Part shown: positions 1 through 64,000 of the stretch, in pieces
How the letters are laid out: every line of letters starts with the position of its first letter
Numbering within the stretch: position 1 is the first letter of the stretch
NCBI GenBank assembly: GCA_035546535.1
Contig: DASZWQ010000037.1
Location: 1-64,000 of the forward strand
DNA from: Pirellulales bacterium
GTDB taxonomy: Bacteria > Planctomycetota > Planctomycetia > Pirellulales > JACPPG01
Length of the DNA: 64,000 nt
Direction: 5' to 3'
The notes under the pieces: generated by a model
The model's input: the letters and a program-made list of their open reading frames with translations, nothing else
Told to the model about the DNA's origin: nothing
The model's database searches: none
Made by a program: the position numbers and the translations under genes

Positions 1-1
1 G

Positions 2-652
2 CTGGCCGGTTACACATACGAAGAAATGGTCGCCTACCTGCTGCTGACCAACGTCAGCCGGGCCTTTTCCAGCATGCCGGGCCTGGCTTCGACGATCGCC
101 CTGCAAATCCGCAACGGCGAAATCAAGAAGTTCATGATCCAGCCGATCGACATGATCGGCTTCCTGCTTCTCTCGCGGGTGGCGCACAAGCTCGTCTATT
201 ACATGGTGGCCTTCGGGCCGTACGCCCTGATCTTTTATCTCTGTCGTGGATTCTTCTCGGGCTGGCCCGACGCGGCGACGATGGGTGCTTTTCTCGTGTC
301 CCTCGTGTTGTCGTTCCTGCTGGGATTCTTCCTCGAAGCGACGCTGGGGATGGTGGGCTTTTGGATTCTGGAAGTCAGCTCGCTGTTGTTCGTGTATCAG
401 TTGTTCAGCTTCTTCTTCTCGGGCCAGATGTTCCCGATCGATATCCTGCCGGACGTGGCGCGACAGATCGTCGATCTGCTGCCGATTCCGTACATGGCCT
501 ATTTCCCGGTGGCCGTATTCCTGGGAAAGATCGTGGGCCGTGACCTGGTCGTGGGCCTGGTTGTTCAGGCCGCCTGGGTCGTGTTCTTCGTCATCGCCAG
601 CCGGCTGGTGCTGAAAGTCGGTCTCAAACGCTATAGCGGGTACGGGGGTTAG
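2..652 (+). CDS. ABC-2 family transporter permease (5' end outside window)
   Basis: Membrane subunit of an ABC exporter of the ABC-2 type, resembling the DUF990/PF06182 group. The reading frame is open from the window edge, so the true start lies upstream; the ATG at 26 is internal, since LAGYTYEE precedes it. The visible 216 residues hold about five hydrophobic spans and a cytoplasmic segment reading [13 protein letters not shown], which is also seen in its neighbour as TGNLDFALLKPID. The two are therefore paralogous subunits of one heteromeric permease. The next gene starts 3 bases after the stop. No ATPase is in view; one is expected upstream. Substrate unknown. Confidence 0.8.
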
Positions 653-655
653 CTG

Positions 656-1489
656 ATGGCGGCCCGCGAAAAGCCCTCCTACCTGCGAGTGTTCCTCACG
701 TTCGCCCACAACAGCCTGGTGCGGGACATGACGTTCCGCGCGAACTTCATCATCGATTGCGTGGCGTCGCTCTCGTGGGTAGCGATTCAGTTGGCGTTTT
801 ACCTGCTGATCTTCAAACTCTCGCCGTCGATCGGACTGGAAGGGGGCTGGGGCAAATACCAGTTCCTGATCTTTCTAGCCACGACGCTATTTGCCAACAG
901 CCTGGTCGGCGCCTTCTTCATGCCGAACCTGAGCGAGTTCAGCGAATTGATCCGCACCGGCAATCTCGACTTCGCCCTGCTGAAGCCGATCGATACGCAG
1001 TTCCTTATCTCGTTCGCGCGGGTCGAGTGGTCGGCATTGTCGAACTTTATCTTTGCGTTTGTGGTGATGATCGTGGCACTGTTTCACCTGGACGCCTGGC
1101 CGCAGCCCGTGCAGTGGCTCTTGTATCCGATCTACATGCTGTGCGGCGTGGCGATGCTGTACGCGCTGATGATCGCGCTTTCGAGCCTGAGCGTGTGGAT
1201 GGGCAGAAACCAGAACATCTACGATTTCTGGTTCTACATCACGAACTTCTCGCGCTACCCGATGGAGATCTACGAAGGACCGATCGGCACGCCCCTGCGG
1301 AAGATATTCACCTTCGCCATTCCGATTCTGGTCGTGGTGAACGTGCCGGCGCGAATCCTGGGCCAGCCGCTCGAGGCGCAAAACTGGCCGCTGGCCGGCT
1401 TTGCCGTCCTGGTCACGATTGCGAGTCTGGCCGGCTCGCGCTGGTTGTTCAAAAGTGCGCTGGGAAGCGACCGCAGCGCGAGCAGTTGA
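656..1489 (+). CDS. ABC-2 family transporter permease
   Basis: Second permease subunit of the ABC-2 exporter, 277 residues with about six hydrophobic spans. It shares with the preceding protein the LIRTGNLDFALLKPIDTQF segment (about residues 97-115), which matches [13 protein letters not shown] upstream; pairs of such subunits are typical of this family. The ATG at 656 follows the upstream stop by 3 bases, so translation is probably coupled. The REP-like hairpin at 1514-1536 lies just beyond the stop and may end the transcript. Substrate unknown. Confidence 0.8.
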   Translation: MAAREKPSYLRVFLTFAHNSLVRDMTFRANFIIDCVASLSWVAIQLAFYLLIFKLSPSIGLEGGWGKYQFLIFLATTLFANSLVGAFFMPNLSEFSELIRTGNLDFALLKPIDTQFLISFARVEWSALSNFIFAFVVMIVALFHLDAWPQPVQWLLYPIYMLCGVAMLYALMIALSSLSVWMGRNQNIYDFWFYITNFSRYPMEIYEGPIGTPLRKIFTFAIPILVVVNVPARILGQPLEAQNWPLAGFAVLVTIASLAGSRWLFKSALGSDRSASS

Positions 1490-1513
1490 GAACCAGGCCA
1501 CGTCATGGAACCT

Positions 1514-1536
1514 GTAGCCGGGGTCTGTGACCCCGG
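1514..1536 (+). repeat. REP-like hairpin, left flank of RAYT gene
   Basis: GTAG tetranucleotide (1514-1517) followed by an 8-bp perfect stem, CCGGGGTC / GACCCCGG, with loop TGT. GTAG at the foot of a GC hairpin is the classic recognition signature of REP elements processed by RAYT transposases. A near-identical copy in opposite orientation lies at 2078-2100, and a diverged pair lies at 20975-21036. Confidence 0.8.
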
Positions 1537-1575
1537 AGCGAATCAAGATCACATTCGATCTCAAACGGTTTACCA

Positions 1576-2040
1576 ATGAACGGCGGCCATCTGACAAGGC
1601 TCGACCGAATCTGGGCTGAGCAACCGGTTTTTTTCATCACCACGTGTACAGCGTCTCGACGGCGCCAACTTTCGTCACCGCAAATGCACACCATTTGCTG
1701 CGACGTTTGGAGCATCGTGTCCGAGCGCCATGGCTGGCGCGTTGGCCGTTACGTGCTCATGACCGACCACGTCCATTTCTTTTGCGCGCCGCTAGAAGCG
1801 TGTCGGCCGCTGTCGCTGCTCGTTGGAAAATGGAAGGAATGGACCGCCAAGCGCGCAGCCCGCGAACTTAATCTTGCCGTTCCTCTGTGGCAGGAAGAAT
1901 TCTTCGATCACGTGCTACGATCGCAGGAAAGTTACGAGCAGAAATGGATCTACGTTCGAGATAATCCGGTCCGAGCAGGGCTTGTTTCCAATGCCAACAA
2001 CTGGCCATATCAAGGTGAGTTACAAGAGTTGCGATATTAA
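1576..2040 (+). CDS. REP-associated tyrosine transposase (RAYT, Y1_Tnp)
   Basis: Single-domain Y1 transposase of 154 residues, the normal length for RAYTs. The HUH metal-binding motif is DHVH at residues 64-67 (context MTDHVHFF). The C-terminal helix reads SYEQKWIYVRDNPVRAGLV, with Tyr120 or Tyr126 as candidate nucleophile and the NPVRAGLV tail typical of the family. RAYTs nick single-stranded REP hairpins beside a GTAG tetranucleotide. Here such hairpins flank the gene as an inverted pair at 1514-1536 and 2078-2100, so gene and REPs form one unit of about 590 bp. The frame is intact and the gene looks functional. It is probably domesticated rather than a mobile insertion sequence; no target duplication was seen. 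Confidence 0.9.
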   Translation: MNGGHLTRLDRIWAEQPVFFITTCTASRRRQLSSPQMHTICCDVWSIVSERHGWRVGRYVLMTDHVHFFCAPLEACRPLSLLVGKWKEWTAKRAARELNLAVPLWQEEFFDHVLRSQESYEQKWIYVRDNPVRAGLVSNANNWPYQGELQELRY

Positions 2041-2077
2041 GCAGCACGCGATTGGCTTCCTCCTTCGTCCTTCAGTC

Positions 2078-2100
2078 CCGGGGTCGCAGACCCCGGCTAC
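2078..2100 (-). repeat. REP-like hairpin, right flank of RAYT gene
   Basis: Stem CCGGGGTC / GACCCCGG with loop GCA, followed by CTAC (2097-2100), so read on the minus strand it is GTAG plus hairpin. It is the inverted partner of the copy at 1514-1536, differing only in the loop (GCA against TGT). It lies between the ends of two convergent genes. Confidence 0.8.
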
Positions 2101-2111
2101 AGAAGAAAGGC

Positions 2112-2360
2112 CTATATCACCCAAAGCGCTGCCAGCACCATCAGGCCGATCATCGTCAAGACGGCGATCAAGAACCATAGGCTGCCGGCCGCCGACGGCG
2201 CCCTTGAACGTGGCGTGATGTAATCGCCGCACGCGGGGCAGCGCTCGGAATCCTCGTACACGCTTGCGCCGCAGCTTGGGCAGATATATTCGTCGTCACC
2301 GGCATCGTCCTCATCGTCCGGTTCCGGATCCTCCCAATCCTCCAGTGGGCGGCGCGACAT
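2112..2360 (-). CDS. Small zinc-ribbon membrane protein
   Basis: 82 residues: an acidic N-terminus (residues 7-24 mostly Asp/Glu), a zinc ribbon with CPSC at 27-30 and CPAC at 41-44, then one transmembrane helix (about 60-82) reaching the C-terminus. Such tail-anchored ribbon proteins are common in planctomycetes, but their role is unknown. The ATG at 2360 is the only reasonable start. It is divergent from the TIM-barrel gene at 2530, with 169 bp between them for both promoters. Confidence 0.75.
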   Translation of the reverse strand: MSRRPLEDWEDPEPDDEDDAGDDEYICPSCGASVYEDSERCPACGDYITPRSRAPSAAGSLWFLIAVLTMIGLMVLAALWVI

Positions 2361-2529
2361 GGCGATTTTTCAACTCCCTAACCGTATGGGGAAAACAAGC
2401 TTGGCCGCGACAAATCACGCCTCTGACGGCCACGCCTGTCTTAGCATAGAATAGTTCCTCAAAGCTGGCCTCCTACCGGGCGGGCCCTGTTGTGCCGCCT
2501 GTATCTCCCCACCTACGATCCGCATCCGC

Positions 2530-3396
2530 ATGCAACTTGCCTTCAGCTCGAACGCCTATACCCAGTTCCCGATCGAAGAAGCCGCCGCGCGGATTGCCGC
2601 CGCGGGCTATACCGGCATCGAGCTACTGGCCGACGTGCCGCACGCCTGGCCTGTCGGGCTGTTGCCCGCGCGTCGGCAAGCGATTCGCGAATGCCTGGCG
2701 GCAAACAATCTGACGGTCTCGAACGTCAACGGCTTCATGATGAATGCCGTGGCCGATCCGCGGCAACCGTATTGGCATCCGTCGTGGATCGAGCCCGACC
2801 CGAACTATCGCGCTATTCGCCGTGAGCATACGAAACGCGCGCTGGTGCTGGCGAAGGAGATGGGGGCAAAGAATTTGCAGACCGAGCCGGGCGGACCGCT
2901 CGCGCCGGGCCAGACCTGGCGCGAAGCGGCCGATATCTTTTACGAAGAGCTGATGCCGTGTGTCGAAGTCGCCGAGCGTTTGGAAGTCGGCCTGCTGATC
3001 GAACCGGAACCCGACCTGATGATCGAGCGTTTCGGCCAGTTCCTGGAATTTATCGAGCGCATCGATTCTCCCTGGATCGGATTGAACTTCGACATCGGCC
3101 ACGCCTTCTGCGTCGGCGAGCAACCGCAAGATTGGGTCGCCCCGATGGCGCCCTACGCCCGGCATTACCACTTCGAGGATATTGCCTCGACGCGCGTCCA
3201 TCGCCACTTGATCCCCGGCCACGGGGCCATTGATTTCGCGGCCGTGCTGAAAGCCATTAAGGCGACCGGCTACGACGGCTGGATCACGGTCGAACTGTAT
3301 CCCTACATCGATCAGCCCGACGAGGCCGCCCGTGCGGCGTACACTTATATGGCCGAGGCGATGGCGAAGGTGGGCATCGATTTCCAGAAACGGTGA
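2530..3396 (+). CDS. Sugar phosphate isomerase/epimerase-type TIM barrel (possible EboE-like)
   Basis: 288-residue xylose-isomerase-like TIM barrel. N-terminal strand MQLAFSSNAYTQFPIEEAA and the AGYTGIEL turn are typical of AP_endonuc_2 proteins. Probable metal-site residues lie in LLIEPEPDL, NFDIGHAF, HYHFEDI, RVHRHLIPGHGAIDF and GWITVELYPY. The gene is followed after 10 bp by the UbiA-like EboC gene, so the two are probably one transcript. In ebo clusters a TIM-barrel protein of this fold (EboE) accompanies EboC. This protein is shorter than the cyanobacterial EboE I recall, so the EboE label is an inference from context; a plain sugar isomerase/epimerase remains possible. Confidence 0.8.
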   Translation: MQLAFSSNAYTQFPIEEAAARIAAAGYTGIELLADVPHAWPVGLLPARRQAIRECLAANNLTVSNVNGFMMNAVADPRQPYWHPSWIEPDPNYRAIRREHTKRALVLAKEMGAKNLQTEPGGPLAPGQTWREAADIFYEELMPCVEVAERLEVGLLIEPEPDLMIERFGQFLEFIERIDSPWIGLNFDIGHAFCVGEQPQDWVAPMAPYARHYHFEDIASTRVHRHLIPGHGAIDFAAVLKAIKATGYDGWITVELYPYIDQPDEAARAAYTYMAEAMAKVGIDFQKR

Positions 3397-3406
3397 GCGT
3401 CGGGCC

Positions 3407-4387
3407 ATGGCAACCGAATCGGAACCGGTCGTGCCCGAACTCGATAACGATCCGCCGGGCATGAGCGCGCGGGCGTGGCTGCAACTGTTCCGGTTGCCCA
3501 ACGTCTTCACGGCGATGGCCGACATCTTCCTCGGCTATCTGCTGGTACACGACTCGCTTGAGCCCTGGTGGAGCTTTTTGCTCCTGCTGGGGGCGTCTTG
3601 CCTGTTGTATACCTCAGGCATGATTTTGAACGACGTCTTCGACGTTGCCGTCGATCGTCAGGAGCGTCCGGCGCGGCCCATCCCCTCGGGCCGCATTCCA
3701 CTCTCCGTGGCTTTGCACACGGGCGGAGTCATGCTGGGTTCGGGCGTGGCGTTCGGATGGGCAGCAAGCGCGCTTGTCGGAGAGGCGCGCCCTGGCATCG
3801 TGGCCACGGCACTTGCCGTAGCAGTGCTCGCTTATGATCGAGTACTCAAGCGCACGCCGGTGGCCCCATTGATTATGGGGAGTTGCCGCACGCTCAACGT
3901 CTTGCTCGGCGCAAGCACGGCCGCTGGTGCCTGGCACACGATTCACTACATCGTGGCCGCGGGCGTGGGGCTGTACATTACCGGCGTCACCTGGTTTGCG
4001 AGGACCGAGGCACGGCAGAGCAACCGGATGGCACTAGCCGCCGCGACCGTGGTGATGGCCGCGGGCCTGACGACGCTCGCCTATTTCCCGTCGGCAGTGG
4101 ACGACGCGCTCGAGCTGGCCTGGACGCCGCTTTACGCGTTAGAAATCGGCTCGCGCTGGTACGTGCTGTGGGGATTGCTCGGGCTTTTGATCCTGCGGCG
4201 TCCCGCCGCGGCGATTGCCGAGCCGATACCACGGCGCGTGCAATTGGCCGTGAAGGAATGCATCCTCTCGTTGATCGTCATCGACGCCGTAGTCTGCTAT
4301 TCCGTGCGCGGCGTGCCGTGGGCGATCGTCATACTTGTTCTGCTCGTCCCGACACTTGTTCTCGGTCGGTGGATCTACTCGACGTAA
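3407..4387 (+). CDS. eboC: UbiA-like prenyltransferase EboC
   Basis: Integral membrane protein of the UbiA superfamily, 326 residues and about eight or nine TM helices. UbiA enzymes attach prenyl chains to acceptors using two Asp-rich motifs. The first is clear: NDVFDVAVDRQERP, with N75, D76, D79 and D83. The DRQERPARPIPSG continuation is characteristic of the EboC branch. The second motif is weaker (YDRVLKRTPV). The start at 3407 was chosen because the residues before the conserved ARAWLQLFRLPNVF helix fit a short cytoplasmic tail; an upstream in-frame extension would overlap the TIM-barrel gene. Ebo genes are linked to export of metabolites such as scytonemin in cyanobacteria; the substrate here is unknown. 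Confidence 0.85.
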   Translation: MATESEPVVPELDNDPPGMSARAWLQLFRLPNVFTAMADIFLGYLLVHDSLEPWWSFLLLLGASCLLYTSGMILNDVFDVAVDRQERPARPIPSGRIPLSVALHTGGVMLGSGVAFGWAASALVGEARPGIVATALAVAVLAYDRVLKRTPVAPLIMGSCRTLNVLLGASTAAGAWHTIHYIVAAGVGLYITGVTWFARTEARQSNRMALAAATVVMAAGLTTLAYFPSAVDDALELAWTPLYALEIGSRWYVLWGLLGLLILRRPAAAIAEPIPRRVQLAVKECILSLIVIDAVVCYSVRGVPWAIVILVLLVPTLVLGRWIYST

Positions 4388-4423
4388 GAATCCGTGTGAG
4401 CACGGTCGTCGCGCAGCGCCTTG

Positions 4424-4714
4424 CTACGCGAGCGAATAGGTCCCATGCCCGGCGCGGCGGAGCTTGCCTTCGTCGGCCAGCGCTTCCCAAACGGCTTTCG
4501 GATATTGATCCGGGGGCGTGATGCCCGCAATCGAAGAATGGCCGCCCGAACTCGTCGGCCCACGCCCGATGCGTGACGCATCGTCGAGCTGCGTCAACTT
4601 CAACCGCTTCTTGAAGGCCTTGAAGGCGGCCTTGAGAACCTCGGGGGACGGTGGCGCGGGCTGCGCAGCCTGGCCGGCGGTTACATCGGGAGAATTGGAG
4701 GGCGTTTCCGACAT
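4424..4714 (-). CDS. Conserved-looking hypothetical protein
   Basis: 96 residues from ATG 4714 (MSETPSNS). An extended Pro/Ala-rich N-terminus leads to a compact helical C-terminal domain with SPEVLKAAFKAFKKRLKLTQLDD and a small basic end (GKLRRAGHGTYSLA) that looks like the last strand of a winged helix. No family was recognised. It is convergent with eboC (36 bp apart). Codon usage is the same as its neighbours and no other reading of this stretch is better. Confidence 0.55.
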   Translation of the reverse strand: MSETPSNSPDVTAGQAAQPAPPSPEVLKAAFKAFKKRLKLTQLDDASRIGRGPTSSGGHSSIAGITPPDQYPKAVWEALADEGKLRRAGHGTYSLA

Positions 4715-5021
4715 GTTACTGGCTCTGTTCTGAAGGATTTCGGGCGGCACGAGAAGCAAATCCCATCGCTCGAACGTTCTGGCCAGGTATCAATTTACCC
4801 TTCGCCTGCCCGCTCGCTAGTCTCGCGATTGGCGGGCTTCCAACGCCCAGCATTTGGGCATACCGCTCCGTCGCAAAACGGCGCCGCCGAGCGAGAACTC
4901 CGTAAGGCCCGGGGTGAACCGGGGCCAAGGCCGGGAAACGCCCTAAAACAGGACCCCGGCGCGGGATTTGCGTGCGCCCCAGACGCGTCTTTCGATTCCC
5001 TGTCTTTCTCGCCGCGTTCTC

Positions 5022-6089
5022 ATGAACAGTTCCGCGCGCCGCGTCATCATCGGCGGAATCTTCTTCGGCCTCACCTGCGTAGCGGCCGTGGTGGGCTACA
5101 TGGCGGCGGGATGGCACATGCTCGACGCCATCTACATGGTCGTCATTACCGTCTTCGGCGTGGGCTACGGCGAGGCCAAGCCGCTCGATAACTCGGTCCT
5201 CAAGATCTTCACCATGGGGGTGATCATCGCCGGCTGCTCGTCGGGCATTTACGTCGTGGGTGGTTTCGTTCAAATGCTCGCCGAAGGCGAGATCAACCGC
5301 GTATTGGGGACTCGTCGCATGTCAAAGGGAATCGAACAGCTCGAGGGGCACACGCTGATCTGCGGCTACGGCCGCGTCGGCCAAATGCTGGCCAGCGACC
5401 TGGCGGCCGCCGGTCAGACGTTCGTTGTGATCGACACCTCGGAAAGCCGTGTGGGCGAGGCCCAGGCCGCCGGCCATCTGGCGCTGCTGGGAAGCGCCTC
5501 GGAGGAACGCACGCTGGAAGCGGCCGGCATCGCGCGCGCCAAGGTGATGGCGGCCGTGCTGCCGGACGACACTGCGAACGTGTTCGTCACGCTCACGGCG
5601 CGCGATTTGAATCCGTCGATTCAGATCATCGCCCGGGCCGAATCGCCTTCGACCGAAAAGAAGTTGATGCGCTCGGGCGCCAATCGCGTGGTGCTGCCTA
5701 CGCTGATCGGCGCCACAAAGATTGCGCACATGATCGTGCGCCCCTCGGCCGAAGATTTGTTGCAGGAAACCGCCGGCAAAACGCATCTGAACGAAGAGCT
5801 GAAGCGAATCGGGTTGGAGCTGACGGAAATCGAGCTGAAAGCGGCGTCGCCACTCGTGGGTCAAAAAGTGGGAAATGTCGAGGTCAGCGGACAGGGCGGA
5901 TTCGTCGTCGTGGCGATCAAGCGCGCGGACGGGACATTGGTTCGTGCGCCCCAGCCCGATACGTTACTGGCCGTGGGCGACATCTTCATGATTCTTGGAC
6001 ATGAGGAAGCCTTACCCGAGATTGCCCGCCGCGCGAAACCGCGCGCCGTCATGAACTATCGCGGCGCTAAGGTGCAACTGCCGGGTTAG
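5022..6089 (+). CDS. Two-TM potassium-channel-like protein with RCK (TrkA-N/TrkA-C) domains
   Basis: 355 residues from ATG 5022. TM1 is about residues 7-29, the pore helix and filter about 34-51, and TM2 about 62-85. An RCK Rossmann domain follows (LICGYGRVGQMLASDL, then VVIDTSES), and a TrkA-C domain ends the protein (LTEIELKAASPLVGQKV to MILGHEE). This is the MthK/GsuK layout for ligand-gated K+ flux. The filter reads TVFGVGYGE: the usual TVGYG Thr is Gly and the usual trailing Asp is Glu. Selectivity for K+ is therefore inferred, not certain. A start 54 bases upstream is possible but adds only basic residues. It ends 2 bp from a convergent gene. Confidence 0.85.
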   Translation: MNSSARRVIIGGIFFGLTCVAAVVGYMAAGWHMLDAIYMVVITVFGVGYGEAKPLDNSVLKIFTMGVIIAGCSSGIYVVGGFVQMLAEGEINRVLGTRRMSKGIEQLEGHTLICGYGRVGQMLASDLAAAGQTFVVIDTSESRVGEAQAAGHLALLGSASEERTLEAAGIARAKVMAAVLPDDTANVFVTLTARDLNPSIQIIARAESPSTEKKLMRSGANRVVLPTLIGATKIAHMIVRPSAEDLLQETAGKTHLNEELKRIGLELTEIELKAASPLVGQKVGNVEVSGQGGFVVVAIKRADGTLVRAPQPDTLLAVGDIFMILGHEEALPEIARRAKPRAVMNYRGAKVQLPG

Positions 6090-6091
6090 GT

Positions 6092-8224
6092 TTACGGTCG
6101 CGGCGTCAATGGCGCCTGCGGAACCGGCGGCGTCACTTGCGGTTGCCCGCCGCCGTTCGCCAGCGACTCCCGATAGGACCTGGCCCAGGCTTCGAGACGC
6201 GCCGCTTCGGCCGGCTGCCCTTGTTCGCGGGCCGTTTGTACCGCCGACGCGGCGGCCGCCAGCGCACGCTCCGGCTGCTTTGCCTGCGCACAGGCAACGG
6301 CCAGATTCGCGTGGGCCTGGATCGATGGCTCGAGGCGCAACACCTGTTCGAAATGCTCAATTGCTTCCGCGCCCTGGCCGGCGCCGACGAGCAGAATCCC
6401 CAGCCTCTTATGGGCCGCGGCGTAATCGGGTTTTAGTCGCAGCGCCTCGCTATAATGTTGCCGCGCCGATTCCGGCTTGCCTGCCGTCTCGTCCAATTCC
6501 GCAAGCGCGTAATGTATGCGGTAGTCGGGCAAGAGCGCGAGCGCCTGCTCGTATTCGCTTCGGGCTCGATCGGTTTCTCCCTGCTTCACGAGCAGCCGCG
6601 CGTAACTGAAATGCAGCGCCGCCATGTCGGGACGCAGGCGCAGCGCCTCTTCGTAGTGCTCTTTCGCCTCGGGCAGCCGGCCCGCGGACTCAAGCGCGCC
6701 GGCCAGGCTTTGATGCCCCACGAAGTTCGGCGCAAGCTGGAGGGCCCGCTCGTAATGCTGGATCGCCTCGTCGACTTTCCCCGTTCTTTCCAGCGCGTCT
6801 CCCAGATTGATTTGCACCAAGGAATTCTCGGGCTGGTGCTTCTCGGCGTCGCGCCACAAGGTGACTTCGTCGGCATAAACAGCCACGCGCCGCACGTCGA
6901 GCAGGAGATAGCAGCCGGCCGCGCACAATACGCCGACCATCGTCAGCCGCAGTGGCAGAGCCTCGTTCGATCGGCGGCCGCGCGAGATTCGTCCAGCGAG
7001 CATGCGGCTCGACAACGCGTAGCAACCGGCCACGACCCATGGAATGACCGCCGCGAGCACGAGGTACAAGCGGCGCTCGGCGGCCACCTCGGTGGCGATC
7101 GGCACCAAAAGCGTTGGTGACAAGACAATAAGCGAACTTGCGCCGACGAATCCCAACGATTTGCCACGATGCGTCAACCATGCAACGGTGGTTGCAAGCA
7201 CCGCGGCCCCGATCACCCAGGGCCACGCGGCTGCAACGTCCGGAAAATACGGCATCGCATAATGAATCACTAGCGGCCACGGCCAGACAATCAGTTTCAA
7301 ATACAGAAACAACACTTTCGACTGCGTCAACCACCACTCAGGACCCGTCACACCATTACCAAAGCCGACGACCGGCGTGCGCGGGCCGTGCAGGTTCAGT
7401 GCAGCCAGCGGCAGCCAGGTCAGGATCAGGCCCAGGTACAGCGGCCACGAGGCGCGCAGCGCCTGGCGAAACGATCCGGCGACAAACGTTCGCTCGTAAA
7501 GCAGGACGACCGCCGGAACCGTCGCGCACGTCTCCTTACTCAACATCCCCAGCAGGCAGCACAGCACGGCCAACGTCAGCCAGCCAGCACGGCCGCGCGT
7601 GGGCTCTGCCGCCCAATAACGCTGCGCCATGTACATCGTCAGAAAATAGCAGAGTGCCATCAGCACTTCCGTGCGCTGTGTGATATAGACAACGCATTCC
7701 GTTGCCAGCGGGTGCAAAGCCCATAGAAGCGCCGCGGCGATTGCCAATGGGTCCGCCACGGCAGCAAACCGTTCCTGCAAGAACGACCGTCGCAGCGTCC
7801 GTCGAACGATCGCCGCCAGAACGATGGCCGCTAAAGCGTGCAGTGCGATATTCGTCGCACGATACGATCGCGGGTCCAACTCCGCGAAGTGGTAATTCGC
7901 CGCCAGGGACAGGTTCACCACCGGTCGGCCATGCACCGGAGATCCCGGTGCGGGTTGCAGCGGGCTGTACTGGCCCGAAAAGCTTATCGCCGGCCACAAA
8001 AAGCGTATCGAGGGATTATGAACGACCGTGGCCAGGTCATCGAAGATGAACGGCGCGCTCAGCGAATCGCGATACGTCAGTCCGATAGCCACCACCAGCA
8101 GCACCGCGCCGCCCCAACACCACGCCCTGGCATGGCGGTTTTCGGCAACAACTACGCGAGCGCCATTGGGTGGATCCCTTCGCGGTGCCGCGGCCGACGT
8201 CCGATCTTTCCTGCGCGCGTTCAT
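6092..8224 (-). CDS. TMTC-like GT-C glycosyltransferase with C-terminal TPRs
   Basis: 710 residues from ATG 8224. The N-terminal half has about ten TM helices. The first periplasmic loop carries FIFDDLATVVHNPSIR, whose Asp-Asp pair sits where GT-C mannosyltransferases keep their catalytic acidic residues. HPLATECVVYITQRTEVL matches the HPVHTEAVA...GRADLL signature of eukaryotic TMTC O-mannosyltransferases. The C-terminal third is about seven TPRs (NSLVQINLGDALERTGKVDEA and so on). The start is coupled to the upstream paralogue by an ATGA overlap. By analogy it may transfer a sugar from a polyprenyl-phosphate donor to extracytoplasmic proteins. Donor and acceptor are unknown. Confidence 0.8.
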   Translation of the reverse strand: MNARRKDRTSAAAPRRDPPNGARVVVAENRHARAWCWGGAVLLVVAIGLTYRDSLSAPFIFDDLATVVHNPSIRFLWPAISFSGQYSPLQPAPGSPVHGRPVVNLSLAANYHFAELDPRSYRATNIALHALAAIVLAAIVRRTLRRSFLQERFAAVADPLAIAAALLWALHPLATECVVYITQRTEVLMALCYFLTMYMAQRYWAAEPTRGRAGWLTLAVLCCLLGMLSKETCATVPAVVLLYERTFVAGSFRQALRASWPLYLGLILTWLPLAALNLHGPRTPVVGFGNGVTGPEWWLTQSKVLFLYLKLIVWPWPLVIHYAMPYFPDVAAAWPWVIGAAVLATTVAWLTHRGKSLGFVGASSLIVLSPTLLVPIATEVAAERRLYLVLAAVIPWVVAGCYALSSRMLAGRISRGRRSNEALPLRLTMVGVLCAAGCYLLLDVRRVAVYADEVTLWRDAEKHQPENSLVQINLGDALERTGKVDEAIQHYERALQLAPNFVGHQSLAGALESAGRLPEAKEHYEEALRLRPDMAALHFSYARLLVKQGETDRARSEYEQALALLPDYRIHYALAELDETAGKPESARQHYSEALRLKPDYAAAHKRLGILLVGAGQGAEAIEHFEQVLRLEPSIQAHANLAVACAQAKQPERALAAAASAVQTAREQGQPAEAARLEAWARSYRESLANGGGQPQVTPPVPQAPLTPRP

Positions 8225-10317
8225 GGAGCTTTGCCATCGGGCAACGCCCGGTCGGAAGTCGCGGCCGGCAATGATTGGTGGTAGCTTTTCGCCCAAGCCT
8301 CTAACTGCGCCGCCTGGTCGGCTTGTCCTTGCGAGCGCGCCATGAGCGCTCCGGCTTCCGCCATCGCCAACGCCTCCTTCGAGCGGCCGATGCGCGAATA
8401 AGCAATCGCCAGATTGCCACACGCGTCGGCCGAAGGGGGCATACGGCGGAATTGTTCGATGGCCTCGCTGACCTCACCTGCCTCCATCAAGAGCAGGCCT
8501 AGCGCACGCCGGGCTGCGGCAAAATTGCCTTGCGCACGGATCGCGCTTTCATAGTGCTCACGCGCCGCAGCTCGGTTTCCCTCTTGTTCCGCTAATCCCC
8601 CCAGCGCGAAATGCGCTCTGGCGAAACCGGGGAAAATGTTCACCGCCAGTTCCAGTTGGCCCTTCGCTTCCTGTGTCTTGCCGAGCCGGCGCAACGTCTG
8701 CCCCAGACCGTAATGGCCTGCGGCCATCTCCGGATTGAGCCGCACTGCTTCCTGATATTGCGGTTCCGCTTCCTCGAAACGCCCGGTCCCGGCCAAGGCT
8801 TCGGCCAGGCGAAAATGACACATGAACAGGTTGGGCTGGATCTGCACCGCGCGCTCGTAATAAGGAAGAGCTTCCGCGCGGCGCCCCAAGTCTTCCAGAG
8901 CGCCACCGAGATTCAACAGCACGAGCGGGCTGTCGGGCTGATTCTCAGCCGCGTCGCTCCAAAAGGCATAGGCGTTTTTGTAAACCTCGAGCCGCTGTAC
9001 GTCGATCAAGCCGTATGCGCCGGCCAGCACGAGCGCGATGAGCAGGGTCATCATCAGCGGAGCGTTGCTGGTCGACCGGCGGCGTGACGAGGCGCGCCTT
9101 TCGACGATGTGCCGGACGAGCATGTAGCAGCCCGTGACAGCAGCCGGAATTACTGCGGCCAGGGCCACGTACATCCGCCGCTCGGCGGCGACTTCGGTGG
9201 CGATCGGGATCACAAGCGTCGGTGAAAGAATGGCAAAGAACCAGGCGCCGACAAAGCCCAATGCCGTCCCCCGCGCCACGAGGACCAAAACGCCAATCAA
9301 CAAAACCGCCGCGCCAAGCACCCAAGGCCACGCCAAGGCGACCGTGTTCAGGTACGGCATTTCGTAGTGTACGACCAAGGGCCAGGGCCAAATCGTCAAT
9401 TTCAAGTACAGGAACACCACCTTCGCCTGCGTACACCACCACTCGAGCGCAGAAATACCCAGGTGAAAGCCGCCGGCTTCGGTGCTCGGCCCTTGCAAGT
9501 TCCACAGCGCGAGCGACAGCCATGCCGTGGCAAGCCCGAGATAAAGTGGCCACGACTTTAGCAGGGCACGCCGGAACGAGCCTTGCAAGAAAGTGCGCTC
9601 GTACAACAGCACCATCGCCGGTGCAGAGAGCATCATCTCTTTCGTGAGCATCCCCAACTGGCAAGCGACGGTCGCACAAACCAGCCAGGCCGCGCGAGTC
9701 CCACGACGCTCGGCCGACCAATAGTGCTGGGCAAAGTCGAGCGTCAACAAATACATCAACCCCATCAACACTTCATTGCGCTGGGTCACATAGGCGACCG
9801 ACTCGGTATTGAGCGGATGCAGAGCCCATAGAAGCCCCGCCGCAAACGCCAGCGGATCAGCGACTGCGGCGAACCGACCTTGAAAGAATTCGAGGCACAA
9901 CGTGCGTCGCACGACCACCGCCAGCACAATGGCCGCCAGTGCGTGCAACACGATATTCGTTATGCGGTAGCCGCGCGGGCGCAGTTGGCTGAAGTGGTAG
10001 TCGATCGCCAGCGACAGGTTCGCCACGGGCCTGCCCGTAACCGAGGTTTGCGGCGGCGGCTGGAGCGGACCGCGACGATCGGAAAAACTCACGAGCGGCC
10101 ACAAGCTTCGAATCGACGTGTTTCCGATGATCGTCGGCACGTCGTCGAAAATGAAGGGGCCGTCCAACGGGCCGCGGTACGTGAACCAGACGGCCAGCGC
10201 GATAACGAACGCCCCGGCCAGGCGTCCCACCTGACGCAGGCTGATCTTCGATCGTGAGCTACCCGGCGCGATCTTGCCCGAGTTCTCCTGGCCAGCAGCG
10301 CGTGTCCGATGTTTCAT
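8221..10317 (-). CDS. TMTC-like GT-C glycosyltransferase with C-terminal TPRs
   Basis: Paralogue of the next gene with the same order: cytoplasmic tail, about ten TM helices, then TPRs (698 residues from ATG 10317). The acidic loop is FIFDDVPTIIGNTSIR and the TMTC-type motif is HPLNTESVAYVTQRNEVL. The TPR part begins near SPLVLLNLGGALEDLGRRAEA. ATG 10317 was preferred to a TTG 45 bases upstream. It is the first gene of a two-gene unit, with its stop in a 4-base ATGA overlap. High local identity between the two proteins around the DD loop and the VVHY(A/E)MPY segment indicates tandem duplication. Confidence 0.8.
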   Translation of the reverse strand: MKHRTRAAGQENSGKIAPGSSRSKISLRQVGRLAGAFVIALAVWFTYRGPLDGPFIFDDVPTIIGNTSIRSLWPLVSFSDRRGPLQPPPQTSVTGRPVANLSLAIDYHFSQLRPRGYRITNIVLHALAAIVLAVVVRRTLCLEFFQGRFAAVADPLAFAAGLLWALHPLNTESVAYVTQRNEVLMGLMYLLTLDFAQHYWSAERRGTRAAWLVCATVACQLGMLTKEMMLSAPAMVLLYERTFLQGSFRRALLKSWPLYLGLATAWLSLALWNLQGPSTEAGGFHLGISALEWWCTQAKVVFLYLKLTIWPWPLVVHYEMPYLNTVALAWPWVLGAAVLLIGVLVLVARGTALGFVGAWFFAILSPTLVIPIATEVAAERRMYVALAAVIPAAVTGCYMLVRHIVERRASSRRRSTSNAPLMMTLLIALVLAGAYGLIDVQRLEVYKNAYAFWSDAAENQPDSPLVLLNLGGALEDLGRRAEALPYYERAVQIQPNLFMCHFRLAEALAGTGRFEEAEPQYQEAVRLNPEMAAGHYGLGQTLRRLGKTQEAKGQLELAVNIFPGFARAHFALGGLAEQEGNRAAAREHYESAIRAQGNFAAARRALGLLLMEAGEVSEAIEQFRRMPPSADACGNLAIAYSRIGRSKEALAMAEAGALMARSQGQADQAAQLEAWAKSYHQSLPAATSDRALPDGKAP

Positions 10318-10536
10318 GCCTGCGTGCTGCCAACCAGCAGCCAACGATTCCGCGCGCGGCAAGAGCCGCTTTCGGCGCTAGAAACGCCCCACGCAAGAGC
10401 AACATCCAAGGGCTGCTACAGCATGACCGCCGCTGACAAGCGGCTCGGCGGCCATGCATGCCTCGTACTCTGCGCGTCGCGTCCATAGCGAACGATCGAT
10501 GCGACAAAGCACTAGCCTAAGTCCGCCGGCCGCGGC

Positions 10537-10884
10537 TTACCAGTAGCGATAAACCGTGCGGGCCCCCCACGGACGAACGATCGTCCGGGCACGCACGGGT
10601 GCGTAATACACAGGCGCCGGAGCATAGTACGTCGTCACCGGAGCGACGACGGGAGCCGGAGCGACAATCGGAGCGGGGGCCACGACGGGCGCCGGGGCAA
10701 CGACGGCCGGGGCGGCAACCACGGGTTGCTGCACGATCACCGGAGCCTGAGCCACGGTAACCGGAGCGTACACCGGATAGTTGATCGGCAGGGCCGACTG
10801 CACCGTATCCAAGCGGTAGGTTCCGGCACCGGCCGTTCCGATACCCAACAGTGCAATCGCGGCTGCGGTCAGAATCGTCTTCAT
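10537..10884 (-). CDS. Secreted Pro/Val/Ala-repeat protein
   Basis: 115 residues. The signal peptide MKTILTAAAIALLGIGTAGA is followed by a low-complexity body of VAPAPV-type repeats (about residues 55-85) and a Tyr/Arg-rich tail ending in TVYRYW. The start at 10884 has a strong AGGAG about 10 bases upstream. No catalytic residues are visible. Proteins of this kind are common in Pirellula-type genomes and are presumed surface or periplasmic. Function unknown. Confidence 0.7.
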   Translation of the reverse strand: MKTILTAAAIALLGIGTAGAGTYRLDTVQSALPINYPVYAPVTVAQAPVIVQQPVVAAPAVVAPAPVVAPAPIVAPAPVVAPVTTYYAPAPVYYAPVRARTIVRPWGARTVYRYW

Positions 10885-11215
10885 ATTTCTCGCTCCTGTC
10901 GTTTCGCGCCACTTCACGAGCGGCGCGGTCTCTGTCGCGAAACAGTTATGTCTACGCGACGATGGGAATTTTGTGCGGTTGTCGCGTGCGTTTTTCGCAA
11001 CGCTGTGGAAACGTAGTTTATCGCTGCGCACCGCGGCGGACAAGGAATGCAACGCTGGCCAGCACTGCTGTCACGCAGCGCCCGCGCATGCGGAATAATC
11101 GGCAAAGTCGTTCGTCACTTGCGCGTGAGTCGCGGCAGATCCGCGATAGCAGGCAAACGGAAATCTTCGACGACGTGCGCCACTCGACGGCAATCGTGTC
11201 TTCGAGCGCGCGTCA
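10885..11215. other. Intergenic, 331 bp, promoter region of the secreted repeat protein
   Basis: Apart from the ribosome-binding site of the gene at 10884, I see no gene, repeat or clear -35/-10 pair here. The only open frames are short shadows without start signals. Confidence 0.4.
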
Positions 11216-12697
11216 TCACGCCTGGTCGGCGCGCGAGTCGACGTACACGGCTTCTTTGGCCGTGGGGCGATGGCTGGTTTCCACTTCCTTACCACCAGGG
11301 CCGATCTCGACGAGCTTGTAGCCGCCGATCGCGCGGAAGTAGAGCAACAAGAGCAAATACCCAACCGCCATCGTGGCCGGGATGGCAGCCGTGACTTTCA
11401 GCGCCATCTGGCCGCCATAGTCGGTAGCCTCTTTCACTTCGGTCGCGGCCTCGCTGTCCTTCGGCAGCTCCGCGACTTTCGTACCGTCGAATCCGGCGAC
11501 GGGCGGAAAGAACAGGAAGTGGTTCTGCTCGTCCGACTTCACTTGCTCGAAGACCGTCGGATTCAATTGCTGCAACTTGGCCGACGCGTTGACATCTTGC
11601 GTGTAGCCGATGCCCGGTCCGCCCAGCAGGCCGGCCGACAACATGCCGATACCGCCCATGGCGCCCATCGTCAGCGCGCCCCCCTTGGGAAAGCGTTCGC
11701 CGACGACGCCGAGCATGGTGGGCCAGAGAAAGGTCTTGCCGACGCCGTAAATCGTGGCCGCCACCAGAATGCCCACCGTGGTGCCGGCGCCCAGCATGTT
11801 CCCCATCATGAACAAGCCGGTCGAGCCCAACAAAGCACTCACAAACAGCAGACCAAGCGGATTGATGCGTTCGACGATCGGCCCGGCAAAGAAACGCAAT
11901 ACGAACATCAGGCCCGCCGTGTAGACCAGGAGCAGCACGCTGTTGCGAATGTAGCCGCCCATGATGTTCGTAATCCAACTGTCCGTTCCCAGTTCGACGT
12001 ATCCGACCAGGGCGTGCAAGAACAGCAAAAACAACAGGACGGGGGCCGCGAACTCGGCCAGCATTTCGCCAAACTTGACACCAGCGGCCCGGGCTTCGGA
12101 GATGGGGAATTTTTCCTTGAATGTGATAAACCCATACCACAGCGTCGGCACCAGGAAGAACACCATAGGGATTTCCCAGCGCAACTGCGTGACGACGCAG
12201 CGCTCGCCGACAAAGCAGAAAGCCAACAATCCGCCCAGGATCAATCCGCCCGGCCAACCGGCGTGCAGGATATTGAGGTAATGCGTTTTCTGTTTTGGAT
12301 AGAGCGTGGCGACAAGCGGATTGATGGCCGCCTCGCACATGCCGTTGGCCAGTGAGAACATGAACATGCCGACGTACAGGCACCAGTACGTCGCGTCTTT
12401 GCCGGCCGCTTCGAACACAGGCGTGGCGGCCAACGTCACCAAGGCCGACGACACGTGCAGCAAAAACGCGCCGATCAGTAACGCCTTGTAACCGACGCGG
12501 TCGGCAAACAGGCTGAAGCCGATGATCGTAAAGGCCATGCCAGTCAAGCCGCCACCGGTGATCGTGCCCAGCTCGGTCTTGGTGAAACCGAAGATGCGGC
12601 TCCACTCGGCCAGCACATCGCCGCGCACGGCAAACCCCATTCCCGCCGCGATCAGGGTCAGGAAGCTGGCCCAAAAGATCTTGCCGTTGGACTGCAT
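11216..12697 (-). CDS. MFS transporter (sugar or nucleoside type)
   Basis: 493 residues and 12 predicted TM helices from ATG 12697 (MQSNGKIFWASF), which has GGAG about 11 bases upstream; in-frame codons further upstream encode no plausible protein. The loop after TM2 carries FADRVGYKALLIG, the degenerate MFS signature. An ANGMCEAAINPLVATLYP segment in TM4-5 recalls the FucP/hexose symporter branch, and there is a long periplasmic loop between TM10 and TM12 (about residues 390-440). Substrate cannot be told from the sequence. It is isolated, with no catabolic gene beside it. Confidence 0.85.
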   Translation of the reverse strand: MQSNGKIFWASFLTLIAAGMGFAVRGDVLAEWSRIFGFTKTELGTITGGGLTGMAFTIIGFSLFADRVGYKALLIGAFLLHVSSALVTLAATPVFEAAGKDATYWCLYVGMFMFSLANGMCEAAINPLVATLYPKQKTHYLNILHAGWPGGLILGGLLAFCFVGERCVVTQLRWEIPMVFFLVPTLWYGFITFKEKFPISEARAAGVKFGEMLAEFAAPVLLFLLFLHALVGYVELGTDSWITNIMGGYIRNSVLLLVYTAGLMFVLRFFAGPIVERINPLGLLFVSALLGSTGLFMMGNMLGAGTTVGILVAATIYGVGKTFLWPTMLGVVGERFPKGGALTMGAMGGIGMLSAGLLGGPGIGYTQDVNASAKLQQLNPTVFEQVKSDEQNHFLFFPPVAGFDGTKVAELPKDSEAATEVKEATDYGGQMALKVTAAIPATMAVGYLLLLLYFRAIGGYKLVEIGPGGKEVETSHRPTAKEAVYVDSRADQA

Positions 12698-13164
12698 TAC
12701 CGATGTCTCCGAGTGCAAAGAATTCGACAGCTCAACCGCGCCAGGAAAAGTCCCGTTCGTCACTGCTTGCTTGCTGCGCAAGGTGCCATCACCGCGCGTT
12801 CGAGCTTCAAAAGCAACAGGTAGGACCGGTCGCGGGCGCGCCAGCAGCAAAAGCGGACTGTGGAGTATAACCCCGGCACCGCCTAGGTAAATCATTTCCC
12901 GCGAAAATTGCAGCTTTCGCATCTCCCTTGAACCCCCAGCTGCGAAGTAAATGGCAAAGCTTACGGGTTATGAAAGGGTTGCAGGCTTCCCGAGATCCTG
13001 CGATCAGATGACGCTCGAGCCGTGCTGGCATTCCTGCGCGAAGCCGTTCGGAAGCGCATGTCGCGGGCCCTCAGGCTGCCTTGACCCTGCGGCGCAAATC
13101 GCCGTAACATGTGCGGCCTTTCTGAGTTGAGCGTGGACCATTCCCGTCGCGCGAGCCGCCCCCG
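12698..13164. other. Intergenic, 467 bp, divergent promoter region
   Basis: Lies between the divergent MFS and GT-C genes. Two short imperfect inverted repeats are present around 12910-12960 (CAGCTTTCGCA / CAGCTGCGAAG). Otherwise I see no gene, RNA or repeat that can be supported. Confidence 0.35.
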
Positions 13165-14445
13165 ATGAGCTTCGCGAAATTCGCCCGCAGCCCACTCGTG
13201 TGGGTTCTGATCGTCGCGCTGGCGATGCGCCTGGGCATGGGGCTGTGGTGGCAAGCGCAACTTCCGCCCGGCGCGCGATTCGCCTTTCCCGATAGCGAAA
13301 GTTATTGGTCGCTTGCCGGGGCGATGGCGCGCGGCGAGCCCTATGCATTCGGTACGCCGCCGGCCATGGTCTTTCGCACGCCCGGCTATCCGTTGATCCT
13401 GGCCGGGCTATTCATTACGGCGGGGCGCGAGCCGCCCGTCAGCGCGGCGATCGCGCTCAATGCCGTGCTCGGCGTGCTCGCCGTGCTCGGCGTTTACGCT
13501 TTGGCCGTGCGGCTCTTCGATCGTCGCACGGGGCTCGTCGCCGCGACGATCGTTGCTCTCTATCCCGGCGCGATCGGCACGAGTGTCTTTATCCTGAGCG
13601 AGGCGGCCTTCTGCCCGCTCTTGATCGCGCAGCTACTTGCCACAACGCTTGCCTGGCAAAGCGCGGGAACGAAGGCCACGATCGCGCTGGCCGTCGCAGC
13701 CGGTTGCTGCGCGGGCGCGGCCTCGCTCGTCAGGCCCAGCTGGCTCCTCTTCGTCCCCTTTGCCTTGGCTGTCGGGCTCCTCTCGGGACGTCACTTGAAA
13801 CGGCACTTACTGTGCGGCGTTTGTTCGCTTGTCGGGCTGGCGATCGTCATGGCTCCTTGGTGGATGCGCAACTATCGCGTCACCGGGCATTTTGTGCCCA
13901 CCACGCTGCAAGTCGGCGCCAGCCTGTACGACGGATTGAATCCACGCGCCACAGGCGCAAGCGAGATGTCGTTTGTGCCCGGGTTCGTGGCCCTCGAAGA
14001 GCAGGAGCCGGAGGGGGGTGAGTCGTTCGAATATCGGCTCGATCGCCGGCTGCGAAGCGCATCGCTCGAGTGGGTCGAAACGCATCCTGGCCGAGCTTTG
14101 CAGTTGGCGCTCGTTAAGTTCGTGCGTATGTGGAACGTGTGGCCGAACGAGGCCGAGTTCCGCAGTTGGCCGATGCGCATGGCCGTGGCCGCGACGTATG
14201 TGCCTTTATTGCTCTTGGCGCTCATCGGCGCGTTTCGATTCACGCCGCGCGGCTGGTCCTATGCGCTGTGCTGGCTGCCGGCCGTGTACCTGACTCTTTT
14301 GCACATGATCTTCGTCAGCTCGTTGCGCTATCGCGAGCCGGCCATGTTGCCCCTGGCGATCCTGGGCGCCGGCGCGCTCATGTTTTATCCGCCGCACAAA
14401 GGCCAAGGATCGGCTCCCGCCGCGGGCGATCTGCGCGAGGCATAA
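13165..14445 (+). CDS. GT-C glycosyltransferase, ArnT/PMT_2-like
   Basis: 426 residues and about ten TM helices. The first periplasmic loop has PDSESYW (about residues 36-42), and the FRTPGYPLILAGLF segment is the hallmark of the ArnT/PMT_2 (glycosyltransferase family 39/83) group. These enzymes move a sugar from a polyprenyl-phosphate donor to lipid A, protein or glycan on the outer face of the membrane. There is no TPR domain, unlike the TMTC-like proteins in this window. It is followed by the AsmA-like gene after about 70 bp on the same strand. Confidence 0.8.
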   Translation: MSFAKFARSPLVWVLIVALAMRLGMGLWWQAQLPPGARFAFPDSESYWSLAGAMARGEPYAFGTPPAMVFRTPGYPLILAGLFITAGREPPVSAAIALNAVLGVLAVLGVYALAVRLFDRRTGLVAATIVALYPGAIGTSVFILSEAAFCPLLIAQLLATTLAWQSAGTKATIALAVAAGCCAGAASLVRPSWLLFVPFALAVGLLSGRHLKRHLLCGVCSLVGLAIVMAPWWMRNYRVTGHFVPTTLQVGASLYDGLNPRATGASEMSFVPGFVALEEQEPEGGESFEYRLDRRLRSASLEWVETHPGRALQLALVKFVRMWNVWPNEAEFRSWPMRMAVAATYVPLLLLALIGAFRFTPRGWSYALCWLPAVYLTLLHMIFVSSLRYREPAMLPLAILGAGALMFYPPHKGQGSAPAAGDLREA

Positions 14446-14513
14446 CCGCCGCACCCGACCCGCGACGTCACGGCGACCACGATCGATTCCGAGGTAAGCA
14501 AGGACGCTTTCCG

Positions 14514-17500
14514 ATTATCAAGCCGACGATCAACTTCTGCTGGTTCTTCTTCAAATGGGGAACGGTGGCCACCGTGATTGGTGTGCTGGCCGCGGCTCCC
14601 TATTTGTATCGCCGGCTGGACGAGACCGCACGCCGATACGTCGAGTCGATGTTCGCCAAGCACTACAAACAACAAAACCTGGAAGTCAGCGTCCATTCGG
14701 CCGCGATTGTCGAGGGCGGAATCCAGGTGCGCGGCGTCTCGATCGTCGATCCGCATGCCGACGGCCCGCGCGCCGAGCTGGCCTATCTCGACGAGCTGTT
14801 CATCGTCTGCGACACGGATCTGAAGACGCTCGTCCAAGGCATGCCGACGATTTCCGAGATCATCGCCCGGCGTCCTACGATCCGCGCCACCCACCGGCCG
14901 GATAAAACCTGGAGCACAAGCCGGTTGTTTCCGCTGCCACACTTCGGCGATCGGCCGCCGCTGATCACGATCGAAGCAGCTACGCTGGAACTCTTCGACC
15001 CGCTCAAGAACACACCCAAGTCATTCACCGTTCGCGACGCGTATTTCAAAGTCGGTCGTTACAACGGTGCGCAGGCCAAGCCCGGCCATCCCCTGCTGGC
15101 GATCAACGGGTATTGCGCGGCCGAGAGCATCCGCCGCGTGGAGCTTGCCGGAACGTTCGATCCTGCGAGCGGCGGCATCACGCTCAGCGGAATCGTCGAC
15201 GGCTTGGATGTCACGCCCGAGTTGGTCCGCGACATTCCCTACGAATGTCCTCAAGGGCTGAACTTGCTGGAAACCTTGCGAGGGCAGGTGAAGGGCAAAT
15301 TCGACGTGCGTTACGCGGCCGGCGCGCCGGTCCCTTGGACCTACGACATCTCGGGGCAACTCAGCCGCGGCCGCCTGGACGATTCGCGCTTACCCCACCC
15401 GCTCACCGAGCTGAAAGCCGGGTTCCACATTACCAGCAGTGGCTTCGCCATCGACGATCTGACCGCCAACAGTGGGCCGGCAACCATTGCCCTGGCGGTG
15501 CGGCGCGACGGTTTCGACGAGAAGGCGCCGATGACGCTCGTGGCGCATGCGACGCAGCTCAAGCTCGATCGGCAATTGTCGGCGATCTTGCCCGACAAGT
15601 ACCAGGAAGCCTGGCAGCAATCGCAGCCCGAGGGGGAAATCGATCTCGATGCAACGCTCCAATTCGACGGCGTGCAATGGACGCCCGACGTCGCGGTGGC
15701 GTGCCATAACGTGGCGTTCACCTATCCAAAATTTCCCTATCGGCTCGAGCACGGCTCCGGCCAGGTTACGTTGCGCAATAATGCGCTGACGGTCGACATG
15801 ACAGCCTACAGCGACGTCGAACCGGTGCGCTTACGAGGCGACATTCGTCAGCCGGGACCCGATTGGACGGGCTCGGTGACGGTCGACACGCGCAATCTGC
15901 GCGTCGATCAAAAACTGACGCTGGCCCTGCCGCCCAAGCCGCGCGAAATCGTCGAATCGCTGAACGCGCGTGGTTCGATCGGGCTGTTCGTCCACTATCA
16001 TCGCGAGCCCAATTCACCGCTGCACAGCCGCATTTCGATCCGTCTCAACGGCTGCGACATCCGCTACGCAAAGTTCCCCTACCCGCTGCACAACGTCCGC
16101 GGCATCGTCGAGTCGAACGACAAGACGTGGATCCTGCAGGATCTGCAAGGCACGAACGACACGGGCCTGGTGCGGTGCCAGGGGGACATGAAGCCCGGGC
16201 CCGAGGGAGACGTGTTGGTGCTGCACTTCGCGGCCATGAACGTGCCACTGGAAGAAGAGCTGCGCGATGCGCTGCGTCCCTCGGCACGGCAATTGTGGAA
16301 CGAACTGAATCCGACGGGCGCCGCCGACCTGCGCGTCGACGTCGTTCACCAGACCGGCTGGCGCGACCCGCAGATTCATGTCACGGGTGCGCCGGTACAA
16401 GACACGGTGAGCGTGCAGCCACGATACTTTCCGTACCGATTGGAAAAAGTGCGCGGTCAGTTCGATTACCAGAACGGCCGCGTGATCCTCGATCGTTTGG
16501 CCGCGCAGCACGGTCCGGCAACCCACGTGACGGGGCGAGGTTTCTGCGAGGTCGACGCCGGGGGCGGCTGGCGGCTGCACCTGGAGAACCTCGATTGCAA
16601 CCGGCTCACGACCGACCGCGACCTGATGCAGGCCTTGCCGCCGAAGCTCAAAAAGGCCATGACCGACATGCACCTCTCGGGCCCGGTCGCGCTGCGCGGC
16701 CGCTTCGACCTCTCCAGTTCCGGTCGGCCGCAAGAGCCGTTGCGCGCCGGCTGGGATTTGCGCTGTGATCTGCACCAGGTGCGCATGGCCTACAGCGTGC
16801 CGCTGGACAATATCAACGGACGCTTGTGGCTGGGCGGAGAATTCGACGGCCGCGAGTTCCGCTCGCGCGGCGAATTGATTCTCGATTCGCTGACCTACAA
16901 GGACTTTCAGTTCACCGAAGTGCGCGGGCCGGTGTGGATCGACGATCAGAAGCTGCTCTTGGGCGCGAGTGTGCCACCGCCGCAAGGAGAACCGGTCCGC
17001 AGCGTCACAGGACATTGCTGCGGTGGCTCGGTTCGCACCGACGGCTGGGTTTCGTTCGGCGCCAATTCGCATTACAACTTCGACGCCGTCGTGGTGCAGG
17101 CCCAGCTCGCGCGGTTAGCGCAAGACATGTTGGCCGGCCGTCAGAAACTGACCGGCGATATTTCCGGCCACGTCAACATTCACGGGCAAGGCTCGAGCTT
17201 CAATCTTGCCGAGGGCGCGGGACATGCCGAGCTACGGAACGCCGACGTGTACCAATTGCCGGCAATGGTCTCGTTGCTGAAGATCCTCAGCCTGCGCGTG
17301 CCCGACACGCACGCCTTCTCGACGAGCGATATCGATTTCCATCTGGCCGGCGAGCACATTTACTTCGACCGAATCAATTTCAGCGGCGACGCCATCAGCC
17401 TGCGCGGCACGGGCGAAATGGGGACCGACAAACAGCTGCAATTGATGTTCTACACCGTCGTCGGTCGCGACCAATGGAAAGTGCCCCTGGTGAGCGACGT

Positions 17501-17708
17501 CCTGGGCGGCGCCAGCCAGCAGCTCATGGCCATCTACGTCGACGGCTCGATCAATCATCCGGAAGTACGCAAAGAGGCGCTGCCGGCGGTGAACGAGGCG
17601 CTGCGCGAAATTCAGGCCGAGCTGCAAGCCATGGGCACAGGCACAACCAACGCACCGTCGGGAACACGCCAACAACCGAATCAAATGCCGGCGCAACGAC
17701 GCTATTAG
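14514..17708 (+). CDS. Large AsmA-like / DUF3971-type envelope protein
   Basis: About 1,064 residues: one N-terminal TM helix (FCWFFFKWGTVATVIGVLAAA) and then a long beta-rich repeat region ending in an AsmA-type C-terminal domain (LRNADVYQLPAMVSLLKILSL, FDRINFSGDAISLRGTGEMG). Relatives of AsmA/TamB span the periplasm and are linked to lipid movement to the outer membrane. The start is a problem. The frame has no ATG, GTG or TTG between 14445 and the TM helix; the first GTG is at 14565, inside it. An ATT at 14514 has AAGGA about 10 bases upstream and is used here as a best guess. The C-terminus is rich in Gln and Pro (QQPNQMPAQRRY). Confidence 0.75.
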   Translation: MIKPTINFCWFFFKWGTVATVIGVLAAAPYLYRRLDETARRYVESMFAKHYKQQNLEVSVHSAAIVEGGIQVRGVSIVDPHADGPRAELAYLDELFIVCDTDLKTLVQGMPTISEIIARRPTIRATHRPDKTWSTSRLFPLPHFGDRPPLITIEAATLELFDPLKNTPKSFTVRDAYFKVGRYNGAQAKPGHPLLAINGYCAAESIRRVELAGTFDPASGGITLSGIVDGLDVTPELVRDIPYECPQGLNLLETLRGQVKGKFDVRYAAGAPVPWTYDISGQLSRGRLDDSRLPHPLTELKAGFHITSSGFAIDDLTANSGPATIALAVRRDGFDEKAPMTLVAHATQLKLDRQLSAILPDKYQEAWQQSQPEGEIDLDATLQFDGVQWTPDVAVACHNVAFTYPKFPYRLEHGSGQVTLRNNALTVDMTAYSDVEPVRLRGDIRQPGPDWTGSVTVDTRNLRVDQKLTLALPPKPREIVESLNARGSIGLFVHYHREPNSPLHSRISIRLNGCDIRYAKFPYPLHNVRGIVESNDKTWILQDLQGTNDTGLVRCQGDMKPGPEGDVLVLHFAAMNVPLEEELRDALRPSARQLWNELNPTGAADLRVDVVHQTGWRDPQIHVTGAPVQDTVSVQPRYFPYRLEKVRGQFDYQNGRVILDRLAAQHGPATHVTGRGFCEVDAGGGWRLHLENLDCNRLTTDRDLMQALPPKLKKAMTDMHLSGPVALRGRFDLSSSGRPQEPLRAGWDLRCDLHQVRMAYSVPLDNINGRLWLGGEFDGREFRSRGELILDSLTYKDFQFTEVRGPVWIDDQKLLLGASVPPPQGEPVRSVTGHCCGGSVRTDGWVSFGANSHYNFDAVVVQAQLARLAQDMLAGRQKLTGDISGHVNIHGQGSSFNLAEGAGHAELRNADVYQLPAMVSLLKILSLRVPDTHAFSTSDIDFHLAGEHIYFDRINFSGDAISLRGTGEMGTDKQLQLMFYTVVGRDQWKVPLVSDVLGGASQQLMAIYVDGSINHPEVRKEALPAVNEALREIQAELQAMGTGTTNAPSGTRQQPNQMPAQRRY

Positions 17709-17777
17709 CCAGAAGCGCCAGCGAGGGACGCATGGCGTTCGTGCCGCGCGGGAAAACCCTCGCTGGCGCTTCGGGCT
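17707..17777. repeat. Inverted pair of the 21-bp planctomycete repeat
   Basis: Left arm at 17707-17727 and right arm at 17757-17777 are 21-bp inverted copies (core GAAGCGCCAGCGAGGG) with one mismatch and a 29-base spacer. Translated, the family reads QPEAPAR on one strand and SPKRQRGF on the other. The left arm begins inside the TAG stop of the AsmA-like gene. The long stem would make a good transcript terminator. A single copy sits at 19456-19476. Confidence 0.8.
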
Positions 17778-17861
17778 GATATGAGAACTGCGAGTCGATT
17801 CCTTCGGAATTAGTGCGGTAGTGAACGTCCATTTCCTTATCCATCTAAGGATGGTCCGCAC

Positions 17862-18176
17862 ATGAGCATCAGTCCCCTATCGCCAATGCATGACATGGCA
17901 GCGGTCCCCTTGGCCCAGGCCAAGGGACCCGCGGCGGAGCGCGCTGCGCACTCGGCCGACGCCCGGGCACGGCTCGTCGAGGGACAGCGACGTTCGGATG
18001 CGGCCGCCGCGCTCGACGGCGCCGCGGGAGACAACGACGTGCCAGACGACCGCGAATCGGCCGAGCGCCCACCCTGGCAGGCCTCGCATCAATCCACGCC
18101 GCGCGACACCGTCCCGGATGCTTCCGGCGATCAGCCCGATAGGGCGCTAGGCGGCAGCCTCGATCTGACAGCGTAA
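17862..18176 (+). CDS. Small hypothetical protein, disordered
   Basis: 104 residues rich in Ala, Asp, Arg and Pro with no hydrophobic core, so probably disordered. AAGGA about 12 bases before the ATG supports the start. The C-terminal GGSLDLTA tail is a pattern I recall from other small planctomycete proteins of unknown role. No family was recognised. Confidence 0.5.
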   Translation: MSISPLSPMHDMAAVPLAQAKGPAAERAAHSADARARLVEGQRRSDAAAALDGAAGDNDVPDDRESAERPPWQASHQSTPRDTVPDASGDQPDRALGGSLDLTA

Positions 18177-18278
18177 ACCGTTTGTCACACGTCGGACTGT
18201 TGCGGCCGGCTACCACCGCTGAGCGGTGCGGCTTGATTTCCGGTCTTCCTCGGTCAAAACTTCAATAGGCGGCCCATC

Positions 18279-18596
18279 GTGGTTCATGCCGCCTCCCTCT
18301 CAGCCGGGGCCACAGCCGTGAGCAACTCTGCGACCGCACAATCGGTACTTGATCGGGAATTCCTCGAGCTGCGCGCTCGTATTCTTGAGCTGGGGGCCGC
18401 GCTCGATCGCTTGGATCGGGCCGGTGGCCCGCCGGCCAACGATCCGCGGATGGCCGCCATCGGGCAGGCCCTCGACGTGCTGCGAGCAAAACATGCCCAC
18501 GGTGCCGAAGCCGATCGGGCCGAGCAGGTGCAACTGATCTTTTCCATTCCTTACGACGAAGCGTGGCGCACGACGCTCGGCGTCCGCCCTCGTTAG
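18279..18596 (+). CDS. Small helical hypothetical protein next to eboB
   Basis: 105 residues if the GTG at 18279 is used; a second GTG at 18318 would give 92. The sequence from SVLDREFLELRARILELGAALDRL onward looks like a helical hairpin. It ends 11 bp before eboB, so the two are probably cotranscribed. It is much shorter than EboA proteins and shows no clear likeness to them, so I do not give it that name. Confidence 0.5.
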   Translation: MVHAASLSAGATAVSNSATAQSVLDREFLELRARILELGAALDRLDRAGGPPANDPRMAAIGQALDVLRAKHAHGAEADRAEQVQLIFSIPYDEAWRTTLGVRPR

Positions 18597-18607
18597 GTAG
18601 CAAGCGC

Positions 18608-19441
18608 ATGTACTACATCGACCCGCACATTCACATGGTCTCGCGCGTCACCGACGATTACGAGACGCTGGCCAAGATGGGTTGCGTCGCGGTGAGCGAG
18701 CCTGCCTTCTGGGCCGGCTTCGATCGCGGCAGCGTCGACGGCTTCCGGGACTATTTCCGCCAACTGACGGAGTTCGAGCCGAAGCGCGCCGGCTGGTATC
18801 GGGTGCAGCACTTCACCTGGCTGTGCATCAACGCCAAAGAGGCCGAGAACGTCAGCCTGTCGCGCGAAGTCATTGCCATGATTCCGGAATTTCTCGATCG
18901 ACCCGGCGTGCTGGGCATCGGCGAGATCGGGCTGAACAAGAACACGCGCAACGAATCGATCATCTTCCTCGAGCACCTGGACCTGGCCGCTAAGACCAAC
19001 GAACAAATTCTCATCCACACGCCCCACCTGGAAGACAAGTTCAAGGGGACGCGGATGATCCTGGATATGCTCTGCGACGATCGGCGCCTGGATCACGGCC
19101 GGGTGCTGGTCGATCACGTCGAAGAACACACCATCCGCCACGTACTCGACGCGGGGTTCTGGGCCGGCATGACGCTCTATCCGGTGAGCAAGTGCAACCC
19201 GCAACGGGCCGTCGACATGGTCGAAATGTACGGGCCCGAGCGGCTGCTTGTGAATTCGGCCGGTGATTGGGGGCCCTCGAAACCGACGGCCGTGCCCGAC
19301 TTCATCATGGCCATGCGTTTGCGCGGGCATCCCGAGTCGTTGATCCGCCGGATCGTGTACGACAATCCGCTGGAATTCTTCAGCCAGAGCCGCGGCTTTC
19401 AATTCACACCGCCCGAATTGCCGGAAGCGGCGGAGCTGTAG
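18608..19441 (+). CDS. eboB: TatD family metal-dependent hydrolase EboB
   Basis: 277-residue TatD-like amidohydrolase barrel. Metal-site motifs are visible in order: YIDPHIHM (HxH at residues 6-8), GIGEIGL, ILIHTPHLEDK, VDHVEEHT and NSAGDWG. The opening YIDPHIHMVSRVTDDYETLAKMG is close to what I recall of cyanobacterial EboB. EboB is one of the ebo (eustigmatophyte/bacterial operon) proteins needed for export or processing of certain metabolites, but its reaction is unknown. The ATG at 18608 is required by the conserved N-terminus. EboF-like lies just downstream in convergent orientation; eboC is 14 kb away. Confidence 0.85.
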   Translation: MYYIDPHIHMVSRVTDDYETLAKMGCVAVSEPAFWAGFDRGSVDGFRDYFRQLTEFEPKRAGWYRVQHFTWLCINAKEAENVSLSREVIAMIPEFLDRPGVLGIGEIGLNKNTRNESIIFLEHLDLAAKTNEQILIHTPHLEDKFKGTRMILDMLCDDRRLDHGRVLVDHVEEHTIRHVLDAGFWAGMTLYPVSKCNPQRAVDMVEMYGPERLLVNSAGDWGPSKPTAVPDFIMAMRLRGHPESLIRRIVYDNPLEFFSQSRGFQFTPPELPEAAEL

Positions 19442-19455
19442 CGTCAGGACTTACC

Positions 19456-19476
19456 AGCCCGAAGCGCCAGCGAGGG
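19456..19476 (+). repeat. Single copy of the 21-bp planctomycete repeat
   Basis: Exact match to the consensus arm seen at 17757-17777, in the orientation of the 17707 arm. It starts 15 bases after the eboB stop and is followed by a run of six T at 19477-19482. It lies between convergent genes. Confidence 0.8.
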
Positions 19477-19529
19477 TTTTTTGTGAGGAAGTGCCGTGGC
19501 ATAGCGCTCGCTCGACTGCCCACGTTTGC

Positions 19530-20855
19530 TCACATCCCGTACTGCCGTAGCACCAGGTCGCACACGTCGGTGTCGGCCAGGGCGTTGCCGACCAGCACGC
19601 CGCGCTCGGACGAAACGATGACGCCGCGTTGGAAAGGCTCGCGGGCCGGCGCACCGTGAGAGCCGCGCACCAGGTTGGCATTCAGCGGAATGCCCTTCGT
19701 CGCCGGATCGAAGAATAGCTCTACCGGGTCGTAACCGGGCTTGCGATGAATGTCCACGGTGCGGGCGAAGCCCGGCGCCCGCGCGTCGTCGAGCCAGTAG
19801 TAATACGCCTGCCAACTGTTGGGCGTCGAGACGAGCACCACGTCGCCCGATCGCTCGTGCCGCAGGCCATAGGAATTTTGGTCCGACGCGAGCAACACCT
19901 CGGCGAATCCTTCGCGGTCGCGAAACAACTCCGCCACGCGCTCGATCGTCGCCGGATCGCGATCGCGCACAAAAACGTGCGAGAACTGATGATCGACAAG
20001 TGCCCAGGCCGCGCTCTGGGCGAGGTCAATGTGCTCGCCATCGTTGCGCGCGTTGATTTTCAAGAGCCCGGCTTCGCGCAAAACCCGATTCGGATACGTC
20101 ACGTGATCGACCGGCACGATCGCGTATTCGCTGGCCACGAGCCACAAAGGTTCGCGTTCGCCATAGATCTGCCTGAACGCGCTGAGCAATTTTCCCAGCA
20201 CTTCGTCGAGCGCTGCAAGTGCAGCCTTGGCCTCGGGGCTGTCGGGCCCGTTCTTCTGCGCCGCGTAATCGAGGTGCGGCAGATAGACGTAAAAGAAATC
20301 GGGCTTCCAGGTGCGCGCCGCGTGAATGGCTGAATCGATGATCCACGCGCTCGATTTGATGTTGGCAATCGGTCCCCAAAAGTGTTGCAGTGGGAAATGG
20401 CCCAGTGCGTCGCGTAGTTCGCCGTACAGTTCGGTCGGCTTTGTGTAGCACCACAGGGATTCGGTGCCGTCAGGATTGTGAATCGGGGCCGGCGTGCAGA
20501 TGTAGTCGGCGCCACAACCCTTACTATGCAGCGGAAACCACACCGCCGACGAGATGCCCAGGTCGCGCTCGTGCAGCAGGTCCCAAATCTGCGGCCGCTG
20601 GATGCAATCGTTCCAGGCGGTCCACATTTCGATTTCTTGCTTATCGCGCCAGTAAAAACCATTGGCCACCACGCCATGCTCGGCCGGCAGCGCGCCGGTG
20701 GTCATGGCAGACTGCACGGGGCATGTCACGCAGGGAAAACTGGGGACCAGCGCGGTTTGCTCGCCGGTTGCGGCGAGCCGGGCCAGGTTCGGCATCGCGG
20801 CAATATCTTGCGCGCGCAATCCGGGAATCGATAAGAGCACAACTCGCTCAGACAT
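19530..20855 (-). CDS. EboF-like alkaline phosphatase superfamily / nucleotide pyrophosphatase
   Basis: 441 residues. Type I phosphodiesterase fold: LLSIPGLR at the N-terminus where the first metal Asp usually lies, the probable nucleophile Thr in [22 protein letters not shown], then [16 protein letters not shown] and a C-terminal [17 protein letters not shown] metal-ligand region. The first Asp of the usual D-G-x motif appears as Pro (SIPGL). GNPFYWRD-type spacing and [14 protein letters not shown] resemble EboF proteins as I remember them. It is convergent with eboB (88 bp apart). Cytoplasmic, since no signal peptide is visible. Identity as EboF is likely but rests on memory of the family. 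Confidence 0.75.
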
Positions 20856-20974
20856 GTTTTGCTATCCCGCGGTATTTGAAAACCGACGGTACGGTGAGTT
20901 AGAGAATCGGATCGGAACAATCGTCCCGCGATTGTAACGTAGAACCCGACCGCTGTCGCGCGGACGTGCATTCT

Positions 20975-21036
20975 GTAGCCGGGGTCTGTGACCCGGAGAA
21001 GCGCGCAAATCTAACGGCCTCGCAGAGGCCGGCTAC
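20975..21036. repeat. Orphan REP-like inverted pair (BIME-like)
   Basis: Left element: GTAG at 20975-20978 plus a stem identical to the RAYT-flanking REP except that one C is lost from the right arm. Right element: CGGCCTC / GAGGCCG stem with loop GCA, closed by CTAC at 21033-21036. The two face each other across about 18 bases, forming a BIME-type unit between the EboF-like and GNAT genes and 19 kb from the RAYT gene. Confidence 0.75.
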
Positions 21037-21041
21037 AGGCA

Positions 21042-21887
21042 TTACCCCAAGCCGAAACTCACCTGGCCGAACAAGCATTCCGGATCCCCCTGCGCTCCAG
21101 TACCGCCACGGCGCATATGCCGCAGCCGACGGATGCGGTGCAATCCCCGACGTTCCAAAAGTTCCACGGCCCACTGGTTCGACCGCGGCACGAGGACGTG
21201 CGCCGACGGCTCGCCATCTAATCTCACGGCCGCATCCAGAAGCTGCTCGGCCGTCTCGATGTCGTCGGCAACCCACGGCCCGAGCACGACGCGCGCGAAG
21301 GCGTAACCAGTGATCCGGCCCTGGGCGTCGCGAGCGACCAGCGCGCGGTCGGGCGTCTCGGCAAGCAGGATCTGCAATACCGTGCCTCGATCGGCGCCGA
21401 AGCGAATCCGGTCGAACGCCGACACTTCGGCAAGCATATCCGGCGTCATTAGCTCAACGCTTCCGCCGGCAAAACCACTGGCGCCTGTGACGTCCCCTTC
21501 ATATTCATAGGCTTGCGAATCATCGACGAAGCCCAATTGCTCGTACAGCGCGGCGCCGGCCTCGGTGGCGTCGAGCAATACGACGGGACAGCCATGCTCG
21601 TCCAAACGCGCCAACACGTACTCCATCATCTTTCGAGCGATGCCACGACGGTGGTACGCCGGATCGACTCCCATCAGGGCCACGTAGGCGAAACGGCCAA
21701 AGTCGACGGCCCCAACAGTCGCCACGACTCGGTCGTCGAGTATTGCCACGCACTGATTGCCCGGCTGCGCGGCGCCGTTGAGCCGCAGCATCGGAATGAA
21801 GCTGTGCGTCCGATCGAATGCGGACTGCAGAATGCGATCGACCACGGGCAGATCGGCTTCGACAAGCGGACGGATCGTGATCGACAT
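21042..21887 (-). CDS. Double-domain GNAT acetyltransferase
   Basis: 281 residues. The N-terminal GNAT domain is complete, with the acetyl-CoA loop YHRRGIARKMME (about residues 78-89) and the following LYEQLGFVDDSQAYEYEG strand pair. The second domain (about 135-265) looks like a diverged GNAT, with ALVARDAQGRITGYAFARVVLGPWVADD. Such two-domain proteins often acetylate small amines or sugars; the substrate is unknown. The ATG at 21887 precedes the conserved ITIRPLVEADLP strand. It is divergent from the giant secreted protein at 22065. Confidence 0.8.
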   Translation of the reverse strand: MSITIRPLVEADLPVVDRILQSAFDRTHSFIPMLRLNGAAQPGNQCVAILDDRVVATVGAVDFGRFAYVALMGVDPAYHRRGIARKMMEYVLARLDEHGCPVVLLDATEAGAALYEQLGFVDDSQAYEYEGDVTGASGFAGGSVELMTPDMLAEVSAFDRIRFGADRGTVLQILLAETPDRALVARDAQGRITGYAFARVVLGPWVADDIETAEQLLDAAVRLDGEPSAHVLVPRSNQWAVELLERRGLHRIRRLRHMRRGGTGAQGDPECLFGQVSFGLG

Positions 21888-22064
21888 CGGCTCGGGGCTT
21901 CACTCGTGGTCAGAGAAATCGAACGGCATTTGCCCTGATCGTGAGCAAGACAGCGGCGCCCTGCAAGTGGTTCGCAACCGCCCCCTTTGGCGGTCCGGGG
22001 ATTGGCGGACTACAATTGTGCCAGAGCGTCTAACCGGCCCAGTTCCCCGCCGCCAGCCAACCTC

Positions 22065-25000
22065 ATGCCGCCACGTTTTGCACGGTGTTTTCGGCGAGCC
22101 GTATGGGCGGCCTGCTGCGGCATGGCCGCGTGGGCCGTGCCTACGGCGCTCTACGCCGACGGTAACCGGCTCACGTATCTCGACGCGCAAGATCCCTATT
22201 ATGCCTCGCGCGATTTGCCGGTGCTGGCGACTCCGCAATGGATCGGCGAGCCGGGGGTCGAGGCCGTCGTCGTCCTGGCCATCGACGATATGCGCGGCCA
22301 CGACAAATGGGAAGCCTATCTGCGGCCCATTATCGAACGGCTGAAAAAAATCGACGGCCGCGCACCGGTCAGCATCATGACCAACGACGTGCGCCCCGAC
22401 GAACCGCACCTGCAGCAATGGCTGGCCGAAGGCCTGAGCCTGGAAACCCACACCAAGACGCACCCGTGCCCACTCTTGGCAAAGGGGGACCTGGCGGCGT
22501 CGAAAAAAACATTCGACGACTGTGTCGACCAAATGGCCGCTATCCCGCGCAGCAAGCCCGTGGCCTTCCGGATGCCGTGCTGCGATTCACTGAACACAGT
22601 CAGCCCGCGGTTTTTTAGCGAGATCTTCAACAGCACGACGCCGGCCGGAAACTACCTGGCGATCGACTCCTCGGTCTTTCAGTTGTTCACGGCCAACGAT
22701 CCGCGGTTGCCGCGCGACCGCGTGTTGGACGGCGGAGGTCGAGAGCGGTTTCGCCGCTATTTGCCGGCGGATCGGGCGTTCGTCAATCGCATCGACGATT
22801 ATCCCTATCCGTACGTGATCGGCCGCTTGTGTTGGGAATTCCCCTGCATCGTGCCGAGTGATTGGGAAAGTTTTCATCTGCAAGGCGCAAACAGTCCACG
22901 CCTGGTGGCGGATTTGCAAGCCGCCCTCGATTGCGCGGTCGCCAAGCAAGGCACGTTTACGCTCGTCTTTCATCCGCACGACTGGATCAAAAGCGAACAG
23001 ATCATCGAGTTGATCGACCATGCCGTATCGAAGCACGGCGGCAAGGTGAAGTTTTTGAATTTCCGCGAGGCGCTTGAGCGGCTCGAGAAAAACCTGCTAG
23101 GAGGTCAGTCGCTGCGGGCCGCCCCTCAAGGGGGCGACAACGGCGTCCGGCTCTTGGATCTCGATCAGGATCATTATCTGGACGTTGTCGTCGGCAACGA
23201 CAACTTGAAACAGACGCGGGTTTGGTCACCACAGTCGCAGCGCTGGATTGAAACCGAGTTTCCCTGCGAATTGATCGCGCGCGACAGCGCCGGCAACCAT
23301 CGCGACAGTTGCGCTCGCTTCGGCGTCGTCAGGCCTGACGGCGCGGCATCGGTGATCGTTGCTAACGACGCGCGCCGCGGCGCCTGGACCTTTCGCGACG
23401 GAGGGTGGAAACAGGACGACGCGCTCTTGGCCGGCTTATCGATCGTTCCTGCCGGCCGCCCGTCCGCTGACGCCTCGCCGGTCATGACCGGTGTCGGCGG
23501 TCGTGACCATGGCGTACGTCTGCGCGATCTGGACCGCGACGGGGTTTGCGAATTGATCGTTGGCAACGACAAGCAGCAAGCGATCTTCGGGTTCGACGCG
23601 AAGCAAAACGCCTGGCACCGATTGCCGTTTATACTGCCTGAGGGAACCGCGATCGTCGATGACCAGGGGCGCGACGCCGGCCTGCGGTTCGTCGATGTCG
23701 ATGAGGACGCCTACGACGACGTCGTTTTTTCCAACGACGATCGCTACAGCCTGGATCTGTTCCATTCGATCGGCACCGGCTGGTCGCGGCGCGTTCTGGT
23801 CGGCAAAGCCGGCGACAGCGCGGCCGCCATTCCGCGAATCGTTTCCGGCGGAACGAACAACGGAGCCTGGTTCGCTGCCGGACATATGTACGTCGTCAAC
23901 GAGCGTACGGACAAGATCAAGGAGCTTGTCGACCAGCGTTCGTTCGCCACGTGGCTGAAGGACATCGAGCCCGAGGCCAAATCGCCGGCGGCTTCGCTCC
24001 GCGCGTTGCGCGCGAGGCCCGGCTTTACCGTAGATCTGGTCGCCGCCGAACCACTACTGGTCGATCCGGTGGCGTTCGATTGGGGGCCGGACGGCCGGCT
24101 ATGGGTTGCCGAGATGCGCGACTATCCCACCGGCATGGATGCCGACGGCAAGCCCGGCGGCGTTATCAAATGCCTCGAAGACACCGACGAGGACGGCCAC
24201 TACGACCGCGCCACCGAATTCCTGACCGACGTTGCCTTTCCGAACGGCGTCAAGGTTTGGCGCAAAGGAATCATCGTCACCTGCGCGCCCGACATTTTGT
24301 ACGCCGAGGATACCGACGGCGACGGCCGCGCCGACGTGCGCGAAGTTTTGCTGCACGGCTTCGGTGAAGGGAACCAGCAGCATCGCGTGAATGGGCTGAC
24401 GTTCGGCCTCGACAATTGGCTGCACTGTGCCAATGGCGACAGCGGCGGGCAAATCGAATCGACGAAGACCGGCGACAAGGTGCCGCTGAGCTTCCGCGAT
24501 TTCCGTTTTCAGCCCGACGACGGTCGTATCGACTTATTGCTGGGTCAATCGCAGTTCACACGCGTGCGCGACGACGCCGGGAACTGGTTCGGCTGCTCGA
24601 ATAGCGAGCCCTTATACCAGTTCGTGCTCGAAGATCGTTACCTGCGCCGCAATCGGCAGGTGGCGGCGCCCAACGCGCGCATCGACGTTTCGGCGGCACC
24701 TGGCGCCGCGCCGGTTTTCCCGCTCAGCCGCACGCTGCCGCGATTCAACGACCTGAACGTCGTAAACCGCTTCACATCGGCTTGCGGCGCTACCGTCTAT
24801 CGCGACGACCTGTTCGGCGCCGGATTTATAGGCAACAGCTACGTTAGCGAGCCAGTTCACAACCTGGTACATCGCGAAGTGATGACCCGCGACGGAGTGC
24901 GCTACACCAGCCGGCGGGCGGACGACGAGCAACAGTCCGAGTTTCTGGCTTCGAGCGACAATTGGTTTCGCCCCACCATGCTGCGCACCGGGCCGGACGG

Positions 25001-27308
25001 GGCGCTGTGGGTGGCGGATATGTATCGCGCCGTGATCGAGCACCCCGAGTACATCCCCGTCGATTGGCAAAAGCGATTGAACCTGCGAGCCGGCGATGAC
25101 ATGGGACGCATCTATCGCGTCTACCCGGTCGATCGGCCGCCACGCAAATTCGCGCGGCTCGATCGGCTCGACATCGCCGGGCTGGTCGCGGCGCTTGTTA
25201 GTCCGAACGGTTGGCAGCGCGACATGGCGCAGCAGATGCTCGTCTGGCGCGATGACCGCGCGGCGGTCCCGCTCTTGAAGCAGCTGATCGTAAGCGAGCC
25301 CGTCAAGCCCGCAGAAAAGGACGCAGCATCGGGTCCTTCGACCAGCGTTCACGCTCTCGCGCGTGTGCACGCCCTATGTACGCTCGACGGGCTGCGGGCA
25401 ATCGACGAGGACGTTCTGTTGGCCGCGCTTGAAGACACGAACGCCACGGTGAGGCGTCATGCGATACGCCTTGCCGAACCGTGGTTCGCGCGCTCGCCGC
25501 TCGTGGCCAAATCCGTGCAACAACTGGCCGACGACACGAATGAAATGGTTCGCCTGCAACTCGCCTACAGCCTGGGCGAATGGGCCGATCCGCGCGCAGG
25601 CGAAACGCTGGGCGCCATGGCCGTGGCCGATCTGGACGACGTTTACATTTCGGCGGCGATCGTCAGCTCCATCGGCCGGCCGCAACTCGACGGCGTCGTG
25701 CAAGCAGTCCTCGCCAAGACGCAGGAAAAAGAACGGCCCGCCGAACTGCTGCAAAAACTATTGACGCTGGCCACGATGTTCGAAAATCATCGATCGCTCG
25801 TGTCACTCTTGGCGGCCGTGGCCGTGCCACAAGGCGCCGGGTATGCGGGCTGGCAAATCGATTCGTTGGCCGGCCTGCTCGACACGCTCGATCGCAAGAA
25901 CCTGTCGCTCGCCAAGTTTCGGAGCGATGCCGACGCGCACGTGCAGGCGGGTCTCGATCGGATTCGGCCGATGTTCGCTTGGGCGCGAGACACGGTCAAA
26001 AATGAGAAGGCCGCCGAGGCCGACCGGCTGGCGGCACTTGCGCTCCTGGCACGTGGCTTCGAGGATCAGCAGCAGGATATCGACCTCTTGGCGGGCCTGT
26101 TGACGCCGCGTTCAAGCGCGGAATTGCAGTCAGCGACCGTCGCCGCGCTTGCGCGGCTCGATGAGCCGCGCATTCCGACCGTGCTGTTGGCTGGGTGGAA
26201 AGGGTACGGCGCCGAGCTGCGCGGCCAGGTGCTCGATGCACTGCTGCGGCGCGAATCGTCGATCAACGCGTTGCTCGACAACGTCGATTCCGGCCAGATT
26301 CACGTGCAAGAGATCGACGCTTCGCGCCGGCAGCGCCTGCGCGAATATCGCGACAAAGACGTACACGCCCGCGTCGATAAATTGTTCGCCAGCGATACCG
26401 TCTCCAGTCGCCAGGCCATTATCGATCAATACCGGGCGGGCCTGGCAACGCCCGGCGATGCGACACGCGGAAAAGCGATCTTCAAGAAAACGTGTTCCGT
26501 GTGCCATCGTCTCGAAGACGTAGGCACGGCGGTCGGGCCAGACCTGGCCGCGCTTACCGATAAATCGAGCGCCGCCCTCTTGGTCGCGATCCTCGATCCG
26601 AATCGCGCCGTCGAAAGTAAATTCGTCAGCTACGCTGCCGTGACGACCGCGGGCCTGACGTACACGGGCATGCTTGCCGCGGAGACCGGCGCCAGCATCA
26701 CGCTTGTCGGTCAGGAGGGAAAGCAAACCACGATTTTGCGCTCCGACCTGGAAGAGCTGGCCGCGAGTGGCCGATCGCTCATGCCCGAGGGGATGGAAAA
26801 GGACATCCCGCCACGCGACTTCGCCGACTTAATCGCCTATCTTTCGGCTTTGCGTCCACCGCGCCGCGTGTTCGCGGGCAATGAACCGAAAGTCGTCGAG
26901 CCCGAAGGCTTTCGCGGCGAGTTCTGGCTGCTGGCGAGCGACTGTGAAATCTACGGCGACACGCTCGCCTACGAACCGGTCTACCGTAACCTCGGCATGT
27001 GGGGAAGCACGACCGATCACGCTGTATGGACTTTTGATGTCAAGAAAGCCGCCAAGTACGTCGTGCGCATTGATTATGCATGCGACGAAGCCGTGGCCGG
27101 CAATCCCTATCAATTGACCATCGGCGACACCGTGTTCGCGGGCAAGGTACCCAGCACCGGTAACTGGGACACGTATCGTCAGTTGAGCTTGGGACGCCTC
27201 TCGCTCAAGCCCGGCCGGTATCAGGTCGTGCTACGTCCCGACGGCGCAATCGCCGGCGCCTTGATGGATCTCAAGAGCGTGCGCATTACGCCCGTTGGAC
27301 CTGACTGA
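22065..27308 (+). CDS. Giant secreted protein: polysaccharide deacetylase + PVC-type dehydrogenase + HEAT + cytochrome c + CBM
   Basis: 1,747 residues from ATG 22065, with a signal peptide of about 31 residues. In order: a NodB-type deacetylase domain with AIDDM (D74, D75), HTKTHP (H129, H133) and RMPCCD (R169); FG-GAP-like repeats rich in Asp (VRLLDLDQDHYLDVVVGND and DVDEDAYDDVVFSND); a PVC-type membrane-bound dehydrogenase propeller (from about residue 645, PGFTVDLVAAEP); HEAT repeats (about 1060-1420); a single-haem cytochrome c with CSVCH at 1477-1481 and GPDLAAL; and a C-terminal carbohydrate-binding-like sandwich (about 1607-1747). The dehydrogenase-HEAT-haem part is a known planctomycete/Verrucomicrobia build. 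The N-terminal deacetylase is unusual. It acts outside the cytoplasm, presumably on glycans. The partner gene follows after 25 bp. Confidence 0.85.
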   Translation: MPPRFARCFRRAVWAACCGMAAWAVPTALYADGNRLTYLDAQDPYYASRDLPVLATPQWIGEPGVEAVVVLAIDDMRGHDKWEAYLRPIIERLKKIDGRAPVSIMTNDVRPDEPHLQQWLAEGLSLETHTKTHPCPLLAKGDLAASKKTFDDCVDQMAAIPRSKPVAFRMPCCDSLNTVSPRFFSEIFNSTTPAGNYLAIDSSVFQLFTANDPRLPRDRVLDGGGRERFRRYLPADRAFVNRIDDYPYPYVIGRLCWEFPCIVPSDWESFHLQGANSPRLVADLQAALDCAVAKQGTFTLVFHPHDWIKSEQIIELIDHAVSKHGGKVKFLNFREALERLEKNLLGGQSLRAAPQGGDNGVRLLDLDQDHYLDVVVGNDNLKQTRVWSPQSQRWIETEFPCELIARDSAGNHRDSCARFGVVRPDGAASVIVANDARRGAWTFRDGGWKQDDALLAGLSIVPAGRPSADASPVMTGVGGRDHGVRLRDLDRDGVCELIVGNDKQQAIFGFDAKQNAWHRLPFILPEGTAIVDDQGRDAGLRFVDVDEDAYDDVVFSNDDRYSLDLFHSIGTGWSRRVLVGKAGDSAAAIPRIVSGGTNNGAWFAAGHMYVVNERTDKIKELVDQRSFATWLKDIEPEAKSPAASLRALRARPGFTVDLVAAEPLLVDPVAFDWGPDGRLWVAEMRDYPTGMDADGKPGGVIKCLEDTDEDGHYDRATEFLTDVAFPNGVKVWRKGIIVTCAPDILYAEDTDGDGRADVREVLLHGFGEGNQQHRVNGLTFGLDNWLHCANGDSGGQIESTKTGDKVPLSFRDFRFQPDDGRIDLLLGQSQFTRVRDDAGNWFGCSNSEPLYQFVLEDRYLRRNRQVAAPNARIDVSAAPGAAPVFPLSRTLPRFNDLNVVNRFTSACGATVYRDDLFGAGFIGNSYVSEPVHNLVHREVMTRDGVRYTSRRADDEQQSEFLASSDNWFRPTMLRTGPDGALWVADMYRAVIEHPEYIPVDWQKRLNLRAGDDMGRIYRVYPVDRPPRKFARLDRLDIAGLVAALVSPNGWQRDMAQQMLVWRDDRAAVPLLKQLIVSEPVKPAEKDAASGPSTSVHALARVHALCTLDGLRAIDEDVLLAALEDTNATVRRHAIRLAEPWFARSPLVAKSVQQLADDTNEMVRLQLAYSLGEWADPRAGETLGAMAVADLDDVYISAAIVSSIGRPQLDGVVQAVLAKTQEKERPAELLQKLLTLATMFENHRSLVSLLAAVAVPQGAGYAGWQIDSLAGLLDTLDRKNLSLAKFRSDADAHVQAGLDRIRPMFAWARDTVKNEKAAEADRLAALALLARGFEDQQQDIDLLAGLLTPRSSAELQSATVAALARLDEPRIPTVLLAGWKGYGAELRGQVLDALLRRESSINALLDNVDSGQIHVQEIDASRRQRLREYRDKDVHARVDKLFASDTVSSRQAIIDQYRAGLATPGDATRGKAIFKKTCSVCHRLEDVGTAVGPDLAALTDKSSAALLVAILDPNRAVESKFVSYAAVTTAGLTYTGMLAAETGASITLVGQEGKQTTILRSDLEELAASGRSLMPEGMEKDIPPRDFADLIAYLSALRPPRRVFAGNEPKVVEPEGFRGEFWLLASDCEIYGDTLAYEPVYRNLGMWGSTTDHAVWTFDVKKAAKYVVRIDYACDEAVAGNPYQLTIGDTVFAGKVPSTGNWDTYRQLSLGRLSLKPGRYQVVLRPDGAIAGALMDLKSVRITPVGPD

Positions 27309-27333
27309 ATCGCAGCAGCACGGGCGGCAATTC

Positions 27334-30300
27334 ATGGCGCGAACATTTTGTCGTATTTCTGCGTCGCCGTTCACCATGGTCCGCGTCTCGTTCGTGCTTG
27401 CGCTCTTGCTCGGGCTGTGGTGCACGATCGCCTGCGCGAGCGCGGCCGGACCGGTTGACGAAGACGACGACGCGCCGCCGGAATTACCAGCCGGCTTGCG
27501 CGCGGAAATCACGGCCGCCGGTCGCACGATCTCCCGCATCGATCCCGAGCTGCGCTTTGATTGGACCGAGAGCCCCGTTGACCCGCGATTACCGCCCGGC
27601 GACTTCCTGGCGCAGTGGACGGGCAAGCTATCGGTGATCGCTCCAGGAGCGTATCGGTTGCACGTCCATGCCGACAGCGGAAGCATTCGCATCTCGCTCA
27701 AGGGCCAAACTCTCGTCGAAGAGTCAGTCGCTGCGCCGCGCTGGCTCGATAGCGAGCCGATCGAGCTGGAATATGGGCATCACGCGATCGCAATCGAATT
27801 TCGCGGACGAGCGCCGACCGCAAAGCTCGGCCTGTTCTGGTCAGGACCGCGATTTCGCCTCGAGCCGATCCCGCCACGCGCCTTATTGCACGAGCCGCAG
27901 GGCGCAGCGGAAGATCGGTTCGAGCAGGGCCGACTGCTCGTGCATGGGTTGCGCTGCGCGGCCTGCCATGAGATTCCCGATGCGCAGCCGGTGCCGCCCG
28001 CACCCTCGCTTGCCAAATTGAAGGGAAATATCGCGAGGTCGTGGCTGATGAATTGGATCGGCGGCGCGAGAAAGAGCACACCGGACGAGTCGCCACCTTC
28101 ATCCGATGCTAAAGCGGCGAACGAAGTCGCGCACTCAAGCAAAGTCGCCCCCAGTTCGGAGAGCCACCCGCTTCCGGCCATTGATGACGTCAAATTCCGC
28201 ATGCCGGGGCTGGGCCTGACACGCGAAGATGCCCGGCACATCGTGGCTTTCTTGCTCGAGGAAACAGGCGAGGCTGCAACGAAGCAGGACGAACAAGCGC
28301 AAGCAGCGGCCGCAAAGCTCGGCGACGCTGCGGCAGGCGAAACGCTCTTCGATTCGCTCGGTTGTCTCGGCTGCCACGCACTCAAGGGACTCGGTTCATC
28401 GCGGCTCAGCGGCGGAGGCGAGCTCACGAACATCGCCGACAAGCGGCCAGCGGACTTCTTCGAGCGTTGGCTGGCCGAACCGGCGAGCACGAATCCGACC
28501 CATCGCATGCCCGTATTCCCCCTCTCGACGGACGAACGACAGCAGTTGGCGGCGTACCTTGCCGGGCAGCATTCCAGCGTGCCCGCGGACGGCGTGCCGG
28601 CAGATCGGCGCGACTACGGCGGAGAGCAGAGTCGTGGGCGCGCGCTAGTCGCTACGCATCACTGCGGCGCGTGTCACGAGTTGCCAGCCCGCGGCGGCCA
28701 ACCGGCGCCCGAACCGGCGGCGATTCGTAAGCAGAAGATCGCCGCGGACGCTGATTGGGAAAAGAGCTGCGTCGGCGAGCCCGACCCGACGCTAACGCGC
28801 CCGGGCTATCGCTTGCGCGCGGAGCAGCGCGCGGCCGTAATTACCTACGTACGTGAAATGGCGCAGGGCCCCTCGACAACGGCGATCGCGTCAGCCCGGC
28901 TTGATGGCGCGCGCATCATGCAAGATCGCAACTGTCTTGGCTGCCATAGTCGTGGGCTGGCGCTTGGCATCGCGGCGCACACGCCCGGAGTGGCCGCGGC
29001 GCATCGGCCGCTGGCTGCGGCGCTTTCGACGCTCACGCCGCCAGCGCTCACGGACGTGGGTGACAAGCTCGAGCGCGCGGCGCTTGTCGAGGCGATGACG
29101 GTCGCCGGCGATCCGCGTCGCTCGTGGCTGAAGATCCGGATGCCGCGCTTCCGCTTCGCGCCCGGCGAGACCGAGGCGCTCGCCGATTGGCTGATCCGCA
29201 CTGATCGAATGCCTGATCGGCCGGTGCCTGAGTCGGAAACGCTTGCCGATGCATTACTAACGACCGCCGGAGGGCGACTGGTATCGGCCCAAGGGTTCGG
29301 CTGCGCAAGCTGCCATCAGATCGGCAAGTCGATTCCGAAGCAAGACAACCCGGCCGCGCGCGGTACTGATCTATCGCTCGTGGGGAAGCGCATTCGTCGC
29401 GAGTGGTTCGATCGCTGGGTGCGCAATCCGGCGCGCATCGTCCCGCGCATGGAAATGCCGGCCATCGAAATTCCGGCCGGCGGCGTCCTGAACGAACGGC
29501 TCGACGATCAACTTGCGGCCGTGTGGCACGTGCTCAATGAGCCGGGCTTCACTCCGCCGGCGGCCGCCGCGGTGCGCATAGTAAGCACGCGGAACATGCC
29601 GAACGAACCTGAGCCGGCCGCGATACTGACCGACGTGCTGCGCATCGAAAAGCGCGCTTATGTGCGACCCTTCGTTGTCGGGCTGGCGAACCGCCACACT
29701 GTGCTTTTGGATATGGAGCAGAACCGGCTGGCGGGCTGGTGGATCGGCGATGCGGCGCGCGAGCGAACCGAAGGAAAGCGTTGGTTTTGGGAGCCCGGCG
29801 GGACGCACCTGCTCGCGCCGAGGCGCCTAGGGACCCGCGAGCTCGTGCTCAAGCGCGACGGACAAACCATCGCGCCGGTCGCGGCGCCGCAATTCGTAGC
29901 GCTCGTCGACTCCTGGCAACACGTCGAGGGGGGCGTGTCAGTCGATTACCGGCTGACGTTCCCCACGGACGGCGACGAGTCGCCGCTCACCGTCCACGTG
30001 TCGCAGCGCGTGACCGCGATTGCCGCCAACAACAATTCCGGTCATGCCGGCTTCGAACGCCGCTTGGAAATTCGCGGCGTGCCCGAGGGTACCGAGATCG
30101 TCTGGCGGCCGCTCGACGAGGGAACAACCGGGACGATGACGAGAAACCAATATGTGGCGACAGGCGGTCCGGCGGGCGACCTGTTTTTGACGATACTCCG
30201 ACCTGAAAGCGCAACCATCGGCGACAATTCGGGCCCGACGATCACCCTCGCTTCGGCGGGCGCGGATGTGCCGCTCATCACCGCTGTGGAATACCGCAGT

Positions 30301-31767
30301 CAATTGGCGGCGGACCGCGTGCCGGCGCCCGCCGCCGCGGTGGCGCAATCTCGCCCGGCGGTCCCTTTGCACTGCGTGCCGGGCTTCGAAGCGGTGCGCT
30401 TGCCTTTACCGGCGAGCGAAATGCCCACTGGTTTTGCGTGGCGGGCCGACGGAACTCTCATGTTCACGTCTCTCAAGGGGGGCGCGTGGCTCGCGCCCGA
30501 TACCGACGGCGACGGGCTGGCCGACACGTTGCGCCCGCTAGCCGACGAGTTGGCCGCTCCGTATGGGCTGTTGGCGCGCGGGGATGGCACGGTGGACGTC
30601 AGCAATAAAAATGGCCTGCTGCGGCTCTCCGACTTTGATGCTCAGGGGCGCGCGCGCCGCGCCGATGTGGTGGCCGATGGCTGGGGACACACGGCCGATT
30701 ATCACGATTGGGTCGTGGGCCCGGTGAGCGACGGCGCGAGCGGATATTATCTGGCACTTCCCTGTCGACAAGACGAGCGGGACGACGCCGCGGCGCGCTG
30801 GCGCGGCTGGTCGCTCCACCTCGTTCCCCGGAATCCAACTAGTGACAATCCTCGCCGCTACGAACTCGTCCCTTTCTGCTCGGGCTTGCGCTTTCCCATG
30901 GGGCTCGCGCGCAAACCGGACGGCGCGCTTTTCGCCACCGACAACCAAGGACATTACAACCCTTACAACGAACTGAATCATTTGACCGCCGGCGCGCACT
31001 ATGGCTTCATGAACAAGAGCGAGGCGCGGAAAGGCACGGCGCTGCCACGGCAGGACGCGGCCATCGAAATACCGCATCCCTGGACGCGCAGCGTAAACGG
31101 CATCTGTTTTCTGACCACGCCCGAGAGCGTGCGCGCCGCGACAGGTCACGCCGCGTTCGGCCCTTGGGAGGGGCACCTCGTCGGTTGCGAATACGACACC
31201 AGGCGCCTGGTGCGCATGAGCCTGGAGCGGATCGGCGACGTGTATCAAGGCGCTGCCTATCCCCTGAGCAGCGAGCCGGCCGAGGGGGAAGAAACGTTCG
31301 AGGGGCCGATCGCGTGCGGGGTGGCGCCCGACGGCTGGCTCTACATCGGCAACATGCGCGACAGCGGCTGGGGGGCAGGTCAGAACACCGGATCGATCGT
31401 GCGCTTACGCCCGCGTGGTTCGTTGCCATCGGGAATCGCCGAGGTGCGCGCGGCGGCAAGCGGCTTCACTATCCTCTTCACGCAAGAAGTCGACACGGCC
31501 GCCGCAGGCAATGTGGCAAACTACGTCGTCGAGTCGTTCCGCCGCGTCACGACGTCCGACTACGGCGGCCCCGACGTCGACCGGCGGACCGAGGTGATTC
31601 GCTCAGCCAATGTGTCAAGCGACCGGCGCTCGGTGCGGCTTGCCCTCGATTCGTTGCGGCCGGGCTTTGTCTACGAATTTCATCTTCAAAACATGGCCGC
31701 GGCAGGAAAGCTGTTTTTTCCGGGCGAAGCCTACTACACGCTGCGGGTCGTGCCCACGGAGAATTGA
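27334..31767 (+). CDS. Secreted PA14 + five-haem cytochrome c + propeller-like protein
   Basis: About 1,477 residues. The hydrophobic signal sequence is VSFVLALLLGLWCTIACASA; starts at 27334 or 27376 both keep it. A PA14-like sandwich (about residues 35-160, WTGKLSVIAPGAYRLHVHADSGS) is followed by five CxxCH haem sites at 208, 344, 444, 534 and 657 (CAACH, CLGCH, CGACH, CLGCH, CASCH). The C-terminal half (about 1010-1470) resembles the sorbosone-dehydrogenase propeller with Asp-rich turns (DTDGDGLADTLRPL) and an Ig-like end. Together with the upstream gene it probably forms an extracytoplasmic sugar-oxidation system passing electrons through haems. No pyrroloquinoline quinone ligand could be assigned. 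Confidence 0.8.
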   Translation: MARTFCRISASPFTMVRVSFVLALLLGLWCTIACASAAGPVDEDDDAPPELPAGLRAEITAAGRTISRIDPELRFDWTESPVDPRLPPGDFLAQWTGKLSVIAPGAYRLHVHADSGSIRISLKGQTLVEESVAAPRWLDSEPIELEYGHHAIAIEFRGRAPTAKLGLFWSGPRFRLEPIPPRALLHEPQGAAEDRFEQGRLLVHGLRCAACHEIPDAQPVPPAPSLAKLKGNIARSWLMNWIGGARKSTPDESPPSSDAKAANEVAHSSKVAPSSESHPLPAIDDVKFRMPGLGLTREDARHIVAFLLEETGEAATKQDEQAQAAAAKLGDAAAGETLFDSLGCLGCHALKGLGSSRLSGGGELTNIADKRPADFFERWLAEPASTNPTHRMPVFPLSTDERQQLAAYLAGQHSSVPADGVPADRRDYGGEQSRGRALVATHHCGACHELPARGGQPAPEPAAIRKQKIAADADWEKSCVGEPDPTLTRPGYRLRAEQRAAVITYVREMAQGPSTTAIASARLDGARIMQDRNCLGCHSRGLALGIAAHTPGVAAAHRPLAAALSTLTPPALTDVGDKLERAALVEAMTVAGDPRRSWLKIRMPRFRFAPGETEALADWLIRTDRMPDRPVPESETLADALLTTAGGRLVSAQGFGCASCHQIGKSIPKQDNPAARGTDLSLVGKRIRREWFDRWVRNPARIVPRMEMPAIEIPAGGVLNERLDDQLAAVWHVLNEPGFTPPAAAAVRIVSTRNMPNEPEPAAILTDVLRIEKRAYVRPFVVGLANRHTVLLDMEQNRLAGWWIGDAARERTEGKRWFWEPGGTHLLAPRRLGTRELVLKRDGQTIAPVAAPQFVALVDSWQHVEGGVSVDYRLTFPTDGDESPLTVHVSQRVTAIAANNNSGHAGFERRLEIRGVPEGTEIVWRPLDEGTTGTMTRNQYVATGGPAGDLFLTILRPESATIGDNSGPTITLASAGADVPLITAVEYRSQLAADRVPAPAAAVAQSRPAVPLHCVPGFEAVRLPLPASEMPTGFAWRADGTLMFTSLKGGAWLAPDTDGDGLADTLRPLADELAAPYGLLARGDGTVDVSNKNGLLRLSDFDAQGRARRADVVADGWGHTADYHDWVVGPVSDGASGYYLALPCRQDERDDAAARWRGWSLHLVPRNPTSDNPRRYELVPFCSGLRFPMGLARKPDGALFATDNQGHYNPYNELNHLTAGAHYGFMNKSEARKGTALPRQDAAIEIPHPWTRSVNGICFLTTPESVRAATGHAAFGPWEGHLVGCEYDTRRLVRMSLERIGDVYQGAAYPLSSEPAEGEETFEGPIACGVAPDGWLYIGNMRDSGWGAGQNTGSIVRLRPRGSLPSGIAEVRAAASGFTILFTQEVDTAAAGNVANYVVESFRRVTTSDYGGPDVDRRTEVIRSANVSSDRRSVRLALDSLRPGFVYEFHLQNMAAAGKLFFPGEAYYTLRVVPTEN

Positions 31768-31876
31768 CCCGGCATAGTATGCTTCTGAAGGGACTAAAGC
31801 GGTCGCTTGCGATAACCGCGGTAGTAACCGAGAATCCGTGCTTTCGGGTCGCACATCCTCGCTCGATCGATGCCGC

Positions 31877-32596
31877 ATGCAGCTCTCGAATCTCCACCAG
31901 GTGCCCACGGCGGTGCGCGACTCGGTTCGAGAGTACGCCGAGCGGGTAGTGGCCTATGGCGGCGAGCACGTGCTGGGGCTCACGATTTATGGCGCCGCGG
32001 CCGGCCCAGGGTTCGATGGCAGCTTGCACATGGTTCACAGCCTGCTCATGGTCGACAGCCTGGGCTTGGACATTTTGCGCCGGCTGTCGGGGGATGGAAC
32101 TCACTTCGGCCGCCGGCGGATCACGGCGCCGGTCGTGATGACGCCCGACTTTTTGAAAGCATCGCGCGATGCCTTCCCCTTGGAATTGATCGAAATCCAG
32201 CAGCAGCGCCTGGTGCTTTTGGGCGAGGACTACCTGGCCGACGTTACGTTTGACGCAGAGCACGTCCGTTTGCAGTGCGAACGCGAGCTGAAGTCGATCT
32301 CGGTCGGCATGCGACAGGCCGTGGTCGTGGACGGCACCAAGGAATCCACGATTCACAAGGCGGCGCTACCGGCGCTGTACAGCCTGCTGCGGGTGCTGCG
32401 CGGCATGTTGTGGTTGAAGGGGCAGCGTCAGCCCTTGCCGGCGGCAAAGATTCTGGCCGAAATCGAGAATCTGGCCGGGCGTCATTTGCCCGGGGTCCGC
32501 GAGGCGTTCGAATTTCCGTCCAGCGTCAGTTGGCTGACCTTCGAAAGACTTTACAACCACGTCGAAGTCCTGGGACAACTCGTCGATGGCTGGTAA
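31877..32596 (+). CDS. Nucleotidyltransferase-like protein with lost active-site acids
   Basis: 239 residues from ATG 31877. The N-terminus has LGLTIYGAAAGPGF and HSLLMVDSLGLDIL, the layout of the MNT/KNT nucleotidyltransferase fold (GSxx...DxD). The usual catalytic pair of Asp is not there: the position reads LLMVDS with only one acid. The C-terminal part (about 140-239) is helical, like the helical bundle of KNTase-type proteins. It overlaps the TPM gene by 11 bases, so the two are translated together. Activity is doubtful; a binding or regulatory role is possible. Confidence 0.55.
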   Translation: MQLSNLHQVPTAVRDSVREYAERVVAYGGEHVLGLTIYGAAAGPGFDGSLHMVHSLLMVDSLGLDILRRLSGDGTHFGRRRITAPVVMTPDFLKASRDAFPLELIEIQQQRLVLLGEDYLADVTFDAEHVRLQCERELKSISVGMRQAVVVDGTKESTIHKAALPALYSLLRVLRGMLWLKGQRQPLPAAKILAEIENLAGRHLPGVREAFEFPSSVSWLTFERLYNHVEVLGQLVDGW

Positions 32597-33404
32597 GACG
32601 TCGCTGGCAGCTCTCTGGTCGATCGCGCTTTTGCTCGCGGCATGCACGGCACATGCCGATGCCGCGGTCACGGTTCAGGATCCCGGCACACGCATCGTTG
32701 ACCAGGCAGGCGTGATCGATGCCGCCACAAAGCAAAAGCTCACGAACTATCTGGCCGAACTCGAGGCCAAGACCGGCGCGCAAGTCAAAGTGCTGACGAT
32801 TCTCAGCACGGACGGCGAGGAGATCTTCGAATTTGCCCAGCGGCACTACGAGCTGTGGAAGCTCGGCCAGAAAGGCAAGGACAACGGCGCGCTCATCATT
32901 CTCGATGTCGGCGATCATAAAGTACGCATCCACACCGGCTATGGTCTGGAGGGAGCGCTGCCGGATTCCTTTTGCGGCTCGTTGTCGCGCAAGATTCGCG
33001 ACGACTTCTTCCGCGCGGGGCGTTATAGCGACGGCATCAATGAGATGACGATCGCCGTGGCCAACAAGGTGGCCGACGACGCGGGCGTGAAGCTCGACGG
33101 CGTGCCGCCCGTCCGGCATCAGGTTGATGAAGGGATCCACCCGATGGCCGCGTTCGTGCTGCTGGTCTTCCTGATGCTCTTCGTCTTCGTGATTTACTCG
33201 TCGATGCGCCGGCAACACCATCGGCGCGTGTGGGGCACCGATCTCACCGATATGTGGTACTGGGGCCGGGTGCTGGGAGACGTCGGCGTATCGGTGCTTT
33301 CCTCGGGTGGCAGCGGCAGCTCCGGAGGGGGATTCGGCGGCGGGGGCGGATCGTTCGGCGGCGGCGGTAGCTCAGGGGGGGGCGGCGGCGGAGCCAGTTG
33401 GTGA
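32586..33404 (+). CDS. TPM domain (YgcG/Psb32-like) membrane protein
   Basis: 272 residues: a signal peptide (to about A27), a TPM domain (about 35-160: RIVDQAGVIDAATKQKLTNYLAELEAKTG and LIILDVGDHKVRIHTGYGLEGALPD), one TM helix (about 182-202), and a long Gly/Ser tail (GGGFGGGGGSFGGGG) ending in GASW. TPM proteins such as YgcG and plant Psb32 are secreted or membrane-anchored phosphatase-like proteins with roles in envelope or photosystem repair. The ATG at 32586 lies inside the last codons of the preceding gene. Confidence 0.9.
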   Translation: MAGKTSLAALWSIALLLAACTAHADAAVTVQDPGTRIVDQAGVIDAATKQKLTNYLAELEAKTGAQVKVLTILSTDGEEIFEFAQRHYELWKLGQKGKDNGALIILDVGDHKVRIHTGYGLEGALPDSFCGSLSRKIRDDFFRAGRYSDGINEMTIAVANKVADDAGVKLDGVPPVRHQVDEGIHPMAAFVLLVFLMLFVFVIYSSMRRQHHRRVWGTDLTDMWYWGRVLGDVGVSVLSSGGSGSSGGGFGGGGGSFGGGGSSGGGGGGASW

Positions 33405-33436
33405 CACGCTCGCTACCATGACGCGACCAACGGGCC

Positions 33437-35788
33437 TCATTTCGAGCCCTGAGAATTCTCTTGCAGTCGCAAGGTGGCAGCAAGGCTTTCTTTGTATTTG
33501 CTGACCGTGGGGAAGCGGTCGACCAGTTTTCTGCGCAGGGAGACTGCCTGCCGCAAAGACTGCTCCGCCTCGGCAAAGGCCTTCAGGTCGCGTTGAATGA
33601 CCGCGCAGTCGACGTAGGTCGCCGCCAGTTGGTTCTGAATTTCTCCGTTCGCGGGATTATCGCGCGCCACGCGACCAAGAATCATGGCGGCGCGCTGGTG
33701 CGCTTGAAGAGCTTCGACATCCCGGCCAGTTTTGTATTCCGCCAATCCCAGGCGCGCATAGGCGGTTCCCAATTGTTCTTGATAGCGGCCTTCGTCAGGA
33801 TGTTCGCGCATCAATCCTTCGCGAATGGAAATCGCCTGTTGCAGTTGTGACACCGCGTCGCCGAATCGACCGCGCTGGAGCGCCACGACGGCGAGATTGT
33901 CGTAGCTCCAGGCGAGCTCCTCTTGGTACATTTCGTTTTTCGGATATTCGTTGGCAAGCGATTGGCGCGCTTCGAGCGCTACCAGGTGCCCGGTCTGCGC
34001 CTCGTCCAGTTGGTTATGCACCTGCTTGAGCCTGGCCAGATCGGTTTGCGTGGTGGCAAGCCGCTCGCGGTAACGGGGCTCTTGCGGAACTTCTCGCACC
34101 ACTTGTTGGCGCAGGTCAATTCCCTTGCGCAGAAATTTCTCGGCCTGGCTGGTGTCCCCCAGATCATTTACGAACGTGGCCGCCGCCACGTAGTCGCTGG
34201 CCAGGTCCTCGCGGTGCTCGGCGACCGTCGGATGAAGGTCCGCGATGGCCTGGCGGATCTCGATCGCCTCCAACTGGGACGCGAGAGCATCGCCGGAACG
34301 CTGTGCCTTCCGCTGCGCCAAAGCCAGGTTGGTATAGCCGAGCGCCAGCTCCGATTGATAAGCGGTAACCGAAGGATATTCGCTCGCGATCTCGCGGCGT
34401 AAGTCGATGGCCTGGCGATAGGAGGGAATCGCCTCCTCGTAGCGGCCCGCGGCGTACAGTGCCCCGCCGAGATTTTGATAGGCGACCCAGCACGTTGGAT
34501 TCTGCTGAATCGTATCTTCGTAGAGCGTGAACAAATCGTGATAGACGTACGTGCGCTCATGACTGATCATGGCCAGGGCGAGCAACAGGCCGCCGAAAAT
34601 AACCGGCGCAACCCAATGCAAGCTCGCCGCCAGGCGCGTCGCAATGAGTGCCAGGCAGGCCGCCGCCAAGGCGAACATTGCCAGCGACGCGTGATATTGA
34701 AAATGATCGGCGACGTATGAATAACGAAACGGAAAAACGTTGAAGAACCCGAGCGCCGGTACCAACACCCCCACAAAGATCAGCACGGCCGCCAGCGGCC
34801 CGCGCCCCACGCGGCCGCGCGCAAGCCACAACAACACGATCACGGCGAGAACCGAGCCCGGGTAGGCGTACTGCCACCGCTCGGCGGGATCGACCGTCCA
34901 GCGCGGATAGAAAAACACAAGCTGCCGCGGCCATGCGAGCTTTTCAACATAGAACCACACGGCGCGCCCCGCCACGATCGAGCGCGCCGGCAATGTCAGC
35001 TCCCACTCTTCTCCCTTGGCCCCCACGTGCCCCAACTCCAACCAGGCGGTGACGCACGCCAGCGCGATGCCAATCACGAAAAACGGCATGAGCCAAAGTA
35101 TGTCGCCTTTCGCAAGCCGTCCGCGCTTCCACCAGTAGATCACCAGCAGCACGGCCGGGACCGATGCCGTCACGGTCTTGCTCAATAGCGCCGCCACGAA
35201 GAGCAACAGCGCGAGCAAGTAGTAACGAATGCGGCCCCAGGCAAATCCGGTTTCGAGCGTGGGGGGCTCGTTCTCGAACGGCGCGAAGCGCAGATAAGCA
35301 AACAACGAACCCAACGCCAAGGCGCAGGACAACACATTCTTGCGTTCAGTGATCCAGGCGACGCTCTCGGTACAAACGGGGTGCACCGCAAATAGCGCCG
35401 CGGCCAGCCAGGCGCCGGGCACCCCGAGACGAACGAACAGCCGCCAGGCAAGCAGGACCGCCGCCGCGTGGAGTGCCAGATTTACCGCGTGGTACCCGCG
35501 AGGATCCAATCCCCACAGATGGTACTCGACCCAAAACGTCGAATGCGTAAGTGGGTAATACTGCGGCAACGATCGAGGGGCCAACCAGATTCTGGCCAGG
35601 CCTCGAGTGCTTGTTAGCGTCTTGTTCTTTTCGACATGGACGTCGTCGTCCCAGATAAACCCATTTTCGAGGGTGGGAAAGTAAACGACGACGACCAACA
35701 GTACCAAGGCCGCGGCGCAGACCCAGTCCCACACGGCCGATGGCGGGACCGCTTTTGGCTCGCGAATGCGCTCTTTAGGACGTAACAT
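33437..35788 (-). CDS. TMTC-like GT-C glycosyltransferase with long TPR tail
   Basis: 783 residues from ATG 35788. About eleven TM helices come first. The acidic first loop is GFIWDDDVHVEKNKTL and the TMTC-type motif is HPVCTESVAWITERKNVL (about residue 135). A tail of about eight TPRs (TCWVAYQNLGGALYAAGRYEEA through LVDRFPTVSKYKESLA) uses the 50-residue spacing of planctomycete TPR proteins. It is a third member of the family seen at 6092-10317, but it stands alone and is more distant. Probable role: glycosylation outside the cytoplasmic membrane, with the TPRs as acceptor-binding surface. Acceptor unknown. Confidence 0.8.
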   Translation of the reverse strand: MLRPKERIREPKAVPPSAVWDWVCAAALVLLVVVVYFPTLENGFIWDDDVHVEKNKTLTSTRGLARIWLAPRSLPQYYPLTHSTFWVEYHLWGLDPRGYHAVNLALHAAAVLLAWRLFVRLGVPGAWLAAALFAVHPVCTESVAWITERKNVLSCALALGSLFAYLRFAPFENEPPTLETGFAWGRIRYYLLALLLFVAALLSKTVTASVPAVLLVIYWWKRGRLAKGDILWLMPFFVIGIALACVTAWLELGHVGAKGEEWELTLPARSIVAGRAVWFYVEKLAWPRQLVFFYPRWTVDPAERWQYAYPGSVLAVIVLLWLARGRVGRGPLAAVLIFVGVLVPALGFFNVFPFRYSYVADHFQYHASLAMFALAAACLALIATRLAASLHWVAPVIFGGLLLALAMISHERTYVYHDLFTLYEDTIQQNPTCWVAYQNLGGALYAAGRYEEAIPSYRQAIDLRREIASEYPSVTAYQSELALGYTNLALAQRKAQRSGDALASQLEAIEIRQAIADLHPTVAEHREDLASDYVAAATFVNDLGDTSQAEKFLRKGIDLRQQVVREVPQEPRYRERLATTQTDLARLKQVHNQLDEAQTGHLVALEARQSLANEYPKNEMYQEELAWSYDNLAVVALQRGRFGDAVSQLQQAISIREGLMREHPDEGRYQEQLGTAYARLGLAEYKTGRDVEALQAHQRAAMILGRVARDNPANGEIQNQLAATYVDCAVIQRDLKAFAEAEQSLRQAVSLRRKLVDRFPTVSKYKESLAATLRLQENSQGSK

Positions 35789-35909
35789 GGGCGTGCGCTA
35801 AACAGGTCGTTGGTCAGGGGCCGAGGCCCCCGAGGAATTGTACTTTGCCGACGCCACTGGTCGGAAGCGCAGGATGATCGACTTACCGCACACGAGAGAT
35901 CTGTTGCCC

Positions 35910-36881
35910 ATGACCACGCGACGAGCATTTTTGCAGATGGCCGCGCAAGCCGGCGTGACGGCAACGCTCGGGCTGGGCCGGTTACGCGCTGACGAGTCGT
36001 CGGCCGGCAAGAAACCGAGCCAGCCGGTCGTCGACACGCACATGCACGTGTGGATCCACGACCCACAGCGATTTCCGTTTGCGCATCCCTACGCCGCCGA
36101 TTATCGGCCGCCCGATACGGACGGCACGCTCGAAACCTTACTCGCGGACATGGACCAGAACGGCGTCACGCACGCCATCCTGGTGCAGACGATCTGCCAC
36201 GGCTGGGACAATCGTTACACGGCCCATTGCGTCCGGGCCTGCCCCGGCCGTTTGCGCGGACACGGCCTGATCGATCCGGTGGATCCGAACGTCGCCGATC
36301 GACTTGCTTATTGGGTCGAGGAGCAGGGGCTCTCGGGCATGCGTTTCAGTCCCATCTACTACAAGGGCAAAGACGATTGGCTGACGGCCCAACCGGCCCG
36401 ACAAATGTGGAAGCGTGCGGCCGCGCTCGGTGCCGTGCTGAACTTCTACATCGCGACCGACCAGTTGCCGAAGCTCGAGGTCATGGTGCGCGACCATCCC
36501 GACGTGCCCACGATCGTCGATCATGTGAGCCAGATCGACCTCTCGGCGCCCGACCCCTTGCCGGAGATGAAGAAGCTGCTCGCGCTGGCGCGCTATCCGA
36601 ACGTGCGCGTGAAGATTTCTGAATTGACGTCTGTCTCGAAGTCGCACGAGTATCCGTTCTCGGACGCGTTGCCGTGGGTAAAGAGGGTGTACGACGCCTT
36701 CGGCCCGTCGCGCTTGCTGTGGGGAACGGGCTACCCGGGGCCGGCCCGTGCGTTCTACAAGCGCCCCACCTTGGCGCAGGAACTGGCCCTCGTCCGCGAG
36801 AAGATTCCGTTCTTCACACCGGACGATCAGCGAAAGATTCTCGGCGAGAATGCGGCCACGCTATGGAAGCTGTCAGCCTGA
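35910..36881 (+). CDS. Tat-exported amidohydrolase_2 family protein
   Basis: 323 residues. ATG 35910 gives a twin-arginine signal (TTRRAFLQMAAQAG) followed by an amidohydrolase barrel: VVDTHMHVWI (HxH), HAILVQTICHGWDNRY, GMRFSPIYY and IVDHVSQID. Near the C-terminus the usual GSDYP Asp ligand is replaced (WGTGYPGPARAF). Members hydrolyse lactones or decarboxylate aromatic acids. With the Asp replaced and a Tat signal, its substrate and its activity are open questions. Upstream in-frame starts at 35874 and 35838 would bury the Tat motif. Confidence 0.8.
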   Translation: MTTRRAFLQMAAQAGVTATLGLGRLRADESSAGKKPSQPVVDTHMHVWIHDPQRFPFAHPYAADYRPPDTDGTLETLLADMDQNGVTHAILVQTICHGWDNRYTAHCVRACPGRLRGHGLIDPVDPNVADRLAYWVEEQGLSGMRFSPIYYKGKDDWLTAQPARQMWKRAAALGAVLNFYIATDQLPKLEVMVRDHPDVPTIVDHVSQIDLSAPDPLPEMKKLLALARYPNVRVKISELTSVSKSHEYPFSDALPWVKRVYDAFGPSRLLWGTGYPGPARAFYKRPTLAQELALVREKIPFFTPDDQRKILGENAATLWKLSA

Positions 36882-36898
36882 AGGATCTGGCCTTTGAG

Positions 36899-36918
36899 AA
36901 CGTAGGCTCGCCTACGTT
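36899..36918. terminator. Perfect hairpin between convergent genes
   Basis: Eight-base perfect stem AACGTAGG / CCTACGTT with loop CTCG. The TAG stop of the minus-strand gene (36912-36914) lies within the stem. There is no T run on either side, so it would act as a hairpin barrier rather than as a classic intrinsic terminator. Confidence 0.45.
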
Positions 36919-38696
36919 GATAAGCCCAGAGCGGCACGGCCTGCGTCCGTGAGCCGCGCGGTCGACCAGGCCGGCTCCCAGGTGAAGTCGACGACAACGT
37001 CCCGCACCCCGGCCAGCTTGAGCAGGCGCTCGCGAATCCCTTCGCTGACGCGGCCACCTCCTTGCGAGACGAAGAATTGATACACCGGCCGGCCGCGGTG
37101 CGGCATGGTCATCAGGATGCGCGCCACGCCGTCGCGATGGCTCACATCGTAGATAAGGCCCATATCGACCACGTTGGCGTCGATCGTATAGAGCTGCTCA
37201 TCGCGCACCTCGCGCAGCACTTTCCAAATCGCTGGCTTCAGGGAAGCCGTGTCGGGCGTTTCACCATCGCGCGCAAGCGGCCGATTGTTGGTGGCCGCCC
37301 CGGCCAGGCCGGCGGGCATTTCGGCTTTGATTTCTAGCGGGTTCAAGAGCGCATGTCGACTTTGCTCGTAAAACTCGGCCGGATTCTGTTCGGGGTACGG
37401 CGCGAGCAGGTAGGCGTTCTTCTGCTCAAAGGAAACGCCTGAGTGCATCTCGGTCTTTTGGGCCGGGTACCGGCTCGACAGCTGGCCATGCCCCGCGTAG
37501 TGCATGGTCGGGGCTCCGCCATGCGAAATCGACGCCCCGCCGGTCGCCTCGTGTACTAGCCGCAGGGCGACGAACGCATCCCGGCTCGTGCGATTGAAGA
37601 AGCCGACACCCCACAGTGCCTCGGTCTGGTCTGCCGGCACCGCCCCTTCGTGCAATTTGCCCGACGAGTCGATCCACAGCATGTCGGTGAATGAATAGCC
37701 GGAGAAGACCCATTCGTCGTCGCGCATGGCCTCGATCCGAAAGTCCTGCACCATGTCCATCCGGCTGTGCTTCAAGAAGTAAGGCAGGCCGGCGTAGAAC
37801 GTATAGGTGACGTCCATGTGCATCCGACTGGGCGTAAAGAGTGGATGCATAGGACTGGCCGGAAAACCGAAACGGCGAAGCTGAACAAACAGCGGCCCGC
37901 GCGTCACTTCATAGCTAGGGCACTCAGCCCAATTGCGCATTCTTAGTTTCTGAAAGTCTCCCTGATCGACATAATCGTGCCCCCAATCGATGTCGGGCGG
38001 TTCACCGTGGCCTTTGCCGCCGGCGTACAGCTCCAAGCCATGCTCGCGCCTGTAGGTGAGGCGTTCGAGTTGTCCGGTTTGGCGCGAGAGCCGTGCTTGA
38101 TAATGCGAGTTGGTGACGTCCAGGCCGTATCCCTCGCCAGTCACGCGTAAGTCGGTCTGGTAGTCGGGCCGCTCTGCGTTTGGGTTGCCCGCAAGGATCA
38201 AGTAACTGGCTGAGTCATGCGCGCCGACCTCGGCAAAGAAGGCGACCCGGCAGCGCACCTCGTCACCATGTCGGGTGTGGGCATAGACCTGGCTAGGAAT
38301 CTCCTGCAAGCGCCGCGTCGTTGGATTCCACTTCGCCACGCGCATCTCGCGCACGGGATCGACAATCTCCGCGGCCCCGAAGGCCAGGCTCACGTCAACC
38401 GGGTCGTTCGCGCGCCGGGCGCCCACCGTCTCGAACAATGTCACCGGTTTGCAGATCGACCAGCCGCGCGCCCATTGAGCAATCACCGGCGGCAGCTTTG
38501 ATACCGGGATCGACGCAGACGCCGGCAGTTGGGCAGCAGGCGCCGGTACTAGCTGCCGCTCGAACGACAAGGTCTCCTTGAGCGATGCCGCCAATGACAT
38601 GGCCACGTCGAGCTTGCCGGCGGCATAAGCGGCCTCGAGCAGTTCCAGCTTGCGGGCCACCGAATCGGTGTGGTCGGAGTAACGGATGTCATTCAT
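36912..38696 (-). CDS. Exo-rhamnogalacturonan lyase-like sandwich fused to a MIP18/PaaD-type domain
   Basis: 594 residues from ATG 38696, preceded by AAGGG. Residues about 1-45 are a helical cap. About 60-450 is a large beta-sandwich enzyme-like region (AEIVDPVREMRVAKWNP, QVYAHTRHGDEVRCRVAFFAEV, DVTNSHYQARLSRQTGQLERL) that recalls PcRGLX/YetA-like lyases. About 480-594 is a clear MIP18/PaaD (FeS_assembly_P, DUF59) domain (AIWKVLREVRDEQLYTIDANVVDMGLIYDV and VVVDFTWEPAWSTARLTDAGRAALGL). The MIP18 Cys used in Fe-S or metal trafficking is not obvious. There is no signal peptide, which is odd for a glycan lyase. The MIP18 call is firm; the lyase call is tentative. Confidence 0.6.
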   Translation of the reverse strand: MNDIRYSDHTDSVARKLELLEAAYAAGKLDVAMSLAASLKETLSFERQLVPAPAAQLPASASIPVSKLPPVIAQWARGWSICKPVTLFETVGARRANDPVDVSLAFGAAEIVDPVREMRVAKWNPTTRRLQEIPSQVYAHTRHGDEVRCRVAFFAEVGAHDSASYLILAGNPNAERPDYQTDLRVTGEGYGLDVTNSHYQARLSRQTGQLERLTYRREHGLELYAGGKGHGEPPDIDWGHDYVDQGDFQKLRMRNWAECPSYEVTRGPLFVQLRRFGFPASPMHPLFTPSRMHMDVTYTFYAGLPYFLKHSRMDMVQDFRIEAMRDDEWVFSGYSFTDMLWIDSSGKLHEGAVPADQTEALWGVGFFNRTSRDAFVALRLVHEATGGASISHGGAPTMHYAGHGQLSSRYPAQKTEMHSGVSFEQKNAYLLAPYPEQNPAEFYEQSRHALLNPLEIKAEMPAGLAGAATNNRPLARDGETPDTASLKPAIWKVLREVRDEQLYTIDANVVDMGLIYDVSHRDGVARILMTMPHRGRPVYQFFVSQGGGRVSEGIRERLLKLAGVRDVVVDFTWEPAWSTARLTDAGRAALGLST

Positions 38697-39090
38697 GGAA
38701 ACACCCTTCGTGCAGAGCTTGTGTCGCCTTATCGGCGCGGTGCGCCCTTCGTCTCGCGCGGCAGCGAAGGCTTTGCTTCGCGGGTCCAGATTAATCGCCT
38801 CGAAAGGGCCGGCATAGAGGCCGGTTAGTGCGACTCGGCGGTCAATTCTCAGGGCAAAACACGTCGTTGCCGGGGATTCAGAAACTTGCCAGCTCTCGCC
38901 GGTTCCGGTCGTGTCAGTCGTTGGGAAAAATCCTCGGCCGTGGCATTTGCTCAACGCGCAACCGTAAGCCATGTTTCCTCAGATAAACGCGAGCCAGCAA
39001 TGCGCGCAGGCTTGACTATTTGCCTTGTCGGCCGACCATTGCTCTCGACTTGTCATCCCTAGACATTCTGAGTCACTGGCAGAAGGCTCT
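38697..39090. other. Intergenic, 394 bp, divergent promoter region
   Basis: Separates the lyase/MIP18 gene from the secreted repeat protein. I see no repeat, RNA gene or credible ORF. Only the AAGG-type ribosome-binding sites of the two flanking genes can be named. Confidence 0.35.
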
Positions 39091-39735
39091 ATGGTGTTCG
39101 GGCGGTTCGGGCATTTTGGCGTGGTCTTCGGCGCTCTTACGATCGCCGCCGTGCCAGCTGCGCGCGATGCCCACGCTCTAGAGCCGGCGCCGATGGGCGT
39201 GCCTGGCTATGTCAGCGGTTACGCGACTCAGCCCGCGGGCGGCTACGTGGTGCCGGTCGCACCCTATCAACGGGCGCCGGTTGTGAACGGAAGCGGCGCC
39301 CGCGTCGTCGTGCGTAACGCAGCACCTTCGGTTCCCGGCTACGTCGCCAGCTATGCCGTTCCAGTTCCCGTCGCGGGGCAAGCGCCTGCCATAGTTGGTT
39401 ATCGCGCCAGCTATGAAGCGCCGGTTGCTGTCATGCCATCGCCGCCTCCCTCGCGCCCGGCTCCGGCCAATGCGCGGTTTTACAATCCCGTCGGCAATGG
39501 CTTTGGCGGTTACAGCTACGGAGAGTATCCGGCTTACGGGTACAACGGATACTTGCCGGCCGCCTACGACGGCTTCAACGTTTCCGGTTACGCGAGCCGT
39601 GCCGTGACATCGGCTGGTTATCGCGGTTTCTCCACGCCCGCTCAGCCCGGCGGCTACAGCACGTTCAACATGTCTGATGCCTGGACCGGCTATATCGGCC
39701 CCAACGGCAGCCGGATGAACTATCGGGCGTACTAG
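39091..39735 (+). CDS. Secreted Tyr/Gly/Pro-rich repeat protein
   Basis: 214 residues from ATG 39091 (AAGG 8 bases upstream). The signal sequence is GVVFGALTIAAVPAARDAHA. The mature part repeats a VPGYV(S/A)SYA-like unit (GVPGYVSGYAT, SVPGYVASYAV, IVGYRASYEAP) and then becomes Gly/Tyr-rich (GFGGYSYGEYPAYGYNGY). No enzymatic residues are seen. Probably a surface or matrix protein. Function unknown. Confidence 0.7.
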   Translation: MVFGRFGHFGVVFGALTIAAVPAARDAHALEPAPMGVPGYVSGYATQPAGGYVVPVAPYQRAPVVNGSGARVVVRNAAPSVPGYVASYAVPVPVAGQAPAIVGYRASYEAPVAVMPSPPPSRPAPANARFYNPVGNGFGGYSYGEYPAYGYNGYLPAAYDGFNVSGYASRAVTSAGYRGFSTPAQPGGYSTFNMSDAWTGYIGPNGSRMNYRAY

Positions 39736-39799
39736 GCGCTACTTCGGGCGTGACACTCCCGCCATCTTCGCACCGGTCCGGATGCACGTCTTGCTATCG

Positions 39800-39830
39800 T
39801 GAAAGTTCGACTTGGTTGTTCGACTTTCAG
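39800..39830. terminator. Imperfect hairpin after the secreted repeat protein
   Basis: GAAAGT at 39801-39806 pairs with ACTTTC at 39824-39829, and the stem continues as a CGA-type pairing with single bulges. It stands 65 bases after the stop of the upstream gene and has no T run. A weak candidate. Confidence 0.3.
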
Positions 39831-40003
39831 GACACTCGGGCGACGCTCGCGAACCCGGTGAACTCCTGATACGATTGACAGAGGAGAGGCATCGGCGTTT
39901 CGAGCGCTCTCTCCGCGCTTATCACCTTCAAACACTCAACACGCGGCCCGGCGCCTTTATCTCGGCGCGTCGAGCGGCCAATTCTCTTCCGGGCGGTAAC
40001 CGC

Positions 40004-42919
40004 GTGACGAATCCCAGTACGGCAGACGGTTCAAGGCCGCGAGCTATGTTCTGCCCGCTTTTGCTTGCTCTGCTTCTGCTGTCGCCCCCGATCACGGCTG
40101 CCGCCGACCAGACTGTAACGCCCAAGTCGAAACCCACCACGGCGTCCAAGAAGCCGGACCAGCCGACGGATACCAAGAAACGTCCGGCCAGCGGAACGGA
40201 CGCCAAGGATCCCTCCCAAGTGGCGGCCCTCGTTCAGCGTGCGGATGCACTGCTCGGTTCGAGTTCTTTTGCCGCGGCGGTGAAGGAATATGAGGCTGCG
40301 CTTGCCCTGTGCGATCCGAAGCACCCGCGGCCCGCGACAACCGCACTTATTCAATCGCGCCTGTCGGCGGCCTTGGCTTTCGTGGCCGATTACGCCCGCG
40401 CGCGAACGTTCGCCGAGCAGGCGGTGGCCAATTTCATAACGGCCTTTGGTCCTGCCAGTGCCGAAGCGGCCGTAGCGCTGACGGATTACGGCGTGCTCCT
40501 CACGAAACTCGGCGAATTATCCGCGGCGCGGTCGAGTTTCGAGCGCGCGCTCCAGATCATGCAGCAGTTGCACGGAGAGCGCAATCCAAAAACACTCGGC
40601 TTGCGCACCTCGCTGGCGGCCCTCCAGGGGGCCTTGGGCGACCGGGCCGCGGCCACCCAGGGATTCGAAGAAGCGTTGCTCATTCAGAGCAAGTACGCAG
40701 CCGAAGAAAATGCCGACACCGCGTTCCTGCACGTCGAATACGGCAACTTCCTGACAAACCAGGGCAAATATCGCGAGGCGCGCGAACAACTGGAGCTCGC
40801 GCTCTCGTTGCGGCGCAAGTTACTAGGCGACCGTAATCCGGTTACGGCCGGCACGCTCGATTCGCTGGGAAGGGTCTGCCACCTTCTCGGTGACGACCCA
40901 CGGGCGCAAGCGTGCTTCGAGGAAGAACTGGGCATCTACAAGGAGGTGCCGCCAGCGGATCATGGGGACTTGATCAACGCGCTAAACAACCTGGGCTTTG
41001 TTCTCGGTTGCCAACAGCAATACGCCCCGGCCCTGGAAGTTTTCCGCCAGGCGTTGGCCGTGGGAAAGCAATCGTTTGGGGACAACGATCCGCACGCGGT
41101 GACCGGCTACACGAACTTGTCCCTGTTTAGTGCCGCACAGGACGATTGGCAGCGCGCTGTCGAATTCGCGGACGAGGGACGGCATCTCGCCCGTCGCCGT
41201 CTGGCCACAACGCTTTCGACACTCTCCGAGCGCGAGCAGCTCGCTTATCTTTCCACTCACGATCTCCCTGCGCATTTCATGGCCCTTTCCTTGGCCATCG
41301 AACTGCGGCGCCACCCGCGCGTGGCCGAGTTGTCGGCCGGCTGGCTGTTGAACGGCAAATCGCAATCGCAGGAACTGCTGGCCGATCGCGCGGTCCGGGC
41401 GCGCGAACAGAGTGATCCGGCTCTGGCCAGAATCTCGCAGCAACTGAAGCAGGTGCGCGACGAGCAGGCGAAGATCGTCTTTTCCGGCACCTCGCGCAAC
41501 GAGCGGGGCGATCGGATCTCGAAACTGGCGCGAAGCGAAGAGGAGCTTTCGCGGCGGCTGGCCCGGGCCGGCAGCCACTCTTTGCAAGCCCTGGACTGGA
41601 TCGACGTCGGGCAGGTTCGTTCCGCGTTGGCCCCTGGCGAAGTCCTCGTCGATATCGCCTGCGTGCCGCTCGTGAATCTGAAGGCCCCCGACGAAAAGAC
41701 CAGCTCTCTGCACTATGCGGCCTGGATCGTGCCGTCGGCCGACCAGGGCGAGGTGAAACTGATTGATCTGGGGGACGCCGAAGACATTCACGAGGACATC
41801 CTCGAGCTGCGCAAAGCCATCAATGTGGTCTTCACGATCGACCGCAGCACCGGACTGACGAAACCTGCTGAACCGAAGACATTGACGCAGGCGCACACCG
41901 CCATGTTGCGGTTGTCGCAGCGATTGCTGTTTCCGCTGCTTTCGCAGATTCGCAACGCCGACAAGCTGCTCATCAGCCCCGATGCGCAGTTGTGGCTCGT
42001 TCCCTGGGCCGCGCTCTACCTGCCCGACGGACGATTTGCCGTCGAGCAATATCAAATCTCGCACCTGGTCAGTGGCCGCGAACTGCTGGCGCCGAAGGTG
42101 AAGCGGCCGTCGAATGCGCCGTTGATCGTGGCGAACCCGAATTTTGATCTGCTGCCCGCCGAGGCACGGCAGATCGCTCAGGCCACGCTGACGGGCAAGA
42201 AGATTCCCGCGCAGCCGCGGCCGAACATACGCCTCCGGCCGCCGGCGCGGCTGGGCACGCCGCTTCCGGAGCTCGCCAGGCAAGTGAAGGTGGTCGGGCC
42301 GAAGCTGGCCGCCTACGCGGGAAAGAAACCGGCTGTCTTCGAAGGGGATAGGGCTCTGGAAACCCTGGTCAAAGCCGTACACGGACCAAGGGTGGTCCTG
42401 TTTGCGACGCACGGCTTCTTTGAGCCATCGGACCTGGCTTTCCGCGCGCGCACTTCGGGATTGGGCGCTGATGCGAGAGCACCGCGAACGGCCGATAACC
42501 CGCTGTTGCGCTGCGGCGTGTTGTTGGCCGGCTGCAATTGGCGAGATTCCTCGAAGGGAGACGATGGAATCTTGACGGGCATGGAAATCCTGAGCCTGGA
42601 TCTCCGCGGCACGGAGCTCGTCGTCTTGAGCGCCTGCAACACCGGGGTGGGCGATCTGCGAATCGGCGAAGGAGTGGCGAGCACCCGCCAGGCCTTTCAA
42701 CTGGCCGGCGCCGAGGCCGTCGTAGCGACCCTCTGGCCCGTGACCGTCGACGAAGCCAACGATCAGATGAGCGATTTCTTCGCGCGCCTCGCCAAGGGAG
42801 AAGGGAAGGCACAAGCCCTGCGCAGCGCCCAACTAGCGGCCATCAGCCGGCTGAAGGCCAAGTATCACGCTGCGCTCCCGGTCATTTGGGCAGCCTTCAC
42901 AATCACCGGACGCGGCTGA
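40004..42919 (+). CDS. Secreted TPR-CHAT protease-like protein
   Basis: 971 residues from GTG 40004; ATG 40046 is an alternative starting directly at the hydrophobic stretch FCPLLLALLLLSPPITAAA. A Lys/Pro/Thr-rich linker leads to about seven TPRs (residues about 85-430, including ALTDYGVLLTKLGELSAARSSFERALQIM). The C-terminal CHAT domain (about 560-970) has the caspase-like dyad His803 (FATHGFFE) and Cys878 (LSACNTGVGD), followed by the usual EGVASTRQAFQLAGAEAVVATLWPV and WAAFTITG end. CHAT proteins are peptidases, often in defence or cell-death systems. A signal sequence makes an envelope role more likely here. Confidence 0.85.
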   Translation: MTNPSTADGSRPRAMFCPLLLALLLLSPPITAAADQTVTPKSKPTTASKKPDQPTDTKKRPASGTDAKDPSQVAALVQRADALLGSSSFAAAVKEYEAALALCDPKHPRPATTALIQSRLSAALAFVADYARARTFAEQAVANFITAFGPASAEAAVALTDYGVLLTKLGELSAARSSFERALQIMQQLHGERNPKTLGLRTSLAALQGALGDRAAATQGFEEALLIQSKYAAEENADTAFLHVEYGNFLTNQGKYREAREQLELALSLRRKLLGDRNPVTAGTLDSLGRVCHLLGDDPRAQACFEEELGIYKEVPPADHGDLINALNNLGFVLGCQQQYAPALEVFRQALAVGKQSFGDNDPHAVTGYTNLSLFSAAQDDWQRAVEFADEGRHLARRRLATTLSTLSEREQLAYLSTHDLPAHFMALSLAIELRRHPRVAELSAGWLLNGKSQSQELLADRAVRAREQSDPALARISQQLKQVRDEQAKIVFSGTSRNERGDRISKLARSEEELSRRLARAGSHSLQALDWIDVGQVRSALAPGEVLVDIACVPLVNLKAPDEKTSSLHYAAWIVPSADQGEVKLIDLGDAEDIHEDILELRKAINVVFTIDRSTGLTKPAEPKTLTQAHTAMLRLSQRLLFPLLSQIRNADKLLISPDAQLWLVPWAALYLPDGRFAVEQYQISHLVSGRELLAPKVKRPSNAPLIVANPNFDLLPAEARQIAQATLTGKKIPAQPRPNIRLRPPARLGTPLPELARQVKVVGPKLAAYAGKKPAVFEGDRALETLVKAVHGPRVVLFATHGFFEPSDLAFRARTSGLGADARAPRTADNPLLRCGVLLAGCNWRDSSKGDDGILTGMEILSLDLRGTELVVLSACNTGVGDLRIGEGVASTRQAFQLAGAEAVVATLWPVTVDEANDQMSDFFARLAKGEGKAQALRSAQLAAISRLKAKYHAALPVIWAAFTITGRG

Positions 42920-42984
42920 ACGGCGCTGTCGGCCTGCAATCGACGAGGGCCACGCCCGCCGCTGATAAGCCGCGAGCCATCCGC

Positions 42985-43179
42985 TCAGGCCAGCTTTCGA
43001 ACCAGGCGTGCCGGCAACGAGAGAATCGCATCCACCGTCTCGAAGAGCACGGTGAACGTCAACCCAATCAACCGAAACGGTAACAGCACCAGCCAGACCA
43101 GCGGATAGAGCAACAAGACACCGATCGCCAGCGGCCAGCAGATCACGAACAGCACGCACCACAGCACGAATGTCAACAT
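42985..43179 (-). CDS. Small two-helix membrane protein
   Basis: 64 residues, almost entirely hydrophobic, with two TM helices (about 2-24 and 28-50) and a basic C-terminal end (SLPARLVRKLA). It is convergent with the CHAT gene (65 bp apart). The ATG at 43179 is chosen over a TTG one codon upstream. Family not recognised. Confidence 0.6.
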   Translation of the reverse strand: MLTFVLWCVLFVICWPLAIGVLLLYPLVWLVLLPFRLIGLTFTVLFETVDAILSLPARLVRKLA

Positions 43180-43227
43180 CAACCAGGATTCCCGCGAAAG
43201 GATTCGGAAACAAAGGCCAAATACGAT

Positions 43228-43334
43228 CCGCAGATTCCACAGATTACGCAGAAAACTTCAGAATGCCCGGTCCCAGTTCCGCATCATGTTTCAAACTATT
43301 CAGGAATCTGCGTCGATCTGCGAAATCTGCCGAT
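43228..43334. repeat. Inverted ATCTGCG-type dispersed repeat
   Basis: Left part (43228-43251) contains CGCAGATTCCACAGATTACG; right part (43305-43334) contains AATCTGCGTCGATCTGCG followed by AAATCTGCCGAT. They are imperfect inverted copies about 53 bases apart. Repeats built on AATCTGCGTAATCTGTGG occur between genes in many planctomycetes and other bacteria. The rest of 43180-43492 holds only the promoter of the gene at 43493 (AGAAAGGA before its ATG). Confidence 0.65.
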
Positions 43335-43492
43335 GATTCTCTCTGCCCCTCGGTAAGCTATTCGTAGGGGGAAGCGACTTCTTGGCACGAATCTGCCGCG
43401 ATTTCTTGGCTATTTCGAATTCCTGCCCGACGGCGTGACCTAAACTTCTGGGTGCCCGCGGGCACGAACGACTATTAGAAAGGACCAACGCC

Positions 43493-44671
43493 ATGGGCCG
43501 ACGAATGATCATTTCCATGATTGTGGCATTCTTGTGCCTGGCCGCGCCGCGGGTCTACGCGCAGCGCGGCGGACGGGGCGAGGGACGATCAAGCGGCCAC
43601 GCCCCCGGCGGCGAATGGTCCGAGCGCTCGCATCAAGGAAGCAGTCACGGCCAGGCGGGCGGCGGCAATCGCGAAGCGAGCGGCGCTCGTGGCTTTGAAG
43701 GAAAGAACGCAGGTCGTAACGAGTCGCAACGCGGCGCCGGACAACAGGGCTTCGCCGGCAATCAGGCGGCACCCAATGGGCGCTCGCGAAGCGCCGGCGG
43801 AGCAGCCGGCACTGCTGGTACACGTGGACCTCAAGGAATTGCAGGCGCAGGCGGGACTACCCGCCGTGGAGCCGAAGGTTCGGGCACCGCCACAACGAAC
43901 CGCACCGCCGGCACACGCACCGGCACGGCAAACGCAGCAGCCGCCCCAGGCACGCGCGCGGCTACAGGCAACGCGGCAACCGCCGCCACGACTAATGCAT
44001 CAAACACCGGCGCTGCCGCGGTTCGCAATGCCTACAACAACCCGAACCTCTACAACGACCATTGGTACGCGGCGCACACGGGCGCCTGGTATCCGCACGG
44101 CTGGACCACGGCCGCCGTCTGGGCCGTGCCCACCTGGGGCGCTGTGTCCGGCTACTACGGAGCCAGTGCGGTGCCGATGTCGTACAACTACGGCGTGAAT
44201 CCCGCTTATGCCAACGGTATGGTCACCATGAACGGCCAGCCGGTCGGCACGCCGGCCGAGTTCAGCCAGCAGGCCGCCGACCTGGCGGCGACCGGCGCCG
44301 GCGACGTAGCCACCGACGGCAACGACTGGATGTCGCTGGGCGTCTTTGCCATGGTTCGCAACGAGCAGCAGCATCCGCAATTGATCCTGCAATTGGCGAT
44401 CAATAAGCAGGGCATCCTGCGCGGCAATTACACGGACGAAGTGTCGGAGCACACGCAGCAGATTCAGGGCGCGGCTGACCCCAAGACGCAGCGCGCGGCA
44501 TGGACCGTGGGCGGCAACACCAGCTCCATCATGGAAGCCGGGCTCAGCGACCTCGCCCAAGGCGAGGCGCCGGCCCTGATTCACAAGAACGGCAAGACCG
44601 ATCATTGGTTACTGGTGCGTCTCGACAAGCCGGCAGGAGAAACTGCTGACAGTTCGCCGGGCGGACGCTAG
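43493..44671 (+). CDS. Secreted low-complexity protein with C-terminal globular domain
   Basis: 392 residues. The signal peptide MIISMIVAFLCLAAPRVYAQ is followed by a disordered region rich in Gly, Arg, Ser, Ala, Thr and Asn (about residues 25-175, collagen-like GTAGTRGPQGIAGAGG) and then a folded domain. The folded part includes YNNPNLYNDHWYAAHTGAWYPHGW, VMV-type strands around MVTMNGQPVGTPAEFSQQAADLA, and WMSLGVFAMVRNEQQHPQLILQLAINKQGILRGNY. AGAAAGGA precedes the ATG. This two-part build recurs in planctomycetes. Function unknown. Confidence 0.7.
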   Translation: MGRRMIISMIVAFLCLAAPRVYAQRGGRGEGRSSGHAPGGEWSERSHQGSSHGQAGGGNREASGARGFEGKNAGRNESQRGAGQQGFAGNQAAPNGRSRSAGGAAGTAGTRGPQGIAGAGGTTRRGAEGSGTATTNRTAGTRTGTANAAAAPGTRAATGNAATAATTNASNTGAAAVRNAYNNPNLYNDHWYAAHTGAWYPHGWTTAAVWAVPTWGAVSGYYGASAVPMSYNYGVNPAYANGMVTMNGQPVGTPAEFSQQAADLAATGAGDVATDGNDWMSLGVFAMVRNEQQHPQLILQLAINKQGILRGNYTDEVSEHTQQIQGAADPKTQRAAWTVGGNTSSIMEAGLSDLAQGEAPALIHKNGKTDHWLLVRLDKPAGETADSSPGGR

Positions 44672-44757
44672 ATTGTTCGGGATGGCCGCACTCTTCGAAC
44701 GCGCCTGAGGGTGCTTCGCATCGTGGCGCGTCCGAATATTTTCGAAAGGAGTCGAAC

Positions 44758-47289
44758 GTGATTGCTGGGTCACGATTTGGGGTGCATTCTGCGGCGGCGT
44801 TCTTCGCCCTGCCCCTTTGCGTAGCACTTGGTGTGGCATCTTCGGTCCGCGCGCAACAACCACCAGCTGGGCCTGCTGCCGGGTCGGCCATTTCCACGCG
44901 CACGATCGACGGTAAGTATCTGCCACCGCAGCCGGCGCCTTTCGGCGGCGTGATCAACATGAACGCGGTCAATTCAAAGCCGTGGTGGCCGTCGAGCGTG
45001 GTCCCTCCCAAGGGCGCGCCGAACGTGCTGTTGATCATGACCGACGACGTCGGCTTCGGCGCGCCGAGCACCTTCGGCGGCGTCATCCCCACGCCCTCTT
45101 TGGACCGCGTTGCCAAGATGGGATTGCGCTACACGCAGTTTCATTCGACCGCGCTCTGCTCGCCCACGCGGGCGGCCCTGATTACGGGCCGCAACCATCA
45201 TTCGGTCGGTTTCGGCGTCGTCGCGGAAATGGCCACCGGTTTTCCCGGCTACGACACGTTCATCGGTCGCGATTCGGCCACGCTTGGTCGTGTTCTGCGA
45301 GACAACGGCTACGCCACGAGCTGGTTCGGCAAGGATCACAACACGCCCGCCTTCCAGGCCAGCCAGGTTGGCCCCTTCGATCAATGGCCGATCGGGATGG
45401 GCTTTGATTACTTCTATGGCTTTGTCGGCGGCGACACCAGCCAATGGCAACCCAACTTGTTCCGCAATACGACGGCCATCTATCCGTACGTGGGTAATCC
45501 CCAGTGGAACCTCACGACCGCCATGGCCGACGAAGCGATCGCGCATTTGAAGATGCTCAACGAGGTCGCGCCCGACAAGCCGTTCTTTTGCTACTACGTC
45601 CCTGGCGGCACGCACGCGCCCCACCATGCCACGCCCGAGTGGATCGAGAAATTCAAGGGCAAGTTCGACATGGGATGGAACAAGCTGCGCGATCAGATTT
45701 TCGCGAACCAGAAAAAGCTCGGCGTGATCCCGGCCGATGCGAAATTGACGCCCTGGCCCGATGTCCTGAAAAAGTGGGACGATCTTTCGGCCGAGGAGAA
45801 GAAGCTGTTCACCCGGCAAGTCGAAGTGTACGCGGCCTACCTGGCGTACACGGATCATGAAATCGGTCGCGTCATTCAAGCCGTCGAGGACTTGGGCAAG
45901 CTCGATAACACGCTCGTCATCTACATCAGCGGAGACAACGGCGGCAGTGCCGAAGGATCTCCGATCGGCACGCCGAATGAGGTCGCGCAGTTCAACGGGG
46001 TCGAGGTTCCGGTACCGGCGCAACTGGCGCTGTTCTACGATTCCTGGGGTTCGGACAAGACGTACAACCATATGGCCGTCGGGTGGACCTGGGCCTTCGA
46101 TACGCCCTTCCAATGGACCAAGCAGGTCGCTTCGCACTTTGGCGGCACGCGGCAAGGCGTGTGCATTGCCTGGCCCAAGCGGATCAAGGATGCCGGCGGA
46201 ATTCGTAACCAGTTTCATCACATCGTCGATATCACGCCAACGATCCTCGAAGCAACCGGCATCCCGGCGCCGAATGTGGTCGATGGCATTGCACAGCGTC
46301 CGATCGAAGGCGTGAGCATGGCGTATTCGTTCGACAAGACCAGGGCGCAAGCCCCTTCGCCGCACAAAACGCAATACTTCGAAATGCTCGGCAATCGGGG
46401 CATCTATCACGATGGCTGGTACGCCAATACCGTGCCCATCAGCCCGCCCTGGGTCCTTACAGCGACGCCCGATCAGGACGTTATGAGCAGCTACAAGTGG
46501 GAGCTCTACGACCTGACGAAGGATTGGACGCAGAGCAACAACCTGGCCGCGAGCAAGCCTGATAAGCTCAAGGAATTGCAAGAGAAATTCATCGTCGAGG
46601 CGACGAAGTACCAGGTTTTCCCGCTCGACAATTCCATGGCGGCCCGCATGATCTCGCCGCGCCCCAGCCTGACCGCAGGACGCGACACGTTCACCTACAG
46701 CGGCGAACTGACGGGCATTCCGATGGGGGCCGCGCCGTCGCTGCTCAACGCCTCGTACAAAATCACGGCTGATATTGAAATCCCTGCGGGCGGCGCCGAA
46801 GGCGTGCTGGCCACGCAAGGAGGCCGATTCGGCGGCTGGGGTTTTTACCTCTTGAAGGGGAAGCCGGTCTTCCTGTGGAACATGCTCGACCTGCGCCGTA
46901 TCCGCTGGGAAGGAAATTCAGCACTCGCCCCCGGTAAGCACACCTTGGAGTTCGCCTTCAAATACGAAGGACTGGGCGCCGAAACGCTGGCTTTCAACAA
47001 TCGCAGCGGCCTCGGCCACGGCGGCCCCGGCACGCTGAAGGTGGATGGGCAGGTCGTCTCGTCGCATAAGATGGAGCACTCGATCCCCGTCACTTTGCAA
47101 TGGGACGAAAGCTTCGACATCGGGGCCGATACCGGCACGCCGATTGACGACAAGGACTATCAGGTCCCCTTCAAGTTCACGGGCAAGCTCACGAGCTTGA
47201 CGCTAAAGATCGACCGCCCCCAGCTGAGTCCGGCCGACCAAAAACGACTGGCCGAGGAAAGCCGTCGGAATAATCGGGCCAGTGAATAG
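44758..47289 (+). CDS. Secreted arylsulfatase (formylglycine-dependent)
   Basis: 843 residues from GTG 44758, with GAAAGGAG upstream and a signal peptide to about A34. Sulfatase motif CSPTR at 134-138 (C134 is the residue that becomes formylglycine), in ALCSPTRAALITGRNHHSVG. Metal ligands are seen in LLIMTDDVGFGAPSTFGG and ISGDNGGSAEGSP. The C-terminal part (about 640-840) is a beta-sandwich extension. The sequence matches the large Asl-type arylsulfatases of about 750-850 residues. It cleaves sulfate esters, probably from algal polysaccharides. No maturase (FGE) gene is in the window. A tandem repeat and the ceramidase-like gene follow. Confidence 0.9.
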   Translation: MIAGSRFGVHSAAAFFALPLCVALGVASSVRAQQPPAGPAAGSAISTRTIDGKYLPPQPAPFGGVINMNAVNSKPWWPSSVVPPKGAPNVLLIMTDDVGFGAPSTFGGVIPTPSLDRVAKMGLRYTQFHSTALCSPTRAALITGRNHHSVGFGVVAEMATGFPGYDTFIGRDSATLGRVLRDNGYATSWFGKDHNTPAFQASQVGPFDQWPIGMGFDYFYGFVGGDTSQWQPNLFRNTTAIYPYVGNPQWNLTTAMADEAIAHLKMLNEVAPDKPFFCYYVPGGTHAPHHATPEWIEKFKGKFDMGWNKLRDQIFANQKKLGVIPADAKLTPWPDVLKKWDDLSAEEKKLFTRQVEVYAAYLAYTDHEIGRVIQAVEDLGKLDNTLVIYISGDNGGSAEGSPIGTPNEVAQFNGVEVPVPAQLALFYDSWGSDKTYNHMAVGWTWAFDTPFQWTKQVASHFGGTRQGVCIAWPKRIKDAGGIRNQFHHIVDITPTILEATGIPAPNVVDGIAQRPIEGVSMAYSFDKTRAQAPSPHKTQYFEMLGNRGIYHDGWYANTVPISPPWVLTATPDQDVMSSYKWELYDLTKDWTQSNNLAASKPDKLKELQEKFIVEATKYQVFPLDNSMAARMISPRPSLTAGRDTFTYSGELTGIPMGAAPSLLNASYKITADIEIPAGGAEGVLATQGGRFGGWGFYLLKGKPVFLWNMLDLRRIRWEGNSALAPGKHTLEFAFKYEGLGAETLAFNNRSGLGHGGPGTLKVDGQVVSSHKMEHSIPVTLQWDESFDIGADTGTPIDDKDYQVPFKFTGKLTSLTLKIDRPQLSPADQKRLAEESRRNNRASE

Positions 47290-47504
47290 TCCGCAGGCCC
47301 CCAAAAGGGTCGGTATCTCCCGGCACGTCGAAAAAGGGCGAAACTCAGGCCTCGCTCAGGCGGTATCGGTAGCGTGACGATTCGCAATGTCATCGGCTAG
47401 TGATGAGTGCCAGGCACTGCGATAATTGGAACCGCACTGGCCGGCCCATCATGCGCGCCGGCGCTCGTCCGAATTCCGTGATTGTCCATCGCCGATTGTT
47501 CGCC

Positions 47505-47594
47505 GCATGATTGTCCGCTGCATCACTGTCCACTGCATGACCGTCCACTGCATGACCGTCCACTGCATGACCGTCCACTGCATGACCGTCCACC
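47505..47594. repeat. 15-bp tandem repeat upstream of ceramidase gene
   Basis: Six head-to-tail copies of a 15-bp unit (GCATGACCGTCCACT). The last four copies (47535-47594) are identical but for the final base, and the first two (47505-47534) have decayed. Still weaker remnants lie before 47505. It ends 13 bases before the ATG at 47608. Being a multiple of 3, it keeps an open MTVHC reading on the plus strand. The rest of 47290-47504 shows nothing I can name. Confidence 0.9.
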
Positions 47595-47607
47595 TTGAGA
47601 ACGCACC

Positions 47608-49683
47608 ATGACCTCGCTCGCCGCATCGCTCGTCTTAACCTGCCTTCTATCGGCAGAACCCGCGAATAACTACCGCATCGGCCGCGCCGCAAGCGATATC
47701 ACGTTACCGGTCTGGGGCGTGCAGATGTTGGGCTACGTACACCCGGACCAGATTGGCCAAGGGTTGCGGCAGCGGCAATATGCGCGGACATTCGTGATCA
47801 CGGACACCGATGACCAGTCGCGACTGGCCTACGTCACGTGCGACATCGCGTTTCCGACGCACACTCTGAAGCTCGCCGTGCTCGAACGCCTGGAGAAATC
47901 GCTACCAGGCCGGTACACGCACGCCAACTTGATTCTTGCCGGCACTCACACGCACGGAGCGCCTGGCGGTTATCACCATCATCTCTCGACGAGCGTCCTG
48001 GGAGGCGATTTTTTCGTCCAGGCCTTCGAAGCTCTGGCTGACGGTATCGCCGAATCGATCGTGACCGCCGATACCGACTTGCGCCCCGGGCGCATTCTTT
48101 TCGCGCAAGGCGAAGTGACCGAAGCCAATGCCAATCGCTCTCTGGTCGCTTATCGCAACAATCCGGCCGACGAGCGGGCCGAGTACAAAAACGACGTCGA
48201 CAAGACGATGACCTTGCTCGAGTTCGTGCGCGACGACGGTCCGATCGGTCTCTTGAACTGGTTCGCCGTTCATCCTACGTCGGTCAACTTTCACTACCGG
48301 CTGACGACCAGTGACAACAAGGGCTACGCCGCGTATCTGGTCGAGCAAGCCCACGGGGCGCGCCATCACGGCGGCGGGGAGTTTGTCGCCGCGTTCGCCA
48401 ACACCAACTGCGGCGACTGTACCCCGAACTTGAATCTCGACGCCACGGGCCCGGGAAAGACCGATCTGGAAAGTTGCACGATCATTGGCCGTCGCCAGGC
48501 CGAGGCTGCCCAGCGACTGTGCGATGGAAAGGGCGATGTTGTTTCGGGTCCTATCCAGGTGATCCACACGTTTGTCGACTTCTCGCGTCTCGAGGTCGAC
48601 GCCGAGTTCACCGCGGACGGCCAGCACCGGACTTGCCCGTCGGCCTGGGGTTATTCCTTCGCCGCGGGTTCCGATGCCGAAGGAGGTGGGCTGGCGCTGT
48701 TCCGTGAAGGAATGACGAAGACGGATCCGGCCGTCGACGCCGTCATTCGGCTCGCGTTGCCACAGGTGCGCACCACGCCCGAGTTTCTCGAATGCCAGAA
48801 ACCCAAGGCCGTGCTGATCGCCAGCGGCCTGGCGAACCCGCCCATGCACGAACAGGTGTTGCCGCTAGCGCTCGCACGCATCGGCCAGTTGGCATTCGTC
48901 GTTGGGCCGGCCGAGTTCACGACGATGAGCGGGCGACGATTCCGCGTCGCCGTCGGGCACGAACTGGGCATCGACCCGCGCTACGTCATCGTGGCCGGAT
49001 ACTCGAACGACTTTGCCGGCTACGTCACCACGTGGCACGAGTATCAGTTGCAGCAGTACGAAGGGGGGCACACCTTGTTCGGCCCTTGGACCGAGGCCGG
49101 TTATCGGCAAGAGTTCGTCCGACTGGCACGCGCGCTAAAGGCAGGCAAGCAAGTCGAACCGACAGGCCAGTCCACCGATATGCGCAGCCGCGTGGCGAAG
49201 CCGACCTTGCTCGACGGCCCTGACGAAAAGCAACCGCCGGATGCGAAATTCGGCGACGTCGTCGAAGGGCCGCAAAACGATTACGCGCCGGGTGATGTCG
49301 TTTCGACGGTGTTCTGGACCGGCAGCCCGGTGAACGAATATCAACGGCAAGATCGCTATATGGCTGTCGAGCGGTTGACCGCCGCGCCTGACACGTGGGA
49401 AGTCGTCCGCGAAGATTTCGATTGGGACACCACCGCCCAATGGGAGCGGCCAGCCGCCGAACGCAAATCGTCGTCCGCGCGGGCTGGACAGCAAATGAGC
49501 CTGTTGAACCTCTCACCACCGAAATACAAGACCAGCCCCGATCCGTTCCGCGTCACGATCACCTGGGAGACCGCGGCCGACACGCCTCCGGGCACGTATC
49601 GGCTGGTCCACTTCGGACGATACAAAGAGGACGGTGCCGTCAAACGCTTCACGGCCCGTTCGCCCGCGTTTCAAGTAAAGTGA
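47608..49683 (+). CDS. Neutral/alkaline ceramidase-like protein with altered nucleophile
   Basis: 691 residues with a short signal sequence (MTSLAASLVLTCLLSA). Ceramidase N-terminal domain: zinc ligands H114 and H116 in GTHTHGAPGGY, H222 in NWFAVHPTSVNF. The active-site stretch reads NTNCGDCTPN where ceramidases have NxGDVSPN, so the nucleophilic Ser becomes Thr272. NRSLVAYRNNP and the C-terminal sandwich (about 520-691, YAPGDVVSTVFWTGSP) are also typical. Neutral ceramidases hydrolyse ceramide outside the cell. Whether Thr can replace Ser is not known to me; the planctomycete branch may hydrolyse another amide. Confidence 0.8.
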   Translation: MTSLAASLVLTCLLSAEPANNYRIGRAASDITLPVWGVQMLGYVHPDQIGQGLRQRQYARTFVITDTDDQSRLAYVTCDIAFPTHTLKLAVLERLEKSLPGRYTHANLILAGTHTHGAPGGYHHHLSTSVLGGDFFVQAFEALADGIAESIVTADTDLRPGRILFAQGEVTEANANRSLVAYRNNPADERAEYKNDVDKTMTLLEFVRDDGPIGLLNWFAVHPTSVNFHYRLTTSDNKGYAAYLVEQAHGARHHGGGEFVAAFANTNCGDCTPNLNLDATGPGKTDLESCTIIGRRQAEAAQRLCDGKGDVVSGPIQVIHTFVDFSRLEVDAEFTADGQHRTCPSAWGYSFAAGSDAEGGGLALFREGMTKTDPAVDAVIRLALPQVRTTPEFLECQKPKAVLIASGLANPPMHEQVLPLALARIGQLAFVVGPAEFTTMSGRRFRVAVGHELGIDPRYVIVAGYSNDFAGYVTTWHEYQLQQYEGGHTLFGPWTEAGYRQEFVRLARALKAGKQVEPTGQSTDMRSRVAKPTLLDGPDEKQPPDAKFGDVVEGPQNDYAPGDVVSTVFWTGSPVNEYQRQDRYMAVERLTAAPDTWEVVREDFDWDTTAQWERPAAERKSSSARAGQQMSLLNLSPPKYKTSPDPFRVTITWETAADTPPGTYRLVHFGRYKEDGAVKRFTARSPAFQVK

Positions 49684-49800
49684 AGAGACTACGATTGCGC
49701 CGGGCGATGATGGGATGGTGTTGAAGCATCGCGCCTGGTGCCGGGGCCATAGCGAGTTGTCATTTGGGGGTCCTGGCTGTTGGCGCCGTCTGCATCGAAG

Positions 49801-50733
49801 TTACTGGGCCTCCGCGGCTTGCGACGGGGGCTGCGGCGCGGCCAGGTATTTGTCGAACCAGGCAACCGAGCCTTTGAAGGCCTTATCCCACTGGGCCGCC
49901 TCCGCGGGATTGCGGGCCGCATGGTGCCCTATGCCCTCCATCACGATCAATTCGGTCGGTACGGATTTCTCGTTCAGCTCGGCGAGAAGGTTCTGGCTGT
50001 TCTCGATCGGCACCAGGGTGTCCGTGTCGCCGTGGATCAATAGCGTGGCGGCATCGTCGCCGGTGACTTGTAGCCGTGGAGATAACGATTCGACCAGCGC
50101 CGGGTCGAAGGCAAACGCCGGCTTCAGCTTTTCGGCGAAGAGCTTGTCGATCGTCCCCTTCTGCAACAGCTGTTCTCGTTTCTGATCCATGTCGCGCAGG
50201 TCGGACGGTGCCGCGATCGCCACGGCGGCGGCCACTCGGCTGCTGGTGCGCGACAACTCATCGCGCGCCTCGGCATTGCCGTCGTCACCGGTCGTGGCGA
50301 GCATCAGGGCCAGGTGCCCGCCGGCGCTCGTGCCAATCACGCCCAGGCGCTTGGGATCGATCCCGTAATCCTCGGCGTGCAGGCGAATGAAGCGGATCGC
50401 GCGCCGCATATCGCCCACGATCTCGGGCACGGTGTACTTGGGATTGCTGCCGTGAAAGACCGAGAAAACTGTAAAGCCACGATCGAGAAACAAACCCACC
50501 AGGGGCGCCTTCGGATTGGTCGGTTCCCAGAACGAAAAATAACCGCTGCTATTGATTTGCACCACGGCGGCGCCATTCGCATTGGCCGGGCGATAAACGT
50601 GCATCACCAGCGCCATGCCGTCTTTGTGGCCGTAGACCACGTCCGGCGTGACCTTTGTCTCGTCGCCGCGACTGACACCGGCGCTGACGATCCACAACAA
50701 GCCGGCAAACGCTAACGAGATGTTGGGAAACAT
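49801..50733 (-). CDS. Secreted alpha/beta hydrolase (carboxylesterase-like)
   Basis: 310 residues: signal peptide (about 1-23), then an alpha/beta hydrolase with oxyanion region QINSSGYFSF, nucleophile elbow GTSAGG (VIGTSAGGHLALML), acid in LLIHGDTDTLVPI and the catalytic His in MEGIGHHAA. It is of the BD-FAE/acetylesterase type. AGGAGAG stands before the ATG. It follows the thiolase gene by 45 bp on the same strand, so it may be the last gene of the beta-oxidation transcript and supply acids from esters, although it acts outside the cytoplasm. Confidence 0.85.
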   Translation of the reverse strand: MFPNISLAFAGLLWIVSAGVSRGDETKVTPDVVYGHKDGMALVMHVYRPANANGAAVVQINSSGYFSFWEPTNPKAPLVGLFLDRGFTVFSVFHGSNPKYTVPEIVGDMRRAIRFIRLHAEDYGIDPKRLGVIGTSAGGHLALMLATTGDDGNAEARDELSRTSSRVAAAVAIAAPSDLRDMDQKREQLLQKGTIDKLFAEKLKPAFAFDPALVESLSPRLQVTGDDAATLLIHGDTDTLVPIENSQNLLAELNEKSVPTELIVMEGIGHHAARNPAEAAQWDKAFKGSVAWFDKYLAAPQPPSQAAEAQ

Positions 50734-50778
50734 CTGTTCTCTCTCCTGCGGGAACGCGACCCGATGCGTTTTGGTGTT

Positions 50779-51960
50779 CTAGCTCTTGCGGTACATGGTC
50801 ACAACGCACGCGCCGCCCAGCCCCAGGTTGTGTTGCAGCGCGATTTCTGCTTCTTCAACCTGTCGGTCCTGCGCCTGCCCTCGCAACTGCCAAACCAGCT
50901 CGGCGCATTGCGCCAGTCCGGTTGCGCCCAGCGGATGCCCCTTCGATAACAACCCGCCCGAGGGATTCGTGACATACTTCCCGCCGTACGTATTGTCGCC
51001 CCGCCAGATGAAATCCTCGGCACCCCCTTCCGGGCAGAGGCCGAGCGCTTCGTAGGTCAATAGCTCGTTGGCGGTGAAGCAGTCGTGCAGTTCGACCACG
51101 TCGACGTCTTCAGGGCCGATGCCCGTCTGCCGGTAGACGGCTTGCGCTGCCTGCTTGGCCATGTCGTAGCCGACCATGTTGATCATGCTCTTCGAGTCGA
51201 AGCTCGAAGGGTAATCAGTGGTCATCGCCTGGCCCGCGATGTACACCGCGTGGTCGATGCCATGCCTCCTCGCGAAGTCATCCGAGCACACGATCGCGGC
51301 CGCCGCGCCGCAGGTCGGTGGGCAGCACTGGAATCGCGTCAGCGGGTCGAACACTTCGTCCGAGGCGAGCACCTCTTCCACGCTGAGCTTCTTGTTGAAA
51401 AGCGCAAAAGGATTCCGGCTGGCGTGATCGCGCGCCTTGGAGGAAATCTTGGCAAACGTCTCGCGTTTCGTGCCGTGCCGCCAGCGGTACTCGCGTCCCG
51501 CGCCGCCGAACATTTGTGCGGCGGCCGGCGCCGCGTTGATTCCTTGCACGTCGTTCATCACTTCGGCGTGCTTGCCAACCGGGGGTTCGCGATCGGCGAA
51601 CTTGGCGCTCAAAGCCCCCTTTTCCATCTTTTCAAAGCCCAACGCCAGCACGCATTCGGCCGCCCCACTCTCGACGGTCTGCCGTGCCAAAAACAGCGCG
51701 GTCGAACCGGTGGAACAATTATTGTTGACGTTGAAGACGGGAACGCCGGTCAGGCCCAACTCATACGCCGAGCGCTGTCCGCACGTTGAATCGCCGAAGA
51801 CATATCCGGCGTAAACCTGCTCGATTTCGTTGTAGCCAATGTTGGCGTCGGCCAGCGCCAGGCGGCCCGCTTCGGCGGCCATCACATAATATTCGGGACT
51901 GTCGCCCGGCTTGGCGAACTTCGTCATGCCGACGCCGAGGATATTTGCGCGACCCTTCAC
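50779..51960 (-). CDS. SCP2-type thiolase / lipid-transfer acetyl-CoA acetyltransferase
   Basis: 393 residues from GTG 51960 (GGGAGA 9 bases upstream). Thiolase fold of the SCPx/lipid-transfer group: acylated Cys82 in [23 protein letters not shown], and the C-terminal [17 protein letters not shown] loop. SCPx thiolases cleave 3-oxoacyl-CoA, including branched or steroid side-chain substrates. It lies 25 bp downstream of the multifunctional enzyme, which supplies the SCP2 domains that this protein lacks. Cytoplasmic, last CoA-dependent step of the cluster. Confidence 0.9.
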
Positions 51961-51985
51961 GTTTTCGTCTCCCGTTTGCTGCGAC

Positions 51986-54601
51986 TTAAGCGTTTGATGT
52001 TCCAACGAGAAAATCCAAATCGTGCGCGAGTCGCACGTTACCGTCGACGCGCAGCCGCCCACGCTGGAACAAATCCTGCGGGCTGGCCGCCCCGGCAGCC
52101 AAGGCCACCAGGTCTTCGTCCGTAATGCGGATCACTGCCGACGGTTCTGCGCTATCGCTCTCCGAGACCGCTGGCGATGGACCGCGGAAGTCGATATGCC
52201 ACGTGGCTTCCGGTTCTTGAACCTTGAAGACCACGACCTGCCCGGCGGCCGCGGGCGGTGGGTAACGTTCCTTCTCGAAGCGCGCGGCTACACGGCGAAA
52301 AATCGAGGGCGCTTGCGCGCTCTTTTCACGACGTGGCGCAGAGGTTGTTTCGCCATTGGTCAGGCCCAGCCGCGCGTTCATCGCATCCTGAACCAAAGAC
52401 GGATCGAGCTTCTTGAAGAATTCCAGCTTTTGCGCCGCGGCCATGTTGCCCGTGATTTTCAGCTTGCCAGACATGAAAAGCTTCATCGAATCGGTCGTGC
52501 CCAGGCACATGCCGACAAAATCCTCTTCCGAGCAGGCGAGCGTCGCGTCCGGCTGCGCCGCAGGCGCGGCCGTCACCGAGCCCGGACTGTTCTTCAGGTC
52601 CAGCGTCCACACGCTGTCGGGCTTCGAAAGCCGGAATTCCAGCACCACGTTGGCGCGCGATACCACGTCCGGCGTTTGCGAAACGTAAGTTCCGATCGCG
52701 CGGAAAACATCCGCGCTGGTGACCGTTGCCGGGCCAGCGGCGGCGGTCATGGATGCAGCAGCTGGTGCGGCGACCGTCGCAGCCACTGGCGTGGGCGCCG
52801 ACATTGCTTCGCCCAGCTCGACGGCGGCGTTCTTGATCACCACCTTGTCGCGCTCCTTGACCGACGTTTCGAACAAGATGCGCTTGTCCGACTGTTTCCA
52901 CATCCGCGTCACGAGCGTTTCGCCTGGAAAAACAACGCCTGTAAAGCGCACCTTGATATTGCGGAAGCGGCGCGGATCGCCTTCGCCAAAAGCCTTCAGC
53001 ACATGGCGCCCGGCATAGCCGAACGTACACAAGCCGTGCAGGATCGGCCGGTCGAAGCCGAAGGCCTTCGCGAACGCGGGGTCGACGTGCAGCGGATTCC
53101 AATCGCCGGAAAGGCGATACAGAAGCGCCTGCGAATCGGATGTCTTCTCTTCGATGATCGCGTCAGGCTCGCGGGCCGGCGGAACGTTCACCTCGCCCGA
53201 CGGCCCGCGCTCGCCTCCCCAGCCGCCGCAGCCGCGCAGGAAGGACGTCATTTCGTTGTACGCGATCTCCTGGCCTGCCTCGTCGAAGCTGCGCACCTCG
53301 ACGATCGCGATGGCATGCTCGCCTTTGTCGTAAGCATCGCGCAATTTGATCTTGTGCTTGAGCGTGGCATTGATGGGCAGCGGCCGCCGGAGCTCGACGT
53401 ATTGCTCGCCGTGCAGGATGCGATCGAACCCCACGTTCAAGCCCGGCAGGCTCGCGCCTTCCTTGGCCAACTGCAGCATGGCGTTGGCCGCGGGAAGGGC
53501 CGCGTAGGTCGGCAGTGCCTGGAAGTTTTCGCTTCCCTCGTTGAGAAACGTCAGCTCCGCCGGATCGAGAGGATTCGCACCGGCGCCGACGCCCAAGGCG
53601 TAGAGTGCCAGGTCACGCTCCGTGTAAGCGGCCTCGTATTCCACGGGCGGTTGCGATGCCGCGGCGTCGAGGTCGATAAATTCATTGCCGCCGCGGCGCG
53701 GCTGTGTCATGTGCTCCAAAAGCGCCGCCATCGACGCGGTCACGTCGTTGGGATGCGTAGCCTCTGCAAAATCGCAAATCTTCGACCACTGGTTCGCAAT
53801 CTGCTCGGGTCGTAGTTCAGCGTCGTGGCGGAAGGCATGCCCCACGGAGCGTTCCCAGCGCAGCCTGGTAATGCATCCGGCCCCCAGCTCGAACAGGCCG
53901 CCGCTCTCTTTGCATGATTCGTGGCACAGCCACAGCACCAGCGGTGAGATCAGCTCCGGCTTCAAGCTATCGAACAATTCCTTCGGCAGCACGGATTCTG
54001 TCAATCGCGAGGCAGCGACCGGCGCGATTGTGTTCACCAGAACATTCTTGGAGCGCCCCTCGACGGCCAACGTGTTCGACAGGCCGAGCAGCCCGAGTTT
54101 CATGGCCGAGTAGTTGGCCTGGCCGAAGTTGCCGTAAATGCCCGCGGCCGAGCTGGTCATAATCACGCGCCCGTATTGCTTCTCGCGCATGATCGGCCAG
54201 GCGGCGTGCGTGACGCGGAAAGCCCCGTTCAGGTGTACGCGGTAAATCAGGTCCCAGTCTTCGGCGGTCATTTTGTGGAAACTTGAATCGCGCAAGATGC
54301 CGGCGTTGTTCACCACGATGTCGACCGTGCCAAAGGCGTCGAGCGCGGTCTGCACGATGCGCTCGCCCTCCTCGACCGAATCATGATTGGCAACCGCCTC
54401 GCCGCCGAGCGCTCGGATCTCGGCCACCACTGCGTCGGCCGGTCCCGCCGAGTGACCGTCGCCGTGGGCGCCCCCGCCCAGGTCGTTGACCACCACTTTG
54501 GCGCCCCGAGCGCCGAACATCAGGGCGTGCGAACGTCCTAGGCCGTTACCTGCGCCGGTGACAATGACCACGCGGCCGTCGAATCTCAATTGCTCAGCCA
54601 T
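51986..54601 (-). CDS. Peroxisomal-type multifunctional enzyme 2: SDR + hydratase 2 + two SCP2 domains
   Basis: 871 residues from ATG 54601. The N-terminal SDR opens [21 protein letters not shown], nearly as in human D-bifunctional protein (HSD17B4). It has cofactor loop TGAGNGLG (15-22) and catalytic S151, Y164, K168. A double hot-dog hydratase 2 follows (about 330-610) with [11 protein letters not shown] (D500, H505) and [11 protein letters not shown]. Two SCP2 sterol-carrier domains end the protein (about 625-750 and 770-871); the human enzyme has one. It would turn trans-2-enoyl-CoA into 3-oxoacyl-CoA via the D-hydroxy form. A start 12 bases upstream (54613) is possible but its ribosome-binding site is too close. 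Confidence 0.9.
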
Positions 54602-54642
54602 GTTCTTGACCATCCCTTGTGTGTTTTGCAGAAGCCGCCTGC

Positions 54643-55791
54643 TTAGAATCCCAGCGAGCGGCCGATGACTTCTTTCATGATCTCGTTGGTGCCGGCGAAG
54701 ATCGTGGCGGCACGCGAGTCGATGTACGCCTTGGCGATCGGGTATTCGAGCATGTAGCCGTATCCACCGTGGAGTTGCAGGCATTGATCGACGACGCGCT
54801 TCTGCACGTCAGTCGTCCACCACTTCGCCATGCAGGCCTCGACCGGCGAGATGTTGCCGGCGTTGTGCTCGGTAAGGCAGCGGTCGACGAACACGCGGGC
54901 GATTTCGATCTCGGTCTTCATCTCGGCCAGTTTGAAGCGCGAGTTCTGAAACGTCCCGATCGGGCGGCCAAAGGCCTTGCGCTCCATGCAGTAGCGCGTC
55001 GTCCACTCGAAGGCGGCCTCGGCCGAGGCCACGGCGCCGACAGCCAAAATCAGGCGCTCTTGCGCCAGGTTTTCCATCAAGTAGTAGAAGCCGTGCCCTT
55101 CCTGCCCGAGCAGGTTTTCGCGCGGCACGTGAACATCGTTGAAGAACAGCTCGGCGGTATCCTGGGCGTGCATGCCCATCTTGTTCAGGCGGCGGCCGCG
55201 TTCGTAACCCGGCATGCCGCGCTCGATCACAACGAGGGACAATCCCTCGTGCGAACCCTGCTCCTTGGGCGCGGTCTTGACCGCGACGATCACCGCATCG
55301 TTCATGATGCCATTAGTGATAAACGTCTTGCTGCCGTTGACGATATATCCGTCGCCGTTCGGCGCGGCCGTGGTTTGAATCGCCGCCAGGTCGCTGCCGG
55401 TATTCGGTTCGGTCATGGCGATGGCCCAGATGCAATCGCCCTGCACCATCGGGGGAAACCAGCGTTTCTTTTGTTCTTCGGTGCCGAGGCGCAACAAGTA
55501 CGGCAGCACGATATCGGTGTGCAGCGGGAAACCCGGCCCTGTCGCGCCGACCCGCGCCAGCTCCTCGGTGACGATGGCGTTGAAGCGAAAGTCGTTGGTG
55601 CCAACGCCGCCGTACTCCTCGGGCACGGCCATGCACAGGAATCCGTACTCCCCCGCTTTCTTCCACACATCGCGCGAGACTTCGCCATCCTGCTCCCACT
55701 GTTCGTGGTGCGGCACGATGTCTTCCGCGACGAAGCGGCGAAACGAGTCGCGAAACAGGGCGTGCTGTTGCTCGAAAATATTTCGGTTCAT
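54643..55791 (-). CDS. Acyl-CoA dehydrogenase, long-chain/branched-chain type
   Basis: 382 residues from ATG 55791, overlapping the ligase stop by 4 bases (ATGA). Full acyl-CoA dehydrogenase fold with FAD-binding WAIAMTEPNTGSD and the QLHGGYGYMLEYPIAKAYIDSR end. The usual MCAD catalytic Glu position reads IFAGTNEIM (Ala), while a Glu sits in the helix before ERKAFGRP (AFEWTTRYCMERKAFG), as in LCAD and isovaleryl-CoA dehydrogenases. This points to long or branched acyl chains. FAD-linked first oxidation step of the cluster. An electron-transfer flavoprotein is not in the window. Confidence 0.9.
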   Translation of the reverse strand: MNRNIFEQQHALFRDSFRRFVAEDIVPHHEQWEQDGEVSRDVWKKAGEYGFLCMAVPEEYGGVGTNDFRFNAIVTEELARVGATGPGFPLHTDIVLPYLLRLGTEEQKKRWFPPMVQGDCIWAIAMTEPNTGSDLAAIQTTAAPNGDGYIVNGSKTFITNGIMNDAVIVAVKTAPKEQGSHEGLSLVVIERGMPGYERGRRLNKMGMHAQDTAELFFNDVHVPRENLLGQEGHGFYYLMENLAQERLILAVGAVASAEAAFEWTTRYCMERKAFGRPIGTFQNSRFKLAEMKTEIEIARVFVDRCLTEHNAGNISPVEACMAKWWTTDVQKRVVDQCLQLHGGYGYMLEYPIAKAYIDSRAATIFAGTNEIMKEVIGRSLGF

Positions 55792-57371
55792 GATGCTGTC
55801 TGTGCGGCTGATTCGGGCCAATACGCGGCTCGCAATTGCCGCTTGAGGATCTTTCCGGCGCCGCTGATCGGTAGCGGCTCGGTGCGAAATTCGACACTGC
55901 GCGGGCATTTGAAGCCCGCGATCAGCGTTCGACAGTGAGAAATAACGTCGTCCTCGGTCAGTTGCTGGCCCGGCTTGAGGTGCAAGATCGCGTGGACCTG
56001 CTCGCCCCATTTCTCGTGGGGAATACCGACCACGGCGCACATGGCGACCGCGCTGTGTTTGCAAATGGCATTTTCGACTTCGGCGGAATAGACGTTCTCG
56101 CCACCGGTGATGATCATGTCCTTGATCCGGTCGACGACGTACAAAAAGCCGTCTTCGTCCATGTAGCCGGCGTCGCCGGTGTGCATCCAGCCGCCGCGCA
56201 ACGTCTCGGCGGTTAACTCCGGCTGGTTCCAATAGCCCTTCATTACGCCGGGCCCGCGCACCAGAATCTGGCCGACGGTGCCGCGCGGGACTTCGCGGTC
56301 GTCGGGATCGGCAACTTTCACGTCGGCGATCTGAGCGGCCCGGCCCGCCGAGCGCAGCTTCGACACGTAGGGCCCGGAAAGTGCGTGATGCTTCGCCTCG
56401 AGCACAGTCGCCACAGGCGCCAGTTCGGTCATCCCGTAGGCCTGGGTGAAGCTCACCGACGGCATGACCCGCAGCGCCTGCTCGATCATGGCGCTGGGCA
56501 TGGGCGAGGCGCCATAAGTAATCATGTTCAGGCTTGATAGGTCGTGGACTGCGGGATTGAACTCGGCCAGCACCATTCCCAGCATCGTGGGAACCAGCAA
56601 CGTGACCGTCACCCGCTCTTCGCTAATCACGCGCAGCACGTCGGCGGGATCAAACTTCGGAATCACGACATGCGCGCCCGGCGCACTGGTGATGCCGACC
56701 ATCATGGCAATATCGGCCAGGTGAAACATCGGTGCCGCGTGCAGATAAACCGAATCCTCGCCGTCCGGCAGGCGCTGCAGTGAGGCGATGGCGTTGATAC
56801 TCATGTTGGCGTGCGTCAGGGTGACGCCCTTCGGCTCGCCGGTCGTCCCGCCCGTGTAATAGATGCCCGCCACGTCGTCCCCGTCGCGCATCGCGTCGTC
56901 GATCGGCGCGGCCTTGGCCAGCAGCTCTTCGTAAGAGAGAACATCCGCCGGCGGCGGTGCGTCCCCCATCGAGATGATGTGCTTTAGCTCAGGCGCCAAC
57001 TGCTTGAAGAGGGCCAGCGACACGCCCATCTGCTCGGCCAGTTGCAGGACAGGATCGTCGACCAGCAGGACTTCCGCCCCCGAGTCGCGCAGCATCTGCA
57101 CCAATTCCGGCGGCGCCGAGCGCACGTTGAGCGGCACCGAGATGCAACCCGCCCACCACGTGCCGTATATCGTTTCGATATACCGGTCACTGTTCAGCGC
57201 GAGGATCGCCACGCGGGAGTTCGTCCGCAGGCCGAGCCGCATAAGCGTACCCGCGAACCGGGCAATACGATTTTCGAACTCCGCCCAGGTGCGGCGTCGC
57301 GCGCCGAAAATCGTGGCTGGGCTTGCCGCGCGTAATTGGACCGCCCGACGAATCGCTCGAGTGAGTTGCAT
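55788..57371 (-). CDS. AMP-forming acyl-CoA ligase
   Basis: 527 residues. ANL superfamily: P-loop YYTGGTTGEPKGV (about 173-185), YGMTELAPVA, the hinge GDAGYMDEDGFLYVVDRIKDMI and the catalytic Lys in SGAGKILKRQLR. It activates a fatty or related acid to its CoA thioester. ATG 57371 is 7 bases after the TetR stop, and the gene ends in a 4-base overlap with the dehydrogenase, so the three are clearly one unit. Chain specificity cannot be read from the sequence. Confidence 0.9.
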   Translation of the reverse strand: MQLTRAIRRAVQLRAASPATIFGARRRTWAEFENRIARFAGTLMRLGLRTNSRVAILALNSDRYIETIYGTWWAGCISVPLNVRSAPPELVQMLRDSGAEVLLVDDPVLQLAEQMGVSLALFKQLAPELKHIISMGDAPPPADVLSYEELLAKAAPIDDAMRDGDDVAGIYYTGGTTGEPKGVTLTHANMSINAIASLQRLPDGEDSVYLHAAPMFHLADIAMMVGITSAPGAHVVIPKFDPADVLRVISEERVTVTLLVPTMLGMVLAEFNPAVHDLSSLNMITYGASPMPSAMIEQALRVMPSVSFTQAYGMTELAPVATVLEAKHHALSGPYVSKLRSAGRAAQIADVKVADPDDREVPRGTVGQILVRGPGVMKGYWNQPELTAETLRGGWMHTGDAGYMDEDGFLYVVDRIKDMIITGGENVYSAEVENAICKHSAVAMCAVVGIPHEKWGEQVHAILHLKPGQQLTEDDVISHCRTLIAGFKCPRSVEFRTEPLPISGAGKILKRQLRAAYWPESAAQTAS

Positions 57372-57378
57372 AGCCGAC

Positions 57379-58038
57379 CTAATCCTCTTTGCCGGTGCCC
57401 CGACGTTCCTCGAGCACCGCGCTCATCAAACGCTCCCAAAGCTTGAGAGCCTGGCGGCGATGCCGATCGTCGTCTTTCACGATTTTTTGCAAGGCCATCC
57501 CGCGCATCATGTGCACCGTCAGGTGCATCATCAGCTCGAAATCGGGATGATCGACGTAACCCGCATAAAGCTCGCGTAGCAGTTGCGAGCTGGCCTGTGC
57601 GAACTCTTTCTCGATGGGCCATAGCGCCGTGTGCAGCTCACGATCGGTCCGCGAGGCGACGATCAAATCCAAGACCGCCATGAACAAGGAATTCGACGAA
57701 TAGGACCACACCAGCTCGGTCATCTGCGGAATGCCCCGCTTGCCGGCCGGCAACGCCGCGGCTTCGCGACGCAGATCGGCGAGCCGACGATCGGCCAGGT
57801 GGCGAATGGCGCTTGTGACCAGCTCGACCTTCGACGGAAAATGATGCAGTTGCGCCCCGCGCGAGACCCCCGCGCGGTCCGCCACGTCGGTCGTGGTCAT
57901 ACGGGCGTAGCCCAGTTCCACCAGGCACTCGATCGCGGCGTCGAGGAGCTTTTCGCGCGTCGCGGCACTGCGTTCTTCTTGCGTCCGACGAGGGCGCTTT
58001 GAAGACATTTGGGTAGCGCGACGTGTGGTTTGTGCCAT
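57379..58038 (-). CDS. TetR-family regulator of the beta-oxidation cluster
   Basis: 219 residues from ATG 58038. N-terminal TetR helix-turn-helix: TREKLLDAAIECLVELGYARMTTTDVADRAGVSRGAQLHHFPSK (about 25-70). The C-terminal ligand domain (about 80-210) is of the TetR_C type used by acyl-CoA-responsive regulators. It is the first gene of the transcript that it probably controls. An AAACA-N8-TGTTT inverted repeat 25-42 bases upstream (58063-58080) is a possible operator, but it is short. AAGGCGG is the likely ribosome-binding site. Confidence 0.85.
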   Translation of the reverse strand: MAQTTRRATQMSSKRPRRTQEERSAATREKLLDAAIECLVELGYARMTTTDVADRAGVSRGAQLHHFPSKVELVTSAIRHLADRRLADLRREAAALPAGKRGIPQMTELVWSYSSNSLFMAVLDLIVASRTDRELHTALWPIEKEFAQASSQLLRELYAGYVDHPDFELMMHLTVHMMRGMALQKIVKDDDRHRRQALKLWERLMSAVLEERRGTGKED

Positions 58039-58290
58039 GGAAGAATCCGCCTTGGACGAAAGAAACAATCTATCCTGTTTGTATTTTGGAGCAAGCGTTT
58101 TCGCGACATTGGGACGCCGACTTTGGCGACCATGAAGTCCTGCTTCGCCTTCGGCCCCACGCAAAGCGGAGATCCATCGGAACGGCTGGCGTCCGTGCAG
58201 CTCAGTTCCGCCGATAAAGGCCGTCCCCAAGCCGATCGGCGATAGACAGCAAGTGGCCGAGCGTTTTGGTGCGCCGCCAGGCACCCAGAA

Positions 58291-58326
58291 AGCAAAAAGC
58301 CAGAACGACTTTGTCGTCCTGGCTTT
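58291..58326 (-). terminator. Intrinsic terminator of tRNA-Asp
   Basis: 14-bp stem (AAAGCCAG / CTGGCTTT at the base, ACGAC / GTCGT at the top, one A-C mismatch) with loop TTT. On the minus strand it is followed by TTTTTGCTTT. It lies 25 bases beyond the 3' end of tRNA-Asp. Confidence 0.85.
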
Positions 58327-58350
58327 GCGTTAATCCTGACAAGTTCTCAG

Positions 58351-58424
<74 letters not shown>

Positions 58425-58686
58425 GAGGGCTGAAACGGTGAATTATAGCCCCGCCGGGACCCCTCGCAAGCGGTCCGCAGCCGGCGCCGGGGGCAGATCG
58501 ACAGACCACGAGAACGCCCGCGAGCGCGACCGGCGCCCATTTCGAGATACCGACTTGCCGATCCGCCCAGGACCGGCGTCCTGTCGTGCCGAAAATACCG
58601 TCGGCGAGGGCGGCGCACCCGAAATGATGGCCTACGCTTTCCTCGGGCGCAACCCCGCGCGTAGAGGGCCACGGAGAGTTCGTCGC

Positions 58687-58830
58687 ATGCACATGATTTC
58701 GCGGTATTTCAACGTCACGCTGCATTACTTCGATCGCCTCAACAGCCATCAATGGATCTGGCTCTTGATCGGCATCGTGCTGTTGGGCCTCTATTGCATG
58801 CGCGGTTTCGGCTCGCGCGCGAAGTACTAA
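58687..58830 (+). CDS. 47-residue single-pass membrane protein
   Basis: Too short for most gene finders but convincing: GGAG about 12 bases before the ATG, an N-terminal SRYFNVTLHYFDRLNSHQWI segment, one TM helix (about 23-38, WIWLLIGIVLLGLYCM) and the tail RGFGSRAKY. The frame continues open upstream, but that part is Arg/Pro-rich noise. I believe I have seen like-sized proteins with DRLNxHQW and MRGFGSR in other planctomycetes. Function unknown. Confidence 0.65.
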   Translation: MHMISRYFNVTLHYFDRLNSHQWIWLLIGIVLLGLYCMRGFGSRAKY

Positions 58831-58878
58831 GAGCGACGGGACGCTTTGAGCCGGCAGCCGTTCAAGGAGAAGACCTTT

Positions 58879-58964
58879 GCCACGGAGGTCGCAGTGGAGA
58901 CAGAGAAGCGATTAGGAAATCGCCAACGAAATCCTGCCTCGGTGAACTCTGTGTGCTCGGTGGC
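58879..58964. repeat. Inverted CACGGAG/CTCGGTG dispersed repeat
   Basis: Left arm 58879-58908 (GCCACGGAGGTCGCAGTGGA, then GACAGAGAAG) and right arm 58941-58964 (AACTCTGTGTGCTCGGTGGC) are imperfect inverted copies of the CCACGGAG...ACAGAG type found between genes in many planctomycetes. It lies between the ends of convergent genes. Confidence 0.6.
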
Positions 58965-58994
58965 TAATCCCTGCAACAGCAAAGCAAAAGAGCT

Positions 58995-60749
58995 TTACAG
59001 CACTTCCCGGCCCCCGGCGCGCATCTGGTTCGATAGGGCGCGGCTGCGGCGAGCAATCCTGCGCCAGAACCATTTCCAGGTGTGCTTCTCCAACGGCGCG
59101 ACAGAGACGTAGGCACGCAAAAACCGCAGTCGGTCGGTACGCGTGACCCAGGGATGCGCTTCCATGCTCGTGGCCAGCCGCGCCAGATTGCGTGCGCGGC
59201 GCCGCTCGGTGAGCGAGCGCACGATACGTACACCGTCGAGATCGATCAAATAAGCGGTCAGCTTTCCCGCCCGCTCGGCCAACATGAGATTCTGTGCTTT
59301 CAAGTCGCGATGATCGACGTTCCAGGCGTGCATGCGTCCCAACATGCGCGCAAGCACGACCGTGGCGTGACGCGCCGCGTGCCGCCGATCGACCGGCGAT
59401 AGCGCGGCCACGCGCGCCGCGAAATCGTGCAAATGATCCCCGTCGACCCATTCGGTGGCCAGGTAGCTTTCCCAGCGGGGTCCACCGGTGCGCGGCTCGA
59501 CAACCAATAGCGGCCTGGCCGTGTCGATGCCGCGCTCGCGCAGCGCGTGCCCCAGGTGCCAGGCCCGCAACGCCCGGCTGCGCCGAAAGAACGCCAGAAT
59601 GGCCTTTCGCCACAGCCGATAGCACGATCGCTTGTAAGCGGCGGGCGTAGGCCGTCCTTCGAGCAGCATCGTGGCCTTCACCACCTGGCTCGCTGAACAA
59701 ACTTTGATCATCTGCGCATCAGGAGCCGCGAAGGGAGCGTCGGGCTGCTGCATCAAGGCCACGAGGTCGCCCCGCGCCAGATCGCGCACGGCATACCCTA
59801 CGGCCTTCGATGTTTTGACGCGCGTGTAATCACGGTTCGAACGCAGGCAGCGCTTGTCGCGCTCGCTGAAGATTCGCCGCGCGTGGGCCCGGCTGCGGCG
59901 GACGATTTCATTGCCGGCGGCCACCGGATCGGCCAGCGTCAGCTCCGGTCGGGCGGCCAGGTAGGCTTCCCAGAATCTCCAGCGCTCGCTGCGCGATGAG
60001 CGGTCGAGCCATGCCGCGGCGAACATCGCCAGGCTATCGCGACTGTGCGTCCAGCCCAGCGGCGACGAAAACCACATCTTGGGCAGATCGATCAGGTGCA
60101 GTTCGGGCAGTGCGCTCGCCGATTCATCCGGACTGAGCGTGTTCAAGCCGACCAGGATATTGCCCCGATGGAAATCGGTGTGATAGACGCCGGCGCGATG
60201 AGCCGCGGCGCACAGCTTCGCCAAGGCGAGCGTGATCCGCGGCCGCAGCCGCGCCTGGTCTTGCGGGGCAAGCTTGGGCAGGCACTCATCGGCATAGCGC
60301 TCCAGAGTACAAGAATCGGGGATGGCCTCGCTGACAAAGTAGCTGTCACGCACCAATCCGCGGCGGGAGTGTTCGCCCAAGGCGATCGGCGTCACGGTCG
60401 GCACCTGGCGGCGGCGGACCTCCAGCGCATTGCGCCATTCACGCCGGGCAGCGCTGCCACGCAATAAGTGCGTCAGTGCGTTCAAGAACGCCAGCACACG
60501 ATAGTGCTTGAGGAAGAACGACCGCTGCGGCAGGTCGACGCGGTAGACCGTCCGGTGCGAAGCATGCTTGACGACGTGGACGCGCCCTTCGGCCAGCCAC
60601 TCATCCAAGCGCAACCCCTGTGGGCCGATGAGCAACGTTCGCCAGGCCGTTGAGACGCTCCAGCGCACGCCGTCGGTCGTTCCCGGCGCCAGCGTTACGC
60701 CGGGGGGCTCGTCGAGCAGCGCGTTTTCGACCAGTTGTGATCCTTCCAT
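58995..60749 (-). CDS. Tandem double WaaP/Kdo-kinase-like protein
   Basis: 584 residues made of two kinase-like halves. First half: glycine-poor N-lobe with FFLKHYRV and catalytic loop YHTDFHRGNIL (about 188-198), then LIDLPKM in place of DFG. Second half: catalytic loop DHRDLKAQNLML (about 478-489), then LIDLDGVRIV. Both belong to the lipopolysaccharide-kinase (WaaP/InaA) group that phosphorylates heptose or Kdo of the LPS inner core on the cytoplasmic face. The second half looks complete; the first has an altered metal loop. Members with two domains in tandem are uncommon. The heptose-type PfkB kinase at 62936 fits an LPS role. Confidence 0.8.
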   Translation of the reverse strand: MEGSQLVENALLDEPPGVTLAPGTTDGVRWSVSTAWRTLLIGPQGLRLDEWLAEGRVHVVKHASHRTVYRVDLPQRSFFLKHYRVLAFLNALTHLLRGSAARREWRNALEVRRRQVPTVTPIALGEHSRRGLVRDSYFVSEAIPDSCTLERYADECLPKLAPQDQARLRPRITLALAKLCAAAHRAGVYHTDFHRGNILVGLNTLSPDESASALPELHLIDLPKMWFSSPLGWTHSRDSLAMFAAAWLDRSSRSERWRFWEAYLAARPELTLADPVAAGNEIVRRSRAHARRIFSERDKRCLRSNRDYTRVKTSKAVGYAVRDLARGDLVALMQQPDAPFAAPDAQMIKVCSASQVVKATMLLEGRPTPAAYKRSCYRLWRKAILAFFRRSRALRAWHLGHALRERGIDTARPLLVVEPRTGGPRWESYLATEWVDGDHLHDFAARVAALSPVDRRHAARHATVVLARMLGRMHAWNVDHRDLKAQNLMLAERAGKLTAYLIDLDGVRIVRSLTERRRARNLARLATSMEAHPWVTRTDRLRFLRAYVSVAPLEKHTWKWFWRRIARRSRALSNQMRAGGREVL

Positions 60750-60806
60750 GAATCACCGGGCACGGATCGTCGGAGCGAAAGTGGCAAAACAGCGCAAGCC
60801 GTGGCG

Positions 60807-61733
60807 TTAGTACACCCCGGCCGCGGGATTGTACCCGAAAGCGTCACCTTGGCGCAGATCAGCCTCGGCCAGTTCGCTGTGGCCCAGTCTCTCGTGAACC
60901 AGCCCCCGATGATGGTACATCACTGCCATCGCGTTTTCGTGCCGACGAATGGCCCGAGCTAGCACCCGGCCCCGGTGGGGATGATTCGCCAGGAACATCC
61001 CCGTCGGCACTTGCTGCTCGGCGATTTCCAGGGCCCGATCAAGGTCCTTCAGCGCCTCACCATCCTCGCCTCGCAGGTAATAGATGTATCCGCGCGTATC
61101 CAGGTAATGAGCGTTGTCCGGCTCCATTTCGAGCGCCTGCTGAATGTCGGCCAGAGCTTCGTCGAGCTCCCGGTTGGCGATAGCCCGGATGTACGCGCGT
61201 GAGTTGAGCAGATGGGGCGCGGCACGATACATTCTCACCGCTTCGTTGATATCGCGAATCGCGTCGTCATGGCGTTCCATGCGCTGCAAGCACATGGAGC
61301 GTAGCTCGAAGGCATCGCTCGACGTCGGCGCCAGGCTGATGACTCGATTAAAGTCGGCCAGGCTGCCCTCAAGATCCCCCTTTTCCAGTCGCACCGTGCC
61401 TCGGAAGGCATAGATCTGAGCCGATTTATCGGTCCATGCCAGGGCCCGATCGAGATCGCGCAGGGCACCGTCCAGATCGTCGGCGGCCTGCTTCTGGAAC
61501 GCATGCCCAGCCAGCCATTCCGCCACGCGGCGGCTGATCGGTTCGCCCAGCTCGGCGCGGACGATGGCCATCGTGCCAGCCCCGAGGGCCAACAGTATGA
61601 GCAAGAGACGCAGCGTGAAGGTGCCGCGCGGCGTGCGCCGTGGCGCTTCGGGCGACTCGGCAGCCTGCAAAGGGCCGAGGGTGGGCGGAATGGGAAACCC
61701 ATGAGCATCCAGGCGAACGTCGGAAGGATTCAT
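60807..61733 (-). CDS. Membrane-anchored TPR protein
   Basis: 308 residues: a cytoplasmic Pro-rich tail (1-38), one TM helix (about 40-58, LRLLLILLALGAGTMAIV), then about six TPRs (ADDLDGALRDLDRALAW, GDLEGSLADFNRVISLAP, DDAIRDINEAVRMY, LDEALADIQQALEMEP, GEALKDLDRALEIAE, HSELAEADLRQGDAFGY). It probably sits in the periplasm as a scaffold. It is transcribed toward the double kinase gene (57 bp between) and may share its transcript. Confidence 0.75.
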   Translation of the reverse strand: MNPSDVRLDAHGFPIPPTLGPLQAAESPEAPRRTPRGTFTLRLLLILLALGAGTMAIVRAELGEPISRRVAEWLAGHAFQKQAADDLDGALRDLDRALAWTDKSAQIYAFRGTVRLEKGDLEGSLADFNRVISLAPTSSDAFELRSMCLQRMERHDDAIRDINEAVRMYRAAPHLLNSRAYIRAIANRELDEALADIQQALEMEPDNAHYLDTRGYIYYLRGEDGEALKDLDRALEIAEQQVPTGMFLANHPHRGRVLARAIRRHENAMAVMYHHRGLVHERLGHSELAEADLRQGDAFGYNPAAGVY

Positions 61734-62104
61734 CGCTGTCGACCTGTGGAGAACGCCGCCCGATTACCGCTCTCGAAGCGTGGCAGAATCAATTCAAGTG
61801 GGGCCAATCAACTTTACAGTATCCCTGCCGACGGCGGCCGGCAAGTCACGACCGGCCGGCGCGGCCGCAGAGCCGCCGCCGGGAGGCGACAGGCGCCGAA
61901 AAGACGCTGCACGCTGCCCACGCACTCTGCGGTCGTGCGGATTTGGGTGCCTTGCCGGCTTGTACCGTTTGACTAAACTGCCAGTTCCTTGGCGATCAAA
62001 CGGCCCCCGAGGCCCGGATGCCATGCCCCCGGCGGACATTTTGTCCGCTCACCGTTTGGCTGCTTGTGCATCCCGAATTTTCCAGAGAAGCAGCACTTTC
62101 TGCT
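61734..62104. other. Intergenic, 371 bp, divergent promoter region
   Basis: Lies between the TPR gene and the HAD/PfkB pair. A GTG-started frame at 61780 runs for about 120 codons but loses any protein-like composition after the first 20 residues, so I do not call it. No repeat or RNA gene was recognised. Confidence 0.35.
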
Positions 62105-62935
62105 ATGTCCCAAAAAGTAGTTCCCTCAGGCGCGATCGAAGTTCTGCGTCCTGATTTTCCCCGCGGCGAATTCCGCGCGGTGATGTTCGACTTCGACGGC
62201 ACGCTGTCGCTGATTCGCCGCAACTGGCAGGCCGTGATGATCCCCATGATGGTCGACGTGCTGGCCGAGATCGGCACCGGCGAAACGCGCGAGCAATTGC
62301 ACGAGCACGTCGAAGAGTTCGTCATGCGGCTCAACGGCAAGCAAACCATCTACCAGATGATTCAGTTGGCCGACGAAGTGAAGGCCCGCGGGGCCTCGCC
62401 GCGCGATCCGCTGCATTACAAAAATCAATATCACGACCTGCTGTGGGAACAAGTCGGCGGACGCGTCGAGGCCTTGCGTGAAAAGCGCGTGGCCCCTGAC
62501 GAGATGACCGTGCCCGGCTCGCGACGCTTGCTCGAGCAGTTACGCGATCGTGGGCTGACCTTGTACCTGGCCTCGGGCACCGATCTGAAATACGTCCGCG
62601 ACGAGGTGGCCGTCCTGGGGCTTTCCGAATTCTTCGGCGAGCATATTTACGGCGCGCTCGACGATTATCGCAATTTCTCCAAGGCCATGATCATCGAGCG
62701 CATCATCAAGGATATGAACGTCGGCGCGCATCAGCTACTGGCGTTCGGTGATGGCTTCGTCGAGATCGAGGAAACGCGCCGCGCCGGTGGCGTGGCCGTG
62801 GGCGTGGCCAGCGATGAAGAAACACGCCAGGGCATCAATGCCTGGAAACGCGAGCGGCTGATCCGCGCCGGCGCCGACATCATCATCGGCGACTATCGCC
62901 AGCAAGACGAGCTCTTGGCGCTCTTGGGCTTGTAA
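62105..62935 (+). CDS. HAD-family hydrolase (phosphoglycolate-phosphatase type)
   Basis: 276 residues from ATG 62105. HAD motifs: I, MFDFDGTLS (nucleophile Asp); II, LYLASGTD; III, Lys in FSKAMIIERII; IV, LLAFGDGFVEIEE. The cap domain (about 45-140) is helical, type C1. Another 29 residues are open upstream but look non-coding. The stop is directly followed by the ATG of the kinase gene, so they form a tight pair, as do GmhB-type phosphatases and HldE-type kinases in heptose synthesis. That role is an inference. Confidence 0.85.
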   Translation: MSQKVVPSGAIEVLRPDFPRGEFRAVMFDFDGTLSLIRRNWQAVMIPMMVDVLAEIGTGETREQLHEHVEEFVMRLNGKQTIYQMIQLADEVKARGASPRDPLHYKNQYHDLLWEQVGGRVEALREKRVAPDEMTVPGSRRLLEQLRDRGLTLYLASGTDLKYVRDEVAVLGLSEFFGEHIYGALDDYRNFSKAMIIERIIKDMNVGAHQLLAFGDGFVEIEETRRAGGVAVGVASDEETRQGINAWKRERLIRAGADIIIGDYRQQDELLALLGL

Positions 62936-63979
62936 ATGAAAACCGCGCCGCTCGTTTCGCTGGCACGTCTCGAATCCCTGCTGGCCGCGCTCCCCAAGTT
63001 GACGATCGGCCTGGTCGGAGACCTGTTTCTCGATCGCTATCTCGAAATCGATCCCGAGATGAGCGAGCTGTCGATCGAAACCGGTCTGGAGGCCTACCAG
63101 GTCACGCGCATTCGCAACAGCCCCGGCGCGCTCGGCACCGTCATGAACAACCTGGCGGCGCTCGGCGTCGGGCGCCTCGTCCCGGTGACCGTGCTGGGCG
63201 ACGATGGGCAGGCGTACGACCTGCTGCAAGAACTCGACCGCATGCCGGTCGATGCGAGCCACGTCATCCGCGACCCTGGCCGATTGACCCCCACATACAC
63301 CAAGCCGATGCGCCGCGGCGAGGGGGGCGTCTGGCACGAGTTGAATCGCATCGATTTGCGCAACAAAGCCGCGCTGGCCGAAAAGACGCAAGCCCGGCTG
63401 TGCGAGATGCTGGCCGACGTGTTCGCCGCGACGGACGGCCTGATCGTGCTCGATCAGGTCAACGAAGAGGGCTGGGGCGTGATCACGCCGGCCGTGCGCC
63501 AGCACCTGGCCGCCTTGGCCGAAAAGCACCCCGAACGACTGATGTTCGTCGACAGCCGGGCGCAAATTGCGAAGTTTCGCCGCGGCACGCTCAAGCCCAA
63601 TGTCCACGAGTGCCTGGCGGCGCTGGGTCGCAAAGCAACCGGCGCCGCGGATGAACCCGAGGCCGCGGCACGCGATTTTGCACGGCTGACCGGCTGCCCT
63701 CTCTATTGCACGGTCGGCGAACGGGGCATCCTGGTCGCCGACCCGCGGGAGGCGCCGGTGCTGGCACCGGGCTATCCCGTTGCCGGCCCGGTCGACATTG
63801 TCGGAGCCGGCGACAGCGCCACGGCCGGAATCGTGTCGGCCCTGCTGGCCGGCGCCAGCCGGCTGGAAGCCGCGGCGGTGGGAAATCTTGTGGCGTCGAT
63901 CACCGTGCAACAGTTGGGCACAACCGGCACCGCCAGCCCCGTTCAGGTCCGCGACCGCTGGAATGTAGTGCATACTTGA
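62936..63979 (+). CDS. PfkB-family carbohydrate kinase (RfaE/HldE-like)
   Basis: 347 residues. Ribokinase-like fold: VGDLFLDRYLEID at the N-terminus resembles the RfaE domain 1 start (GDVMLDRYW). Substrate-side GALGTVMNNLAALGVG has the shape of GGAANVA...LG in RfaE, with Gly-Ala substitutions. The C-terminal ATP/anion site is VDIVGAGDSATAGIV, with the catalytic Asp in GAGD. There is no nucleotidyltransferase domain, so it is not a full HldE. Sugar-phosphate substrate unknown; heptose-phosphate is plausible given the WaaP-like kinase nearby. The start abuts the HAD stop. Confidence 0.85.
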   Translation: MKTAPLVSLARLESLLAALPKLTIGLVGDLFLDRYLEIDPEMSELSIETGLEAYQVTRIRNSPGALGTVMNNLAALGVGRLVPVTVLGDDGQAYDLLQELDRMPVDASHVIRDPGRLTPTYTKPMRRGEGGVWHELNRIDLRNKAALAEKTQARLCEMLADVFAATDGLIVLDQVNEEGWGVITPAVRQHLAALAEKHPERLMFVDSRAQIAKFRRGTLKPNVHECLAALGRKATGAADEPEAAARDFARLTGCPLYCTVGERGILVADPREAPVLAPGYPVAGPVDIVGAGDSATAGIVSALLAGASRLEAAAVGNLVASITVQQLGTTGTASPVQVRDRWNVVHT

Positions 63980-64000
63980 TTCGCGACGCCGCCGCGGCAC

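Follow-up and report, generated by a model that had tools for sequence, protein, structure and literature searches.

A predicted NodB deacetylase fused to a PVC-type haem dehydrogenase, and its five-haem neighbour, in a Pirellulales bacterium

Results

Organization of the gene pair

The window analysed here is a 64,000-nucleotide stretch of a Pirellulales bacterium contig, and two large genes lie side by side on its + strand. P1 (22065..27308; best start ATG 22065, open frame 21987-27308) encodes 1747 amino acids, and P2 (27334..31767; best start ATG 27334, open frame 27295-31767) encodes 1477, with P2 residues numbered from position 27337. The genes are separated by 25 bp. Both products are predicted to be exported, and P1 starts with a signal peptide, judged by eye: MPPRFARCFRRAVWAACCGMAAWAVPTALYA. 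As originally predicted, P1 combines NodB, FG-GAP, PVC dehydrogenase, HEAT, single-haem, and CBM regions, of which the CBM stays weak, and P2 carries PA14, five CxxCH motifs, and a propeller-like end, which matches GSDH/DUF7133. P1 has one CxxCH motif and P2 exactly five. The giant fusion gene and its five-haem neighbour are confirmed as real. The neighbouring genes scanned encode GNAT, phosphodiesterase, TPM, TPR, and amidohydrolase proteins; among them we found no glycan-degradation cluster and no porin of the kind that, with surface cytochrome genes, makes up a porin-multihaem conduit for extracellular electron transfer.

The front domain of P1

The NodB/CE4 domain spans residues 30-345 (22152..23099, + strand). 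The complete deacetylase site that had been claimed is present, with all five CE4 motifs kept: Asp-Asp (D74 D75), HxxxH (H129/H133), RxP (R169/P171), DW (D266-W267), and the catalytic His (H303). These residues are invariant or nearly so in two alignments of 56 and 41 rows. On the single P1 sequence, PF01522 scores 16.3-19.7 bits, under its gathering score of 23.1, which is a convenience threshold and not a biological criterion; at E<=0.1 the same model is found in 22 of 24 family members (best 9.9e-7). A family profile of the domain matches PdaC (E=8e-6) and PgdA, both peptidoglycan deacetylases, placing the P1 domain as a divergent member of the CE4/NodB family.

Structure prediction agrees. 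The model of residues 29-627, covering NodB and FG-GAP, has a mean pLDDT of 93, and its NodB domain matches CE4 folds with Z 15-21, the highest being 3rxz (Z 21.0, rmsd 3.4, 246 residues aligned). Judged by motifs and model together, the front domain of P1 is a CE4 fold with a complete deacetylase site, and deacetylase activity is predicted. It shares the fold, five motifs, and metal triad of CE4/NodB deacetylases (PdaC, PgdA, 3rxz, and the PuuE-type fold), at about 300 residues; identity to the closest structures is low, about 12-14%. Unlike PdaC, PgdA, and 3rxz, it is fused to an FG-GAP region and a haem dehydrogenase.

Remaining domains of P1 and P2

Behind the deacetylase lies an FG-GAP beta-propeller (residues 350-625; 23112..23939, + strand), sub-threshold in Pfam on the single sequence and predicted as a beta-propeller in the model. 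Its Foldseek matches include the GlcNAc-binding lectins PVL and AAL2, and integrins; because the propeller fold is common, we did not take the lectin likeness as proof of ligand. The PVC dehydrogenase propeller follows (residues 640-1022; 23982..25130, + strand), matching DUF7133 (E=2.5e-154, Pfam) and TIGR02604 (E=2.5e-79, NCBIfam; 267.3 bits, cut-off 122.2). A HEAT-repeat region (residues 1090-1455; 25332..26429, + strand), with HEAT_2 at 1116-1199 (E=1.8e-8) and conserved in relatives, leads to a mono-haem c domain (residues 1464-1594; 26454..26846, + strand) with CSVCH at 1477. This domain matches TIGR02603 (E=2.2e-32; 111.9 bits, cut-off 68.15), and CxxCH occurs in 48/48 fused proteins that have it. 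With both TIGR02604 (Piru_Ver_Nterm) and TIGR02603 over their cut-offs, P1 belongs with the PVC-type haem-binding CxxCH proteins. The C-terminal CBM6-like domain (residues 1646-1742; 27000..27290, + strand) is sub-threshold, and the best relative reaches E=4.2e-4 for CBM_6, also under the cut-off; a homologous domain is found in most planctomycete fusions and is absent from several.

P2 opens with a PA14 domain (27526..27852, + strand; Pfam, E=7.3e-7), followed by five CxxCH sites at residues 207, 343, 443, 533, and 656 (27955..29316, + strand); several cytochrome c domains match in P2 (E=1.6e-24, Pfam/NCBIfam). Exactly five CxxCH motifs occur in all 25 two-gene P2 orthologues examined. The middle domain (residues 760-1010; 29614..30366, + strand) has no Pfam match and is conserved in orthologues. 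Last comes a predicted GSDH-type six-blade propeller (residues 1055-1340; 30499..31356, + strand), which matches the GSDH profile with E=2e-11 over 292 columns. On the single sequence, the GSDH- and DUF7133-like matches are sub-threshold (4.4e-4 and 5.9e-6), and a single-sequence search with the propeller gave no match. In the P2 alignment the counterpart of the GSDH catalytic His, in the motif YHDW, is nearly invariant.

Planctomycete-specific cytochromes combined with CBM_6 and PA14 (PSCyt/PSD architectures) have been described (PMC5615132). Compared with the architectures consulted there, P1 has an N-terminal NodB-FG-GAP module in addition.

Distribution of the fusion

Among 392 sampled Planctomycetota genomes, 28 carry the NodB-dehydrogenase fusion, which is also present in Verrucomicrobiota. 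It forms one open frame with the same domain order in about 50 loci, single-contig genomes included, and in the source contig of 90846 bases the join is internal. A sequencing or assembly join, for which we found no point in favour, is next to impossible given these loci, and we rejected it. Neither of the two refuting conditions set originally holds: other genomes show the fusion, and the deacetylase domain is predicted to adopt a CE4 fold. A search of openly accessible papers found none naming a NodB-PVC dehydrogenase fusion.

Across 46 fused rows, NodB and dehydrogenase distances are correlated (Spearman 0.67; 0/300 permutations as high), which indicates that the two modules have travelled together. 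This correlation and the persistence of the fusion across two phyla argue against two functions tethered merely for location, with NodB trimming one polymer (e.g., peptidoglycan or an amino-sugar matrix) and the dehydrogenase oxidising a different small substrate. We consider such a division of labour unlikely, although several relatives have the core without NodB, three loci have NodB-FG-GAP without the dehydrogenase core, and the best NodB sequence matches are peptidoglycan deacetylases.

Linkage of P1 and P2

P1 and P2 are adjacent in all four readable genomes of the genus and in one genome of another family. A core without the deacetylase lies with P2 in four more genomes and, as split frames, in a fifth. 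In one relative, G420, the deacetylase-less core and P2 form a single 2462-residue, six-haem polypeptide, with the P2 leader and the CBM both missing at the join. This chain indicates that the pairing is more than chance. That P2 is unrelated to P1 and adjacent by accident would fit its absence beside most fusions, but the pair conserved in two families, the linkage of unfused core and P2, and the G420 chain make this very improbable, and we rejected it. The six-haem set originally proposed, one haem in P1 and five in P2, likewise finds its counterpart in G420.

The unfused cores and the G420 chain imply that dehydrogenase and five-haem protein belong together and that the deacetylase is optional. 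P2 is missing beside most NodB fusions, P1 is likewise missing beside most P2 genes, and several P2 partners have no deacetylase, so the earlier picture of a deacetylase in one fixed machine with P2 went too far. On sequence grounds, the dehydrogenase and five-haem core is the common unit, to which the deacetylase has been added as a front module that can be exchanged.

GSDH likeness of the propellers

Using a deeper alignment, the P1 propeller matched the GSDH profile over its full length but weakly (E=1.5e-5); HHalign with a narrow alignment covered only the last two blades, Pfam GSDH fell below cut-off on single sequences, and a profile search against PDB gave no match. Its model has a pLDDT of 80, with a poor loop at 208-277. 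The P1 and P2 propellers are clearly homologous to each other (profile match E=2e-16). In the alignment, H773 of P1 falls on the catalytic His of GSDH (His144 in sGDH), and this position is His in 50/50 NodB fusions, whereas five other PVC dehydrogenases sampled from the genus, four of them from the same genome as P1, lack it.

The full PQQ-binding set (Arg228, Asn229, Lys377, Arg406, Arg408) is incomplete in both proteins, and we therefore did not file either as a PQQ enzyme. P1 keeps neither the Lys377 nor the Arg408 position, only the His144-like residue and an Arg406-like R969; P2 keeps an Arg228-like Arg and has Phe in place of Asn229. A search for PqqC-like genes found none in the P1 genome or the 11 genomes closest to it, and across 199 Planctomycetota just 5 weak matches, all under the cut-off; in the PqqE search, radical-SAM proteins matched everywhere. 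We know of no PVC dehydrogenase with an established activity or cofactor. With a GSDH-like propeller and His on one side, and on the other a PQQ site that lacks several ligands and a PqqC search that found no clear match, sugar oxidation as originally proposed was overstated.

The same gaps suit a P1 in which NodB is the sole enzyme, the two propellers form a glycan- or protein-binding scaffold, and the haems have a different redox task. The catalytic His is absent from other PVC-family propellers, and FG-GAP and CBM regions fit binding. We regard this as rather unlikely: the His is kept throughout the NodB fusions and missing from paralogues, the P2 propeller is nearer to true GSDH, and every core has a haem fused to it, which points to electron flow.

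Discussion

From the original prediction, the deacetylase site, the genuine fusion, and the six-haem set stand, while the extracellular site, sugar oxidation, and the fixed machine are unsupported or overstated. Placement outside the cell claimed too much, as only export signals are visible and the planctomycete periplasm is as likely a destination. Our favoured, still tentative, reading is that P1 and P2 are both exported, most likely to the periplasm, and work as a pair in oxidative glycan processing: they would de-N-acetylate a glycan, oxidise it, and pass electrons to haems. The FG-GAP propeller and CBM6-like end would hold an N-acetylated (or O-acetylated) glycan, from which the metal-dependent NodB/CE4 domain, to judge from its motifs and fold, would strip acetyl groups. 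The GSDH-like PVC propeller, with H773 as base, could then oxidise the exposed sugar with a putative cofactor, a role to which homology and the conserved His point. Electrons would flow to the P1 c-haem and on to the five P2 c-haems, as haem motifs and gene linkage suggest, and the P2 PA14 domain and second GSDH-like propeller may make additional contacts with the glycan or oxidise at a second site.

A works-like model is the Coprinopsis AA12 PQQ-dependent pyranose dehydrogenase (AA8 cytochrome b, AA12 propeller, CBM1), a known propeller-cytochrome-CBM precedent (PMC6881789, PMC4332668). In this secreted enzyme a six-blade sugar dehydrogenase is joined to a cytochrome and a CBM, the layout proposed for P1, and the equivalent of its catalytic His is kept in P1. 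Unlike the AA12 enzyme, P1 and P2 have c-type and not b-type haem, PQQ ligands are only partly kept, a deacetylase is added in P1, and there is a five-haem partner.

A hydrolase with a complete catalytic site welded to a PVC dehydrogenase offers a concrete substrate clue, namely an acetylated, probably amino-sugar, glycan. The clue concerns a family of giant cytochrome-dehydrogenases, known since the Rhodopirellula genome, of which PVC bacteria have many (25 TIGR02604 match segments in the P1 genome alone). The single-chain G420 version and the conserved His provide direct testable constructs for this family.

Three PVC dehydrogenases (L176, L188, L190) have the same dehydrogenase-HEAT-haem core with a different hydrolase in front, a neutral ceramidase (Ceramidase_alk) where P1 has NodB. 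Such interchangeable amidases, NodB or ceramidase-like, on one GSDH-like haem dehydrogenase core could reflect a PVC-wide strategy of de-N-acylation followed by oxidation, which we hold to be distinctly unlikely. Freeing the amine would turn the sugar or sphingoid into a substrate that is oxidised directly, perhaps through some cofactor that is not PQQ, and feeds a six-haem wire; if true, aminoglycans could be respired with no need of glycoside hydrolases. Compared with other PVC-type CxxCH proteins, P1 retains the GSDH-like His at 773; its equivalent is missing in L176-L178 and kept in L188 and L190.

Results and Discussion

Two neighboring forward-strand genes, separated by 25 bp, encode P1 (ATG at 22065 to 27308), a 1747-aa NodB-FG-GAP-PVC dehydrogenase-HEAT-heme protein, and P2 (ATG at 27334 to 31767), a 1477-aa five-heme protein. 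Each starts with what by eye is a Sec-type leader, and no lipobox was seen by eye in either leader. Domain scans bore out the originally predicted domains. P1 matched the PVC dehydrogenase (TIGR02604/DUF7133) very strongly, the TIGR02603 heme domain strongly, HEAT, and, weakly, NodB, FG-GAP, and a CBM6-like C-terminal end; P2 matched PA14, repeated cytochrome c, and a GSDH-like propeller. The predicted heme count also stood, with one CxxCH site in P1 and five in P2.

Because the NodB domain of P1, as a single sequence, scored below the Pfam cut-off, we examined it further by alignment, family profile, and structural model. Columns invariant over 56 aligned relatives include D74 D75, H129, H133, R169, P171, D266, and H303, which together make up, in sequence order, the five CE4 motifs. 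The NodB family profile matched Bacillus subtilis PdaC (E=8e-6) and, weakly, Streptococcus pneumoniae PgdA (E=0.008). An AlphaFold model of residues 29 to 627 (mean pLDDT of 93) matched CE4/NodB structures with Z up to 21, and its second domain resembles FG-GAP-type propellers, including fungal GlcNAc lectins and integrins. The invariant motifs and predicted CE4/NodB fold thus agree with the complete deacetylase site originally proposed.

The NodB-PVC dehydrogenase fusion is genuine and conserved. Searching other genomes, the check proposed at the outset, gave NodB matches in 28 of 392 Planctomycetota genomes and also in Verrucomicrobiota, such as Chthoniobacter flavus. NodB, FG-GAP, dehydrogenase, HEAT, and heme form a single open frame in nearly all matches, single-contig genomes included, and NodB divergence tracks dehydrogenase divergence (Spearman 0.67; 0/300 permutations). 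The C. flavus draft fusion (L047, near 11150) has an apparent frame shift inside FG-GAP. NodB-FG-GAP also occurs as a stand-alone two-domain protein (L076, L173, and L174), the window's genus (G394) included. Our literature search found no paper describing the fusion, which is apparently undescribed.

In the dehydrogenase-core tree, fused proteins are spread over the whole clade, with several switches between fused and unfused forms (13 changes over five labels in a quick tree without bootstrap). This distribution fits an early NodB fusion, after which the front module, the domain N-terminal to the dehydrogenase-HEAT-heme core, was repeatedly lost or swapped; the same switches may instead record repeated gain. 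In relatives of the core, Ceramidase_alk lies above the Pfam cut-off N-terminal to the core at L176, L188, and L190, and by similarity to these three, on which Pfam was run, a neutral-ceramidase-like domain takes the place of NodB at L177, L178, and L189. NodB and ceramidase alike cut N-acyl amides. On this basis, a speculative and rather unlikely reading is that they would be interchangeable de-N-acylating modules acting before oxidation, in a general "de-N-acylate, then oxidize" strategy with exchangeable amidases.

Within the genus, P1 precedes P2 in each of the four genomes with sufficient contig (L137, L138, L139, and the window); the same order occurs in G414, from another family (L182, where the contig end cuts NodB). 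In G369, G438, G399, and G405, an unfused dehydrogenase-HEAT-heme-CBM gene lies immediately 5' of P2, and G430 has a split version of the unfused core with P2. In G420 (L180:6615-14000), the core and the entire P2, with its PA14, five hemes, and GSDH-like propeller, form one 2462-aa frame with six CxxCH sites; the P2 leader and P1 CBM are absent from the join, which is therefore more than simple stop-codon loss. Exactly five CxxCH sites occur in 25/25 two-gene P2 orthologues. However, most fusions have no adjacent P2, and P1 is likewise missing next to most P2 genes. The originally predicted pairing is thus supported for the core and P2, but the deacetylase is an optional attachment rather than a fixed part.

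The alignment of the P2 propeller to GSDH spans 292 columns (E=2e-11), and the P2 propeller also aligned with that of P1 (E=2e-16; 2e-20 with a deeper set); the P1 propeller itself aligned weakly with GSDH (1.5e-5). P1 H773 aligns with the GSDH catalytic histidine, His144 of sGDH, whose AA12 counterpart is His363 (PMC6881789). This residue is His in 50/50 NodB-fused rows, whereas the five further PVC dehydrogenases that were sampled in the genus (four of them in the window's genome) have Gly or Leu there. P1 R969 aligns with Arg406, but the P1 propeller conserves neither Lys377 nor Arg408. PqqC was not found in the window's genome, despite its 25 TIGR02604 match segments (about 18 to 20 proteins), or in its 11 nearest relatives. 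Across 199 genomes, PqqC gave only five matches, all weak and sub-cut-off; the best, in G097, indicates that the search can give a signal. E. coli acquires PQQ from outside. An oxidoreductase role is therefore likely by homology, but with PQQ ligands only partly conserved and PqqC not found, PQQ is a doubtful cofactor unless acquired externally. Deacetylation coupled with such an oxidation is plausible.

The proteins had been placed outside the cell, but we saw no sign of a cell-surface location. A periplasmic site suits equally, since the periplasm of planctomycetes is enlarged and receives imported dextran (PMC5394234). Neither a porin nor a PUL-like cluster was found among the genes flanking P1-P2. 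Multidomain PSCyt/PSD cytochromes with CBMs are reported in PVC bacteria by PMC5615132, which gives their functions as unknown.

Elsewhere, the window encodes a sulfatase and, after it, a neutral/alkaline ceramidase that is complete, having both its N- and C-terminal domains (44758-49683), and a 1035-aa TPR and CHAT-domain protein with a caspase-like protease fold (39812-42919). A Multifunctional protein-2-like fusion of short-chain dehydrogenase, MFE-2 hydratase/MaoC, and SCP-2 (51986-54784) lies near an AMP-binding ligase, in a layout resembling a peroxisome-like beta-oxidation enzyme.
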